In this document: piece after piece, positions 1-51,677 of the stretch
Layout: each line of letters opens with the position of its first letter
Numbering within the stretch: the stretch's first letter is position 1
NCBI GenBank assembly: GCA_024697425.1
Contig: JAILFT010000112.1
Coordinates: forward strand, 1 to 51,677
Direction of reading: 5' to 3'
Source: Butyrivibrio sp.
GTDB taxonomy: Bacteria > Bacillota > Clostridia > Lachnospirales > Lachnospiraceae
Length of the DNA: 51,677 nucleotides
Position numbers and translations under genes: made by a program
The notes under the pieces: generated by a model
The model's input: only the letters and a program-made list of their open reading frames with translations
What the model was told of the DNA's origin: nothing
Databases searched by the model: none

Positions 1-1408
<1,408 letters not shown>

Positions 1409-1430
1409 CTATCACTTGATAAACAAGGAA

Positions 1431-1464
1431 GTTCTGCTATCGAGCCTGCGGCTCGATCCAGAAC
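1431..1464 (-). other. Strong intercistronic hairpin between atpG and atpD
   Basis: In the 149-nt gap between the gamma and beta genes, GTTCTG (1431-1436) pairs with CAGAAC (1459-1464), and inside it ATCGAGCC (1439-1446) pairs with GGCTCGAT (1450-1457) across a 3-nt loop. The 14-nt string GGAAGTTCTGCTAT also occurs twice, at about 1399 and 1427. There is no U-run, so it does not look like a terminator. It may protect or process the mRNA and adjust subunit stoichiometry; that role is inference. Confidence 0.55.
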
Positions 1465-1503
1465 AAGCTAGTACACTAAGCTCGACAGAACCTCGCTAAG
1501 TGA

Positions 1504-2364
1504 TTAGCTTTCTGCACCCGCTACAATCTCTGTAATCTCTTGTGTGATGCTTGCCTGACGTGCCCTGTTGTAGTACAGGCTCAAGGTATCGATCATTTCC
1601 TCTGCGTTGTCGGTAGCGGCCTCCATCGCTGTTCGGCGTGCTGCCAGCTCACTTGCATAGGATATATTGATACTGGAATAAAGAATTCCCGCCAGATATT
1701 CCGGAACAATAGCATTGAACACCGTCTCTGAATCCGGTTCATACAGTATCAGCTCCCTGGCCTTGCCATCGCTTGGCTTCTCTTCGGTTCGAAGATCCGA
1801 AAGAGGAAGAAGTGATGATGCTGTGGGGACCTGAGAAAGCATGGACACGAAGTTTGTGTAGCACAGATAGATGTGTCCGAACTCTCCCGAACTGTATGCT
1901 TCGCAGATCAGTTTGGCAACCTGGAAACAATCTGAGAGGTTTACTTTGGCAACCTCGGCATATTCCTCTGTAAAAATGGGAACATTCCTGTGCTTAAAGT
2001 GCTCCACAGATTTTTTTCCTATGGGAAGAACTGTTACGTCCCCTCTGTCCTTGGTCTCCTGCTCCATGAATTTGAACAGGTTGGAGTTGTAACCGCCTGC
2101 AAGACCTCTGTCTCCGGCGATAACCACATACAGCCACTTGTCATTATGTCCCGCCTTGGTGTAGGGAGACTGGAAATCCGTGTTTGTGTTGGCAATGTCT
2201 GTAAGTGTTTGAACCATGGTCTCGAGATAGGGCTTCGATGCATCAGCTCTCTCTTTTGCCTTACGAAGTTTGGATGCGGCAACCAGCTGCATGGCCTTCG
2301 TGATCTGCATGGTGCTCTGAACGCTCTTGATTCGGAGTTTAACAGCTTTCATTGATCCAGCCAT
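1504..2364 (-). CDS. atpG: ATP synthase F1 subunit gamma
   Basis: Central rotor shaft of the F1 motor, 286 residues, the usual length. The N-terminal helix begins MAGSMKAVKLRIKSVQSTMQ and the C-terminal helix contains ARRTAMEAATDNAEEMI, the two halves of the coiled coil inserted in the alpha3beta3 ring. The Rossmann-like middle contains GDRGLAGGYN. It starts at ATG 2364 after GAGGAGG, 19 nt after the atpA stop. Nothing about it is unusual apart from the long spacer that follows it. Confidence 0.97.
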   Translation of the reverse strand: MAGSMKAVKLRIKSVQSTMQITKAMQLVAASKLRKAKERADASKPYLETMVQTLTDIANTNTDFQSPYTKAGHNDKWLYVVIAGDRGLAGGYNSNLFKFMEQETKDRGDVTVLPIGKKSVEHFKHRNVPIFTEEYAEVAKVNLSDCFQVAKLICEAYSSGEFGHIYLCYTNFVSMLSQVPTASSLLPLSDLRTEEKPSDGKARELILYEPDSETVFNAIVPEYLAGILYSSINISYASELAARRTAMEAATDNAEEMIDTLSLYYNRARQASITQEITEIVAGAES

Positions 2365-2383
2365 TATTTAAGTCCTCCTCTTA

Positions 2384-3907
2384 TCAGCCCTTCTGCTTAA
2401 GGAACTTATCTGTATAAGCGTCCAGTGCCTCTTTTAGCTTGGTCTCTGTTTCAGCTTCCAGCTTACCGGTCTCACGGATGTCACGCATTGCTTCGATTCC
2501 GGAAGGATCGTTGTCAAGGAAGTCATAAAGTCCCGCTTCATATTCTGCTACATCGGTAACTGCTACCTTCATCAGAATATTGTTGATTACGGCATAAAGG
2601 ATGGCAACCTGCTTCTCTACAGGTACCGGCTGGTTCTTGTCCTGCTTGAGGACTTCCACGATTCTTTCACCCTGTGCAAGACGGTTCTTGGTGTCTTCAT
2701 CAAGGTCAGAACCGAACTGAGCAAAGCTTGCCAGCTCACGGTACTGTGAATATACAAGTTTCAAGGTTCCGGCAACTTTCTTCATGGCCTTGATCTGAGC
2801 GTTACCACCAACTCGGGATACGGAGATACCGGGGTTAACCGCCGGCATGATTCCTGAGTGGAAGAGCTCGGTCTCAAGGAATATCTGACCATCTGTGATG
2901 GAGATAACGTTTGTGGGAATGTATGCCGAAACGTCACCAGCCTGAGTCTCGATGATAGGAAGGGCTGTAAGTGAACCGCCTCCGTTCTCATCTGAGAGCT
3001 TAGCTGCTCTCTCAAGAAGTCTTGAGTGCAGATAGAATACGTCACCGGGATAAGCCTCACGTCCCGGAGGTCTTCTGATCAGCAGGGAGAGTGCACGGTA
3101 AGCTACCGCATGCTTGGACAGGTCGTCATAGATACAAAGAACGTGCTTGCCCTGATGCATAAAGTACTCACCCATAGCGCAGCCTGTGTAAGGTGAAATG
3201 TACTGAAGAGGACTGGGTTCTGAAGCTGTAGCGGCTACAACGATGGTGTAGTCCATGGCTCCGCCCTTCTTAAGGTCCTCAACAAGTGAAGTAACTGTCG
3301 AACGTTTCTGTCCGATAGCAACATAGATACAGATAACATCCTTGCCCTTCTGGTTAAGGATTGTATCAATAGCAATTGTGGTCTTACCGGTCTGTCTGTC
3401 GCCGATGATCAGCTCACGCTGTCCTCTTCCGATAGGGATCATGGAATCGATAGCCTTGATACCTGTCTGAAGGGGCTCCTTAACGGGCTGTCTTGCGATA
3501 ATTCCGGGTGCCGGTGATTCAACCGGTCTGTATTCGGTAGTCTCGATAGGGCCCTGGCCGTCGATAGGCTGACCAATGGCATTAACGACACGTCCGATCA
3601 TCTGCTCGCCTACAGGTACAGATACAACTCTGCCTGTGCGCTTAACGGTCTGTCCTTCGCTGATACCTACATCCTCGCCGAACAAAACCGCAGAAACTAC
3701 TGTTTCCTCGAGGTTCTGAGCCATTCCGAATGTTCCGTTCTCAAACTCAAGAAGCTCACCGGACATACAGTTCAAAAGTCCGCTGACTCTGGCAATACCG
3801 TCACCAACGGTAAGAACTGTTCCGGTCTCATTCTGAATGATCGCGTTCTGATAATTCTTTATCTGGCTTCGAATGACCTCGGATATTTTTTCTGGTTTTA
3901 GTTCCAT
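2384..3907 (-). CDS. atpA: ATP synthase F1 subunit alpha
   Basis: Non-catalytic nucleotide-binding subunit of F1, 507 residues, full length. The P-loop is GDRQTGKTT, followed by the conserved [12 protein letters not shown] segment and the C-terminal [14 protein letters not shown] signature containing the arginine finger region. It starts at ATG 3907 after CGGAGGATGAT and lies between atpH and atpG in the standard bacterial order. Confidence 0.98.
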
Positions 3908-3930
3908 ATCATCCTCCGATGTTTATTAGT

Positions 3931-4470
3931 CTAGATGACTGTCTCGTCGACTTTTCTGCGAAGCTCGGATAACCTTCCTTTGATGGATCCGTCAAAGAGC
4001 TGTCCCTCGAGATCAACTCTCACACCACCTAAGATGTCCGGATCGGTTTTCTGCTCCAGCAGAACTGTCTTACCGCTGATCTTTTCAAGCTTCTCCTTAA
4101 GCTGCAACAGCTGCGAATCGGAAAGTGCAACTGCAGTTGTCACCACCGCTTCAGCTATTTTGTGAGCCTCATTATAAGATTTTCTGAATCTCTTATAACA
4201 CGCTGAGTACTCACGGAGCAGTCCTTTTTCTATGAGTATCTTGATAAAGTTCAGATGATAAGGGGTCAGGCTGCTGCCTAAGGACTCATCCACCAGCTGC
4301 AGTCTCTCGTTCTTAGGAACCGAAGGCTCCGACAGGAGTGCAACATAATCGGGATTCTCCTTGAAGATTCCCTTTACTGCCTCCATCTCGCCCAGTATAT
4401 CATCCGTAAGGTTCTCTTCCGCTGCCAGATCATACAGGCTCTGCCCATAAAGATCTCCAGCTTTCGTCAT
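3931..4470 (-). CDS. atpH: ATP synthase F1 subunit delta
   Basis: Peripheral stalk subunit (OSCP type) that joins the b dimer to the top of F1; 179 residues, as usual. It has an N-terminal helical bundle (AGDLYGQSLYDLAAEE) and the conserved C-terminal motif DPDILGGVRVDLEGQLFDGS. It starts at ATG 4470 behind AAGGAGAAATT and is 9 nt downstream of atpF, so the two genes are probably translated together. Confidence 0.96.
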   Translation of the reverse strand: MTKAGDLYGQSLYDLAAEENLTDDILGEMEAVKGIFKENPDYVALLSEPSVPKNERLQLVDESLGSSLTPYHLNFIKILIEKGLLREYSACYKRFRKSYNEAHKIAEAVVTTAVALSDSQLLQLKEKLEKISGKTVLLEQKTDPDILGGVRVDLEGQLFDGSIKGRLSELRRKVDETVI

Positions 4471-4479
4471 AATTTCTCC

Positions 4480-4977
4480 TTATGCTCCGACCTTGTTTAT
4501 GAAGTCATCAATGAGCTTCCTGTGGTCGGATTCGTTAATTTCCTTTTCAACAACCTTGCCTGCGATTTCCATGGCAAGTCCGCCGATTTCATCTTTGGCC
4601 TCGTTGATAGCTTTTTTCTTCTCCTGCTCAATATCGGCTGTAGCCTTCGCCTTAATGGCAGCTGCCTGCTGCTCAGCTTCCCTCACAAGGGTCTCTGCCT
4701 TGTTCTCCGCTTCCTTCTGGGCATCGGATACAATCTTGGCAGCTTCTGCATGGGCATTTGTAAGGCTATCCTCATACTGTTCTTTCAAAGAATCAGCTTC
4801 GCTTCTGGCCTCTCTTGCCTCTGTTATCTCTTTATCAGCCAGATTTTTTCTCTTCTCGAGGATCTCGTTAATAGGTTTGAAAAGAAACTTCTTAATGAAA
4901 TACACCTGTATGAAGAGGTTTATGATCTGAATTATAAAGGTCCAGGGCACAAGGGTTACTAAATCTTGTGTCTGCAT
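4480..4977 (-). CDS. atpF: ATP synthase Fo subunit b
   Basis: Peripheral stalk b subunit, 165 residues. One transmembrane helix near the N-terminus (VPWTFIIQIINLFIQVYFI, residues about 9-27) is followed by a long charged Ala/Glu/Lys-rich coiled coil. The start is ATG 4977, with AAGGAG 8 nt upstream. The reading frame stays open upstream to 5178, but that extension runs through the structured repeat element at 5075-5205 and is not homologous to b subunits, so it was excluded. Confidence 0.95.
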   Translation of the reverse strand: MQTQDLVTLVPWTFIIQIINLFIQVYFIKKFLFKPINEILEKRKNLADKEITEAREARSEADSLKEQYEDSLTNAHAEAAKIVSDAQKEAENKAETLVREAEQQAAAIKAKATADIEQEKKKAINEAKDEIGGLAMEIAGKVVEKEINESDHRKLIDDFINKVGA

Positions 4978-5029
4978 ATGTATTCTCCTTCTAAACAAAG
5001 CTGCAGTATATTGATTGACTCGAGCTTTT

Positions 5030-5085
5030 GCAGTAACACGGATTGCTCCGTGTTTACACTGTGTGCAGTAACACGGATTGCTCCG
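5030..5085. repeat. 21-bp direct repeat between atpE and atpF
   Basis: An identical 21-bp string beginning GCAGTAACACGG occurs at 5030-5050 and 5065-5085 with 14 nt between. The first copy lies in a perfect hairpin, AACACGGA/TCCGTGTT at 5035-5054. The second runs into the last stem of the structured element at 5075-5205, suggesting a partial local duplication of that element's end. Confidence 0.75.
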
Positions 5086-5205
5086 CTTCGCTCTCGCAAT
5101 CCTGCAGGCATTCGGAATCCGCACTACCGTGCTACTTCCTCTTGCCTGGGCGGTCTTCAAAATTCCAAATCTCTGCATGCCAGCATGCAGATTTGAAACT
5201 TTGAA
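5075..5205 (-). ncRNA. Structured repeat element, copy 1 (downstream of atpE)
   Basis: Candidate structured RNA, read on the minus strand. A long imperfect hairpin H1 (5156-5205) is followed by stem P1 (5143-5148 with 5105-5110), which encloses P2 GGAA/TTCC (5136-5139 with 5114-5117) and P3 GCAC/GTGC (5129-5132 with 5121-5124) capped by a GNNA-type loop. Stem P4 GGATTGC/GCAATCC (5096-5102 with 5075-5081) comes last. A second copy lies at 28041-28173. The P4 block, the P2/P3 strands and the internal loops are identical between copies. The P1 and H1 sequences differ but pair in both. H1 starts 7 nt after the atpE stop codon. Function is unknown: either a cis-acting RNA or a small mobile hairpin repeat. 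Confidence 0.7.
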
Positions 5206-5212
5206 TCCCTTG

Positions 5213-5521
<309 letters not shown>

Positions 5522-5550
5522 TTAGTAGTAGTATTTTTTGTAATCCTAAA

Positions 5551-6321
5551 TCACGATTCCTCTGCCGCGTTGGCGATGTACATGACGGTCAGCATACAGA
5601 AAATGAATGCCTGCATGCATCCTGAGAACCAGTCAAAATACACTCCGGTCACAGCAGGAAGTCCGATGCCGAGAATAGGGATCTTGGACAGGAACTGTCC
5701 AACCACACCCGGTATCAATTTGAACAGGGCTGCTGATGCAAGCCCCAGTGCCCAGTAAATAAGTCCGTCGATAACTACTCCGGAAAGGATATTTCCAAAG
5801 TGACGGCAAGCCATACTTACAGGCGTTGCCAACTCGGACAGAATATTGAACGGTGTCATAACTGCTATAGGAGTCGTGAATCCTTTCAAATATCCGCCAA
5901 ATCCGTTGGTCTTGATCTTGGTGGCCGTTATCATGATGAATACCACGATGGCCCAGGCTGCTTCTGTCGACAGATCAGCTGTCGGGCTTCTAAGTCCCAC
6001 AAGACTTATAAGGTTTGATACAACGCTCGTAGCAAAGAGCGCTGATACGAAGGGTATCAGTTTATCAAACTTGTTACTGCCTGTGTTGTTACGAACAAAG
6101 TTGTTGCCCGTCTCAACCAGCATCTCCGCAAAAGCCTGCCTCTTCGAGATGTTCTCGATCTTGAGATCTCTCGTAAGGAATATACACAGACCGGTAATGA
6201 TGATCATCACTATCCAGCTGACGATCAGCGTTTCAGTGATCTGAAGATCCCCTAAAATGGGAATTCCGGTCTTAATGGTGGCGTATATCCTCGCATAATC
6301 AACTTCGAAGCTTTGACTCAT
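5551..6321 (-). CDS. atpB: ATP synthase Fo subunit a
   Basis: Membrane stator subunit that forms the ion half-channels against the c ring; 256 residues with several transmembrane helices. The conserved helix with the essential arginine reads MACRHFGNILSGVVI, and the C-terminal end has the typical CMQAFIFCMLTVMYI. It starts at ATG 6321, just after the stop of the preceding accessory gene, whose last codons carry the AGGAGG signal. Confidence 0.95.
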   Translation of the reverse strand: MSQSFEVDYARIYATIKTGIPILGDLQITETLIVSWIVMIIITGLCIFLTRDLKIENISKRQAFAEMLVETGNNFVRNNTGSNKFDKLIPFVSALFATSVVSNLISLVGLRSPTADLSTEAAWAIVVFIMITATKIKTNGFGGYLKGFTTPIAVMTPFNILSELATPVSMACRHFGNILSGVVIDGLIYWALGLASAALFKLIPGVVGQFLSKIPILGIGLPAVTGVYFDWFSGCMQAFIFCMLTVMYIANAAEES

Positions 6322-6331
6322 GCTTTCGCCT

Positions 6332-6760
6332 TCAACCTCCTTTCCCCGCAGAAATGATACCGCGTAGTTTTATGTATAAACTGGGAATGAATAGCGGTAC
6401 TATGCCCGCTACCAAGTTGAATATCGGAACAACGATTGCAAGGATCACCCAGAGAATCTGAAGCATGTACCTGTACCTGAGGCTTACGCCCATGGTAGAG
6501 CGGGCCTGTGCATCATCCTCTATGGAGGTAACCTTCTGAACCGTCATTGCCATCCAGAAGAAATTTCCGACAGCCACAATAAAGCCGCCGATTCCTCCCA
6601 GTATTACTTTGTAATCGAAGGGTACTGACCATCCAAATGGCGCATCCTTCGGGATTACCATGTGTAAGATAAAAAATATTGCGAACATTATCAGAACACC
6701 GATACCTGTTCCGATAGCTAATCTCCCCGTTTCCTGCTTTACAGCCGGCTGAATTTTCAT
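6332..6760 (-). CDS. ATP synthase subunit I-like membrane protein
   Basis: 142 residues with four predicted transmembrane helices (about 16-36, 50-72, 93-113 and 115-133). Its position directly ahead of atpB and its size match the ATP synthase subunit I / AtpI family, whose members help assemble the c ring or supply Mg2+. The sequence itself is weakly conserved, so the assignment rests mainly on topology and location. It starts at ATG 6760. Confidence 0.75.
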   Translation of the reverse strand: MKIQPAVKQETGRLAIGTGIGVLIMFAIFFILHMVIPKDAPFGWSVPFDYKVILGGIGGFIVAVGNFFWMAMTVQKVTSIEDDAQARSTMGVSLRYRYMLQILWVILAIVVPIFNLVAGIVPLFIPSLYIKLRGIISAGKGG

Positions 6761-6779
6761 ACTCCCAAAAAGCTCCTCT

Positions 6780-7058
6780 TTAAATATGTTTGCTGAAATT
6801 GACCTCGTTAGGGTCGCGTTTTAATTTCTTTTTATCTTCTTTGTGGACCACTGACAGATATACTTTGTAGGCTGTCATCCAGGACGCCCCCAGCCCCAGT
6901 ATAAATCCCGGTATGTAGACCCATACCCCAACAGAAAGCTTCGTTACCAGAAGGTAACATGCAAAAAGACACATCAGAAGGGGCATCAGCAGCGACAGGC
7001 CCAGCTGGCCTACCATTGCAAACTGACCGATAAGTTTGGACACGCTTCGTACTTCCAT
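6780..7058 (-). CDS. AtpZ/AtpI-type small membrane protein, first gene of the atp operon
   Basis: 92 residues from ATG 7058 (MEVRSVSKLIGQFAMVGQ), with two transmembrane helices and a charged Lys-rich C-terminus. The pattern of a short amphipathic start, helix, Gly-rich helix (GFILGLGASWMTAYKVY) and basic tail matches the AtpZ/AtpI family found at the head of many Firmicutes atp operons. An in-frame ATG 30 nt upstream at 7088 is possible; neither start has an ideal ribosome binding site (GGGAG lies 14 nt before 7058). Confidence 0.75.
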   Translation of the reverse strand: MEVRSVSKLIGQFAMVGQLGLSLLMPLLMCLFACYLLVTKLSVGVWVYIPGFILGLGASWMTAYKVYLSVVHKEDKKKLKRDPNEVNFSKHI

Positions 7059-7121
7059 GTTACTACCGGGTACTCCCTTCATTAGCACTATTTGTGCATA
7101 CTAATACAGTATAACACTATA

Positions 7122-7150
7122 ATAATACACTTTTTATGGGCTTTTCTCAA
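7122..7150 (-). promoter_or_regulatory. Sigma-A promoter of the atp operon
   Basis: On the minus strand, -35 TTGAGA (7145-7150), a 17-bp spacer and -10 TATTAT (7122-7127), about 60 nt before the first operon gene. Box sequences and spacing are close to the vegetative consensus. Confidence 0.8.
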
Positions 7151-7188
7151 CTAATGTTAGACAATTCTGAACTGCTGTACCCTTTGTC

Positions 7189-7236
7189 AAAAAAAGCCAA
7201 AAGCCGCTTTATGTCTGAGCTTTGCGACTTTTGGCC
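7189..7236 (-). terminator. Rho-independent terminator of the hydrolase gene
   Basis: On the minus strand, GGCCAAAAGTCGC (7224-7236) pairs with GCGGCTTTTGGC (7196-7207), followed by seven T (7189-7195). It lies just upstream of the atp promoter and insulates it. Confidence 0.85.
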
Positions 7237-7349
7237 GTTTTCTTTATAAAGATTTTATCTAAATTTCGGTAACCACCGGGTGGTCTCCGGACTGGGTCAA
7301 GGGTTCATTTTTCATAGCAGACAAGCATCCCTTGCGGAAGCTTTTCATT

Positions 7350-8150
7350 TTATTTCAGAAAAAAATCCAGCATCCTTTGCCTGTAATCCGGCGCCGTATC
7401 AAAGGATGCATGTCCGTAACCGGTATACATATACAGCCTGAACCCCTCCTTTTCATCCAGCTCCTGGGCAATCTCCATGGTGGAGTCGGAATTAAGGACC
7501 TCGTCCTCAAAGGTACCGGTGGTAAGGACAGGGCACTTGATGTCTTTAAGTCTGTCAGTCACGTTGAAGCCGTGCATTCCCGAAGCCAGAATCACAAAGC
7601 GCTGAAGTTCTTCATCGGTGACCGTTTTAGCCGTCTCAATGAAATAGTCCCTGAACTGCTCAAATACTGCAGGGGGATATACCTTCTGTCCAAAGCTTAA
7701 GTACAAGCCTTCTCTGTCGCCCTTCTTTGCCAGTTTAATCCATTCATCTATGCCGTCAGCCTGCTCCTTCGTCACATGAGAAGATGTGGAGCCAAGAGCC
7801 AGCTTTTTTACCAATTCGGGATGTTCAATCGCTATTGTCATGGCTATCATGCCGCCTTGGGAAGCGCCAAAGAGACAGATGTCCTTCAGGCCAAGAGCCT
7901 TGATCGCAGCCGCTGTGTCTTTTGCCATATCATAGACCGTGTAGACGGGCGGAAGCTCGTTCCTGCGATCAAAAAGATATATTGTGAAGTCATCATGGGC
8001 CAGTGAAAATCCGTCTACCACCGCATCTGCAGAACCCATGACGCTCTGAACGCTGAGCCCGGGGATCATGACAAAAATGTTGGGGCCGTGGCCGAATTTT
8101 AGATAATCCATGGTAAATTCATCTGTCTTAACAGTTTCGATAGTCGCCAT
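7350..8150 (-). CDS. Alpha/beta hydrolase
   Basis: 266-residue cytoplasmic alpha/beta hydrolase from ATG 8150, chosen because AAGGAGGTG lies 5 nt upstream. The frame also extends to 8222 without a ribosome binding site. The nucleophile elbow GASQGG carries the probable catalytic serine, the acid is probably in the TFEDEVLNSDS segment, and the histidine is in GYGHASFD near the C-terminus. The oxyanion-side motif appears as MIPGLSVQS rather than HG. The substrate cannot be told from sequence; esterase or haloperoxidase-like lipase activities are typical of the family. It is transcribed alone, with a -10 TATAAT at 8170-8175 and its own terminator. Confidence 0.88.
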   Translation of the reverse strand: MATIETVKTDEFTMDYLKFGHGPNIFVMIPGLSVQSVMGSADAVVDGFSLAHDDFTIYLFDRRNELPPVYTVYDMAKDTAAAIKALGLKDICLFGASQGGMIAMTIAIEHPELVKKLALGSTSSHVTKEQADGIDEWIKLAKKGDREGLYLSFGQKVYPPAVFEQFRDYFIETAKTVTDEELQRFVILASGMHGFNVTDRLKDIKCPVLTTGTFEDEVLNSDSTMEIAQELDEKEGFRLYMYTGYGHASFDTAPDYRQRMLDFFLK

Positions 8151-8169
8151 AACGCACCTCCTTGCTAAC

Positions 8170-8235
8170 ATTATATACGATGGAGTGAGTGAGAATGGCA
8201 CAATACCACACTCTAATATCACGGTGTTTGGTATT
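8170..8235 (-). promoter_or_regulatory. Probable promoter region of the hydrolase with an imperfect palindrome
   Basis: A perfect -10 box TATAAT lies at 8170-8175 on the minus strand, about 20 nt before the hydrolase start, without a good -35. Further upstream, AATACCA (8229-8235) and TGGTATT (8202-8208) form an inverted repeat whose inner bases also pair in part. It could be an activator or repressor site, or an RNA hairpin at the end of the upstream antitoxin transcript; there is no U-run. Confidence 0.4.
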
Positions 8236-8258
8236 ACATTTAGAGCTCTTTACCCGGT

Positions 8259-8906
8259 TTAAAGTCCTTTTATAATCGTCTCAATATCGCATCTAAGAGC
8301 TTTTGAAAGCTGATAGAGGGTTTGTCCCTGAGTTTTTCTGATATCGCGCTGCCCCTGCTCGAAAAGCTGTATCTGCCTTAAAGGAACCCCCGCCTCTTCT
8401 GCCAAAGCACGTTGCGTCAATCCTGCGTACTGCCTCAATCTCTTTAGCCTTGATCCCTCCCTGTGCTCCTTGCATTTACTATCCATGATCTCCACAAAAA
8501 GGGATATATCTGCCTCATGCAGCGTATCATACATGGCGCAGATCTCATCAATGGGCACACACTCTTCAATTGCAGAATATTCCATATTGGTCTTCCATTG
8601 GTAAAAGGAGAGCGCCCACCCCGTCCAATACTCCGGAGACTTATCAAGATACATCTCGTCCGGCAGATCAACTCTGCGGTCAGTGCAGCCTTCGATGACT
8701 TCCCTGGCGACTTCACAGCCATTCTTACCAGCCACATATGTTGAATTACCTATTTCAAATTGATGACACATCCCACCATGAATGAACAAACGATGGAACT
8801 CCTTGAGGGGCATTTTCAAAGTGTTAACCGCATAGTCGTACATATCCCCCATGACCCTCTGAGCCGATTGCAGATATATTTCATCATAAGCGCAGTTCAT
8901 TAACAT
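8259..8906 (-). CDS. Antitoxin-like protein with C-terminal XRE helix-turn-helix
   Basis: 215 residues. The N-terminal half (to about residue 145) is an uncharacterised helical domain common in Lachnospiraceae next to DUF3990 genes. The C-terminal 65 residues form an XRE/Cro HTH (LKRLRQYAGLTQRALAEEAG, then VPLRQIQLFEQG). The start overlaps the 3' end of the toxin gene by 23 nt, implying translational coupling. It is the second gene of a toxin-first pair and the natural candidate to bind the palindrome at 9571-9611. The role is inferred from family and context. A start two codons later (second ATG) is also possible. Confidence 0.8.
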   Translation of the reverse strand: MLMNCAYDEIYLQSAQRVMGDMYDYAVNTLKMPLKEFHRLFIHGGMCHQFEIGNSTYVAGKNGCEVAREVIEGCTDRRVDLPDEMYLDKSPEYWTGWALSFYQWKTNMEYSAIEECVPIDEICAMYDTLHEADISLFVEIMDSKCKEHREGSRLKRLRQYAGLTQRALAEEAGVPLRQIQLFEQGQRDIRKTQGQTLYQLSKALRCDIETIIKGL

Positions 8907-9552
8907 CTACATTTCCTCTCATAATATCCAGAATATAAACCTCATCCAGCCTGTTCACACCTGTGTTTAGCTCTCTGTATTGTCTTCTTGATTCCAAGTC
9001 CCTGTTTTCTTTTTTCCCAAAATATTCGGAAGCCTTTGCCTCTTCATAGTTAATGAAAGAAATAGCCTTGAAAGCCTTTTTACTTTTTAGAACTATTTGT
9101 TCGCTAAGTCCTCCAAGCTTCATTGCCTCCGATAATTTCTGTATCGAAATCGTTCCCATGATAAAGTCCTGGGCAAAAGAGAAGTAGGAATCATCCGCTC
9201 TGTACCCAACAATCACATCGAAGTCCGAAATGTCTATCAAATAATTCTCCTGCAAAAAAGCTTTCGCATCCTCCGCTATGCTCCTCCTTTGCCAATATCC
9301 TCTGTATTTGGTCAGAAGAGCCATCCAATTAAGAATATTATAATTCTCACTATTGAGATTGCAGATTGACAATCCCTCTGTATTAAGCTCATATTCATTG
9401 GCAAATCCATCCGTATTCTTTTTGCAGGCCCATTCTTTGGCAAGTTCCGAATGCTCAGTACAGTAAAAGCCCCTTCCGTAGTCATTTGCAGAATTCCCCA
9501 GTCCATAAGCAGGGGTATATATTATATTCTCGGAACCATGGTATATGATCAT
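8884..9552 (-). CDS. DUF3990 family toxin, ADP-ribosyltransferase-like
   Basis: 222 residues from ATG 9552, preceded by TGAGGA. An in-frame GTG at 9564 lies inside that ribosome binding site and is not preferred. The N-terminus MIIYHGSENIIY plus NDYGRGFYCTEHSELAKEWA is the DUF3990 signature, related to ADP-ribosyltransferases: His in YHGS and Tyr in GRGFY match the first two residues of an H-Y-E/Q triad. The third residue was not located confidently. It probably modifies a host macromolecule when not neutralised by the overlapping HTH protein; the target is unknown. Confidence 0.82.
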   Translation of the reverse strand: MIIYHGSENIIYTPAYGLGNSANDYGRGFYCTEHSELAKEWACKKNTDGFANEYELNTEGLSICNLNSENYNILNWMALLTKYRGYWQRRSIAEDAKAFLQENYLIDISDFDVIVGYRADDSYFSFAQDFIMGTISIQKLSEAMKLGGLSEQIVLKSKKAFKAISFINYEEAKASEYFGKKENRDLESRRQYRELNTGVNRLDEVYILDIMRGNVDVNELRL

Positions 9553-9570
9553 TTTATTCCTCACAAAAAA

Positions 9571-9620
9571 TATCGCTGTAGAGATACTTTTATTATATCT
9601 CTACAGCGATACTTAATCAA
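9571..9620 (-). promoter_or_regulatory. Toxin-antitoxin promoter with a perfect 16-bp palindromic operator
   Basis: Minus strand: -35 TTGATT (9615-9620), 17-bp spacer, -10 TATAAT (9592-9597). A perfect inverted repeat with 16-bp arms TATCGCTGTAGAGATA (9571-9586 and 9596-9611) and a 9-bp centre places one arm in the spacer and the other at the transcription start. Bound protein would block RNA polymerase, as in self-repressed toxin-antitoxin operons. Confidence 0.85.
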
Positions 9621-9637
9621 CAGACCTATTCAGCCCT

Positions 9638-9672
9638 TTAAAAAAGTGCCGGCGTATCTACCACCGGCACTT
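9638..9672 (-). terminator. Rho-independent terminator of aspS
   Basis: Minus strand: AAGTGCCGG (9664-9672) pairs perfectly with CCGGCACTT (9644-9652) around an 11-nt loop, followed by a T-run to 9639. It is 27 nt beyond the aspS stop. Confidence 0.9.
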
Positions 9673-9698
9673 ACAAATATCTTTATAATCTATTTTTC

Positions 9699-11546
9699 TT
9701 ATTCCTCAGCATCTGCGGGAACATCCACTTTGATGTGGAGCTCGTCAAGCTGCTTGTCTGTTACGAATCCGGGAGCACCCATCATGATATCCTGAGCATT
9801 CTTGTTCATAGGGAAAGGAATGATCTCTCTGATAGTGTCCTCTCCTGCAAGAAGCATAACCATACGGTCTACGCCGGGAGCGATTCCTGCGTGAGGCGGA
9901 GCGCCATAGCAGAAAGCGTTGTACATAGCAGGGAACTTAGCCTTAACATCGTCCTCACCAAGGCGAACCATCTCGAAGGCCTTGATCATGATCTCAGGAT
10001 CGTGGTTACGAACAGCTCCTGATGAAAGCTCGATTCCGTTTACAACAAGATCGTACTGATCTGCTGTGATGGAAAGAGGATCGATCTCACCTCTCTCAGC
10101 CTTAAGAAGAGTCTCAAGACCGCCTGAAGGCATTGAGAAAGGATTGTGGCAGAACTCAAGCTCACCTGACTCCTCACCGATCTCGTACATAGGGAAATCA
10201 ACAATCCAGCAGAACTCGTATTTCTCTTTGTCCATGTGACCGGGAACTGCTGCACCGAAGGTCTTAACGATAACTCCGGCAACCTTCTGAGCTGCTGCAA
10301 GCTTGCCTGAAGAAAGAACAACCAGGTCACCTGCCTTAAGTGAAAGAGCCGAAACAACTGCGTCCTTGATGGGAGCAACAAACTTGGAGATTCCTCCAAC
10401 CAACTCGCCATTCTCATCCATTCTGAACCAGTAAGCCTTGCCGCCTGACTGAACCTCAACGTCGCCGATGTGCTTGTCGATAAACTTACGGCTCTCCTTG
10501 AAGTCAGAGATAACAACAGCCTTGATCCTTACGTTTGTAGCATCACCCTCTTTGAGAGCACCCTCGCTCTTCTCTGCAGCCTCAGCTGATACAGTAGTAG
10601 CGAAAGGTCCGAAACCGCAATCCTTAAGAGTCTCGGTAACATCCTGAACTGTAAGGTCGATTCTAAGGTCGGGCTTATCTGAGCCATATCTCTCCATAGC
10701 CTCAAGATAAGGAATTCTTGTAAAAGGAGCCTTTGATGCGTGGTCATAGGTACCGAATTTCTCGAATACGGGAGGAAGTACATCCTCACAAACTGAGAAT
10801 ACATCTTCCTGAGTAGCAAAAGCCATCTCCATATCAAGCTGGTAGAACTCTCCCGGGCTTCTGTCTCCTCTTGCATCCTCATCACGGAAGCAGGGTGCGA
10901 TCTGGAAGTAACGGTCAAAACCTGCTGTCATGAGCAGCTGCTTGAACTGCTGAGGTGCCTGGGGCAGAGCATAGAACTTGCCGGGGTGCTTTCTTGCGGG
11001 AACAAGGTAATCTCTTGCGCCCTCAGGTGAAGAAGCTGTAAGGATGGGAGTTGTGATCTCCATGAATCCGTGCTCCATCATAGCCTGACGAAGAGCTGCG
11101 ATAACATTGCATCTTAAGATGATATTCTTCTTAACCTCGGGATTACGAAGGTCAAGATAACGATATTTGAGACGTGCTGTCTCATCGGCCTCTCTTGAGT
11201 GATTGATCTCAAAAGGAAGCTCGTTGTAACGGCATCTTCCCAGAACCTCGATGGAGTCGGGAACTACCTCGATATCTCCTGTTGCCTGCTTGGGGTTCTT
11301 GGAGCTGCGCTCTCTTACAACACCCTTAACGGATATGGTTGACTCCTTGGTGATAGCCTTGGCTGTCTTAACCATCTCCTCTGTCTCAAGAACGATCTGT
11401 GTTGTGCCGTAGAAGTCGCGAAGGACTACGAATCCAAGGCCGCTTCCCACCTCACGCATATTCTCAAGCCAGCCCACCAGCTTAACCTGCTGTCCGGCGT
11501 TCTCTATGCGAAGCTCACCACAGTTATGTGTACGTGACTGCATCAT
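9699..11546 (-). CDS. aspS: Aspartate-tRNA ligase
   Basis: Charges tRNA-Asp with aspartate (class II synthetase, cytoplasm). 615 residues, within the bacterial range. An N-terminal OB-fold anticodon-binding domain (VKLVGWLENMREVGSGLGFVV) is followed by the catalytic core with class II motif 2 (FRDEDARGDRSPGEFYQLD), the bacterial GAD insertion, and motif 3 (GIAPGVDRMVMLL). The start is ATG 11546 after GGAG, 8 nt away. It has its own terminator and a promoter that shares its -35 box with the divergent aminotransferase gene. Discriminating versus non-discriminating type was not assigned. Confidence 0.97.
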   Translation of the reverse strand: MMQSRTHNCGELRIENAGQQVKLVGWLENMREVGSGLGFVVLRDFYGTTQIVLETEEMVKTAKAITKESTISVKGVVRERSSKNPKQATGDIEVVPDSIEVLGRCRYNELPFEINHSREADETARLKYRYLDLRNPEVKKNIILRCNVIAALRQAMMEHGFMEITTPILTASSPEGARDYLVPARKHPGKFYALPQAPQQFKQLLMTAGFDRYFQIAPCFRDEDARGDRSPGEFYQLDMEMAFATQEDVFSVCEDVLPPVFEKFGTYDHASKAPFTRIPYLEAMERYGSDKPDLRIDLTVQDVTETLKDCGFGPFATTVSAEAAEKSEGALKEGDATNVRIKAVVISDFKESRKFIDKHIGDVEVQSGGKAYWFRMDENGELVGGISKFVAPIKDAVVSALSLKAGDLVVLSSGKLAAAQKVAGVIVKTFGAAVPGHMDKEKYEFCWIVDFPMYEIGEESGELEFCHNPFSMPSGGLETLLKAERGEIDPLSITADQYDLVVNGIELSSGAVRNHDPEIMIKAFEMVRLGEDDVKAKFPAMYNAFCYGAPPHAGIAPGVDRMVMLLAGEDTIREIIPFPMNKNAQDIMMGAPGFVTDKQLDELHIKVDVPADAEE

Positions 11547-11605
11547 AGGTAATACTCCATTTCTACTAATATTAATGTCATATCAATTGTTATTAACACC
11601 CACAT

Positions 11606-11657
11606 ATTTTAATGCAATGTATTAATTGTTGCAAGAGCTAAGTCTTTCCTGTATAAT
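11606..11657. promoter_or_regulatory. Divergent promoters sharing one palindromic -35 box
   Basis: TTGCAA at 11629-11634 is its own reverse complement and fits as -35 for both directions: plus strand with TATAAT at 11652-11657 (17-bp spacer, toward the aminotransferase), minus strand with TAAAAT at 11606-11611 (17-bp spacer, toward aspS). Polymerases could not occupy both at once, so the two genes may compete or be co-regulated. Confidence 0.7.
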
Positions 11658-11726
11658 GCCTGTATACAATTATACAACTATGCATTTTCCACATTCAAAA
11701 TAGTTCTTTTCAGAAGGAGTATCGCC

Positions 11727-13022
11727 GTGAAAAAGTATGCAGAGATGAACAAACAGGAACTTGAGCAGGAAATCGTCAAGCTCAAGGCAGAGTACAAGAA
11801 GTTCCAGGAGATGGAGCTCTCTCTCAACATGGCAAGAGGAAAGCCCTGTCGTGAGCAGCTGGATCTTTCCATGGGAATGATGGACGCCCTCAATTCCGAG
11901 GCGGATCTTTCCTGTGAAGACGGCACCGACTGCCGAAACTACGGAGTTCTCACAGGTATCCATGAAGCCAAGGTTCTTCTTGGCGCCATGATGGAGAACA
12001 AGCCCGAGAACATCATCATTTACGGTAACTCATCTCTCAACGTAATGTATGACACGGTTTCAAGAGCATATACCCACGGCATCATGGGCAACACTCCCTG
12101 GTGCAAACTGGACAAGGTTAAGTTCCTCTGTCCCGTTCCCGGTTATGACAGACATTTTGCGATAACAGAGTATTTTGGAATCGAGATGATTCCCGTAAGG
12201 ATGACTCCCACAGGTCCTGATATGGACGAAGTTGAAAGGCTTGTAGCCCACGATGAATCCATCAAGGGAATCTGGTGTGTACCCAAGTACTCCAATCCTC
12301 AGGGATATTCCTATTCAGATGAGACAGTAAGACGCTTTGCAAGGCTCCGCCCTGCAGCAAGAGATTTCCGTATCTTCTGGGACAACGCCTACGGAATCCA
12401 CCATCTTTACGATGATAACCAGGATTACCTTATCGAGATCCTTGAGGAGTGCAAGAAGGCCGGAAGCCCTGATATGGTCTACAAGTTCTCCTCCACTTCC
12501 AAGATCACTTTCCCCGGAAGCGGAATTGCTGCAATTGCCACCTCCCTCAATAACCTTGAGGAGATCAAAGCGCAGCTCACCTACCAGACCATCGGTCACG
12601 ACAAGGTTAACCAGCTCCGTCACGTTCGTTTCTTCGGCGATATCAACGGAATGAAGGAGCACATGAAGAAGCACGCAGCCATCATCAGACCCAAGTTCGA
12701 GGCAGTTATAGATGCCCTGGAAAAAGACCTGGCTCCCTGCGGCATAGGCAGCTGGACAAAGCCCAATGGCGGATACTTCATCAGCTTTGATGCTCCCGAA
12801 GGATGCGCCAAGGCAATCGTTGACAGAGCCAAGAAGGCCGGCGTGACCATGACAAATGCAGGTGCAACCTGGCCCTACGGCAAGGATCCTCATGACAGCA
12901 ACATCAGGATCGCACCTACTTTCCCCAACCTCAACGACCTTAAGATGGCCATGGAGATTTTCACCACCTGCGTAAGGATCGTCGCAGCAGAAAAATATCT
13001 CAAGGAGTTTAGCGAAGCTTAA
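11727..13022 (+). CDS. PLP-dependent aminotransferase, aspartate aminotransferase type
   Basis: 431-residue fold-type I aminotransferase of the MocR-like family (Pfam PF12897), whose studied member in Mycobacterium (Rv3722c) is the main aspartate aminotransferase. Visible features are the RGKP segment near the N-terminus, GNSSLNVMYD, CVPKYSNPQGY, the FWDNAYGIHHL region that carries the PLP-ring aspartate and tyrosine, and the Schiff-base lysine in SSTSKITFPGSG. It starts at GTG 11727, 8 nt after AAGGAG. The neighbouring divergent aspS suggests shared control of aspartate supply and use, which is inference. It is the only sizeable plus-strand gene in the window. Confidence 0.88.
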   Translation: MKKYAEMNKQELEQEIVKLKAEYKKFQEMELSLNMARGKPCREQLDLSMGMMDALNSEADLSCEDGTDCRNYGVLTGIHEAKVLLGAMMENKPENIIIYGNSSLNVMYDTVSRAYTHGIMGNTPWCKLDKVKFLCPVPGYDRHFAITEYFGIEMIPVRMTPTGPDMDEVERLVAHDESIKGIWCVPKYSNPQGYSYSDETVRRFARLRPAARDFRIFWDNAYGIHHLYDDNQDYLIEILEECKKAGSPDMVYKFSSTSKITFPGSGIAAIATSLNNLEEIKAQLTYQTIGHDKVNQLRHVRFFGDINGMKEHMKKHAAIIRPKFEAVIDALEKDLAPCGIGSWTKPNGGYFISFDAPEGCAKAIVDRAKKAGVTMTNAGATWPYGKDPHDSNIRIAPTFPNLNDLKMAMEIFTTCVRIVAAEKYLKEFSEA

Positions 13023-13071
13023 CGCTCACTTTACAGAACTTCTACGAACCTATGTGAGTGGGGCCAGCCCT

Positions 13072-13243
13072 AAGACATCCCTTTGAAAATACGCAGTTCT
13101 CGGACGAGGATGATGTTTTTCAAAACAAATAAAACAGCAAATGCCAATTTCTCTGAGCAACGTCGAAATGAGGCATTTGCTGTTTTTTGAGTTTTAGAAA
13201 AACACACCGCAGACGAACACAAGTATTTTCAAAGGGATGTCTT
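13072..13243. repeat. 21-bp perfect inverted repeat flanking a bidirectional terminator
   Basis: AAGACATCCCTTTGAAAATA plus C at 13072-13092 recurs as its exact reverse complement at 13223-13243. The 172-bp span contains the terminator at 13131-13188. Terminal inverted repeats of this size resemble a small non-autonomous element, but no target-site duplication was recognised. A long stem-loop at convergent gene ends is the alternative. Confidence 0.6.
13131..13188. terminator. Bidirectional rho-independent terminator
   Basis: AACAGCAAATGCC (13133-13145) pairs perfectly with GGCATTTGCTGTT (13172-13184), with an A-run before and a T-run after, so it works for the aminotransferase (plus) and mgtE (minus), which converge here. 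Confidence 0.9.
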
Positions 13244-13251
13244 TTGTCTGC

Positions 13252-14616
13252 TCAGCTCACCAAATGCAGTGCATTGGTAGCAATGTTGAAGTAAACAAGA
13301 AGCGACAGCGCATCTACGATGGTTGTGATAAAGGGACTCGCCATAACCGCCGGGTCAAAGCCAAGTCTCGAAGCCAGCATAGGAAGGCAACAGCCCACCA
13401 TTTTGGCGATAAGTACTACGATAAGCAGTGTCAGGCAGATAACTGCAGCAACTGCGATGTCCAGTCTGTCAAAGAACAAGAGCTTCAGGAAATTGGCTGC
13501 AGCCAGCGTCATACCGCACAGAACCGCAACTCTTATCTCCTTCCAGATGATCCTGAACAGATCCCCAAATTCAATCTCCTTAAGGGACAGTCCACGGATG
13601 ATGGAAACGCTGGCCTGAGAACCAGCATTACCGCCGGTATCCATCAGCATGGGAATGTATGCCGTCAGGACAACATAGGCGGAGAGCGCATCTTCAAAGC
13701 CTGTGATAATGGCTCCCGTGAAGGTGGCGCTGACCATCAGGAACAAAAGCCACGGAATACGGCTCTTGTAAGTTTCAAAAATACCAACCTTTGGATAGGG
13801 CTTGTCAGAGGGCACGATAGCTGCCATCTTCTCGATATCCTCGGTGGCCTCTTCTTCCATGATGTCCACAACATCATCGATGGTGATGATACCGACCATT
13901 CTGGACTCGGCATCCACAACAGGCATGGCTGTGAATCCGTACTTCTGGAACATTCTGGCCGCTTCTTCCTGGTCGGTCATGGTGTTGATGCTGATGACAT
14001 TGGTGTTCATGATGTCACCGATGATCTCACCGGGTTCCATGATAAGAAGATATCTAAGTGCCACAGTTCCAACCAGCACCTTCTGCTTGGTCACAACATA
14101 GCAGATATTGATGGTCTCGGAATCAACACCCTTCTTCCTTATCCTGTCAATGGCGTCGCCTACGGTCATGTCTTCCCGAAGGTCAACATACTCCACCGTC
14201 ATGATACTTCCGGCAGAATCCTCAGGATACTGCAGAAGGTGATTGATATCAGCCCTGGTCTCGGGGCTTGCATTGGCCAGAATACGCTTAACAACGCTGG
14301 CGGGCATTTCTTCCAGAATGTCCGTAGCGTCATCGGCCATCAGATTTTCAATTACGTTTGATGCCTCACGGTCCGACATGGACCTGATGATATATTGCTG
14401 TACATCAGCTTCCAGATCTGCAAAAACGTCAGCTGCCATATCTTTGGGCAGAATCCTGAACATCTTAAGAGAATCCTCTTCCTCCAATTCACTCATGGCG
14501 GTAGCGATATCTGTGGTGTTCATGTCGGATATTGTCTGGCGAAGCCTGGTGTACTGTCTGCTGTCAAGGAGCTCCTTCAGCTCCTCAGCAAGGACTTTCT
14601 CCTCTTCGATTTCCAT
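13252..14616 (-). CDS. mgtE: Magnesium transporter MgtE
   Basis: 454-residue Mg2+ channel/transporter. It has an N-terminal superhelical domain rich in Asp/Glu (residues 1-130), a CBS pair (DSAGSIMTVEYVDLREDMTV onward, about 135-255) and a C-terminal five-helix pore with the conserved DTGGNAGSQAS near residue 330. The N and CBS domains sense cytosolic Mg2+ and gate the pore in characterised homologs. It starts at ATG 14616 behind AAGGAGATTATC. That ribosome binding site can pair with an upstream segment, and a short ORF overlaps the start (see the leader entry). Confidence 0.96.
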   Translation of the reverse strand: MEIEEEKVLAEELKELLDSRQYTRLRQTISDMNTTDIATAMSELEEEDSLKMFRILPKDMAADVFADLEADVQQYIIRSMSDREASNVIENLMADDATDILEEMPASVVKRILANASPETRADINHLLQYPEDSAGSIMTVEYVDLREDMTVGDAIDRIRKKGVDSETINICYVVTKQKVLVGTVALRYLLIMEPGEIIGDIMNTNVISINTMTDQEEAARMFQKYGFTAMPVVDAESRMVGIITIDDVVDIMEEEATEDIEKMAAIVPSDKPYPKVGIFETYKSRIPWLLFLMVSATFTGAIITGFEDALSAYVVLTAYIPMLMDTGGNAGSQASVSIIRGLSLKEIEFGDLFRIIWKEIRVAVLCGMTLAAANFLKLLFFDRLDIAVAAVICLTLLIVVLIAKMVGCCLPMLASRLGFDPAVMASPFITTIVDALSLLVYFNIATNALHLVS

Positions 14617-14698
14617 GATAATCTCCTTTCGGTATGGTTTTTATGGTACTTCGACCGGGAGCAGAATCGCTGCCACATATATGAGGATCTGACTTCAT
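14585..14698 (-). CDS. Short upstream ORF overlapping the mgtE start
   Basis: A 37-codon ORF on the minus strand from ATG 14698, with AGGTGG 8 nt upstream; it reads MKSDPHICGSDSAPGR and on, ending at TGA 14585-14587 inside mgtE in another frame. Acidic and proline residues near its start recall the leader peptides (MgtL type) whose translation falters at low Mg2+. Whether it is translated is unknown; it may simply be part of the structured leader. Confidence 0.4.
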   Translation of the reverse strand: MKSDPHICGSDSAPGRSTIKTIPKGDYHGNRRGESPC

Positions 14699-14726
14699 AA
14701 AAACCACCACCTTTCTATAGGAGATT
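14617..14726 (-). promoter_or_regulatory. mgtE: Structured leader that can sequester the mgtE ribosome binding site
   Basis: On the minus strand, AATCTCCT (14719-14726) is exactly complementary to AGGAGATT (14620-14627), the mgtE Shine-Dalgarno region. Nested inside, GGTTTTTATG (14696-14705) pairs exactly with CATAAAAACC (14636-14645), enclosing about 50 nt that contain a small GCAG/CTGC hairpin. This is the architecture of a translational switch. It does not look like the M-box. The ligand and mechanism are unknown; Mg2+ sensing is inferred from the downstream gene. Confidence 0.6.
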
Positions 14727-14778
14727 TTGTAATGCATTATTACTTTAGCACAATTAAATCGGTGCTTCCACCCTAAAT

Positions 14779-15411
14779 TTACTGAGACACATAAATATCT
14801 CTGAGGGCGTCCCTGTCAAGGACACGGAGTCTGGCATGGCCCAGTCTCTCGATAAATCCCATTTTTTCCATCTCGCGGAGTTTCCTGGATACCGTCTCCG
14901 CCCTGAGGCTTACGCTGGCTGCAATGTCATCCAGCTTTAAGACCACATCATCGTCTTCGCTCCTGTCCACTCTGTACATGAGAAATCCCGCAAGTCTTGC
15001 CATGGGATCCTTGGTGGACAAAAGCATATTTCTTTCGTTGGCATCGTGAAGCTTCTTACTAAGGAGCATGATGGTACTCATGGCCGCATCGGGGTCATTG
15101 ACCATCTTCACAAAGTCATCCCTGCGGATCCTGTAAATGGAGGCGCTGGTAATGCACACTGCAGAATAGGGATAAATGCTGCCATCCAGCAGCATCCCCT
15201 CCCAGATCATATCTCCGTCGGTAAGGATCGTGACGATCTGCTCTCTGCCAAGAGAATCAAATCTGCAAAGTTTTATCCTGCCCTTCTTGATTATGAATAT
15301 GGACTCCACCGGCTCACCTTCCCTGAAGAGATAGCTGGTCTTCTTCAGAGTCTCGTGAATGGAGTGGCCCATAAGACTTATAAGCGCATTCTTATCTGTT
15401 CTCATTCCCAT
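14779..15411 (-). CDS. Crp/Fnr family transcriptional regulator
   Basis: 210 residues: a cyclic-nucleotide-binding-like beta barrel (GEPVESIFIIKKGRIKL, residues about 30-120) and a C-terminal winged HTH (LDDIAASVSLRAETVSRKLREMEKMGFIERL). There is no N-terminal Cys cluster of the FNR type, and the phosphate-binding cassette of true CRP is not evident, so the ligand is unknown. Its start codon overlaps the stop of the Nudix gene (TGATG), so it is translationally coupled as the last gene of the operon that starts with the Na/Pi transporter. Confidence 0.88.
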   Translation of the reverse strand: MGMRTDKNALISLMGHSIHETLKKTSYLFREGEPVESIFIIKKGRIKLCRFDSLGREQIVTILTDGDMIWEGMLLDGSIYPYSAVCITSASIYRIRRDDFVKMVNDPDAAMSTIMLLSKKLHDANERNMLLSTKDPMARLAGFLMYRVDRSEDDDVVLKLDDIAASVSLRAETVSRKLREMEKMGFIERLGHARLRVLDRDALRDIYVSQ

Positions 15412-15971
15412 CAGCTCTTAATCCACATATAACAATAAGCCTGAGTTCTGACCGCAAAAGCCTCGGTTGCCAACAGTTCTTTTACCTCTTCCTTGGTATA
15501 CCAGCCGGCAGAGATCTCCTCCTGGGTTGATGTGCTCTTGGAAAAAGAGCCGGCGGCTACGCCCACACAGCATGCATTCCTCTCATTTGAAAAACCGATG
15601 GCGCTGTAGCAGGTGCCCCACCACTCGTCAATCCTGACGATATCAAGTCCGGTCTCCTCCTTGAGCTCACGCCTTGCGGCCTGCTCTGGGGTCTCCCCTT
15701 CATCAATAAGTCCTGCGGGGAAGTTGTATATCCATCTGCCCATGGCCATTCTGTATTCCTTGTTGATAAGGATCTTCTCGCCGCTCTCATCATGCATGAT
15801 GAGGGCAACGGCGTCTTCCTTCTCGTTTTGAAGCTGCTCAAAACTTGTGATGTTCCTGTCCCTGCTGATCATCTCGTAGACCTTTTCCTGGTGGTCGCTG
15901 GTCCTGTAATGCAGGTCGTATCTGGTGATAAACTTACCTTCTTCTTTTTTCTCTATATATTCAAATTCCAT
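15411..15971 (-). CDS. Nudix hydrolase, ADP-ribose pyrophosphatase-like
   Basis: 186 residues with a complete Nudix box: [20 protein letters not shown] followed by TGL, matching Gx5Ex7REUxEExGU. An N-terminal beta-rich part ([20 protein letters not shown]) and the substrate region resemble ADP-ribose pyrophosphatases, which split ADP-ribose into AMP and ribose 5-phosphate. The exact substrate is not certain. It starts at ATG 15971, 2 nt after the preceding stop, with GGAG 9 nt upstream. Confidence 0.88.
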
Positions 15972-15973
15972 TG

Positions 15974-17131
15974 TCAGATTGCTCCGTATACTATCTGTTT
16001 AAGTCCTCTTAAAAAGCTGTGGTCATAGCCGCCCTCTATCTGCTGCATGTAGATAAAGATAAGCTCCTCCGTGGGATCAACGAAGAAATAGGACCCGGCC
16101 TTGCCTTCCCAGCCATACTCGCCGATGCTTCCGTTGCTGCAGCCTGCGGCGGGGTCAGTGAGAACCCTGAAATAATTGCCGTAGTTATAGCCCTTGCAGG
16201 ACTCGAAATCAAGAGTCTGTCTCTGCAATTCCGTAAGCTGGGGAGTTACCATAAACTCCATGGTCTTCTTGCCGATGAGCTCCTTGCCATGGTATGAACC
16301 GCGGTTTAAGAGCATCTGGGCAAAGTGGGCATAATCATTGGCTGTGGAATACAGTCCGGAACCACCCTGTTCAAACCAGGGCTCCCTTGAGGGATTCTCC
16401 ATCTGAAGACGGCGCCTTACGTCGTCCTCTGCCCTTACTGATCTTCCGCTCTTATCCCTTCTGTAGAGAACTGCCTGTCTGAACTCCTTGCCTTCTCCGA
16501 TCTTGAAATCCGTGTCCTCCATGTTAAGGGGAGTAAAGATCTCCTTCTTAAGAAACTCAGAATATTTCATTCCGGAGATGACCTCGATAACTCCGCCCAT
16601 GATATCTGCGGACTGACCGTATCTGAAGGTCTCTCCCGGCTCAAAAGCAATTCCGGCCTCCGCCAGTTTGTTGCACACATCCACATTGGTCTTAAGGATG
16701 CCGGATTCCCTCTGGGTTCTGGCCTCCTTCCATACCTTGGACATAAGCCTTTCGGCCTCACCAAAAAGTTCTCCGGCATATACAATACCGGAGGTCATAT
16801 TCAAAAGATCTTTTACCAAAATCGGCGTAGCTGCAGGGCGAATGCCCTCGGAAGAAACAACCTTACATTTCTCAAATCCCGGCAGATAATCCGAGACCTT
16901 GCTCATAAGATCCAGCTCGCCTCGCTCATAGAGCATCATGGCGGCCACAGCCGTAATCGGCTTGGTCATGCTGAAGATCTTGTAGATGCTGTCCTCTCTG
17001 TCAGGTTCGTAGTGGTTTTCGTAAACTCTTTTGCCCTTGTGCTCCACTAAGATGGCAGCACCCTGAAGGCGGCCGGACTCCCTCTGTTTCTCAATGAGAG
17101 TATCCAGCCTGTTCAGCTTTCTGATATTCAT
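15974..17131 (-). CDS. Beta-lactamase-fold serine hydrolase (class C / esterase-like)
   Basis: 385 residues of the beta-lactamase/transpeptidase-like family. The SxxK nucleophile is in FSMTKPIT (residues about 52-58), followed by the YxN-like RYGQS and the conserved [16 protein letters not shown] segment. No signal peptide is visible, so it is likely cytoplasmic and acts on small esters or peptides rather than as a periplasmic lactamase. It is 18 nt downstream of the Na/Pi transporter and 2 nt upstream of the Nudix gene, inside one operon. Confidence 0.85.
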
Positions 17132-17149
17132 AACACAATCCCCGAATTA

Positions 17150-18943
17150 TTAGTACTTTACTGCAGGAAGCAGATATTTGTTCTGATAGAACTCAACGGC
17201 CTTCTCGAAATCCTTGCCCTTGTCGGCCTTGAGCTGCTGAATATAACCGTGGGCATCATAGGCATCCTCATCCACCTCGATGAGACCTACCGCGATATTA
17301 CTGCAGTGGTCGGCCACACGCTCGAAATCGGTTCCGATATCGGACAGGTCAAAGCCCTGCTCGATGGTACATTTGCCCTTGCGAAGTCTTCTTACATGGC
17401 GGCGCTTAACCTCCATGTTGATGGTGTCGATAGTCTCCTCCAAAGGCTCAATGGACTTGGCCACCTTAACATCCTCATTCTCAAAGGCCTGAAGTGACAG
17501 CTCCACAATTTCCATAACGGCCTTGGAGAAAATATCCATCTCCTGCTGTGCCTTGGGAGAGAACTTACGCTTGTTCTCACTCATGCCCCTGGCCTTCTGC
17601 ATGATGTTGAGAGCGTGGTCACTGATTCGCTCGTAGTCTGTGATGCAGTGGAGCAGCACTGACAGTGTATGACTGTCCTTGTTGCCAAGGTGATGGGCGT
17701 TGATCTGCATGAGATAGGTTCCCAGCTGGTCCTCGTAGGTGTCCACCTTTCTCTCAAGGTAGTCCACCTCCTCTGCCTCTTTTTCATCGAACTCGGTCAA
17801 AAGACCTATCGCCTTCGCCATGGCATCGTGGCTCATGGTAGCCATTACGATGGCTGCCTGACGGGCCTGCTCAAGAGCAAAGGGTGGGTTTGAAAGAAAT
17901 CTGGGATCCAGAGTTCTGATACCCTGCTGGTCTTCCTGCTCTCTCTTCTCCGCCTCGTCGATAGGAATGGTCTTGAGAGCCAAAGTAACAAGGATCTCCG
18001 AGAAGGGCAGCATAAGAGGTGTTGCCACCAGGTTCACCAGTGTATGTATTCCGGCGATTCCCACCATGCCGATCTGACTGTCCATAAACGCAAAGTTCAC
18101 AACAGAGTGGATTGCATAGAACAGGATCATGAAGGTGGTCGCCTTTATGACATTGAAATACAAATGCATGAGGGCAGTTCTCTTACCGTTCTTGTTGGCA
18201 CCGAAGGATGAGAGGATAGCTGTGATACAGGTACCTACCTCAGCACCAATGACAACGGGAATTGCCACATCGTATTTGATCTTGACCGAAAGTGAAAGAG
18301 CCTGCAATACACCGATGGTTCCGGCGGAGCTCTGAATAGTCATTGTAAAGAGAATGCCCACAAGGAATCCCAGAAGAGGATTGCTGAAGGATGTCAGAAC
18401 TCTCTTGAATCCCTCCACGTCCTTAAGGGGAGATACCGCATCGGACATGGTGCTCATTCCGAACATAAGCACAGAAAATCCAAGAAGGATTGTTCCGATG
18501 TTTTTCTTCTTGTCATTTTTGGAAAACATGTAAAGAGCAATACCAACAAGTGCCAGGAAAGGCGTGAAGGACTTGGGCTTTAAAAGATTTATAAAGAAAT
18601 TGTCACTGCTGATGGCATTAAGTGAAAGCAGCCACGCTGTAAATGTTGTACCCAGGTTAGCACCCAGGATAACGTTTACCGCCTGCTTAAGAGTCATGAT
18701 GCCCGAGTTAACCAGGCCCACAACCATGACAGTTGAAGCTGATGAGGACTGAACCAGTGCAGTCACTCCAACTCCAAAGAGATATGCGATGACGGGATGC
18801 TCCGTCACTCTGGCCAGGACGCTCTCAAGCTTGCCGCCTGCTGCCTTTGTGAGACCACCGCTCATTACATTCATTCCGTAAAGGAACATGGCCAGTCCAC
18901 CGACCAGTCCCGCGATTAAGCTAAAAACTTCTAACGAATCCAT
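17150..18943 (-). CDS. Na+/phosphate cotransporter with PhoU-like C-terminal domain
   Basis: 597 residues. The N-terminal membrane part has two inverted Na/Pi-cotransporter repeats, marked by GVTALVQSSSASTVMVVGLV and by TMTIQSSAGTIGVLQALS, with the paired QSSS/QSSA substrate motifs. Residues from about 365 on form helical PhoU-type repeats (DYERISDHALNIMQ and DFERVADHCSNIA, with the E/DxxD pattern). It imports phosphate with Na+. The cytoplasmic PhoU part may regulate flux. It starts at ATG 18943 after CGGAGGAGAA and heads the operon that ends with the Crp/Fnr gene. Confidence 0.93.
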   Translation of the reverse strand: MDSLEVFSLIAGLVGGLAMFLYGMNVMSGGLTKAAGGKLESVLARVTEHPVIAYLFGVGVTALVQSSSASTVMVVGLVNSGIMTLKQAVNVILGANLGTTFTAWLLSLNAISSDNFFINLLKPKSFTPFLALVGIALYMFSKNDKKKNIGTILLGFSVLMFGMSTMSDAVSPLKDVEGFKRVLTSFSNPLLGFLVGILFTMTIQSSAGTIGVLQALSLSVKIKYDVAIPVVIGAEVGTCITAILSSFGANKNGKRTALMHLYFNVIKATTFMILFYAIHSVVNFAFMDSQIGMVGIAGIHTLVNLVATPLMLPFSEILVTLALKTIPIDEAEKREQEDQQGIRTLDPRFLSNPPFALEQARQAAIVMATMSHDAMAKAIGLLTEFDEKEAEEVDYLERKVDTYEDQLGTYLMQINAHHLGNKDSHTLSVLLHCITDYERISDHALNIMQKARGMSENKRKFSPKAQQEMDIFSKAVMEIVELSLQAFENEDVKVAKSIEPLEETIDTINMEVKRRHVRRLRKGKCTIEQGFDLSDIGTDFERVADHCSNIAVGLIEVDEDAYDAHGYIQQLKADKGKDFEKAVEFYQNKYLLPAVKY

Positions 18944-19042
18944 TTCTCCTCCGTTTTATCCGCAAAAATACTAGATGTACAGGTATATATTACAGGAATT
19001 ACCTAAAAATTACCATAAATTTTTGAGCAGAATCAAATATCT

Positions 19043-19963
19043 TCAAAGACGTTTGATCATCCGAATATACTTGCCGTATTGGGGATTCCCCGAGACGGTT
19101 CTTTTCCCGCCCTTATACTCGTTGCCGTAGATGTTCTCCTCAACGTTGACTTCGTCCATCACTTCGAATCCAAGTTTTTCGCACATCCTGATGGATGCTG
19201 TGTTTTCGGCCTTCACCAGGGTCTGCACTGAGTCAAACTGAAGTATGTCCCTTCCGTAATTCAGGATCGCACTGCAGGCCTCAAGGGCGTATCCCTGACG
19301 CTGGAAGTCTCTCCCCACAAGAAATCCCAGCTCCACCTCATCAAATCCGTTCCTTACCGAGTAGCCGGCTCTTCCGATGATCCTGCCGTCTTCAAGCCTC
19401 ACAAGAGTCCACACGCCAAAGCCCATAAGCTCGTAGACCTTCCTGATATAGTCCCTCTGGTAGCGCTTCTCATCCTCAGGATTGTCAAAGAGCCCTTCCA
19501 TGTATTTCGTCATCTCCGGGTCCGCATAGATTTTGTAGAACTCATCCACATCCTCAACCGTGGTCTCACGGATAAGGAGCCGCTCTGTCCTCATGATCTC
19601 CCAGGGCTCACCTGCGTATCGCTGATAGACTTTCTCAAAGGAATCCATCTCCACATCTGTTATGCCACTGAATATGTACTTCGCTTCGGGAAAAGAAAAA
19701 TCGGCTCCCAGGCCCTCCTGCATTCCCACCACATAGTAGCCTTCATCCAGCAGCTCTTTTCCCAAGGCAGGAAGGTCAGTGATCACAAGAGAAGTGGTTT
19801 TGTCAAAACCGGAAAGCTCCGGCAGTTCCCCATTACAGGCGTAGACTGCGGCCGAATCATAGCCGCAGTCCTTAATATACTTCATCGTTTCAGAGATATC
19901 GCCGCTTAGCTTTGTGGCCTCACGGTCCTTTTCATCCAAAAGGAAAACAACCGTCCTTAGCAA
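19043..19963 (-). CDS. GNAT N-acetyltransferase with an N-terminal Rossmann/HAD-like domain
   Basis: 306 residues in two parts. Residues about 1-120 look like an alpha/beta HAD-like or Rossmann domain but lack a clear DxD catalytic pair. Residues about 125-306 are a RimJ/RimL-type GNAT domain (RTERLLIRETTVEDVDEF, acetyl-CoA loop GRDFQRQGYALEA, then AENTASIRMCEKLGF). It starts at TTG 19963, directly after the stop of the GGDEF gene; the only ribosome binding site, GGAG, lies inside the end of that gene, so translation is coupled. The substrate is unknown. Confidence 0.82.
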   Translation of the reverse strand: MLRTVVFLLDEKDREATKLSGDISETMKYIKDCGYDSAAVYACNGELPELSGFDKTTSLVITDLPALGKELLDEGYYVVGMQEGLGADFSFPEAKYIFSGITDVEMDSFEKVYQRYAGEPWEIMRTERLLIRETTVEDVDEFYKIYADPEMTKYMEGLFDNPEDEKRYQRDYIRKVYELMGFGVWTLVRLEDGRIIGRAGYSVRNGFDEVELGFLVGRDFQRQGYALEACSAILNYGRDILQFDSVQTLVKAENTASIRMCEKLGFEVMDEVNVEENIYGNEYKGGKRTVSGNPQYGKYIRMIKRL

Positions 19964-22900
19964 TTAAAGCATCTCCTTTTCATAGGTGATCTGATAGCCC
20001 TTAAGCAGAGGCTCTTCTTTGCACCTTTCTTCTATTCTTTCTATTATTATCTTAGCATCATCCTGGTCTGTGTCGGTAATAATCACCAGCGCAGTGTTGT
20101 TGTCTATGGTAAATACATCAGTGCAGCGCAGGCTCTCGGAGATAATCTTGCCAAACTCAACCATTGTATCAAGATTTATCTCTTTTCCCTCTTCTCCGGT
20201 AACTGTGAAATGGATCAGCACAGAATTTATGACGGAGTTGTCGCCAAGTCTTACCAGCAGCCTGTATATCTCTCGAAGCTTGGTGTTCTCAACCTTATAG
20301 GGTTTCTTGGATTTATTTCTCTCACCAAGGATGGTCCTGACTTCCGCAATTCCCGTAGCATTGGCTCTGGATGAGTCCTCCCCGGCAAAAAGCTCTTCAT
20401 CATAGAGAATATAGCTGTGCTTACCGGAGTTCTTTACTATATAAAGAGCCTTATCAGCCTTTTTGAACAGTGTATCATAGTCGGAGGTGTCCTCGCTTGC
20501 TACCTTAACCGCGCCTATGGAGATACCGAGAGGAATGTTCATGTTCTCACCAAGATTCCGCTTTGCCATGGTCATAAGCTGCGTATTGAGGTTTTCTGTT
20601 CTGGCTTCCAGCTGCTGTTCTCCGATGCCCCTGTAAAATGCCACGAACTCGTCGCCGCCGATCCTGCAGAGAATATCCTCGTTTCCGGCATTCTCCTTAA
20701 GGATCCTTGCCAGATCGATGAGGATTCTGTCGCCCATGTCATGGCCAAACAGGTCGTTTACGGGCTTGAAGTTATCCAGGTCCAGTACAGCCAGGATTCC
20801 CTCGCCATCCTTGCAGGCCACAGACAAAGTCTCTTTTGAGCCTCTTTTATTCAGAAGTCCCGTAAGAGGATCAATTGTTGCTTCTTTCTGAAGGCGCTGG
20901 ACATTACCCAGCTTGGCAACCATGTTGCCCACAGCCCAGCCGATGTACAGAACCAGAAGGAAGCATACCGCATACAGATACAATCTGAAGTAAGTGCGCT
21001 CAAAGATCTGTGACTCCTTGGTCACAGGGAAGGCTTCGTCCCTTACAACAATATTACCCGAGGCATCAAGGATTTCCACATGGAATACATAATCTCCGTA
21101 AGGCAGATTCGTGAAGGACAGCTGCTCCATATCCTTCTGATTACAGGTTATACCTTCATCATCTGCCCCCTCCAGATACATGTGTATCAGAGGATTGGAC
21201 AGAGTGTAATTCATAACGGCAACATCAAACTGCACACGGGAGGAGGTGGCGGGAATGTGATAAACCCCATCCTTCGGAATGATTGCCTCATCTCCCACGG
21301 TAAGATTTGAAATACTTATTTCGTACTCGCTGTTAAAATTATCATAGTTGACGGTGGATATTCGCCTTACACCATCGATACATGGGATGTAGAGCCTCTC
21401 ACCGTTAAGTACATAACTTGCATTGGAGGTTATTGAAGTCTGAAGTCCTCTGTTTCTGTTAAGGAGCATATAGTTGTAGTAGCCATCGTTAAGAAGGTCA
21501 CTCTCGTCAACCACAAAGATGCCTCCGCTGGACATAATCCAGGCTTTGCCATCGTTTGAGATGAACACGTCGTAGTTGTTGCTGTAGGGGAAGTTCTCCA
21601 GCCTTCTTATCTCATGGCCGTTGTCATAGTAAAGAGCATTACTGGTGACATAGATGAAGCCGCCCTTACAGGGAACGATCTTCATAACCACCAGGGCCAT
21701 AAGTCCGTCCTCCACGCCTATTGTTCTGACAAGCTTGCCGCCTTCTATCACATAGATACCGTCACCGTCGGAACCTACAAGATATGTGCCGTCATCCTTC
21801 TGGACCACGCAAAGGGGCTGAGTCTTGATGCCTTCATACTCTCCTATCTTCCAGATGACCTTGTCATTATTGATAAGGGTAATGCCCACACTGCTGCCGG
21901 CAATTATCCTTCCGTCCGACAGTTCCTTGGTAAACCTGAATTTATCTCCCTCAGCGTTTCCGTTTTTGGAGTTAAAATATTGTATGGTCCCGTCAGGCTT
22001 CAGCTCAATAAGTCCGTGGGGCCCGTAGGTGCTGAACCACAAATTCTCCTTGCTGTCGCACATGATGTTCCTGATCCGCACATCCTTAAGATACTCCGGG
22101 TGCGGTATGGGAACGGAGTAATAAGTTTTCAGATCGATGGTAACAAGTCCGTTTCCTGTTCCTGCGTAAAGAAGTCCGTCCTTTACGATCACACTGTTTA
22201 CCACGTCTTCATCTACTTTTGCCCTGGAAAAGATGTCCTCAAAGGGATTCCAGGAATACTTTTTAACGCCCTGCTTGCTGGAGGCAAACCATACATTGCC
22301 CTGATAATCTAAAAGTATATTGACTACGGAGCTGTCAAAATTGTCATCGGAAAGATCCGTCACGGTCCCCTTATCGGAGATAAAGCCAAGTCCGTTCTCA
22401 CAGGCCACAAAATATCCCTTGAACTCCTTGGAATACAGAATGTCGTTGAAATACGTCAGACTTCCGCAATACTTCTTGGATAAAAGATCCGTGGAGTTAT
22501 CCTTAATGTATATCTTACCGGTGAGATTGGTGCTGGTTCCGACAATATAGTTTCCCTCTTCCGCTGCTGTCACAACGGTATAGTCCCCGGCAAGAACATA
22601 CAGTATTTTCCTGTCCCTGAATATCACAAGACTTCCGTCATTCTTTACCCCGGCAACCGTATCCCCGCTGGCACTGAGCTTATTAAAGCTCATGAAGCTG
22701 TTCTCTTCATAAACTTCAATCTCTTCCTCGGGAGTGATCCTGCTAAGCTGCTTGATGGTGGCAACATATATATTGCCTTCATTGTCTTCCGTAATAGCTC
22801 TTATGGCATTGGCAGGAAGTCCAAGATCGGCATTGTAAAATCTTACAGCTCCCGTATCGCAGTTATAGCAGCCAACGCCGCTGTCGTTAGTACCGATCCA

Positions 22901-23740
22901 AAGAAGCCCCTCACTGTCCACAAACAGTGCAGTAACATTCTTGATCCTGGAATCGATATCCGCCGGATAAAATCTGTAACCGTCATACCGGTACAGCCCG
23001 GCATAAGACCCAACCCAGATGTATCCATCCTTGGTCTGAGCAATGGCATTGATCTCCATTGATTCAAGTCCGGTATCCGCATTATAGAGATTGCCTGCAT
23101 ACTCCGAGCCGAAATCGGCCGCATAGATACGTGATCCGGTCAAAAGAGACATCAAAAGAGCCGAAAGCAGAATAAGCGCAGCAGCTGTCTTTTTTCTCTT
23201 CTTAAAAATAAAGCGGCCTATTCTGAGCAGCCCTGAAGCGACAATAATACAAATGGCCTTATCGGGGATATCCACAAAGGCCTCACCAAGGAAAGAATTC
23301 AGGATAGGAACATCCATATCCAGGGCAATGCGGTCAATAAGTCCATCTCCCCAGACGTTTCCCGTTTTTCCGCCATACATTATCAAGTTAATGGGAGTTG
23401 ATATAAGAGCCGCGATCACACCTGAAAGCACGGCAGTAGAAATAAACCTGAAGTAGTCTTTTTCTCCCCTGGGATAAAGCATGCCAACAGCAACTCCTAT
23501 CCCGGCGGATACGAGCATGTAAGGCAGTGCGACAGGGTCTCCAAAGGAGATGACCAGGTTGAAAAGAATACCACATATAGCTCCGGCTACTGGGCCCAGT
23601 TTGATGGCCACCATAATGGTTCCGACAGCATCAAACCAAACCGGAACTTCATACATCGATGCGAGGCTTCTTCCACCATAGTCAATGCCGACACACAGAA
23701 GTATAAAAATCCAGTTCTTCCAAGATTTCAACACTTTCAT
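19964..23740 (-). CDS. Membrane sensor: ECF-S-like domain, beta-propeller, Y_Y_Y and GGDEF domains
   Basis: 1258 residues. Residues 1-180 form a multi-helix membrane domain resembling ECF transporter S components (PVWFDAVGTIMVAIKLGPVA). A further helix near 188-205 ends in AYA-like small residues. Next comes an extracytoplasmic region of many two-component-regulator propeller blades (DGYIWVGSYAGLYRYDGYRF is one), then a Y_Y_Y-type beta domain, a transmembrane helix at about 908-935 and a GGDEF diguanylate cyclase with RIGGDEF near 1028. The inhibitory RxxD site is GNED here, so product inhibition may be lost. The last 120 residues form a further alpha/beta domain of unknown role. It likely senses an external ligand and makes c-di-GMP. 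Confidence 0.9.
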   Translation of the reverse strand: MKVLKSWKNWIFILLCVGIDYGGRSLASMYEVPVWFDAVGTIMVAIKLGPVAGAICGILFNLVISFGDPVALPYMLVSAGIGVAVGMLYPRGEKDYFRFISTAVLSGVIAALISTPINLIMYGGKTGNVWGDGLIDRIALDMDVPILNSFLGEAFVDIPDKAICIIVASGLLRIGRFIFKKRKKTAAALILLSALLMSLLTGSRIYAADFGSEYAGNLYNADTGLESMEINAIAQTKDGYIWVGSYAGLYRYDGYRFYPADIDSRIKNVTALFVDSEGLLWIGTNDSGVGCYNCDTGAVRFYNADLGLPANAIRAITEDNEGNIYVATIKQLSRITPEEEIEVYEENSFMSFNKLSASGDTVAGVKNDGSLVIFRDRKILYVLAGDYTVVTAAEEGNYIVGTSTNLTGKIYIKDNSTDLLSKKYCGSLTYFNDILYSKEFKGYFVACENGLGFISDKGTVTDLSDDNFDSSVVNILLDYQGNVWFASSKQGVKKYSWNPFEDIFSRAKVDEDVVNSVIVKDGLLYAGTGNGLVTIDLKTYYSVPIPHPEYLKDVRIRNIMCDSKENLWFSTYGPHGLIELKPDGTIQYFNSKNGNAEGDKFRFTKELSDGRIIAGSSVGITLINNDKVIWKIGEYEGIKTQPLCVVQKDDGTYLVGSDGDGIYVIEGGKLVRTIGVEDGLMALVVMKIVPCKGGFIYVTSNALYYDNGHEIRRLENFPYSNNYDVFISNDGKAWIMSSGGIFVVDESDLLNDGYYNYMLLNRNRGLQTSITSNASYVLNGERLYIPCIDGVRRISTVNYDNFNSEYEISISNLTVGDEAIIPKDGVYHIPATSSRVQFDVAVMNYTLSNPLIHMYLEGADDEGITCNQKDMEQLSFTNLPYGDYVFHVEILDASGNIVVRDEAFPVTKESQIFERTYFRLYLYAVCFLLVLYIGWAVGNMVAKLGNVQRLQKEATIDPLTGLLNKRGSKETLSVACKDGEGILAVLDLDNFKPVNDLFGHDMGDRILIDLARILKENAGNEDILCRIGGDEFVAFYRGIGEQQLEARTENLNTQLMTMAKRNLGENMNIPLGISIGAVKVASEDTSDYDTLFKKADKALYIVKNSGKHSYILYDEELFAGEDSSRANATGIAEVRTILGERNKSKKPYKVENTKLREIYRLLVRLGDNSVINSVLIHFTVTGEEGKEINLDTMVEFGKIISESLRCTDVFTIDNNTALVIITDTDQDDAKIIIERIEERCKEEPLLKGYQITYEKEML

Positions 23741-23746
23741 ATCATA

Positions 23747-23775
23747 ATTCTATCATTATGACAGTAACTACTCAA
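23747..23775 (-). promoter_or_regulatory. Promoter of the GGDEF sensor gene, possibly giving a leaderless mRNA
   Basis: Minus strand -35 TTGAGT (23770-23775), 17-bp spacer, -10 TAGAAT (23747-23752). The expected start of transcription, about 7 nt past the -10, falls on the ATG at 23740. No Shine-Dalgarno sequence precedes that ATG. Confidence 0.6.
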
Positions 23776-23787
23776 CGGATTAGTGAT

Positions 23788-23830
23788 TAAAAAACGCTAA
23801 AAAACGGGGCAAAACCCATTTTTCAGCGTT
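23788..23830 (-). terminator. Rho-independent terminator after the HPr-like gene
   Basis: On the minus strand, AACGCTGAAAAATGGG (23815-23830) pairs with CCCCGTTTTTTAGCGTT (23793-23809) around a 5-nt loop, followed by a T-run. It ends the whiA-HPr transcript about 195 nt past its stop. Confidence 0.75.
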
Positions 23831-23900
23831 AACAATTTGTTTACAATTAATTAAAAGAATGGTTACTTCAAATCATCTTTTAGACATAAAGGCTTGTTAA

Positions 23901-24008
23901 TATAATATTGTCAGATGAGTTAAGACAATACCAAATAAAACTTTTTCATAATATGCCAGGTAAGGAAGCTTACCTGGCATCCTCCCTTTTTAGGGGGCTT
24001 TTTTATTT
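23901..24008 (+). ncRNA. Candidate small RNA on the plus strand
   Basis: A plus-strand -35 TTTAGA (23879-23884), 16-bp spacer and -10 TATAAT (23901-23906) precede a region without an ORF. It holds ATTGTC/GACAAT (23907-23912 with 23924-23929), a perfect 12-bp hairpin (23953-23964 with 23969-23980) and a second short GC hairpin (about 23982-23997) followed by TTTTTT (23999-24004), i.e. a plus-strand terminator. It lies antisense to the 3' end of the HPr-like transcript. The transcript would be about 95 nt. The same hairpins could instead be 3'-UTR structure of the minus transcript. Confidence 0.5.
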
Positions 24009-24024
24009 TGCGATACTACGCGGG

Positions 24025-24285
24025 TCAATTAGCCAATCCCTGAAGAAAATTCTCAACACCGGCAACTGCTGACTCTTCATCACTGCCATCAGCAATAACG
24101 GTAACTGCTTCTCCGGATGAAAGGCTCAGAGTCATCATCCCCATGATGCTCTTAGCGTTTACCTTCTTGGACTGTGCCTCGATGTGCACTGTGCTCTCAT
24201 ATCTGCTGGCAAGCTGTACCAGCTCAGCAACAGGTCTGGCCTCAAGTCCTCTGGGCAACTTGATTTCGATAGATTTTGTGATCAT
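24025..24285 (-). CDS. HPr-like regulatory protein with Glu15 (Crh-like)
   Basis: 86 residues with the HPr fold pattern. The phosphotransfer histidine is replaced: the active-site loop reads GLEARPV, giving Glu15, while Arg17 stays. The regulatory serine is present at exactly position 46 in VNAKSIMG. This matches the logic of Bacillus Crh (Gln15, Ser46), which cannot carry PTS phosphate but can be phosphorylated by HprK and act with CcpA. It is the last gene of the murB-rapZ-whiA run, where crh sits in Bacillus. It starts at ATG 24285 behind GAGGAGGATATT. Function in this organism is inferred. Confidence 0.9.
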   Translation of the reverse strand: MITKSIEIKLPRGLEARPVAELVQLASRYESTVHIEAQSKKVNAKSIMGMMTLSLSSGEAVTVIADGSDEESAVAGVENFLQGLAN

Positions 24286-24296
24286 AATATCCTCCT

Positions 24297-25241
24297 CTAA
24301 GATCTTAAACGATCAGCAAGCTCACTCAGTTTTCTGAGCCTATGGTTCACACCCGATTTGCCTACCGGCGGATCCAGGTATTTACCGAGTTCCAAAAGGG
24401 TTGCGTCAGGATGTTCCAGTCTCACTTCAGCCATATCCCTGAGACTCTCCTGCAATTTGTTAAAGCCGTAATGATCCCTGATGTATGTGATGTCATCAAT
24501 CTGCTTGGTTGCAGCGTTGACAGTCTTCGTTATGTTAGCAACTTCACAGTTCACCCTTCGGTTAATGGAATTCCTCATCTCCTTCACAATCCTGAGGTTC
24601 TCAAGATTCATAAGACTGACGGGAGCTTCCATTATATTAAGAAGATCAACAATACCTGCTCCCTCCTTGATGTAGAGAACATGGTATTTCTTCCTGAGCA
24701 CAATCCTGGCTTCGATATCAAAATCCTCGATCAGCTCCTGAAGGTGTTTTGCCTGTGCTTCATAGGAACACACAAACTCCAGATGATATCCCTTGTTGGG
24801 ATCACTGATGGAACCACTGCATAAAAAAGCGTCACGAAGAAATGCCCTTTTACAACAGGAATTCTTCGTAACCATGGGGTTGGCACCATCCTCCGGACTT
24901 CTGATCTTCCCTTCCGAATCCATGACCCGGATTGCCTTAAGAATCGATTCCGATTGCGCCGCATCCAGAAGTATCGGCCTGTAAATGCGCCCATTATGGC
25001 GGACCTCGCCGTTTTCCTCTAAAATGCTAGTAACTATATTAAATGCTTTTTTTAATAATGTAAAGAACTTTCTAAGTACCGCAGGGTCGTCCGGTTGCAG
25101 AAACAGCGCAGTATTGCCGCTTTCATCAGGTCCCACATAACCGGCCAGTGTAACTATGGCAGCAAGCTCTGCCAGCTGACAATGGCGTGATGTCCCAATG
25201 CGCTTAGCCAGTTCCTCTTTTACCTCTGTAGAAAAAGACAT
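24297..25241 (-). CDS. whiA: Sporulation/cell-division regulator WhiA
   Basis: 314 residues: an N-terminal LAGLIDADG-homing-endonuclease-like domain (AFLRDAFLCSGSISDPNKGYHLEF region) without catalytic use in this family, and a C-terminal HTH (LRDMAEVRLEHPDATLLELG, then SGVNHRLRKL). WhiA binds DNA and influences cell division and, in Streptomyces, sporulation. It starts at ATG 25241 only 3 nt after the rapZ stop and is probably coupled to it. It sits in the conserved rapZ-whiA-HPr arrangement of Firmicutes. Confidence 0.95.
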   Translation of the reverse strand: MSFSTEVKEELAKRIGTSRHCQLAELAAIVTLAGYVGPDESGNTALFLQPDDPAVLRKFFTLLKKAFNIVTSILEENGEVRHNGRIYRPILLDAAQSESILKAIRVMDSEGKIRSPEDGANPMVTKNSCCKRAFLRDAFLCSGSISDPNKGYHLEFVCSYEAQAKHLQELIEDFDIEARIVLRKKYHVLYIKEGAGIVDLLNIMEAPVSLMNLENLRIVKEMRNSINRRVNCEVANITKTVNAATKQIDDITYIRDHYGFNKLQESLRDMAEVRLEHPDATLLELGKYLDPPVGKSGVNHRLRKLSELADRLRS

Positions 25242-25244
25242 CTC

Positions 25245-26114
25245 TCAACGAGCCTCTTTAACATCCCTGTGAGAGAGCTTAAGTCCGAACTTCCCATCCG
25301 AGTCTTTAAGCTTCTCATATATCTCATTAGCTATGGTTACGCTGCGGTGCTGGCCTCCGGTACAGCCTATGGCCACCACCAGCTGATATTTGCCTTCCTT
25401 GATGTAGCCGGGGATCAGGAACTTCAGAAGATCCTCCAGCTTGTCCACGAATTCCCCGCACTCCGGGAAACTCTTGACGTAATCCTGTACCGGCTTATCA
25501 TTGCCGGTCTGGTGCTTAAGTTCCTCGATGTAGTAGGGATTTGGCAGGAACCTGACGTCAAACACCAGGTCCGCATCGGAAGGAATACCGTACTTAAAAC
25601 CAAAGGAAAGAATGTTCACCATAAGAGAGTTGTACTCCTCGTTGTGGACGAAGATCCTGTCCAGCTCACCCTTGAGCTCTCTGGTAAGAAGATTGGAGGA
25701 ATCGATAACATAGTCCGCCTTCTTCTTGACCTCGGCAAGAACCTCCCTTTCCTTGGAAATGCCGTCTTCAAGCCTGTCTCCTGCGGCATTCATGGGATGT
25801 ATCCTTCTGGTCTCCTTGTATCTTTTTATAAGGACTGCGTCACTGGCATCCATGAAAAGGACCTCCACAGGGATCCCCCTCTCCTTCATGGAATCGATAA
25901 TGCCGGAAACGCCTTCAAAACTCTGCCCGGCTCTGGCGTCGATGCCAAGGACCACCTTAGTGATCCCGCTGTCGGGCATGGTGATAAGCTCCGTGAACTT
26001 CTCTATAAGGGACACCGGGAGATTATCAACACAGTAAAATCCCGCATCCTCCAGCATATGAATGGCTGTAGCTTTTCCGCCGCCACTCATTCCTGTTACT
26101 ATAACAAATCTCAT
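25245..26114 (-). CDS. rapZ: RNase adapter protein RapZ / nucleotide-binding protein
   Basis: 289 residues; an N-terminal P-loop domain and a C-terminal domain with the conserved SFGFKYGIPSDADLVFDVRFLPNP and AIGCTGGQHRSV motifs. In enterobacteria it presents the sRNA GlmZ to RNase E; in Firmicutes (YvcJ) the role is less clear but linked to cell-wall precursor control. The P-loop reads GMSGGGKAT, so the residue after the lysine is Ala instead of Ser/Thr. It overlaps murB by 4 nt (ATGA). Confidence 0.95.
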   Translation of the reverse strand: MRFVIVTGMSGGGKATAIHMLEDAGFYCVDNLPVSLIEKFTELITMPDSGITKVVLGIDARAGQSFEGVSGIIDSMKERGIPVEVLFMDASDAVLIKRYKETRRIHPMNAAGDRLEDGISKEREVLAEVKKKADYVIDSSNLLTRELKGELDRIFVHNEEYNSLMVNILSFGFKYGIPSDADLVFDVRFLPNPYYIEELKHQTGNDKPVQDYVKSFPECGEFVDKLEDLLKFLIPGYIKEGKYQLVVAIGCTGGQHRSVTIANEIYEKLKDSDGKFGLKLSHRDVKEAR

Positions 26115-27040
26115 ACAGATGCTCCTTCCTGAAAATCACCAATCATGATAACTTCAGGCTCTAACATGATTCCGGAATTCTCATAAACCCTCTCCCGAAC
26201 CTTGCCTATCAGCTCGTAAATCTCTGAAGATGTAGCATTACCCTTGTTCACCACAAAGCCGCAATGCTTCTCGGAAACGCAGGCATCACCAACGGAAAAT
26301 CCGCGAAGTCCCGCCTCTTCTATCAGCTTACCCGCAAAATTGCCCTGAGGTCTCTTAAAGGTCGAGCCGGCACTTGGGTACTCAAGAGGCTGTTTCTCCT
26401 TACGCTTTAAAGCCAGCTCCTTCATCCTTGCCGAAATGGCTTCGGAGTCTCCCTTTGCAAGGTCAAGAATCACCGACAGAACGATATATCCTCTTCCCTT
26501 GATGGCGCTGGTCCTGTAACCGAATTCCATGTTCTCGTTGCTGATGGTCATAACTTCGCCCTTGGGATCAAGGACGGTAACTTCCCGGGTAATGAGCTTC
26601 ATCTCGCCGTCATATGCACCGGCGTTCATGATCATTGCGCCGCCGATGGTTCCCGGTATCCCGGCCGCAAACTCAAAGCCGGTAAGACTGTTATCTCTGG
26701 CAAAAGAGGCAATGGCTGAATTCAGTACTCCGCTTTCAGCATAAATACTGCTCTCTCCCTCAAGTCTCAAATCACTGAAGCGCTCCAGAGAAATAACAAT
26801 CCCCTCAAAGCCCTTATCAGACACCAGAAGATTGCTTCCGTTTCCCACAACGAAATAAGGGAGTTCCAGATTCCGCACAAGCTTCATGACGCCCTGCAGC
26901 TGATCCAAATCTCCCGGTTTTACAAATAAGGTGGCAGGCCCACCGGTTCTGAACGTGGTGTGCCTGCTCATGGGTTCGTTTAATAATATGTTTTCTTCTG
27001 AGACAATCTGTCCCAGATGTTCAATGATCTCTTTATTCAA
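26111..27040 (-). CDS. murB: UDP-N-acetylenolpyruvoylglucosamine reductase
   Basis: FAD enzyme that reduces UDP-GlcNAc-enolpyruvate to UDP-MurNAc in peptidoglycan synthesis. 309 residues, as expected for type II MurB. FAD-binding VGNGSNLLVSDKGFEGIV, the catalytic serine region YPSAGSTFKRP, and the C-terminal LEPEVIMIG with the catalytic glutamate are all present. It starts at ATG 27040, 15 nt downstream of glk, and overlaps rapZ by 4 nt. Confidence 0.97.
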   Translation of the reverse strand: MNKEIIEHLGQIVSEENILLNEPMSRHTTFRTGGPATLFVKPGDLDQLQGVMKLVRNLELPYFVVGNGSNLLVSDKGFEGIVISLERFSDLRLEGESSIYAESGVLNSAIASFARDNSLTGFEFAAGIPGTIGGAMIMNAGAYDGEMKLITREVTVLDPKGEVMTISNENMEFGYRTSAIKGRGYIVLSVILDLAKGDSEAISARMKELALKRKEKQPLEYPSAGSTFKRPQGNFAGKLIEEAGLRGFSVGDACVSEKHCGFVVNKGNATSSEIYELIGKVRERVYENSGIMLEPEVIMIGDFQEGASV

Positions 27041-27055
27041 GTACTGTAGACCTCA

Positions 27056-27991
27056 TCAACCGCAAACCAGTCTGGCTGCTCCGTATACGCCGGCATCATT
27101 TCCAAGCTTTGCAAGTGCGAACTTAGCATCAGCACAGCCTGGGAATACAAATTCCTTAAAGCTTGGCATAAGAAGATCAAAGAGCATATCTCCTGCCTTT
27201 GAAACTCCGCCGCCAAGAACGATGATCTCAGGGTTTACAACAGAAGCAACTGCTGCGATTCCCTTGCCAAGATAGTAGCCATAGTGCTCAGCTATATCTT
27301 TTGCTACCTTATCTCCTGCCTTGGCTGCATCAAAGATGTCCCTGCACTCGAAATCCTTGCCGCGAAGAACACTGTCCTCATCGCTCTTTGCAAGGATTCT
27401 CTTTGCGATCCTTACAGCACCTGTAGCGGAAGCATACATCTCAAAGCATCCGTGGTTGCCGCAGCCGCAGGTCTCGGGCTCATCGTCAACAAGGTGAAGG
27501 TGTCCGATCTCTCCGCCGGATCCCTTTGCGCCGTTGAGGATCTTGCCCTCAACAATGATTCCGCCGCCTACACCTGTTCCCAGGGTAACCAGAAGCATAT
27601 TGGGATAACCCTGTCCGCCGCCCTTCCAGGCTTCACCGAGGGCTGCCACGTTGGCATCGTTTCCTGCCTTAACAGGGAGCTTCAATTTGGAGTGAAGTTC
27701 GTTTACAACATTTACCTTCTCCCAGCCAAGGTTAACTGCCTGATGGCAAACACCGTCAGCATTAACGGCACCGGGAACACCGATACCTGCACCTACAACC
27801 TGGGTGTCTTCTATATTCTTTTCCTTCATCTTGGCTCTGATGGAGTCCGCAATATCAGGAATGATATTCTCTCCGTGATTCTCTGTTCTTGTGGGGATCT
27901 CCCAGAAATCCACCTTCTCGCCGGTCTCTGTAAGAAGGCCGATCTTAACGGTTGTTCCTCCAACATCTGCCCCAAATACGTAACGTGCCAT
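27056..27991 (-). CDS. glk: ROK-family glucokinase
   Basis: 311 residues; phosphorylates glucose with ATP. N-terminal phosphate loop ADVGGTTVKIGLL, catalytic aspartate in GNDANVAALGE, second phosphate motif TLGTGVGGGI, and the ROK zinc motif CGCGNHGCFE. The start is ATG 27991 with GGGAG 8 nt upstream. The frame stays open to 28090 but that extension lies in the structured repeat element and is not part of the family. No N-terminal HTH, so it is a kinase rather than a ROK repressor. Its place after hprK links glucose entry to catabolite control. Confidence 0.94.
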   Translation of the reverse strand: MARYVFGADVGGTTVKIGLLTETGEKVDFWEIPTRTENHGENIIPDIADSIRAKMKEKNIEDTQVVGAGIGVPGAVNADGVCHQAVNLGWEKVNVVNELHSKLKLPVKAGNDANVAALGEAWKGGGQGYPNMLLVTLGTGVGGGIIVEGKILNGAKGSGGEIGHLHLVDDEPETCGCGNHGCFEMYASATGAVRIAKRILAKSDEDSVLRGKDFECRDIFDAAKAGDKVAKDIAEHYGYYLGKGIAAVASVVNPEIIVLGGGVSKAGDMLFDLLMPSFKEFVFPGCADAKFALAKLGNDAGVYGAARLVCG

Positions 27992-28040
27992 GGTATATTC
28001 TCCCTTCAATATGTATGTGATCTGTATACTCTGTGATAAC

Positions 28041-28173
28041 GGATTGCTCCGCTTCGCTCTCGCAATCCTACATACATTCGGAATCCGCACTGTCGTGCTA
28101 CTTCCTCATGTATGTTCGCATCCCAAGGTCAATGGGTCCTTTGTGCAAGCACAGGACTCATTGACTTTGGGAT
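28041..28173 (-). ncRNA. Structured repeat element, copy 2 (downstream of hprK)
   Basis: Second copy of the element at 5075-5205, minus strand. H1 (28120-28173) is a nearly continuous 25-bp hairpin with a few GU or mismatched pairs. P1 is ACATACAT/ATGTATGT (28108-28115 with 28070-28077). P2 GGAA/TTCC and P3 GCAC/GTGC match copy 1 exactly, with loop GACA instead of GGTA. P4 GGATTGC/GCAATCC (28062-28068 with 28041-28047) and its loop are identical to copy 1. H1 begins 6 nt after the hprK stop, matching the placement after atpE. It lies between hprK and glk and leaves the glk ribosome binding site free. Confidence 0.7.
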
Positions 28174-28179
28174 GTTTTA

Positions 28180-29124
28180 TCACTCATCATCCTCTTCACT
28201 GCGTCTTCTTGCCAGTGAGTTCTGTACACGGTTATACAGCTCCTGAGCTGCATTGTAGCCCATGGCCTTCTGTCTGTGGTTAACTGCTGCCGACTCACAG
28301 ATAACAGCCAGGTTTCTTCCGGGTCTTATAGGGATCCTGTGGCAGACCACCTTGTTGCCAAGGTACTCTGTGTACTCCTCCTCAAGACCGAGTCTGTCGT
28401 ATTCCTTGTCCTTGTCCCAGTCCTCAAGCTTGATGACCAGGTCTATATTCTGAGTCTCCTTAACGCTTGATACACCGTAAAGGGTCTTAACATCGATGAT
28501 ACCAACACCGCGCATTTCGATGAAATGCTTGGTGATATCCGGAGCAGAGCCGATCAGTGTCTCGTCGCTGACACGTCTTATCTCTACCACGTCATCGGAC
28601 ACAAGACGGTGTCCTCTCTTGATGAGCTCGATGGCTGTCTCCGACTTACCGATTCCGCTCTCACCGGTGATGAGAACGCCTACGCCGTAGACATCCACCA
28701 GCACTCCGTGGATGGAAATGCAGGGAGCAAGCTTAACGTTAAGCCATCTGATGATCTCCGCCATGAAAGCGGAAGTTGATTTCTTAGTAATAAATACGGG
28801 GACCTTCTCCTCGACAGCTATTTTTATAAAAGTAGGATCCGGAGCAAGTTCCCTGCAGAATACCACGCCGGGTATATCAAAGGAAAGGAACTCCCTGTAC
28901 ATATCCTCTTTTTTGTCCTGGGGGAAAGATTCCATATAGGTATATTCTACGAATCCGATAACCTGAAGCCTGGACGCTTCAAAGTGCTCGAAGTATCCTG
29001 CCAGCTGAAGGGCCGGTCTGTTGATATCCGGCTGGGTTATCCTGATCTTCTTGACATCTATCTCAGGAGTAAGATTTTCAAGCTTCATTTTTTCAATGAT
29101 AGTTTTTAAACTTACACTCGACAT
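28180..29124 (-). CDS. hprK: HPr kinase/phosphorylase
   Basis: 314 residues; phosphorylates and dephosphorylates HPr-type proteins at Ser46 in response to glycolytic intermediates, setting catabolite repression. The P-loop is GESGIGKSETA, followed by the acidic LVSDDVVEIRR, the HPrK signature around MRGVGIIDVKTLYG, and the K-loop region HRIPIRPGRNLAVI. It starts at ATG 29124 after AAGGAGG. Its natural substrate in this window is the Ser46-bearing HPr-like protein at 24025; the paralog at 31174 lacks Ser46. Confidence 0.97.
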   Translation of the reverse strand: MSSVSLKTIIEKMKLENLTPEIDVKKIRITQPDINRPALQLAGYFEHFEASRLQVIGFVEYTYMESFPQDKKEDMYREFLSFDIPGVVFCRELAPDPTFIKIAVEEKVPVFITKKSTSAFMAEIIRWLNVKLAPCISIHGVLVDVYGVGVLITGESGIGKSETAIELIKRGHRLVSDDVVEIRRVSDETLIGSAPDITKHFIEMRGVGIIDVKTLYGVSSVKETQNIDLVIKLEDWDKDKEYDRLGLEEEYTEYLGNKVVCHRIPIRPGRNLAVICESAAVNHRQKAMGYNAAQELYNRVQNSLARRRSEEDDE

Positions 29125-29191
29125 GCTGAGCCTCCTTGGTGTGATTTGGTTCCAACATCAAACCACATAATATCATAGAAATACGGGTTCT

Positions 29192-31063
29192 TCAATTATC
29201 CTGACGGAAGAAGTCGTATATCTGCTGTGCTACATTTTCGGGGATTTCAGGCACTTTGGAGAGCTCCTCCACTGAAGCCTGCCTTATCTCCTCGATAGAT
29301 CTGAAATTCTTCATAAGGGCCTTGCGCCTTGCAGGGCCGATGCCCGGAATGTCATCCAGAGAGCTCTTTACCTGGGCCTTGCTCCTTAAGGATCTGTGAT
29401 ACTCAATGGCAAATCTGTGGGCCTCGTCCTGGATCCTTGTTATGAGCTTAAAGCCCTCAGACCTGGTATCGATGGGAAGTTCTACATTATTATAGTAAAG
29501 ACCTCTTGTCCTGTGATTGTCGTCCTTGACCATTCCGCAGACGGGAATGTTGATCCCCAGCTCCTCCAGAACCTTAAGACATATGTTGACCTGTCCACGT
29601 CCACCGTCCATAAGTATAAGATCCGGGAACCTGGTAAAACTTCCAAACCTTGCATCAATGTCCCTGACCTGAAGCTCATGCTTCTCCTCTATGCCGTGAA
29701 GAAGGCGCCTTGTGAGCACCTCATGCATGCAGGCGTAATCGTCAGGTCCGGACACAGTCTTTATCCTGAACTTTCTGTAATCACTCTTCTTGGGCTTGCC
29801 CTTCTCGTAGACCACCATGGATCCCACGTTGGCAAAGCCGCTGATATTGGAGATATCGTAGGCCTCCATTCTCTCAAGGCCCTTGATACCCAGCAGGTTT
29901 TCAATCTCCTTGACAGCACCGATTGTCCTGCCCTCTTCCCGCTTGATTCGCTCCTTGTCCTTGGAGAGCACCAGCTCGGCGTTCTGGGCCGCAAGCTCCA
30001 TGAGCTTCTCCTTCTGGCCCCTCTCGGGAACGGTGATATACACGCGGCTTCCCTTTCGCTGGGTCAGCCACTTCTCAATGATCTCCATGTCATCGATGAC
30101 CTCAGGCAGCATCAGCTCCCTTGGGATAAAAGGTGTTCCTGCATAGAACTGCTTGACGAAGTTCATGAGGATCTCTGCCTTGGGATTCTCCGACACATGG
30201 GTCATGTAGAAGTGTTCCCTTCCGATAAGCCTTCCATCCCTGACAAAGAACACCTGGACCACCGCATCCTTGTCGTCCGCGGCGATGGCCACTATATCTT
30301 TATCCTCCATAGAGGAATCCGTCATCTTCTGTTTCTGGGCAACCACCTTAACACTGGCAAGAAGATCCCTGTACTTGGCTGCATTCTCAAAGTCCAGCTC
30401 CTCGGATGCCGCCTCCATCTTCTGCTCCAGGTCTTTTATAATAGGAGAATAATTGCCCCCGAGAAACTCCAGTGCCTTATCTATGCGGGCTCTGTACTCC
30501 TCCTGTGAAACGTTGCCTGTACAGGGGCCGCAGCACTGCTTCATGTGGTAGTTAAGACATGGGCGCTCAGCACCTATCTCTTTTGGCAGAGAGCGGTTAC
30601 AGGTCCGAAGGCCATAGAGTTTATTTATAAGTTCAATAGTGTCCTTGACTGCGGCTGCGCTGGTGAAAGGGCCGAAGTACCTGGACTTGTCTTTTTTCAT
30701 AAGACGGGAAAAGAGTATACGGGGAAACGCCTCGGATACGGTGACTTTTATGTATGGATAGGTCTTGTCATCCTTGAGCATGGTGTTGTAGCGGGGACAG
30801 TGCTCCTTGATGAGATTGTTCTCAAGAACCAGCGCCTCCAGCTCTGAGTCCGTGACTATATATTCAAAACGAGCAATCTGCCTGACCATCATGTCTATCT
30901 GAGGTCCGCGCCCTATGTTGGAACGAAAATAAGACCTTACACGGTTGTGCAGGTTGATGGCTTTGCCCACATACATAATGGTGTCGTTGGCATCGCGCAT
31001 TATGTAGACCCCGGGATTCTTGGGGAGTTTTTTCAGTTCTTCCTTGATATCGAAGTTTGACAT
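29192..31063 (-). CDS. uvrC: Excinuclease ABC subunit C
   Basis: Makes both incisions in nucleotide excision repair. 623 residues: N-terminal GIY-YIG nuclease ([19 protein letters not shown]), Cys-rich segment ([13 protein letters not shown]), UVR motif ([20 protein letters not shown]), the RNase H-like second nuclease ([12 protein letters not shown]), and C-terminal helix-hairpin-helix pair ([19 protein letters not shown]). The start at ATG 31063 has no good Shine-Dalgarno sequence; a hairpin precedes it closely. Confidence 0.97.
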
Positions 31064-31073
31064 ATAAATATTA

Positions 31074-31126
31074 AACCACTAACTTCGGGAGTTTAAAAGA
31101 GGAATGTAAGCCCGAAATCAGTGGTT
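31074..31126 (-). terminator. Hairpin between the mannitol-type operon and uvrC
   Basis: Minus strand AACCACT (31120-31126) and CCCGAA-side partners pair with AGTGGTT (31074-31080); the inner TTCGGG/CCCGAA adds 6 bp. Only a weak T-rich tail follows, so it may be an imperfect terminator of the PTS operon or a 5' structure of uvrC, whose start is 11 nt away. Confidence 0.5.
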
Positions 31127-31173
31127 CAACAAAGAGGAAAAAAGGATACTAAGGGTCGGCTACATTGGCGTCA

Positions 31174-31431
31174 TCAGAGATTATCCTTAAGATATCTCTC
31201 CAATGCTTTTGCAGCCTCTATTTCATCCGCGCCATCGCAGATAAGGGTCAGAGTCTGGCCATTTTTGATACCCAGACTCATCAGGCCAAAGAGATGCTTG
31301 GCATCCGTACTTTGGCCGTTGCCCTTGGCTGTAATGGAGCAGTTGAAAGCATTTGCCAGTTTTATAAGACCGCCTGCGGGCAATGCATGTACGCCCTCGG
31401 GGTCAGTTATAACATATTCGATGATCTTCAT
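31174..31431 (-). CDS. HPr-like phosphocarrier with His15 but no Ser46
   Basis: 85 residues. The phosphotransfer histidine is at position 15 in GVHALPAG, although the usual Arg17 is Leu. Position 46, normally the HprK target serine, is His (DAKHLFGLMSLG). It can therefore in principle pass phosphate from Enzyme I to the PTS, but cannot receive the regulatory Ser46 phosphate. It overlaps the dehydrogenase gene by 4 nt and is the last gene of the mannitol-type operon, suggesting a dedicated carrier. Replacement of Arg17 may slow phosphotransfer. Confidence 0.9.
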   Translation of the reverse strand: MKIIEYVITDPEGVHALPAGGLIKLANAFNCSITAKGNGQSTDAKHLFGLMSLGIKNGQTLTLICDGADEIEAAKALERYLKDNL

Positions 31432-32690
31432 ATCTCAACATTAAAGTGCTCGAAAAGAATCTTCTCAGCCTCGGGATTCCACAGACCTGCGTGATTCTTG
31501 CAGGAAACTGCAAGCTTCGCAAACAGAGGATCTGTCTCTCCCAGTTTCTCAAAGTCATCTATTGCGGTAAGAGGCATGTTGATCTGTGTATAGCAGAGCT
31601 TCTTGCCGCCGGGAATTCCGGGAAGATTACAGGTTGTCTCAGCAACACTGTCAAGTCCGCCGATATGTGTAACCATTACGGAAGGATTGATCTCTCCCTT
31701 TGCAGCAAGATCAAGGGCCTCAAGAAGGTCGTCGTTGTTGCCGCCGGTGGTTCCCAGAATATGTGTGCTTGTGTAATGTGCATTGTACAGGTTGATCTCA
31801 GACTTGAACTGATTGTCTGTGGGACCTGCAAAGAAGTTCATGCAGCCGTCGAAGGCAAGAAGTCTGTCTCCCATCTCTGCAACGCTTCTTACGGGAACGT
31901 ATACGAATACATCGTCATAGCCGTGTCCCTCTGTGATCTCCATAAGCTTCTCTTCTGCATCAGCTCCTGATGAGTTGAAGTAGATGAGCTCAACACCTTT
32001 TTCTTTTGCAAACTCAGGGCTGATAACGCTGGCAGCTCTCTTAAGCTTTGCGTCATCAAGATCTGTTACAACAATTCTCCTGGGCTTGTTCTCGAAGCGA
32101 AGTCCATAGCTTACGGCGCCAAGACCCATAGGTCCGCAGCCGCCCATGATAAGGATGTTTCCACCCTCCTTGGTTCCCATTGCATGGTTGTAGTTCTGCT
32201 TGTTGGTGTGGTAGTTTGCATGATATCCACCGATGATGCAGCTCATGGGCTCACCAAGGGATGCCTGATAGAAGCTCTCTCCGTTGTAAGGAAGAAGCGC
32301 ATCCAGTTCCATTACCTCGTGAGGCATGATGCAGTAGGTAGCATCTCCGCCGCAGAAGCGGTAGGAATATCCGGGGGAATCAAGCTTGCCCTGATAGTTG
32401 AGGGCGGGCTGAAGTGCCCACTTATCGCCAACCTTATATTTGTCTTTCCACTTCTTGCCAACTTCTACGATAACGCCTGAACACTCATGTCCTGTGATGA
32501 TAGGATTAACATCGATGTCCTTGGGTGCTCTCTTGTGGTTCTTGCCCTGCTTGGCCAGCTTGTAAGTTGACATGCAGATACTGTCACTGATCACCTTTAC
32601 AAGTATTTCATCGTCCTTGATCTCGGGGAGCTCAAACTCCTCAAGTCTAAGGTCCATTTCTCCGTACATTCTGACAGCTCGTGTCTTCAT
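31428..32690 (-). CDS. Zinc-type medium-chain dehydrogenase, SorE-like
   Basis: 420-residue MDR oxidoreductase. The N-terminal GroES-like half has candidate catalytic zinc ligands in DSICMSTYKL and GHECSGVI; the four-Cys structural zinc lobe is not seen. The Rossmann half has GGCGPMGLGAV for NAD(P) and an acidic end to strand 2 (VVTDLDD), which suggests NAD. It resembles L-sorbose-1-phosphate reductase (SorE) types. In this operon, which has no mtlD in the window, it probably oxidises the imported hexitol phosphate to a ketose phosphate. The substrate is inferred. Confidence 0.82.
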   Translation of the reverse strand: MKTRAVRMYGEMDLRLEEFELPEIKDDEILVKVISDSICMSTYKLAKQGKNHKRAPKDIDVNPIITGHECSGVIVEVGKKWKDKYKVGDKWALQPALNYQGKLDSPGYSYRFCGGDATYCIMPHEVMELDALLPYNGESFYQASLGEPMSCIIGGYHANYHTNKQNYNHAMGTKEGGNILIMGGCGPMGLGAVSYGLRFENKPRRIVVTDLDDAKLKRAASVISPEFAKEKGVELIYFNSSGADAEEKLMEITEGHGYDDVFVYVPVRSVAEMGDRLLAFDGCMNFFAGPTDNQFKSEINLYNAHYTSTHILGTTGGNNDDLLEALDLAAKGEINPSVMVTHIGGLDSVAETTCNLPGIPGGKKLCYTQINMPLTAIDDFEKLGETDPLFAKLAVSCKNHAGLWNPEAEKILFEHFNVEI

Positions 32691-32716
32691 AATAATTCAC
32701 CTCCAAATGGTTGCGC

Positions 32717-33136
32717 TCATCCTTCAAAAGATGCGCTGATCTCGTCTTCAGTCATTGTCAACAGTTTCTCAACTCCTGCCTTGTCCGAAAAAGTCATGGC
32801 GATCTTGCCAAGTACATCGAGATGTTCATCTCCTACCGCGGCAATTCCGATCACCACTTTGACTTTTTCTGCAGCCCCCCAGTCCTGGCCCTCGGGAAAT
32901 GTCATAAGAACCAGCCCTGTCTTCAAAATATGTTTCTTGGCTTCCTCTATTCCATGGGGGATAGCCAATTCGTTTCCAATATATGTATTAAACACCTTCT
33001 CTTTGTCCAGCATCGCCTGAGTATAGTACTCATTGGTAAATCCCTGGGAAGAAAAAATATCACCGATCTTTCTGATGACGTCTTCCTTATTACCGGGTTT
33101 CTGGTTTAAAAAGATATTTTTGGTTTCCAGTATCAT
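32717..33136 (-). CDS. mtlF: PTS mannitol-type EIIA component
   Basis: 139 residues of the PTS_EIIA_2 (fructose/mannitol) family. The phosphorylated histidine is in NELAIPHGIEEAK at about residue 61. It takes phosphate from HPr and passes it to the EIIB cysteine of the membrane component encoded upstream. It starts at ATG 33136 after CAGGAGG, 12 nt from the regulator gene. Confidence 0.93.
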   Translation of the reverse strand: MILETKNIFLNQKPGNKEDVIRKIGDIFSSQGFTNEYYTQAMLDKEKVFNTYIGNELAIPHGIEEAKKHILKTGLVLMTFPEGQDWGAAEKVKVVIGIAAVGDEHLDVLGKIAMTFSDKAGVEKLLTMTEDEISASFEG

Positions 33137-33148
33137 AGGTGCCTCCTG

Positions 33149-35185
33149 TTATAGACCATTAATTCTCTCGCTGAAATAGCTTTTCATTATACGTTGCAGC
33201 TTTTCCTGAATGGCTTCTTCATCGCCGGTCTTCAGGGTTTCAAGGAAAGCCTCATCCTCCACAATGGCTCCCGAGATCCTTCCCAGCATGTCCGCGTTCT
33301 GCTGCCTGTGCTCATCTACGGGCATCGCCATGCAAAGCGCAGCCCTGATGTCTTTTAACCTGGGGTCCTCAAAAACCTGCCCCTTATCAGGTCCTGCGGT
33401 AATGATCTGACACTCTTTAACTGCCTTGCTTCTACAGTGGAAAAGAGCTATCCCTATCTCCGGGAATACCTGTGTCATTACCTGCTCCCTTGCCAGGATA
33501 TCTGCCGCAAGTACCGCTGCCGCCTTGGATGTATCCGTAATATCAGCAGCTATATACTTGATCAGCGCCTCAAGATTCATCTCATTAGAAACGGTAAGAT
33601 GATGATACCTTCTAATGACTCCCTTGATTCTGTTAATGATGTCGTTTATCTCGTCCAGTTGCCTGGTAAAATCATTGTTTTCCTGCCTTACCGGCATCGA
33701 TGCGTATTCATCGATCTTAACACTTATCTGCAGAACGTCTCTCTGGGTAATGAGAGGATTGACCATACAGTAGTCAACACCCAGTTCGTCCACTTCAATG
33801 CTTGAGATAAAGAAATCCGTTCTGGACATTACGTGTTCGGTGATCTCATCACTGCCGTAAGCCTTAAGCACTATATCCCAGTCAGCAAACTGACTGCGAA
33901 GCTTTGCCATCATCAGCTGTGCCACTCCAAATCCGCTGGCACATATAACGCCGATGTTAACGGTGCGCTTTTTCTTTTTCCTGCTGAGGATCTTCTCCCT
34001 GGCCGCCCCGAAGTGCATGGCCAGATATCCGATCTCCGCATCGTTGGGAACAAGTCCCGTCTTTTCAGTAATGACCTCCGCTGCCCTCTCGCAATCCGCA
34101 AAGACCTCCGGGTACTCCTGTCTGATCTCCGCAAGAAGGGGGTTACTTATGGTCATGTCATTTTTCATGCGATAAAGAGCCGGCTCCAAGTGTACCATCA
34201 GTCCTCTGATAAAGTCCTCCTCATATCGGAGCTCCCTTGCCAGATCTGCATCCAGCACATCTATCATCGCATCTATAATTCCCATCAGCTCGTCAGTCCT
34301 GATGCCGCTGCTGCCTATGGCCTCGTTTGTGTAGTTAAGTTTTGCACCTTTGATGTGCAGTAAGATATTGTTTACTTCCGATTCCGGAATTGTTATGGAG
34401 AACTCTTTTTCCAGAGCATCTGCAATCTTTCTGGCAATGTCATAGCCGTTGTCGAATCTGGCATCATAGGTTTCCTCAGATACCAGCTCGCCCTGCCTGA
34501 TCCTCTCCACGGCCACCGCCAGATGTACCAGCAGGCCCATGTAGGCATCATTGGTCAAAAGACGCAGATACGGTTCCTCCACTTCCTCGAGAACTGTTTC
34601 CACCTCAGAGAGGATGGCCTCGTTCATGAGGGTGTAAATATTGTCTGCCAGCTCGCTGTCCCCGCGACTGTTCATGTTCTCGGTAACAAAGCGCTGCATG
34701 GCTGTTCGATAGCTCTTTTCGCTGCCGGAGAGAGCAATTCCGAAGCCGGGCTTTCTTATTATACTAAGGTGACACTCCTGTACCCAATCGTTTATTGCTT
34801 CAAGATCGGTACTGATGGTGGCTTCACTTACGCCGAACATGTCACTGTAGTAAAAGAGCTTTTGGGGCTCCCTGTTTCTTAGAAGCTCCAGCTTCAGAAG
34901 ATTCCTTCTCTTCTCCTTATCTGATACGATCTCATCCTTGCGGGCCTTGACAGCACTCATGAGTCGGGCCTTGTTGTCGGCGTCTCCTTCGATCTGGCTG
35001 CCCTCTCCCTTTTTCCGAACCAGGGTAAGATCATACTGTTTCAGGATGGAAGCGATGTAGTCCGCTTCCCTTAAAATGGTGCGCTTACTTACACCCAGAG
35101 CATCAGCCACTTCCTGATCCGTGGCCGGTTGCTCTGCGCCAAGCAAATACAATATGATCTGTCTTATGCGTGGTGTAAGTTCCAT
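33149..35185 (-). CDS. mtlR: MtlR-type BglG-family transcriptional activator with PRD and EII domains
   Basis: 678 residues. N-terminal HTH domains (QEVADALGVSKRTILREADY, and a second near residue 120) are followed by two PRDs (about 190-400), an EIIB-Gat-like domain with its cysteine in VICASGFGVAQLM, and an EIIA-like domain with His in IALFHCRSKAVKE. In such regulators, HPr phosphorylates the PRDs to activate, and EIIB/EIIA phosphorylation signals absence of sugar. It activates the PTS operon in relatives. It starts at ATG 35185 after CGGAG, directly downstream of the EIICB gene. Confidence 0.9.
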   Translation of the reverse strand: MELTPRIRQIILYLLGAEQPATDQEVADALGVSKRTILREADYIASILKQYDLTLVRKKGEGSQIEGDADNKARLMSAVKARKDEIVSDKEKRRNLLKLELLRNREPQKLFYYSDMFGVSEATISTDLEAINDWVQECHLSIIRKPGFGIALSGSEKSYRTAMQRFVTENMNSRGDSELADNIYTLMNEAILSEVETVLEEVEEPYLRLLTNDAYMGLLVHLAVAVERIRQGELVSEETYDARFDNGYDIARKIADALEKEFSITIPESEVNNILLHIKGAKLNYTNEAIGSSGIRTDELMGIIDAMIDVLDADLARELRYEEDFIRGLMVHLEPALYRMKNDMTISNPLLAEIRQEYPEVFADCERAAEVITEKTGLVPNDAEIGYLAMHFGAAREKILSRKKKKRTVNIGVICASGFGVAQLMMAKLRSQFADWDIVLKAYGSDEITEHVMSRTDFFISSIEVDELGVDYCMVNPLITQRDVLQISVKIDEYASMPVRQENNDFTRQLDEINDIINRIKGVIRRYHHLTVSNEMNLEALIKYIAADITDTSKAAAVLAADILAREQVMTQVFPEIGIALFHCRSKAVKECQIITAGPDKGQVFEDPRLKDIRAALCMAMPVDEHRQQNADMLGRISGAIVEDEAFLETLKTGDEEAIQEKLQRIMKSYFSERINGL

Positions 35186-35197
35186 AAAAACTCCGTA

Positions 35198-36601
35198 TTA
35201 AAGCTTCAGCTCCTGTGCAAGAGAATCATACTCAGGTGCAGCCATGAAGTTGTTGATGGTGATCAGTCTTGCTTTAGGTGCACTCTTTCTGGCTCTTGCT
35301 GAAAGCTCCTGGTGTGTTACAACTATCTGAGCATCTGCAGGTATCTCTGATACAGACGCATGCTGTACTTCGATATCAGTTCTGCCAACATCTGTAAGTT
35401 TCTTTCTGAGAACTGTAGCTCCCATTGCTGAAGATCCCATTCCTGCGTCGCAAGCGAAAACGATCTTCTTAACATCTTCTGCAGCTACTGCTGTAAGGTT
35501 GTCTGCTGCTGTCTTAACTTCGCTTACAGCAACGCCCTTAGCCTCAGCCTTCATCTCTTTCATCTTCTCGGTAGAGTCTGCAAGAGACTGCTTGCCGTTT
35601 GAAAGTCTAACGATAGGAGCTGCGATAAGGAATGATACTGCACATGCAACTACTGCTGAAAGAAGAACCATGAAGGTTGATCCCTTAGGTGCCATTCCGA
35701 CATAGGCGATGATTGATCCGGGTGAAGGAGGACCGGCAAGGCCAAGCTTGAACAGTGTGTTGAAGATCATAGCTGCTACGCTTCCGCCGATTGTTGCAAG
35801 AAGAAGCAGGGGGTTCATAAGTACATAAGGGAAGTAGATCTCGTGGATACCGCCAAGGAGGTGAACGATAAGTGCTCCGGGTGCGGAATCCTTTGTAACC
35901 TTATCCTTAGAGAACAGCCAGTATGCAAGAAGCACACCTGTACCTGCGCCGGGGTTTGTCTCGATCATGTAGAAGATTGACTTGCCGGCTGAAGCAACCT
36001 GCTCTGCTCCAAGAGGAGTGAAGATACCGTGGTTGATAGCGTTATTAAGGAAAAGAACCTTAGCAGGCTCAACGAATACTGAAACGAGAGGCAGAATGTT
36101 GTTGTTAACAAGTACTGCAACTCCGGCATTAAGGAAAGCAAGTACGCCGCCCATGAAGGGTCCGATTACATAGTAGCCAAGGATTGCAAGGAGAAGACCA
36201 AGGATACCAACTGAGAAGTTGTTTACAAGCATCTCGAATCCTGAAGGGATCTTACCCTCAACTGCCTTGTCAAATTTCTTGATGACCCAGCCTGCAAGAG
36301 GTCCTGCGATCATTGCTCCCATGAACATTGTGTACTCTGTTCCGCAGATAACACCGATTGTCATGATGGCACCCATAACTGCTCCTCTGGGCCCGCCAAC
36401 CATCTTACCACCCTGGTAAGCGATGAGAATCGGAAGAACATATGTGAGCATCGGTCCGACTATTGAACTAAGCTGTGCGTTAGGGAGCCAGCCGGTATCG
36501 ATGAACAATGCTGTCAAAAGCCCCCATGCTATAAATGCGCCGATATTCGGCATGACCATTCCACTTAGGAATCGTCCAAAACTTTGAATCTTTTCTTTCA
36601 T
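35198..36601 (-). CDS. mtlA: PTS mannitol-specific EIICB
   Basis: 467 residues. The membrane EIIC part (to about 340) contains the mannitol-type motif GGIHEIYFPYVLMNP; the cytoplasmic EIIB part has the phosphocysteine loop FACDAGMGSSAMGA near residue 385. No EIIA is fused; it is supplied by the separate gene at 32717. Substrate assignment to mannitol rests on family similarity; related hexitols are possible. First gene of the operon, ATG 36601 after AAGGGG, with a clear promoter about 100 nt upstream. Confidence 0.93.
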   Translation of the reverse strand: MKEKIQSFGRFLSGMVMPNIGAFIAWGLLTALFIDTGWLPNAQLSSIVGPMLTYVLPILIAYQGGKMVGGPRGAVMGAIMTIGVICGTEYTMFMGAMIAGPLAGWVIKKFDKAVEGKIPSGFEMLVNNFSVGILGLLLAILGYYVIGPFMGGVLAFLNAGVAVLVNNNILPLVSVFVEPAKVLFLNNAINHGIFTPLGAEQVASAGKSIFYMIETNPGAGTGVLLAYWLFSKDKVTKDSAPGALIVHLLGGIHEIYFPYVLMNPLLLLATIGGSVAAMIFNTLFKLGLAGPPSPGSIIAYVGMAPKGSTFMVLLSAVVACAVSFLIAAPIVRLSNGKQSLADSTEKMKEMKAEAKGVAVSEVKTAADNLTAVAAEDVKKIVFACDAGMGSSAMGATVLRKKLTDVGRTDIEVQHASVSEIPADAQIVVTHQELSARARKSAPKARLITINNFMAAPEYDSLAQELKL

Positions 36602-36697
36602 TTGGATACCCCTTCCAACTTAATAAACGTTTTCTTTTGGCACGTCTGCCGCAAGAAGGTTACAGATAATCCGAATGCATTCAATTGATTTAAGTTT

Positions 36698-36726
36698 ATT
36701 TTATTGGTGTACCGTTTATTAATCAA
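36698..36726 (-). promoter_or_regulatory. Promoter of the mannitol-type PTS operon
   Basis: Minus strand -35 TTGATT (36721-36726), 17-bp spacer, -10 TAAAAT (36698-36703), giving a leader of about 90 nt before mtlA. Confidence 0.7.
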
Positions 36727-36743
36727 TTCATACATATTTAACT

Positions 36744-36766
36744 TTGTCACATGGGTAAAGTGACAA
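36744..36766. promoter_or_regulatory. Palindromic activator-like site upstream of the PTS promoter
   Basis: TTGTCAC (36744-36750) and GTGACAA (36760-36766) form a perfect 7-bp inverted repeat with 9 nt between. Its centre is about 64 nt upstream of the expected transcription start, a typical activator position. Candidates are the MtlR-type regulator or a Crp/Fnr protein. Confidence 0.55.
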
Positions 36767-36783
36767 GTCCTTAAGAGCCCATG

Positions 36784-36817
36784 GGAGCGCCAATTGGGAC
36801 GGAGCGCCAATGGGGAC
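36784..36817. repeat. Tandem 17-bp repeat next to the PTS promoter
   Basis: GGAGCGCCAATTGGGAC (36784-36800) is followed at once by GGAGCGCCAATGGGGAC (36801-36817), one mismatch apart, then by GGTTCTCTCTGGCACGCC. It looks like the worn remnant of a dispersed intergenic repeat; no ORF or transposase is associated. Confidence 0.6.
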
Positions 36818-36844
36818 GGTTCTCTCTGGCACGCCAAAAAACCA

Positions 36845-36884
36845 TAAAAAAAAGCCGGCAGTGAGCAAGGAGCTCAAGGCCGAC
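36845..36884 (-). terminator. Rho-independent terminator of the type VII secretion island
   Basis: Minus strand GTCGGC..TTGAGC (36872-36884) pairs with GCTCA..GCCGGC (36854-36866) with two central mismatches, followed by about eight T (36845-36853). It lies 17 nt past the last gene. Confidence 0.8.
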
Positions 36885-36900
36885 AATTTCTGCAATATGT

Positions 36901-37410
36901 TTATTGTGCTGTATTTGTGATATCTTTTTCCACCACGAAGCCGGGTGTTGGCGAAGGAGCAGGCGAAGGTGCAGGAGTCTGCTCTGCCTCCGGTTTCAGG
37001 ATCGGCTCTGCCACAACGTTCTGCTGAGGCTGATCAAGCCGGCTAAGTACCATTGTTGCATACGGGTCCGGCTGACCGAGGACTGTTGTCTTATCCGGGT
37101 CATAGCTTTGAGCCGACTGAGATGAAGATGCCAGCTTTCTGCTGATATCTGCTGCAGTTCCGTCCAGGTTTTCTGACGTATTCCAGGAAACAACAGCTTT
37201 GTTCCTTCTTCGGCGATCTGCCTGAATCTCTCCGGAAGCAGCATCTTTTCTGATCTTGTCGATGCTTCTTTTTGCCTCGGAGCCTGTGAGCACCGCCAGG
37301 TAATGCCTTATGTCAAGTTTGAACCACATAATTACTGCCATTGCCGTCAGGATAATAAACATTACCAGTGAGATGACAGACAGAAGGTTATAGTATTCTA
37401 TATTATTCAT
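36901..37410 (-). CDS. Single-pass membrane protein with Pro-rich C-terminus
   Basis: 169 residues from ATG 37410 with GTGAGG 9 nt upstream; a GTG at 37425 overlapping the kinase stop is an alternative. One transmembrane helix (LLSVISLVMFIILTAMAVIMWF, about residues 8-29), then a basic stretch, a Ser/Thr-rich middle and a Pro/Ala/Ser-rich tail (TPAPSPAPSPTP). No family is recognised. The Thr/Ser-rich soluble part makes it a plausible substrate of the kinase encoded just upstream, which is inference. Last gene of the type VII island. Confidence 0.72.
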   Translation of the reverse strand: MNNIEYYNLLSVISLVMFIILTAMAVIMWFKLDIRHYLAVLTGSEAKRSIDKIRKDAASGEIQADRRRRNKAVVSWNTSENLDGTAADISRKLASSSQSAQSYDPDKTTVLGQPDPYATMVLSRLDQPQQNVVAEPILKPEAEQTPAPSPAPSPTPGFVVEKDITNTAQ

Positions 37411-37421
37411 TTGTCTATGCC

Positions 37422-39110
37422 TCACTTTCCTGCCGCCATATCAAGGGCTGCTTTTGCCAGAGCAAAACTCTTAACGGTATCCCCCGCAAGCTTTCCGGTG
37501 TTGTCTGTAATCTCAGGATCATTGTAAATATCCGAATCTATATGTGCCAGGATCAGATCCATTTCATCACACATCTCTTCGTAGGTAACTCCGGATTTCA
37601 AAAGCTGCGCCGGATACGTGTAGATCTGATTAGCAATCTCCTTGTAGATCATGAGCGCTGTGACTGCATTATCCACCTCTGCGATATTTCCGTCCGCAAT
37701 GGCAACAAGGTCATCCCAGAACTGATGATAGCTCACCATGGAATCTCCGCTCTTGCTCTCGGTCCCAAGCCCTGTGTAGTACTGGGCGATCTTTCCGAGC
37801 TTCTCTGCCCTGAACTGCTGTGCATCGGAGAGAGTTCCCTGATTGGCCGCAATCTGGAACCACTTGGCTGACATCTGTTTGTTGCCGATACCGTCATAAC
37901 AGTAAAAGTACGCAATTCCCAGCTTGTAGGCTACCTGTGCATATCCGTCTTTATCAGCTGCCAGACGCTTTTCTACTGTAGTTCCGCCGCTGGGAGTTAT
38001 CATGATCTGCCTTAGCATCTCATCCTCTTCCGGTGTGAAGTTGTCATCCGCAAGAAGGGTATTGTCCAAAAACTCTATATAAGCCGTAGGGTTGCCGGGA
38101 TCCATGACAATGGCCTTCCCGAACATCTCTGCAGCGGACAGTTCATCAACTGTTCCTATGGCCTCGGTGACATAGTAGTTATAGTTCTCTCTGGCAAGCT
38201 TTGTTGCCTTGGCATGGAAGGTAAGTCCCAGTCCCGCAAAAACAACTGCTGCTGCCGCCACAAGTCCGAATATAGTGACGCCTATTCTGGCATCCTTCTT
38301 GTATCCCCTGTCCAGCTCCTTGTAATTCTGGAGATCATACATAACCTCCGCACAGGACTGATATCTGTCCGCAGGGTTGTTCTGGACACACTTGTTTATG
38401 ATGTATTCAAGTCCCGGAGAAAGCTGCTGGTTCCAATACCTGATGGGATAAAACTCATAGGGCGGTTCACTGGGATTGTGCCCCGTCACCAGGTGATACA
38501 AAGTTGCGCCAAGGCAGTAAATATCTGTTCTTGCGTCGGTCTGTCCCATTCCTCCAAACTGCTCGGGAGCCGCATATCCTCTGGTTCCAAGGTAAGAAGT
38601 ATCTGAGTTGTTCTGCTCCTTGTACTCCCTTGCGGTACCGAAGTCAATAAGAGTGATGGTTCCATCAGGACGCAGCATGATATTACCGGGCTTTAGATCC
38701 CTGTAGATGATCGCAGGCTTTCTGGTGTGCAGGTACTCCAGCACATCACACAGCTGAATGCCCCATTCAACAACATACTCCTGAGGCTGCGCACCAAGCA
38801 TATTCAGCGCCTTCTCAAGAGTATTTCCTTCTATATAATCCATTACGATGAGGAAACGTCCCTCCTCATCTATTACATCCACGATACTGGGAAGATAAGG
38901 ATGAGACAGCTCTTTTAACAGATCCGTCTCAGTGATGAGGCTCTGCCTGACAACCCTGAAATCCGCCACCGCGTCCTTACGAACTTCCTTGATGGCCCAC
39001 TGCTTGTTGGCACGCTCATTCATTGCAAGATAGACAGTGCTCATTCCGCCCTGTCCGATCATATTTAAGACTTTGTACTTACCACCTACTAAACTACCGA
39101 TTTCTAACAT
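37422..39110 (-). CDS. Membrane Ser/Thr protein kinase with extracytoplasmic helical domain
   Basis: 562 residues. Hanks-type kinase domain at 1-270: Gly loop GQGGMSTVY, Lys41, catalytic loop YRDLKPGN (Tyr in place of the usual His), DFG at 156-158 and GTRGYAAPE. A transmembrane helix at about 275-298 is followed by about 260 residues of TPR-like helices outside the membrane (AEMFGKAIVMDPGNPTAYIE, YKLGIAYFYCYDG). PASTA repeats of PknB are absent, so it is not the cell-wall-sensing type. Encoded with a PP2C phosphatase beside EssC and Rhs genes, it likely controls or monitors the secretion system. Confidence 0.9.
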   Translation of the reverse strand: MLEIGSLVGGKYKVLNMIGQGGMSTVYLAMNERANKQWAIKEVRKDAVADFRVVRQSLITETDLLKELSHPYLPSIVDVIDEEGRFLIVMDYIEGNTLEKALNMLGAQPQEYVVEWGIQLCDVLEYLHTRKPAIIYRDLKPGNIMLRPDGTITLIDFGTAREYKEQNNSDTSYLGTRGYAAPEQFGGMGQTDARTDIYCLGATLYHLVTGHNPSEPPYEFYPIRYWNQQLSPGLEYIINKCVQNNPADRYQSCAEVMYDLQNYKELDRGYKKDARIGVTIFGLVAAAAVVFAGLGLTFHAKATKLARENYNYYVTEAIGTVDELSAAEMFGKAIVMDPGNPTAYIEFLDNTLLADDNFTPEEDEMLRQIMITPSGGTTVEKRLAADKDGYAQVAYKLGIAYFYCYDGIGNKQMSAKWFQIAANQGTLSDAQQFRAEKLGKIAQYYTGLGTESKSGDSMVSYHQFWDDLVAIADGNIAEVDNAVTALMIYKEIANQIYTYPAQLLKSGVTYEEMCDEMDLILAHIDSDIYNDPEITDNTGKLAGDTVKSFALAKAALDMAAGK

Positions 39111-39137
39111 AATAAAACCTTACTACTATAAAACTAC

Positions 39138-39953
39138 TTAAATGATACAATCTATCAGGATAGCCGAAATATTGTCGGTCTCTCCCCGCTCCTTGACTCT
39201 GTCTACAAGACCATCAAGGCTCTTTTTCATGGAAACCTCACTGTCGCACCGGGATGGCTTGAGGGCTGAAATCATCTCTGCCCCGCCAAGCTTTCGCCAG
39301 AATCCGTCTGAGCACATAAGGATGGAGGTCTGCTCAGCTATAACTCCTCTGACAAATTGAGGCATCACATTGTCTGACGCGCCTATGCACTGAAGGAGGA
39401 CACTCTTCTGTGGGCTCTCCTCTGCCTGCTGTGGTGTCATAAGTCCCCGGTCGATCATGTCCTGCACCACACTCTGATCATGGGTCAAAAGATCCATCGA
39501 CTTATCCGTAAGCATATACACCCGGGAGTCACCGATGTTCATGACGATGAACTCGTTCCCAAGCATCAGAAAGCTCACGCATGTAGTGCCAAGGGCAGAA
39601 CCGTGCTCCGTTCCGTATCTGCGGATGCTCATATTCATCTCGGAAACAAGAGCCATCCACTCGCGTCTGACGTCAGCAATTATATCACAGTCCTTGGAAT
39701 TGTCATCCAGTTTCTCTGTTGCATTGGTCCTGCTTAAGGTTATAGGCAGTTCCTCAGTAAACCACTTGCCCAGGCGATTTACCATCATGGAACTTGCGAC
39801 CTCTCCGTGGGAGAGTCCGCCCATGCCATCGCACAGTGCACCCATGACAATGCGTCCGGTTTTCTCTGTATTTGCCACCTTCACCATGGTGGAGTCCTGA
39901 TTAACTTCTTTTACTGTACCTTTATCGGTACTGATACAAACTTTAAATTCCAT
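39138..39953 (-). CDS. PP2C-family Ser/Thr phosphatase
   Basis: 271 residues with the metal-binding motifs in order: EVNQDS (Asp20), CDGMGG, GDSRVYML, CSDGFW and ETDNIS. It is a soluble cytoplasmic phosphatase, the likely partner that reverses the neighbouring kinase. Its ATG at 39953 overlaps the stop of the preceding membrane gene (TAATG), so the two are coupled. Confidence 0.93.
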   Translation of the reverse strand: MEFKVCISTDKGTVKEVNQDSTMVKVANTEKTGRIVMGALCDGMGGLSHGEVASSMMVNRLGKWFTEELPITLSRTNATEKLDDNSKDCDIIADVRREWMALVSEMNMSIRRYGTEHGSALGTTCVSFLMLGNEFIVMNIGDSRVYMLTDKSMDLLTHDQSVVQDMIDRGLMTPQQAEESPQKSVLLQCIGASDNVMPQFVRGVIAEQTSILMCSDGFWRKLGGAEMISALKPSRCDSEVSMKKSLDGLVDRVKERGETDNISAILIDCII

Positions 39954-40414
39954 TATTTCTTCTTTTTGTGTTCTACAACCACGCCTTCTTTTGTGTGCTT
40001 AAGATACTTGATCTTTATATAATCACCCTTATTCGCCTTGTTGTAATCACAGGATATGGTAACAGTTTCTCCGGTGTCTTCATCCTCTACCTTAATGAGT
40101 CTGTTTGCATATCGTGAGTCATATTGCTTTGATAGAACAGTTCCTTCAACGTACTGATAGTTTCCGGTTATCATATCCGGAATGTCCAACGTAAATGGAA
40201 GGACATAAGTCCATGCGCAAATTGCTATAACCGGCCCTACCAGTAGCTTGAGAATAATATCTATCACCTTAAGGCGAGGCTCATACCACACCCTGAAGCT
40301 GGGTTTTACTGAAGACAAGGGCATTAGGGGCCTACCCGTTACCAACTTGTAAACAAACCAGATTATCAATCCGGTAAATACGACCAACTCTAATATACGC
40401 TTAAACTGAAACAT
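39953..40414 (-). CDS. Two-helix membrane protein, candidate immunity protein for the Rhs toxin
   Basis: 153 residues from ATG 40414 after AAAGGTGG. Transmembrane helices at about 9-27 and 56-77, then a soluble beta-rich C-terminal domain (EGTVLSKQYDSRY, DEDTGETVTISCDYNKANKGDYIKIKYL) ending in a Lys run. It lies 38 nt downstream of the Rhs gene, the usual place of an immunity gene, and is coupled to the phosphatase. No family recognised. The alternative is a structural or regulatory part of the secretion system. The region is AT-rich compared with the metabolic genes, as expected for a swapped toxin/immunity module. Confidence 0.62.
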   Translation of the reverse strand: MFQFKRILELVVFTGLIIWFVYKLVTGRPLMPLSSVKPSFRVWYEPRLKVIDIILKLLVGPVIAICAWTYVLPFTLDIPDMITGNYQYVEGTVLSKQYDSRYANRLIKVEDEDTGETVTISCDYNKANKGDYIKIKYLKHTKEGVVVEHKKKK

Positions 40415-40452
40415 ATACTTATTACCACCTTTCTTTGATTATGGTACGTCAA

Positions 40453-43400
40453 TCAGCATTGCAATACCAGTTTATCGCCGTTTGCAGCACCGCTATTATC
40501 AATGCACTTAAATAAAACTGACCACGCAGTATCGATCACAAGTCCCGGAATACCCGAAACAAATTCATATGCTATGTACACACCTCCGTTGGCAAAAAAC
40601 TTTTTAGCTCCCTCAAGTGAGAATTCTAAAAGATCATCCACTACATCGTATCCAGCTTTTTCCAACGGATCCAGAACAATCTCTCCTACCAGTTCTCCCG
40701 CTTTCTGTCCAAGATACGCTGTTGCCATAGAAGTTCCTGCATGCAACGCCATATTTTCTACGTCTTTCAAGACATTTTCTTTTGTGAACTGTTTGTCACC
40801 CTGTATATAATCCGTAGCATTGTTCAAAAGATCTGTAGTAACCGATCCCGCAGCGGCTCCGGCAACAGGATTACCTGTAGCGGCAGTTACTGCTCCGCCT
40901 ACTGCACCTCCAACTGCAGCACATACAACACCTTGAAGAGTAGGTTTTTCTCCGGCGATCAGACTTGAAACGATTTCACTACCGGCACCATAGACAGCTC
41001 CTACAACGGCTCCGATTGCTATCTGAATCCACATACCATTCAAGTCTTGATATATCGTAGGTATGTTCAAGCAGTACAGATACCTGTTGTGTGAATCTCC
41101 GCAGGTATTGATTCCTCTAAGTGTATCTTCTCCGTTAAAACGTCCCGTAACAGGATCATAGTATCTGGCCTGAGCATAGCAAAGATCTGATACCTCATCC
41201 TCCTGGTATCCGATAAACGCGAAGGGCTGTATAACATTGCCGCTCTTAGTATAAGCATGCCTGTTTCCGGATACGCTGTTTGCACGTCTTCCGGTATTGG
41301 GATCTACTCTTCTTCCAAAGTCGTCATAGGCATAGGCATTAACTGTTAATCCGTCTGTTCCTGTGAGGTACATTGTACTACCGAGCTCATCCATAAGGTA
41401 GTAATAGTTATCGCCGCCCTTACTCATGCTTACTACGTTGTTATCGTAGACAAAGCTCTCAGTCTGGCCGTTGATCGTTCTCTCCAGCATATTGAAGTAT
41501 GCTCTGGAAATATCACACAGGTACTCGATCTTCTCCTCCGGACGAACCTGCTCTACCCTAAATCCAAGTCCGTTGTAGGAATAAGAAATATCACCTTTCT
41601 CAACATCAGTAGAACTTACCATCTTTCCTGTAGCATCATAACTAAAGGTTTTTCTGATGATATCACCTGATGTAACAGCAGTCTGATTGCCTCTCTTATC
41701 ATATGAATAACTGTTTTTCAGCTCGGTTCCGTCAACGCCTGTTATTGTAGTTCTGATAAGTCTGTCCAGAACGTCATACTCGTAAGATGTACGGGCATCA
41801 GCTTCAGTCATTGCTGTTCTGTTACCGAATGCATCATACTGGTAAGAAGCTCTCAGTTCGCCGTTCAGCGTGCTCTGTATAAGTCTTCCGACACCATCAT
41901 ATTCATAATGGTATGATCCGGATAATGCCTCCATATCCCTTCTTGTTCTGGCAACATCTGTCAGCAATCCGGATTCATAGTTATAATTAAAGCTGTCTAA
42001 AACGCCCTGTTTATCAGTATTGGTAAGTGACTTCAGAAGACCACCCTGATAATACTCCATTTGAGAAGCTGTTCCGTTGGGGAATACTCTCTCTGAAAGC
42101 CTGCCTGCTGCATCATATGAATAGGAAATCGCTTCATCCGATGATGTGTCCTTGAGGCTTATCAGTCTTCCGAATGAATCATATGAATACTCTGCCCTCT
42201 TTCCGTCAGGATAGATAAGCGCACTTCTGTAATCATAAGGGCCATACTCATAACCAACGGTTCTGCCCTTATAATCGGTTACACCGGTCTTTCTTCCGAG
42301 AATATCGCTCTCAATTCTTGTAAGTCCCAGGTGATCCTGCACTTCCTGAAGGATATTCAGAGCATTGTAGCTCATTGTTACTCTCTTGCCATCAGAATAA
42401 TTTATACCGGTTATATTGCCGTTATTATCCCTTGTATAGACAGTCTCAAATCCGTCACGGTCAATATGTGTCTTGAGCTTTCCAAGAACGTCATAAGTAT
42501 ATGTATCCTTTTGACCGAGTGCATCGGTAGCGGAGATTATGTTTCCGCCAAGGCTATGCTCATATACAGTCACATGACCTTCATTATCCACTCCGGGAAG
42601 TCTGCTGTCCTCAGATGTGTCAGCATTCTCAGTGCCAAAGCGCTCCACCTTGCAAAGGAGATCCAGCTCGTCATATGTATATTCTGTTCTGTTGCCAAGC
42701 GGATCTGTTACACTCTTTAACTTGCCGGTACCGGTATAAGTATAATAGGTTACTTTTCCTCCATCATTCAAAGACTCTACTCTGCCGAGTTTATCAAAGG
42801 TGTATGCAACAGTCCTTCCGTTAGAGCCCTTAGCTTCCCTGATATTTCCGTTGGGAGTATAGGAATAAGTAACTTCAAAGCCGTCAGTCTGGGTTTCCTT
42901 ACTGATTCTTCCGGCCTCTTCATATTCGTAGGAAACAACAGTAATCTCTTCCCCATCAGCCTTGCGTGTTACCTTGGCAAGTCTGTTCTTTTCATAGGTG
43001 TTCTCTGTGATAACTCCATATGAATCAGTGATTGTTTTCAGTCTTCCGCCTTTGTCATACGAATACAGCGTTTCTCTTCCGAGAGGATCTGTTTCTTTGA
43101 CGAGTCTTCCCGCGAAATCATACTCCCTTGTTGTCTCTCCGCCGTTAGGAGTTATGACTTTTGTGAGATTGCCCCTGGTGTCGTATTCATAGGCTGTAAC
43201 ATTGCCGTTACCGTCAGTTTCATTTTTGATTCTGCCAAGGCCATCATAGCTGTATGCATTAACCTGAACAGACTCTTTTACACCATCAATATCTACCTTG
43301 CCTTCCTTATTGATAGTAAGGATATTGCCGGCTTTATCATAAGTGTAAGCTGTCGCAATGCCATCAGGATCTGTCAGCTTTGTAATATTTCCAAGAAGGT

Positions 43401-45852
43401 CATACTCATAAATGACATTTCCGTTATTGGGAAGAACAATCTTCTCTTCTCTGCCTGATATGTTGTAGCTTACTCTTGTGGTTCTGTTGTCCTCATCGGT
43501 GTAGGAAACAGGTTTTCCAAGAATTCCATATTCCCAGGTCTTCCTTGTTCCATCCGGATTAATTACAGCAGATACTTTTCCCAGCCTGTTATACTCATAA
43601 GCAGTTACATTTCCCTCCGGATCGGTAACTCTTGTAAGATTATCTGCCTCATCAAATTCGTATCTGGTTACAGCACCGTAAGCATCCTTCGTTGCTACAA
43701 CTCTTCCAAGGTCGTCACACTCATATTCGGTCTTTACGCCATTGGCATCCACAATAGTACTAATATTGCCGCGCTCATCATAAGATAACACAATAAGGGT
43801 ATTCTCTTCCCCGCGAATGGCAACAACCCTGCCGTCTTCATAGTCCATACGGACTTTATTTCCTGCGGGATTGGTTACAGAATACAGATTCCCCTCCATA
43901 TCGTAGGTGAATTTATAGGCATTGCCATCCGCATCCTTTTTGGAATAAAGTCTTCCTTCGGCGTTATAGGTATAAAACTCACTATAGCCTTCCGGTCCGA
44001 TAATGCCGGTTAAATGACCTCTGTTATCATAGGTGTATCTGGTGGTGAAGCCATTTTTGTTAGTATAAGAGGTCTTCTGTCCTCTGGAATTATAAGTAAA
44101 TCTCTCCTTGATTCCCTGCTCAGGGTATAGTGTTCCCACATGACGTCCCAATTCATCGGACAAGTAATCCACCTTCAATCCATTGGGCTCCAGTGCATGT
44201 GTTATGTGTTCTTTATCATCGTAAGAGAAATTATAAACTCCCCCGTCCGGCATGGTCTGGCGAATAATTCTGTGAGCTGTGTCATACTCGTTTACCACAC
44301 CAACTACACCATCGGGTCTTACCGATGACGCAATCAGTCCGTCTTCAGTGTAAGTATATGATCTTACCTGTCCGTTTGCTGATACTATCGAAGTAAGCCT
44401 TAAGGGATCCGTAGAATCTTCGTATCTGTAAGAAACTTCTCTGCCTGCATGATCCTTCACCTTTACCAAAAGTCCGGCTTCATTATAGGACAAGGCAAAA
44501 AAGCTACCTTCCTTAGTCACAATCTTTATCGGAAGCGGAATATTTTCAGTAGTACCTTGACTGTTTTTCTTTGCGAATATATTGTATTCAACAATAGTGT
44601 GCTTTATGTTGTTTTTTCCAAAGGCAACTATAAAGCCATCCTTATCAAATTCCTTATAATCACCGTTATCAAAAACAATCTTATAGCCGGTCTCAGATTC
44701 TGTTAATATTCCCGGTTCACCATGGATCTCCATAAAAACTTCATCGGAGCCGAGCTTTACCTTTTCATATGTGCCTTCCTTACCGTCTCCAAACAGAAGT
44801 TTGAAGCCATCGTCCGTTTTTGAAAGATGCTCTTCAAAATTAAGAGTCCATCCCTTTCCAAGCACACCTATTCTTTCAGACAAGGCATTATAGAATCGGG
44901 TCACAGAAACGGATTTACGTCCCATAATAGTAAGGTCATTATATCTGCTTACAAAGTTACCGTTGTTCATATTTATGGGATCATATTTATATACCTGACA
45001 CCTTGGAACGTCACCATTCAGATATGCAGTGTATGTATCTATATAATCCTTATATTGATTGAGAGTATCCTTATCACCGGTTTCAATATTGTTCAGTTTG
45101 TCTTCATATGTTCCCGGATCAAATACTCCATCCCCGAGGTTATTGATTATATTATCCAGCGTGGTATTTACAGCCAGTATTAAATCTTCAAATTCGCCTT
45201 CAGAGAAATCATCATTATGTGCTTCAATGAAGTCCAAAAATTGATCTCTGAAAGTCTTTACAAATCCGTCACCGGTATCCTTTTTCGCGAAATCGTCAAA
45301 CCACTCCTTCAAACCATCATATTCAGGTTCTGTCACCGACAATCCTGCAGTGACATCGCAATTATCTATAACCTCCTTTGCATCATCTCTAAGTCCCTTT
45401 ATTGTTTCTGCATAAGAAATAAAAGTCGAATTGTACCCGGAAAAATCAGCAATGACGCTATTAAGTTTTGAGGTCTTTATTATCGCAGTATCATATTCAT
45501 CCAGCTCATCTCTGAACGCCTTAACCAGAGGAATACTGGATTCAAATCCTACTCCCTGCATCATCCCCTGAAGTATCTGCACTGCTCTTACAGTTTCAAC
45601 AAGCGCATTGTACACCTTATCGTTCATAAATTGTTTAGATGCAACCGCTTCGGTTCCGGTATGATCATCGTCATTTATGAATGCCTGCAGTCCTGTTCCA
45701 AGCGCAGTGGACTGCAGATTAAATACTGAAAGCTGAGTAAAGCAATTGTCAAAAAATTCTATTATCTTGGCCTGATCCCACCACTGGTCATCATCCCCTC
45801 CTGTGGAATCTCTGTTTATGGCTTCTTTTACATAAGTCTCATTTTCGCTCAC
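40453..45852 (-). CDS. LXG-like/Rhs polymorphic toxin, type VII secretion effector
   Basis: 1799 residues. The N-terminal 270 residues are helical and LXG-like (LQAFINDDDHTGTEAVASKQ), a type VII targeting domain. Next is a DUF6531 module (DPINMNNGNFVSRYNDLTI, about 291) and a long series of YD/Rhs repeats (about 430-1560) expected to form a cocoon. The core ends with RYYDPVTGRFNGEDTL; the usual DPxG motif after it reads QDLNGM, so self-cleavage may be altered. The last 192 residues are variable: a Gly/Ala-rich segment (GAVVGAVYGAGSEI, AAVGGAVGGAVTAATG) then a helical end. No nuclease or other catalytic motif is visible. It starts at GTG 45852 after AGGAG. Confidence 0.9.
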   Translation of the reverse strand: MSENETYVKEAINRDSTGGDDDQWWDQAKIIEFFDNCFTQLSVFNLQSTALGTGLQAFINDDDHTGTEAVASKQFMNDKVYNALVETVRAVQILQGMMQGVGFESSIPLVKAFRDELDEYDTAIIKTSKLNSVIADFSGYNSTFISYAETIKGLRDDAKEVIDNCDVTAGLSVTEPEYDGLKEWFDDFAKKDTGDGFVKTFRDQFLDFIEAHNDDFSEGEFEDLILAVNTTLDNIINNLGDGVFDPGTYEDKLNNIETGDKDTLNQYKDYIDTYTAYLNGDVPRCQVYKYDPINMNNGNFVSRYNDLTIMGRKSVSVTRFYNALSERIGVLGKGWTLNFEEHLSKTDDGFKLLFGDGKEGTYEKVKLGSDEVFMEIHGEPGILTESETGYKIVFDNGDYKEFDKDGFIVAFGKNNIKHTIVEYNIFAKKNSQGTTENIPLPIKIVTKEGSFFALSYNEAGLLVKVKDHAGREVSYRYEDSTDPLRLTSIVSANGQVRSYTYTEDGLIASSVRPDGVVGVVNEYDTAHRIIRQTMPDGGVYNFSYDDKEHITHALEPNGLKVDYLSDELGRHVGTLYPEQGIKERFTYNSRGQKTSYTNKNGFTTRYTYDNRGHLTGIIGPEGYSEFYTYNAEGRLYSKKDADGNAYKFTYDMEGNLYSVTNPAGNKVRMDYEDGRVVAIRGEENTLIVLSYDERGNISTIVDANGVKTEYECDDLGRVVATKDAYGAVTRYEFDEADNLTRVTDPEGNVTAYEYNRLGKVSAVINPDGTRKTWEYGILGKPVSYTDEDNRTTRVSYNISGREEKIVLPNNGNVIYEYDLLGNITKLTDPDGIATAYTYDKAGNILTINKEGKVDIDGVKESVQVNAYSYDGLGRIKNETDGNGNVTAYEYDTRGNLTKVITPNGGETTREYDFAGRLVKETDPLGRETLYSYDKGGRLKTITDSYGVITENTYEKNRLAKVTRKADGEEITVVSYEYEEAGRISKETQTDGFEVTYSYTPNGNIREAKGSNGRTVAYTFDKLGRVESLNDGGKVTYYTYTGTGKLKSVTDPLGNRTEYTYDELDLLCKVERFGTENADTSEDSRLPGVDNEGHVTVYEHSLGGNIISATDALGQKDTYTYDVLGKLKTHIDRDGFETVYTRDNNGNITGINYSDGKRVTMSYNALNILQEVQDHLGLTRIESDILGRKTGVTDYKGRTVGYEYGPYDYRSALIYPDGKRAEYSYDSFGRLISLKDTSSDEAISYSYDAAGRLSERVFPNGTASQMEYYQGGLLKSLTNTDKQGVLDSFNYNYESGLLTDVARTRRDMEALSGSYHYEYDGVGRLIQSTLNGELRASYQYDAFGNRTAMTEADARTSYEYDVLDRLIRTTITGVDGTELKNSYSYDKRGNQTAVTSGDIIRKTFSYDATGKMVSSTDVEKGDISYSYNGLGFRVEQVRPEEKIEYLCDISRAYFNMLERTINGQTESFVYDNNVVSMSKGGDNYYYLMDELGSTMYLTGTDGLTVNAYAYDDFGRRVDPNTGRRANSVSGNRHAYTKSGNVIQPFAFIGYQEDEVSDLCYAQARYYDPVTGRFNGEDTLRGINTCGDSHNRYLYCLNIPTIYQDLNGMWIQIAIGAVVGAVYGAGSEIVSSLIAGEKPTLQGVVCAAVGGAVGGAVTAATGNPVAGAAAGSVTTDLLNNATDYIQGDKQFTKENVLKDVENMALHAGTSMATAYLGQKAGELVGEIVLDPLEKAGYDVVDDLLEFSLEGAKKFFANGGVYIAYEFVSGIPGLVIDTAWSVLFKCIDNSGAANGDKLVLQC

Positions 45853-45907
45853 CTTTTTATCGCTCCTAGCTTATTCTTCTCATATTCATATTATTGATTG
45901 ATCTTCA

Positions 45908-46261
45908 TCAGCCACCTTGCTGGGATGCTGCATCTGCCAATTCTTTTGCCTTATTTTGATCAACCTTGTTCACGTAGTTCGTTTCTACGTTCTTCATCAA
46001 TTGAACCACTAATACCTGAGCAGCCATAAACTTTTTAATAGTATCAATAACTCTATGGTCGGCCGTTGCATAATCCGGAATAACCGCATTATGATTGGCA
46101 TTAGTATCCGGTTCTACGTAGTCCGTATCTTCCAGCAACCCTGCGCTGCTTGTTTCAATAAGGCCCATGTATGTCTCATATGTGTCTGTATCCATCTTAA
46201 TTGGATCTGCAAACTCTGCAGGAGCTGCAGTATAAGCAGGTTCTTGTTTCTCTGCACCCAT
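45908..46261 (-). CDS. Small acidic helical protein of the type VII island
   Basis: 117 residues, from ATG 46261 after AGAGGTGATTAAAA. A Pro/Ala/Thr-rich N-terminus is followed by two helical stretches (DTYETYMGLIETSSAGLL and DTIKKFMAAQVLVVQLMKNV). No family is recognised with confidence. Its place between a DUF5082-like gene and the toxin gene matches that of LXG-associated helper proteins, which bind the LXG domain and guide it to secretion; this role is inferred from position. Confidence 0.7.
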   Translation of the reverse strand: MGAEKQEPAYTAAPAEFADPIKMDTDTYETYMGLIETSSAGLLEDTDYVEPDTNANHNAVIPDYATADHRVIDTIKKFMAAQVLVVQLMKNVETNYVNKVDQNKAKELADAASQQGG

Positions 46262-46281
46262 TTTTAATCACCTCTCTTTTA

Positions 46282-46680
46282 TCACAGTCTATCCAGTTCA
46301 GACTGTAGATCCCCTATTTTTTTCTCAAGTTTTTCTATGGCCTTGCCTATATCAGTCATTACCGATGTTACAAGACTCTGATAAGTCCCAAGTCCCAGTC
46401 CTATTGTTATTCTCTTTTGCTCAGCAGCATCATATTGCTTGCCTTGCCAGTCTAACTCTCCTCCTGAGAGATCATAAGGTTCGATTATTGGATTAGTTAC
46501 ATTATCCGTAATACCATCCTGATTTTTTGATATCTCATCCTTTATGGTTTCCAGTTGCGCTTTTATTCCGCTATAGTAGTCTATCTGTACTTGAAGCTCA
46601 GCTTTTCTGGCTGCATTAGGATCCTCTTCTACTGGGCTTGATCCGCCACCACCTATCTGATCATTTATTTCCGCTGACAT
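46282..46680 (-). CDS. WxG-bearing coiled-coil protein, DUF5082-like
   Basis: 132 residues from ATG 46680 with GGAGG 8 nt upstream; an in-frame ATG at 46701 precedes that ribosome binding site and is not used. Two helices (AELQVQIDYYSGIKAQLETIK and about 90-132) flank a turn with DWQGKQYD, a WxG motif. The arrangement resembles DUF5082/YwqH proteins of LXG toxin operons in Bacillus. Probably a secretion partner or chaperone of the Rhs effector. Confidence 0.75.
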   Translation of the reverse strand: MSAEINDQIGGGGSSPVEEDPNAARKAELQVQIDYYSGIKAQLETIKDEISKNQDGITDNVTNPIIEPYDLSGGELDWQGKQYDAAEQKRITIGLGLGTYQSLVTSVMTDIGKAIEKLEKKIGDLQSELDRL

Positions 46681-46744
46681 ATGTTTTTCCTCCGTTTTCA
46701 TTATGTGATCCCTGATGATTCAGTATCATGAAATGCACCGGGTA

Positions 46745-46775
46745 GCTTTGACACCGCCCGGCACCGCTTTTATAT
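46745..46775 (-). other. GC-rich hairpin between two WXG-type genes
   Basis: On the minus strand GTGCCGGG and CCCGGTGC lie about 15 nt apart and can pair over the CCGGG core. There is no U-run. It could lower transcription past the abundant WXG100 genes or stabilise their mRNA; weakly supported. Confidence 0.35.
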
Positions 46776-46790
46776 GTAAGGTAATTGATA

Positions 46791-47090
46791 TCAACCTTCG
46801 TATGAAAGCCCTCTTGAAGCCTGATCATCGATAGAGCTCAGGTTCTGAGAAGATGTATTTACATTGCTTCCTGTCTGATCAAGAGTATCTACGAACTTGT
46901 TCAGATCTGCATCGAGCGCGTAATAAGTATCTGTAAGGGTAGTTGATGCTGTTCCGTATGTACCCTGTGCGATAGTATCTACTACATCCTTAAGGCTCTT
47001 AAGTGTTGTACCAAGATCTGATGCAAAATTCTGAAGTTGCTGTGCGCTCTGAGCAATCGCCTCGACGTCACCTCTGATTACTGCTGACAT
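46791..47090 (-). CDS. WXG100-family-like protein lacking the Trp
   Basis: 99 residues, helix-turn-helix pair. The turn reads QGTYGTAS, so the usual WxG is TYG. The C-terminal part (SSQNLSSIDDQASRGLSYEG) is Ser/Asn-rich. Length, predicted fold and neighbours support an Esx-type secreted protein that may dimerise with the WXG100 protein encoded just upstream. It starts at ATG 47090 behind AAAGGAG. Confidence 0.85.
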   Translation of the reverse strand: MSAVIRGDVEAIAQSAQQLQNFASDLGTTLKSLKDVVDTIAQGTYGTASTTLTDTYYALDADLNKFVDTLDQTGSNVNTSSQNLSSIDDQASRGLSYEG

Positions 47091-47108
47091 ATTAATTCTC
47101 CTTTCAAA

Positions 47109-47405
47109 TTAGTTTCCTGCGCCGTAAGCGCTTGCGCCCTTACTTGCGGCTTCGACATAGCTTTCCTTAACATCATCAACCCACTTGTAGATTTTTCTAA
47201 CTTCTACAGCCATCTGGGTCATCTTTGTAGAGATGTCATTGATAAGGTTTACGGCAGCATCTGCTTCTTCGCCTTCCCAGCAATCCTGAAGAGGCTGCTG
47301 AAGCTTGCCAACGCCCTCTGTGAGGTCGTCGAGCTTAACCGCTCCGCTTTCCAGTGTAACGAGCTGAGACTCAATCTCACTGATGTCCATACCTGTCATT
47401 CCCAT
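47109..47405 (-). CDS. WXG100 family type VII secretion protein
   Basis: 98 residues from ATG 47405; GGAGGA ends 8 nt upstream, and an earlier in-frame ATG at 47420 overlaps that ribosome binding site. Helical hairpin with the WxG turn in DCWEGEEADAAVN, and a C-terminal tail AASKGASAYGAGN. Typical EsxA-like size. It is the first gene after essC and is probably a secreted substrate and structural partner of the machine. Confidence 0.92.
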   Translation of the reverse strand: MGMTGMDISEIESQLVTLESGAVKLDDLTEGVGKLQQPLQDCWEGEEADAAVNLINDISTKMTQMAVEVRKIYKWVDDVKESYVEAASKGASAYGAGN

Positions 47406-47426
47406 GTTCTTTTCCTCCATTCTTTT

Positions 47427-50400
47427 TTAGTTATCAATCGGCGTTTTTATCCTCTTGATACTTGAGTTGTTTATGTAAAATGCATCACCAACGCCTGCCT
47501 TGGTCTTAACGGCTGTCACTATCTGGCTTGGAATAGTCAGAAGAGATATGTCTCTGATATTCTCAAACATTACCAGGCTTCCGCTGTCCCTAAGCAGCCT
47601 CAGTACCGGATTTGATACCGAAGTAACCGGAACGTTGTCTACATCGGTGAACATAATGCATACCTTTGATTCCATTAAGCTAGCTGTCAATTCCTTGAAC
47701 TGCTCAAATACATTCTCGTCCTTTCGGATAACCTCAAGAACCTGCTTGTTTCCTACAACCAGCATGATAAGCGGATCTGCAATTGCCCTGGTGGGATCCT
47801 CCTTGTATTCCTGCTTACGTGTCTGTGTGATGCCACTGATCGTTTCAATCGCATCGATGACATCCATAGGATTGAAGGAGTAGGATACAACTCCATCCCC
47901 GTTTTTAAACTCTCCAAGGAACTTATCCTGAGAATCTATGATATACAGGTCAGTCTTTGACTTGGCCTGGCTAGCTACTACTTTGCTCATTACATACTTA
48001 ATGAACCTGTCTTTTCCAAGATCTTTTCTTCCTGCGATACCAATCATATGACCTGCAGCGAATTCGAAGTAAGCAGGCAAAGTATTGGAATAACTAAGAC
48101 CGATGATCAGCTTATACTCATCCACATCATTACTTCCGAATCTGCGAACCAGATACTTATCATTAAGCTCTGCAGGAACATACCTGACTTGCTCGGCTTT
48201 CTCCGCACCGTATTTTGCATTGGTCTTCTCAATGTACTCTTTGATCTTGGCAATTCTCTCAACCTCTTTTCCGGTGGAGAATGCAATATAGGACTGGAAC
48301 TCCTTACACTCGGTTCCAAAGGTTGTAACTCCTCGTCCGGGAACTTCGTCGGGATAGACCTTACAACGATCGAGAAGAAGCGGATACTGTCCTCTGTCGT
48401 TACAGTGAAGGGCTATCTTGAAGGAGAAGTTAGTCATAAGCTTATAGCCAATTCCCGCCATCTGCTGGTTGGTGATAACAACTGAAATACCGTTGGCAAC
48501 ACCGTCTCGGCAGATTGTAAGGATACTGTCCTCATAATTGGGGAAAGTAGCTCTCATGACCGTGTAGTTCTCGATGATCAGGATTATCTGAGGCTCGTCC
48601 TTAAATCCTGCCTCGCGGTAAGATCCGAAGGAACTGAGTCCCTTTGATGAAAGAAGACGTCTTCTCTCATCAATCTTATTGATCATCATCTCTATCAGAT
48701 TCTTAAGCTTGTCCTCTTCAGTGATGGTTACAACACTTCCCACATGATTGAGGTCTTCAAATACTCTGAGGATCATGGAAGCAAAGTCTATGATATAGAT
48801 GTTTACTTCCTTTGGTGAGTACTTGGTAGTCAGACCCATAATCATGCTCTGCAAAAGAGTTGTCTTTCCACTGAGGGAGGAACCAAGGATAAACGCATGG
48901 TTCCTTGTAAAGTCAAGCTCAAACTCGTCCTGAGCCTGTCTGTCGGGATCATCGTAAATACCGATAGGGACTGTGATATCTGTCTCTTTGATCTCGAGGT
49001 TCTCAGGATAAGGAATAACTTCCTCAAGAGGAGGCAGACATATGTCTGGCAGCTTAGGTATCTGAGCATTCTTGCAGTAATCTGCCACATACTCAACCAC
49101 CGCATCCAGCTGAGTCATTGATGCCTCGCTCTTCTCAGGCTTCTGCTCGTAGAGAACAGTTCTTTTGCCTGAAAGATCCACTCTGCTGATCTTGAACTTC
49201 CTTCTGGCATTAGTACTCTGCACAAAGGCAGGAGCCCCACTGTAGGCCGACTGGAAAAGATCGAATATCTCGTTGTTACCAACCTGAAGATAAGCTCGTC
49301 CGGGCTCTCTGATCTCTGCGGCCAGAGGTGAGTGAAGCACTTCATTGGAATCACTCTTATCCTGTACCTTCAGACAGAGTTTAAACTTGGAGTTACTCCA
49401 GATCTGGTCGTTAACGACACCGGCCGGCTTCTGGGTTGCAAGTATCAGGTGAACACCAAGGCTTCGTCCGATACGGGCTGTGGAGATAAGCTCCTTCATG
49501 AACTCAGGCTGATCAGCCTTAAGCTCAGCAAACTCGTCTACCAACAGGATAAGGTGCGGAAGCGGAACCTCCGCTTTGCCTTCCTTGTAGAGCTTTATAT
49601 AGTTATCTATCTGGTTAACTTCGTATTTTGCAAACAGTGCCTGTCTCTTCAAGAGCTCTGCCTTGATTGACTTAAGGGATCTGTCGATCTGCTTACCATC
49701 AATATTTGTAATGGCGCCGTTTAAGTGAGGCAGGTTTTTAAATTGGTTTGCCATTCCGCCGCCCTTAAAGTCGATGATGATGAAGCTCACATCATAAGGG
49801 TGGAAAAGAGTTGCTATTGAGAGGATATACGACTGCATGATCTCAGACTTACCGGAACCGGTAGTACCGGCCACAAGTCCGTGAGGTCCGTGGTACTTCT
49901 CGTGAAGGTCAAGGGCAATGATCTCATCTCCGCTCTTAACTCCGAGAGGCGCAGCCATGCTCTCATAAACCTTTGATTTTGCCCATCTCTCTTCAAGATT
50001 CAGGTCATATGCACTCATGATGCCAAGGAGTTGATAGAAGGAAATGTTCTTGGTAAGAGTGCTCTCAAGGCTGAGCTCTTTGATATAAACAGGAGCAAGC
50101 TTCTTGGCGCAGCCTCTTGCCACATCCATGGAAATATGGTTGTAATCAAAGTACTGAATATCTGTACCATCCTTGATATCCTGAACAAATCCGTGATTCT
50201 TGTCAGGCTCAAGGAACACTCTCTTGTCACAGGCGTTATGTAGCAATTCCTCATATTCCTCAAAGAATATGAAAGAGAATCCAAGATCATTAGCACGTTT
50301 AACAAACTCTTTTACCGGATGCTCCATGAACTTCTCAGAGCGATAAACATAAACAACAAAGTGGGCAAATGCTCCTCTTTCTTTATCTCTTATGGTTTCT

Positions 50401-51677
50401 CTTGCAGAAAGCTCTCCGTAGAGGAACTCCAGTCCGCTCTTGGCGCTGTCATCATCGTATATGATGAATCTGGATCCGTCGGCCTCATTGCTAAAGTGCT
50501 TGAACCATCTTGTCCATTCAAAGAACCTTACGTCCTCCTTGTCCATGATGATGAACTCTTTAACATCGTAGTAGAAGTGTTGTCCGGAAACCGTGATGAT
50601 CATGTTCTTAAGGATCTGATACAGCTTGTCTCTGATACCCACAATGCCTATAGCATTGCATTTTGCCAGTTCCAGAACCACCGGCATATCGTCGATGTAC
50701 TGGTACTTGTCATGCATCTTTTCCGGATAATCCATGAGCATGTCCTCAGTCTCGACATACTCCTGCTTCTTGAAATCTATCTGGCAGAGGGACTTTACTC
50801 GCCCGTTACCGATCCTGACGGTAAGGAAATCGTCGTGGTCCTTCTCTTTCTCAAAGAGCCTTGCACTGAAATCGTTGATATTTCTGACAGTCTCTTCCAG
50901 GGACCTGTTTTTCTCGGACTCAAGGGTTCGCTCCTCCTGTCTCAACCGGGTGAGCTCTTCCTCTTTCCTGTCCATATATTCGTTATAGACTTTAGTCCTT
51001 AATGCAATCTTCTGTTTGTATTCCTTGTTGCTGTTGATGTAGTTCCAAACACTCATGGCGCCGCTTATGCACATGGTGGCCGCAAAGTAAACGACGAACA
51101 TCTTGTTACCGTTCATCATCCTTCCCCTGATGAACACCATAAGGAAAAGGGTCAGAACCGTGGGCAAAAGAATCATAAGAAGATTTTTCTTCGGTTCCTG
51201 GGGCGCAGTCTTTGGTGGCAATACTTCAGGTTTCTCATTCGGATCAAGATACTGCTGCCTTGCGTTTCTAAGGAACTGCGGGTAATGATAATGATTGGTC
51301 TGGGGCAGGATATTGAAAGTCTTAAACCTTGTTGTCACCTGACCGTTATCCGCTGTATATATGCAATCCCCTTCCAGATAGAAGAAGTTGCCGCAGTATT
51401 CAAAGAAATGTTCGTTGGATACTACAACTCTCTTCTGATTCTTGGGAGTGAATCCATTTACCATCACTCCAATGTGACTGCCGGACTGATCAACCTCAAA
51501 GCCTTCGGGAGTTCTTTTGAAAAGAACTTTCTCTCCCCTGATGGCATTGTTGCCTATTACGATATCGCAGTCAGGGCTTCCTCCGAGAGTGAACTGAGGT
51601 GCTCCTCCCAGTGTGATCTGCAGGTTGTAATTGTCCTGCTTGTCACCGAAGTCCTCCGAGAAATCAAGAAATACGAT
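47427..51677 (-). CDS. essC: Type VII secretion ATPase EssC, 5'-truncated by window edge
   Basis: The frame is open through the right edge, giving 1416 residues without the N-terminus. The visible start is an FHA-like domain (LGGSPDCDIVIGNN, with most phosphothreonine-binding residues replaced), followed by a second FHA-like region, two transmembrane helices (LLMILLPTVLTLFLMVFI and MFVVYFAATMCISGAMSVW) and three FtsK/SpoIIIE ATPase domains. The first has GTTGSGKS (near 49846-49869) with FIIIDFKGGG and LLVDEFAEL; the second GSSLSGKTT (near 48866-48890); the third GRKDLGKD (near 48010-48035), lacking the Ser/Thr after Lys. It is the motor of Firmicutes T7SSb. Confidence 0.95.
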   Translation of the reverse strand: MVFLDFSEDFGDKQDNYNLQITLGGAPQFTLGGSPDCDIVIGNNAIRGEKVLFKRTPEGFEVDQSGSHIGVMVNGFTPKNQKRVVVSNEHFFEYCGNFFYLEGDCIYTADNGQVTTRFKTFNILPQTNHYHYPQFLRNARQQYLDPNEKPEVLPPKTAPQEPKKNLLMILLPTVLTLFLMVFIRGRMMNGNKMFVVYFAATMCISGAMSVWNYINSNKEYKQKIALRTKVYNEYMDRKEEELTRLRQEERTLESEKNRSLEETVRNINDFSARLFEKEKDHDDFLTVRIGNGRVKSLCQIDFKKQEYVETEDMLMDYPEKMHDKYQYIDDMPVVLELAKCNAIGIVGIRDKLYQILKNMIITVSGQHFYYDVKEFIIMDKEDVRFFEWTRWFKHFSNEADGSRFIIYDDDSAKSGLEFLYGELSARETIRDKERGAFAHFVVYVYRSEKFMEHPVKEFVKRANDLGFSFIFFEEYEELLHNACDKRVFLEPDKNHGFVQDIKDGTDIQYFDYNHISMDVARGCAKKLAPVYIKELSLESTLTKNISFYQLLGIMSAYDLNLEERWAKSKVYESMAAPLGVKSGDEIIALDLHEKYHGPHGLVAGTTGSGKSEIMQSYILSIATLFHPYDVSFIIIDFKGGGMANQFKNLPHLNGAITNIDGKQIDRSLKSIKAELLKRQALFAKYEVNQIDNYIKLYKEGKAEVPLPHLILLVDEFAELKADQPEFMKELISTARIGRSLGVHLILATQKPAGVVNDQIWSNSKFKLCLKVQDKSDSNEVLHSPLAAEIREPGRAYLQVGNNEIFDLFQSAYSGAPAFVQSTNARRKFKISRVDLSGKRTVLYEQKPEKSEASMTQLDAVVEYVADYCKNAQIPKLPDICLPPLEEVIPYPENLEIKETDITVPIGIYDDPDRQAQDEFELDFTRNHAFILGSSLSGKTTLLQSMIMGLTTKYSPKEVNIYIIDFASMILRVFEDLNHVGSVVTITEEDKLKNLIEMMINKIDERRRLLSSKGLSSFGSYREAGFKDEPQIILIIENYTVMRATFPNYEDSILTICRDGVANGISVVITNQQMAGIGYKLMTNFSFKIALHCNDRGQYPLLLDRCKVYPDEVPGRGVTTFGTECKEFQSYIAFSTGKEVERIAKIKEYIEKTNAKYGAEKAEQVRYVPAELNDKYLVRRFGSNDVDEYKLIIGLSYSNTLPAYFEFAAGHMIGIAGRKDLGKDRFIKYVMSKVVASQAKSKTDLYIIDSQDKFLGEFKNGDGVVSYSFNPMDVIDAIETISGITQTRKQEYKEDPTRAIADPLIMLVVGNKQVLEVIRKDENVFEQFKELTASLMESKVCIMFTDVDNVPVTSVSNPVLRLLRDSGSLVMFENIRDISLLTIPSQIVTAVKTKAGVGDAFYINNSSIKRIKTPIDN

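Follow-up and report, generated by a model that had tools for sequence, protein, structure and literature searches.

Kinase and phosphatase genes and a shared threonine motif in a type VII secretion locus found on two contigs of a rumen Butyrivibrio-group genome

Gene content of the locus

The window analysed here, a stretch of 51,677 nucleotides, is one whole contig (JAILFT010000112.1) of a Butyrivibrio-group draft genome and ends within essC. Gene calls and Pfam searches place all the genes named in the original prediction on the minus strand at the positions collected in Table 1, and the run is unbroken as had been claimed, with intergenic gaps of -4 to 89 bp from essC down to K. The single terminator proposed after K also stands, since a hairpin followed by eight T can be read in the sequence and folds; a simple consensus scan returned none there. 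A distance of 299 bp separates K from the next annotated gene, a PTS gene.

Table 1 Features of the locus in the window
Feature	Position	Strand	Remarks
essC, ATPase	47427..51677	-	5' end cut by contig end, 1416 aa left; FtsK_SpoIIIE; NCBIfam T7_EssCb_Firm 1141.6 bits, cut-off 778.4
FHA domain in EssC fragment	51429..51593	-	key residues G-G-R-K-I, not G-R-S-H-N
WXG100-type protein A	47109..47420	-	Pfam WXG100 25.0 bits, just below cut-off 27.3
WXG100-type protein A2	46791..47090	-	Pfam WXG100 41.5 bits, above cut-off
Small partner-like protein, 139 aa	46282..46701	-	weak YwqH-like match, 20.8 bits, cut-off 33.7
Small partner-like protein, 117 aa	45908..46261	-	no Pfam match; homologue, 57% identity, same place in genome G050
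Rhs protein, candidate effector, 1799 aa	40453..45852	-	RHS repeats, DUF6531, Rhs core
ORF153, membrane protein	39953..40414	-	two hydrophobic stretches; no Pfam match
PP2C phosphatase F	39138..39953	-	Pfam PP2C_2 49.8 bits; DGMGG, GDSR, DNIS present
Membrane Ser/Thr kinase D	37422..39110	-	Pfam Pkinase 157 bits; TM from about residue 276
Pro-rich single-TM protein K	36901..37425	-	TM residues 9-39, then long tail; no Pfam match
First Thr-x-Val-Leu site of K	37078..37089	-	TTVL, residues 113-116
Second Thr-x-Val-Leu site of K	37045..37056	-	TMVL, residues 124-127
Terminator-like hairpin and eight T after K	36846..36884	-	read in sequence; hairpin also folds

The search for the remaining secretion genes beyond the contig end, which had been suggested as a check, was successful in part. 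Another contig of this genome, C26, includes about 30 codons of essC, so that roughly 0.2 kb of the gene is missing between the two contigs, and carries upstream genes that are absent from the window: I, a large Ig-repeat protein recognised by Ig-like Pfam matches; HTR, a trypsin-like/FHA membrane protein; J, a DUF6382-FHA protein (FHA 49.7 bits; DUF6382 22.6 bits, below the cut-off of 26.7); V, a ParA/MinD-like ATPase whose size and place fit the T7SSf candidate V; and B, which is YukD. EssB and EsaA were not among the genes recovered. The gene run is complete in genome G050, where EssC is 91% identical to that of the window. The locus belongs with the type VII secretion systems that have a kinase, a phosphatase and FHA domains, and lies on two contigs of this rumen Butyrivibrio-group genome; its gene content, order and linkage are established at the level of sequence. 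The same applies to the catalytic residues of F, which are listed in Table 1, and of D, where Lys41, Asp138, Asn143 and Asp156 are invariant in 30 homologues.

Of the two WXG100-like proteins that had been predicted, one exceeds the Pfam cut-off and the other falls just short of it. The protein that had been called an LXG-Rhs effector has the expected Rhs repeats and core; LXG itself gave no Pfam match up to E 1, and the N-terminus shows weak profile similarity to effector-like proteins of Bacilli loci, presumed to be LXG proteins (hhalign P 1.4e-4, probability 52%). ORF153 is possibly an immunity gene or a piece of the kinase cassette; its description as an established immunity gene was dropped. 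It is 97% identical in G050 despite a different Rhs C-terminus. The locus probably exports the WXG100 proteins and the Rhs effector against competitor bacteria.

Relation to described systems

Type VII systems with a kinase, a phosphatase and FHA domains, designated T7SSc-j, were published in 2024 by Garrett, Higginson and Palmer (PMC11217815), who also raise the possibility of phosphorylation control and the comparison with type VI secretion. The combination that the original prediction regarded as little described is therefore not new as a headline observation. Literature on Butyrivibrio and type VII secretion, judged by titles and abstract openings, held no such locus, and the terms T7SSe, T7SSf and T7SSj occurred, among the matches listed, in PMC11217815 only.

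The assignment of the locus to T7SSb was not borne out. EssB/YukC (PF10140) exceeded the cut-off in none of the eight genomes searched, with a B. subtilis control above it; sub-threshold matches occurred in three of the eight, and the Butyrivibrio-group genome gave no match at E 0.01. EsaA (TIGR03929) was found in none of the eight at E 0.01, the Butyrivibrio-group genome included. Since neither protein was detected, the locus is not T7SSb. In the EssC tree, whose labels are lower bounds, with some loci fetched in two pieces and the window present twice, the EssC of the window lies in a 77-row branch apart from nine Bacilli T7SSb rows. The locus has EssC, WXG100 proteins and YukD in common with T7SSb of Bacilli (B. 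subtilis Yuk, PMC9600267), as well as an EssC FHA domain without the phosphothreonine residues, but carries the kinase, phosphatase, J, V, I, HTR and K instead of a detectable EssB and EsaA.

The likeness to T7SSe, T7SSf and T7SSj as reported in PMC11217815 extends to an EssC-type ATPase with FHA domain, WXG100, YukD-like B, kinase, PPM phosphatase, a DUF6382-FHA protein J, a single-TM protein K, an Ig-like protein I (T7SSe/j), a candidate for the TadZ-like ATPase V (T7SSf), and Rhs and LXG candidates with small partners. Among the features of T7SSe, a second WXG100, YukD-like B, kinase D, PPM phosphatase F, I, K and J are all present; the T7SSe H protein (single TM, short tail) is indistinguishable from K by the text of that paper, and the locus has one such protein, K. 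The phosphothreonine residues reported as conserved in the EssC FHA domains of T7SSe and T7SSj are lost in the window. The kinase lies 8.3 kb from essC; T7SSf is reported without a linked kinase. The TPR domain of T7SSj gave no Pfam match at E 0.01 in the outer part of the kinase. The locus thus cannot be placed in one subtype. Its kinase, phosphatase, K and I are like T7SSe/j and are joined in one locus with V, which by size and place is like that of T7SSf, and there is an extra protein, HTR (trypsin-like, TM, FHA), apparently absent from the components named in PMC11217815. In this way the locus brings V and HTR into kinase-bearing type VII systems. A further difference is a Thr-x-Val-Leu motif in K and HTR.

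A threonine motif in K and HTR and its candidate readers

The motif, in the form Thr-x-(Val/Ile/Met)-Leu, is common to K, homologues of which come after the kinase gene in relatives, and to the linker of HTR, whose gene adjoins those of J, V, B and EssC. In 35 K tails there are 59 such sites against 3.9 expected, and the serine version S-x-[VIM]-L is found 0 times against 3.3 expected. These 35 were taken from 42 positional candidates, with omission of three outside a T7 context, three without a TM and one with a TM that is not near the N-terminus; they include L182, which its sequence marks as a surface protein and which is probably not a K, and even T-x-[VILM]-L is absent from four of them. 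Clustering of K at 30% identity gave nine groups, five with the motif, a number equalled by the best shuffle, and 14 sites against 1.0 expected and six in the best shuffle. Six more K from other genera hold 23 T-x-[VILM]-L sites (1.6 expected). HTR linkers contain 24 sites (1.0 expected), with the motif in 19 of the 19 analysable linkers, the linker rule having given a linker in 19 of 26 HTR proteins. As to controls, 24 ORFs behind unrelated kinases hold four sites against 7.1 expected, family V is above its shuffles for T-x-[VIM]-L (27 against 16.0, best of 60 shuffles 24), PP2C is slightly raised (20 against 11.9, best shuffle 23), and the "rest" control comprised 300 of 1670 proteins. Our impression from the literature is that the motif in K and HTR, which is not expressible as a search term, is new.

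Candidate readers were sought by an FHA check of 56 J, 24 HTR and 94 EssC sequences, left after removal of identical and open-ended rows. The FHA Ser, His and Asn are retained in 51 of the 56 J and in all 24 HTR; the Arg is mostly Lys in both, a replacement that may weaken phosphate binding. FHA domains have a preference for the residue three places after the phosphothreonine. They also prefer phosphothreonine to phosphoserine (PMC4037201), which fits the near absence of serine in the motif. The canonical FHA residue set occurs in only four of the 94 EssC, four of the 94 having gaps at all five places. The original prediction had included an FHA-containing motor in the switch, and the domain is indeed there; since its phosphothreonine-binding residues are lost, the motor is not a likely reader, and the EssC FHA domain was rejected in this role for this EssC branch.

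In the GarA and OdhI switches, a threonine motif lies in a flexible stretch ahead of the FHA domain. HTR, and J of loci L243-L245, likewise have the threonine motif before the FHA domain, with the difference that HTR is a membrane protein with a trypsin-like domain, encoded in a secretion locus.

We propose that membrane kinase D would sense an envelope signal and phosphorylate Thr-x-(Val/Ile)-Leu motifs in the predicted cytoplasmic tail of K, encoded next to it, and in the HTR linker. The FHA domains of J and HTR would then dock on these phosphothreonines and gather J, HTR, V and the ATPase EssC at the putative membrane parts I, HTR, K and D, by which secretion would be switched on, whereas phosphatase F would reset the switch. 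To this model as a whole we give an even chance. A phosphothreonine docking code, taken with all its parts together, seems to us equally likely to be right or wrong: K would be a tail anchored in the membrane and bearing as many as eight Thr-x-(Val/Ile/Leu)-Leu sites that the kinase writes and the phosphatase erases; the same site would serve in HTR, where it precedes the FHA domain, as it does in J of other families; reading would have moved from the decayed motor FHA domain to J and HTR; and HTR, with a decaying trypsin-like domain outside and its FHA domain on the inner side, would add a new component to a Lachnospiraceae branch. The type VI switch PpkA/Fha/TssL of Agrobacterium (PMC3953482) is similar in having a dedicated kinase, a threonine of a membrane secretion part and an FHA reader. 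However, the machine is unrelated, the Butyrivibrio case is known from sequence alone, and the acceptors K and HTR have several copies of one motif.

Linkage to essC and competing explanations

Kinase matches were found in 31 genomes, those confined to the kinase domain not being counted as full-length. The kinase lies within 25 kb of essC in 8 of the 20 genus genomes that have both a full-length match and EssC (P about 2e-10 under random placement in a 3.5 Mb genome, relatedness ignored). In a comparison drawn from 80 EssC loci of named genomes, 14 of the 25 V-type loci whose flanks were complete have a kinase and/or phosphatase, but none of 10 Bacilli loci does (P 0.002); nine of these ten fall in the T7SSb branch, and the tenth, from Paenibacillus, does not. 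All 48 kinase and phosphatase genes, found at 32 of the 80 named loci, are on the EssC strand. Chance linkage is rejected by the placement and locus-comparison tests. Kinase and phosphatase lie near secretion genes more often than chance would place them, yet not invariably: 10 of the 20 genomes have the kinase and EssC on different contigs, and at 11 of the 25 V-type loci both kinase and phosphatase are missing from the neighbourhood. Kinase and phosphatase genes not linked to essC in related genomes, which had been named as evidence against an integrated pair, thus do exist in part of the relatives.

This raises the possibility, unlikely but to be taken seriously, that the kinase, phosphatase, K and I are an envelope-signalling module with its own clients, which secretion genes merely often adjoin. 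In G015, G032 and G025, F-D-K indeed lies apart from essC in an FtsH-UvrC slot, and G008 (99% complete) has I-F-D with a short K, without EssC at 1e-60 or WXG100 over the cut-off; furthermore, I is present in 24 of 116 genomes, 23 of these with the kinase. Such a module agrees less well with the co-occurrence of kinase and EssC in the genus (20 genomes with both, 4 with kinase only, 8 with EssC only, 40 with neither; Fisher P 5.5e-8, relatedness ignored), with the presence of the same motif in HTR next to the secretion genes, and with the lack of the motif in the K of G008.

A doubtful refinement, compatible with the proposed switch, is that J is the counterpart of the missing EssB, its DUF6382 part being a pseudokinase that holds the decayed FHA domains of EssC and thereby bridging phospho-K and the motor. 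Its appeal is that the EssB pseudokinase binds the EssC FHA domain in B. subtilis (PMC9600267), and hhalign pairs J columns 40-156 with the pseudokinase part of EssB (P 0.025); the hhalign probability is a mere 1.9%, however, and when the J profile was compared with the PDB the best 60 of 67 matches were all to the FHA part and none to EssB, with GarA and OdhI chains among the matches.

The Lys-bearing FHA domains of J and HTR might also not read phosphothreonine at all, so that Thr-x-Val-Leu would be a phosphorylation-free docking site, as the T7SSb FHA domain binds the EssB pseudokinase without phosphorylation (PMC9600267). We consider this improbable, for the threonine is hardly ever swapped for serine and the locus encodes both a kinase and a phosphatase. 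More improbable still is an action of the kinase on transcription or the general envelope rather than on the secretion apparatus itself, for which IreK and the T7SSb of Enterococcus faecalis are a precedent (PMC11217815), since IreK is described as an envelope-homeostasis kinase and D is instead linked to FHA proteins and motif carriers.

As regards the proposed switch, the 2024 survey could say only that phosphorylation may control some type VII subtypes (PMC11217815); with an acceptor motif, its carriers and likely readers named, this idea is reduced to a few binding and mutation tests. That the kinase module is able to sit far from essC may explain why some subtypes look kinase-free.

Composition and class of the locus

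The window comprises all of contig C199; its genome is a draft of 232 contigs, estimated to be 84.5% complete and 6.6% contaminated. The locus is real and its description in the original prediction was mostly correct: the named genes of the type VII island stand on the minus strand as described, with intergenic distances of −4 to 89 bp all the way from essC, which is truncated by the contig end, down to the gene of K, a proline-rich single-TM protein, and the predicted terminator after K is present as a hairpin with eight T residues, overlooked by a simple scan. The PTS gene next in line is separated from K by 299 bp. Here K is separated from UvrC by PTS and dehydrogenase genes (31428–36601), likewise in the compared genome G050, whereas UvrC directly follows K in several relatives.

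Genes missing from the window are found on C26, a second contig of the same genome, where an FtsH gene, the genes listed below and the start of essC follow each other in one direction up to the contig end, about 30 codons into essC. In G050, of which kinase and phosphatase are 99% identical to those of the window, the run from FtsH to K is unbroken on a single contig.

Genes between the FtsH gene and essC on C26, in order
Gene	Contig	Length	Features
I	C26	1484 aa	Ig-like domains
HTR	C26	577 aa	Trypsin-like domain, TM, FHA
J	C26	308 aa	FHA; DUF6382 match under cut-off
V	C26	340 aa	ParA/MinD-like
B	C26	85 aa	YukD

The T7SSb label that had been attached to the system is incorrect. Neither EssB/YukC nor EsaA had a match over the cut-off in any of the eight genomes searched, which places the system outside T7SSb, although its ATPase, EssC, passes the NCBIfam EssC model. 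In a FastTree analysis of 95 EssC rows, the window EssC falls within a 77-row branch separate from the nine Bacilli T7SSb rows. According to the main text of Garrett, Higginson and Palmer (PMC11217815), T7SSc-j comprise kinases, PPM phosphatases and FHA proteins, with the parts named, Rhs and LXG candidates occur with small partners, and the comparison with type VI systems was made by these authors themselves. The headline, a little described kinase/phosphatase locus recalling a type VI switch, is therefore already known. As far as that text goes, the present locus shares parts with T7SSe/j and V with T7SSf, but T7SSf was published without a linked kinase, whereas the kinase is linked here, and HTR is an addition to these parts. 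The words 'trypsin' and 'Lachnospir' are absent from the main text, and 'protease' is used there only for mycosins.

Regarding the predicted LXG-Rhs effector, the Rhs part is confirmed, and the LXG-type likeness of the N-terminus is weak. The Rhs C-terminus of the window differs from that of G050, where (L066:2098–3803) two extra small ORFs lie between the differing end and a 97% identical ORF153, the membrane protein encoded between the Rhs gene and the phosphatase gene. This resembles the usual picture of a swapped toxin end with the older immunity gene remaining; alternatively, ORF153 could belong to the cassette of phosphatase (F), kinase (D) and K. At another locus (L115, L116; G061:C1:706001–740000), a long series of Rhs pieces and small ORFs lies behind one Rhs gene, accompanied by WXG100 and partner genes.

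Linkage of the kinase cassette to essC

Within the genus (about 72 genomes), a full-length kinase match was found in 24 genomes, EssC at 1e-60 in 28 and both in 20 (Fisher P 5.5e-8, kinship ignored). The linkage expected in relatives holds in part: kinase and EssC lie within 25 kb in 8 of these 20 genomes, 27 and 45 kb apart in two, and on separate contigs in 10. Compared with random placement, 8 of 20 corresponds to P ~2e-10; when close relatives are roughly allowed for, the count of 5 of 14 gives P ~1e-6.

Among the best 80 of 546 EssC loci in named genomes, scanned with home-made profiles, a kinase and/or phosphatase was detected in 21 of 45 V-bearing loci, in 14 of the 25 V-bearing loci with at least 9 kb on each side, in 11 of the 25 V-less loci outside Bacilli, and in none of 10 Bacilli controls, nine of which belong to the T7SSb branch, the tenth being a Paenibacillus locus. 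All 48 kinase/phosphatase genes, from 32 of these 80 loci, lie on the EssC strand, which carries 88.8% of all ORFs (P 0.003). The gene order in B. fibrisolvens 16/4 is I-HTR-F-D-K-J-V-B-EssC, with essC split into two frames in that record, and two loci from other families (L243, L245) have I together with J-F-D-K.

The cassette also occurs away from essC. F-D-K lies between the FtsH and UvrC genes in G015, G032 and G025, with EssC on another contig or not found, and in the same slot in G034 and G045, with EssC 12 to 20 kb beyond. G008, which is 99% complete, has I-F-D and a short K with zero Thr-x-[VILM]-Leu sites (L095, G008:C75:82001–102000), and neither EssC at 1e-60 nor WXG100 over the cut-off was detected in it. 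The kinase module may serve different clients, or it may be a relic there.

Other arrangements were also seen. In G015:C4 and G032:C8 (L109/L110), a second, different PP2C (46% identity) is directly followed by an HTR-type protein, B and EssC, with F-D-K on another contig. A different EssC type of 1678–1697 aa (L083, L085, L093; G018, G057, G065) has a distant PP2C (24–27%) and an FHA protein, vWA-like by eye, after the WXG100 run. A distant kinase (27–29%) a few genes past EssC (L117, L124; G024:C9, G059:C16) is apparently another pairing of a kinase with type VII genes. G015, G025, G032 and G034 have two I-type proteins each.

A threonine motif and its candidate readers

The K set, defined by position after the kinase in type VII context and one N-terminal TM, gave 35 tails, 27 of which contain T-x-[VIM]-L: 59 sites in total, where shuffling at constant composition gave 3.9 ± 2.0 (maximum 12 over 2000 shuffles). 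The serine version is absent (0 sites, 3.3 expected). With T-x-[VILM]-L there are 93 sites versus 6.2, in 31 of 35 tails, and 2 versus 5.0 with serine. T-[VIM]-L is likewise raised (37 versus 3.8), which mainly reflects the frequent TTVL form of the motif. After clustering at 30% identity, nine groups hold 14 sites versus 1.0 (largest shuffle 6), and five of the nine have the motif, as in the largest shuffle. All 19 HTR linkers between TM and FHA carry it (24 sites versus 1.0; serine version 0 versus 0.9), as do 6 of 6 after clustering. Six K proteins from other genera, chosen via the K profile and hence not blind to the motif, all have T-x-[VILM]-L (23 sites versus 1.6), one with eight T-x-[VI]-L sites. 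The window K has sites at residues 113 and 124, and the HTR of its genome TTVL at 467. In families lacking HTR (L097, L243, L244, L245), the motif precedes the FHA domain of J.

The ORFs that follow 24 other kinases (4 versus 7.1), J (12 versus 14.8), the kinases (30 versus 29.3) and 300 other proteins (65 versus 79) are at or below shuffles; PP2C (20 versus 11.9) and V (27 versus 16.0, exceeding all of its 60 shuffles) are somewhat raised. The scarcity of serine is as would be expected of an FHA ligand and is no proof of phosphorylation. The mechanism, of which the biochemical steps are inferred from sequence, is a reasoned guess given an even chance, a confidence lowered because the main count is cleaner than either the V control or the K count after clustering.

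Five residues (Gly, Arg, Ser, His, Asn) are conserved in FHA domains, which, as far as the source describes, favour phosphothreonine over phosphoserine (PMC4037201). The window EssC reads G-G-R-K-I at these places, and the canonical set occurs in 4 of 94 EssC proteins, one from another family (G074) with J, F and D close behind EssC. Ser, His and Asn are retained in 51 of 56 J and 24 of 24 HTR proteins; the Arg position is mostly Lys in both, which is a real weakness of the argument for J and HTR as readers.

The protease domain of HTR has the His-Asp-Ser triad in 0 of 24 proteins. Cys takes the nucleophile place in 14, nine of them His-Asp-Cys, including that of the window genome, so that HTR looks like a protease en route to a pseudoprotease. 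In this sample, the EssC rows with HTR nearby all lie within one 33-row branch that includes Butyrivibrio and Pseudobutyrivibrio.
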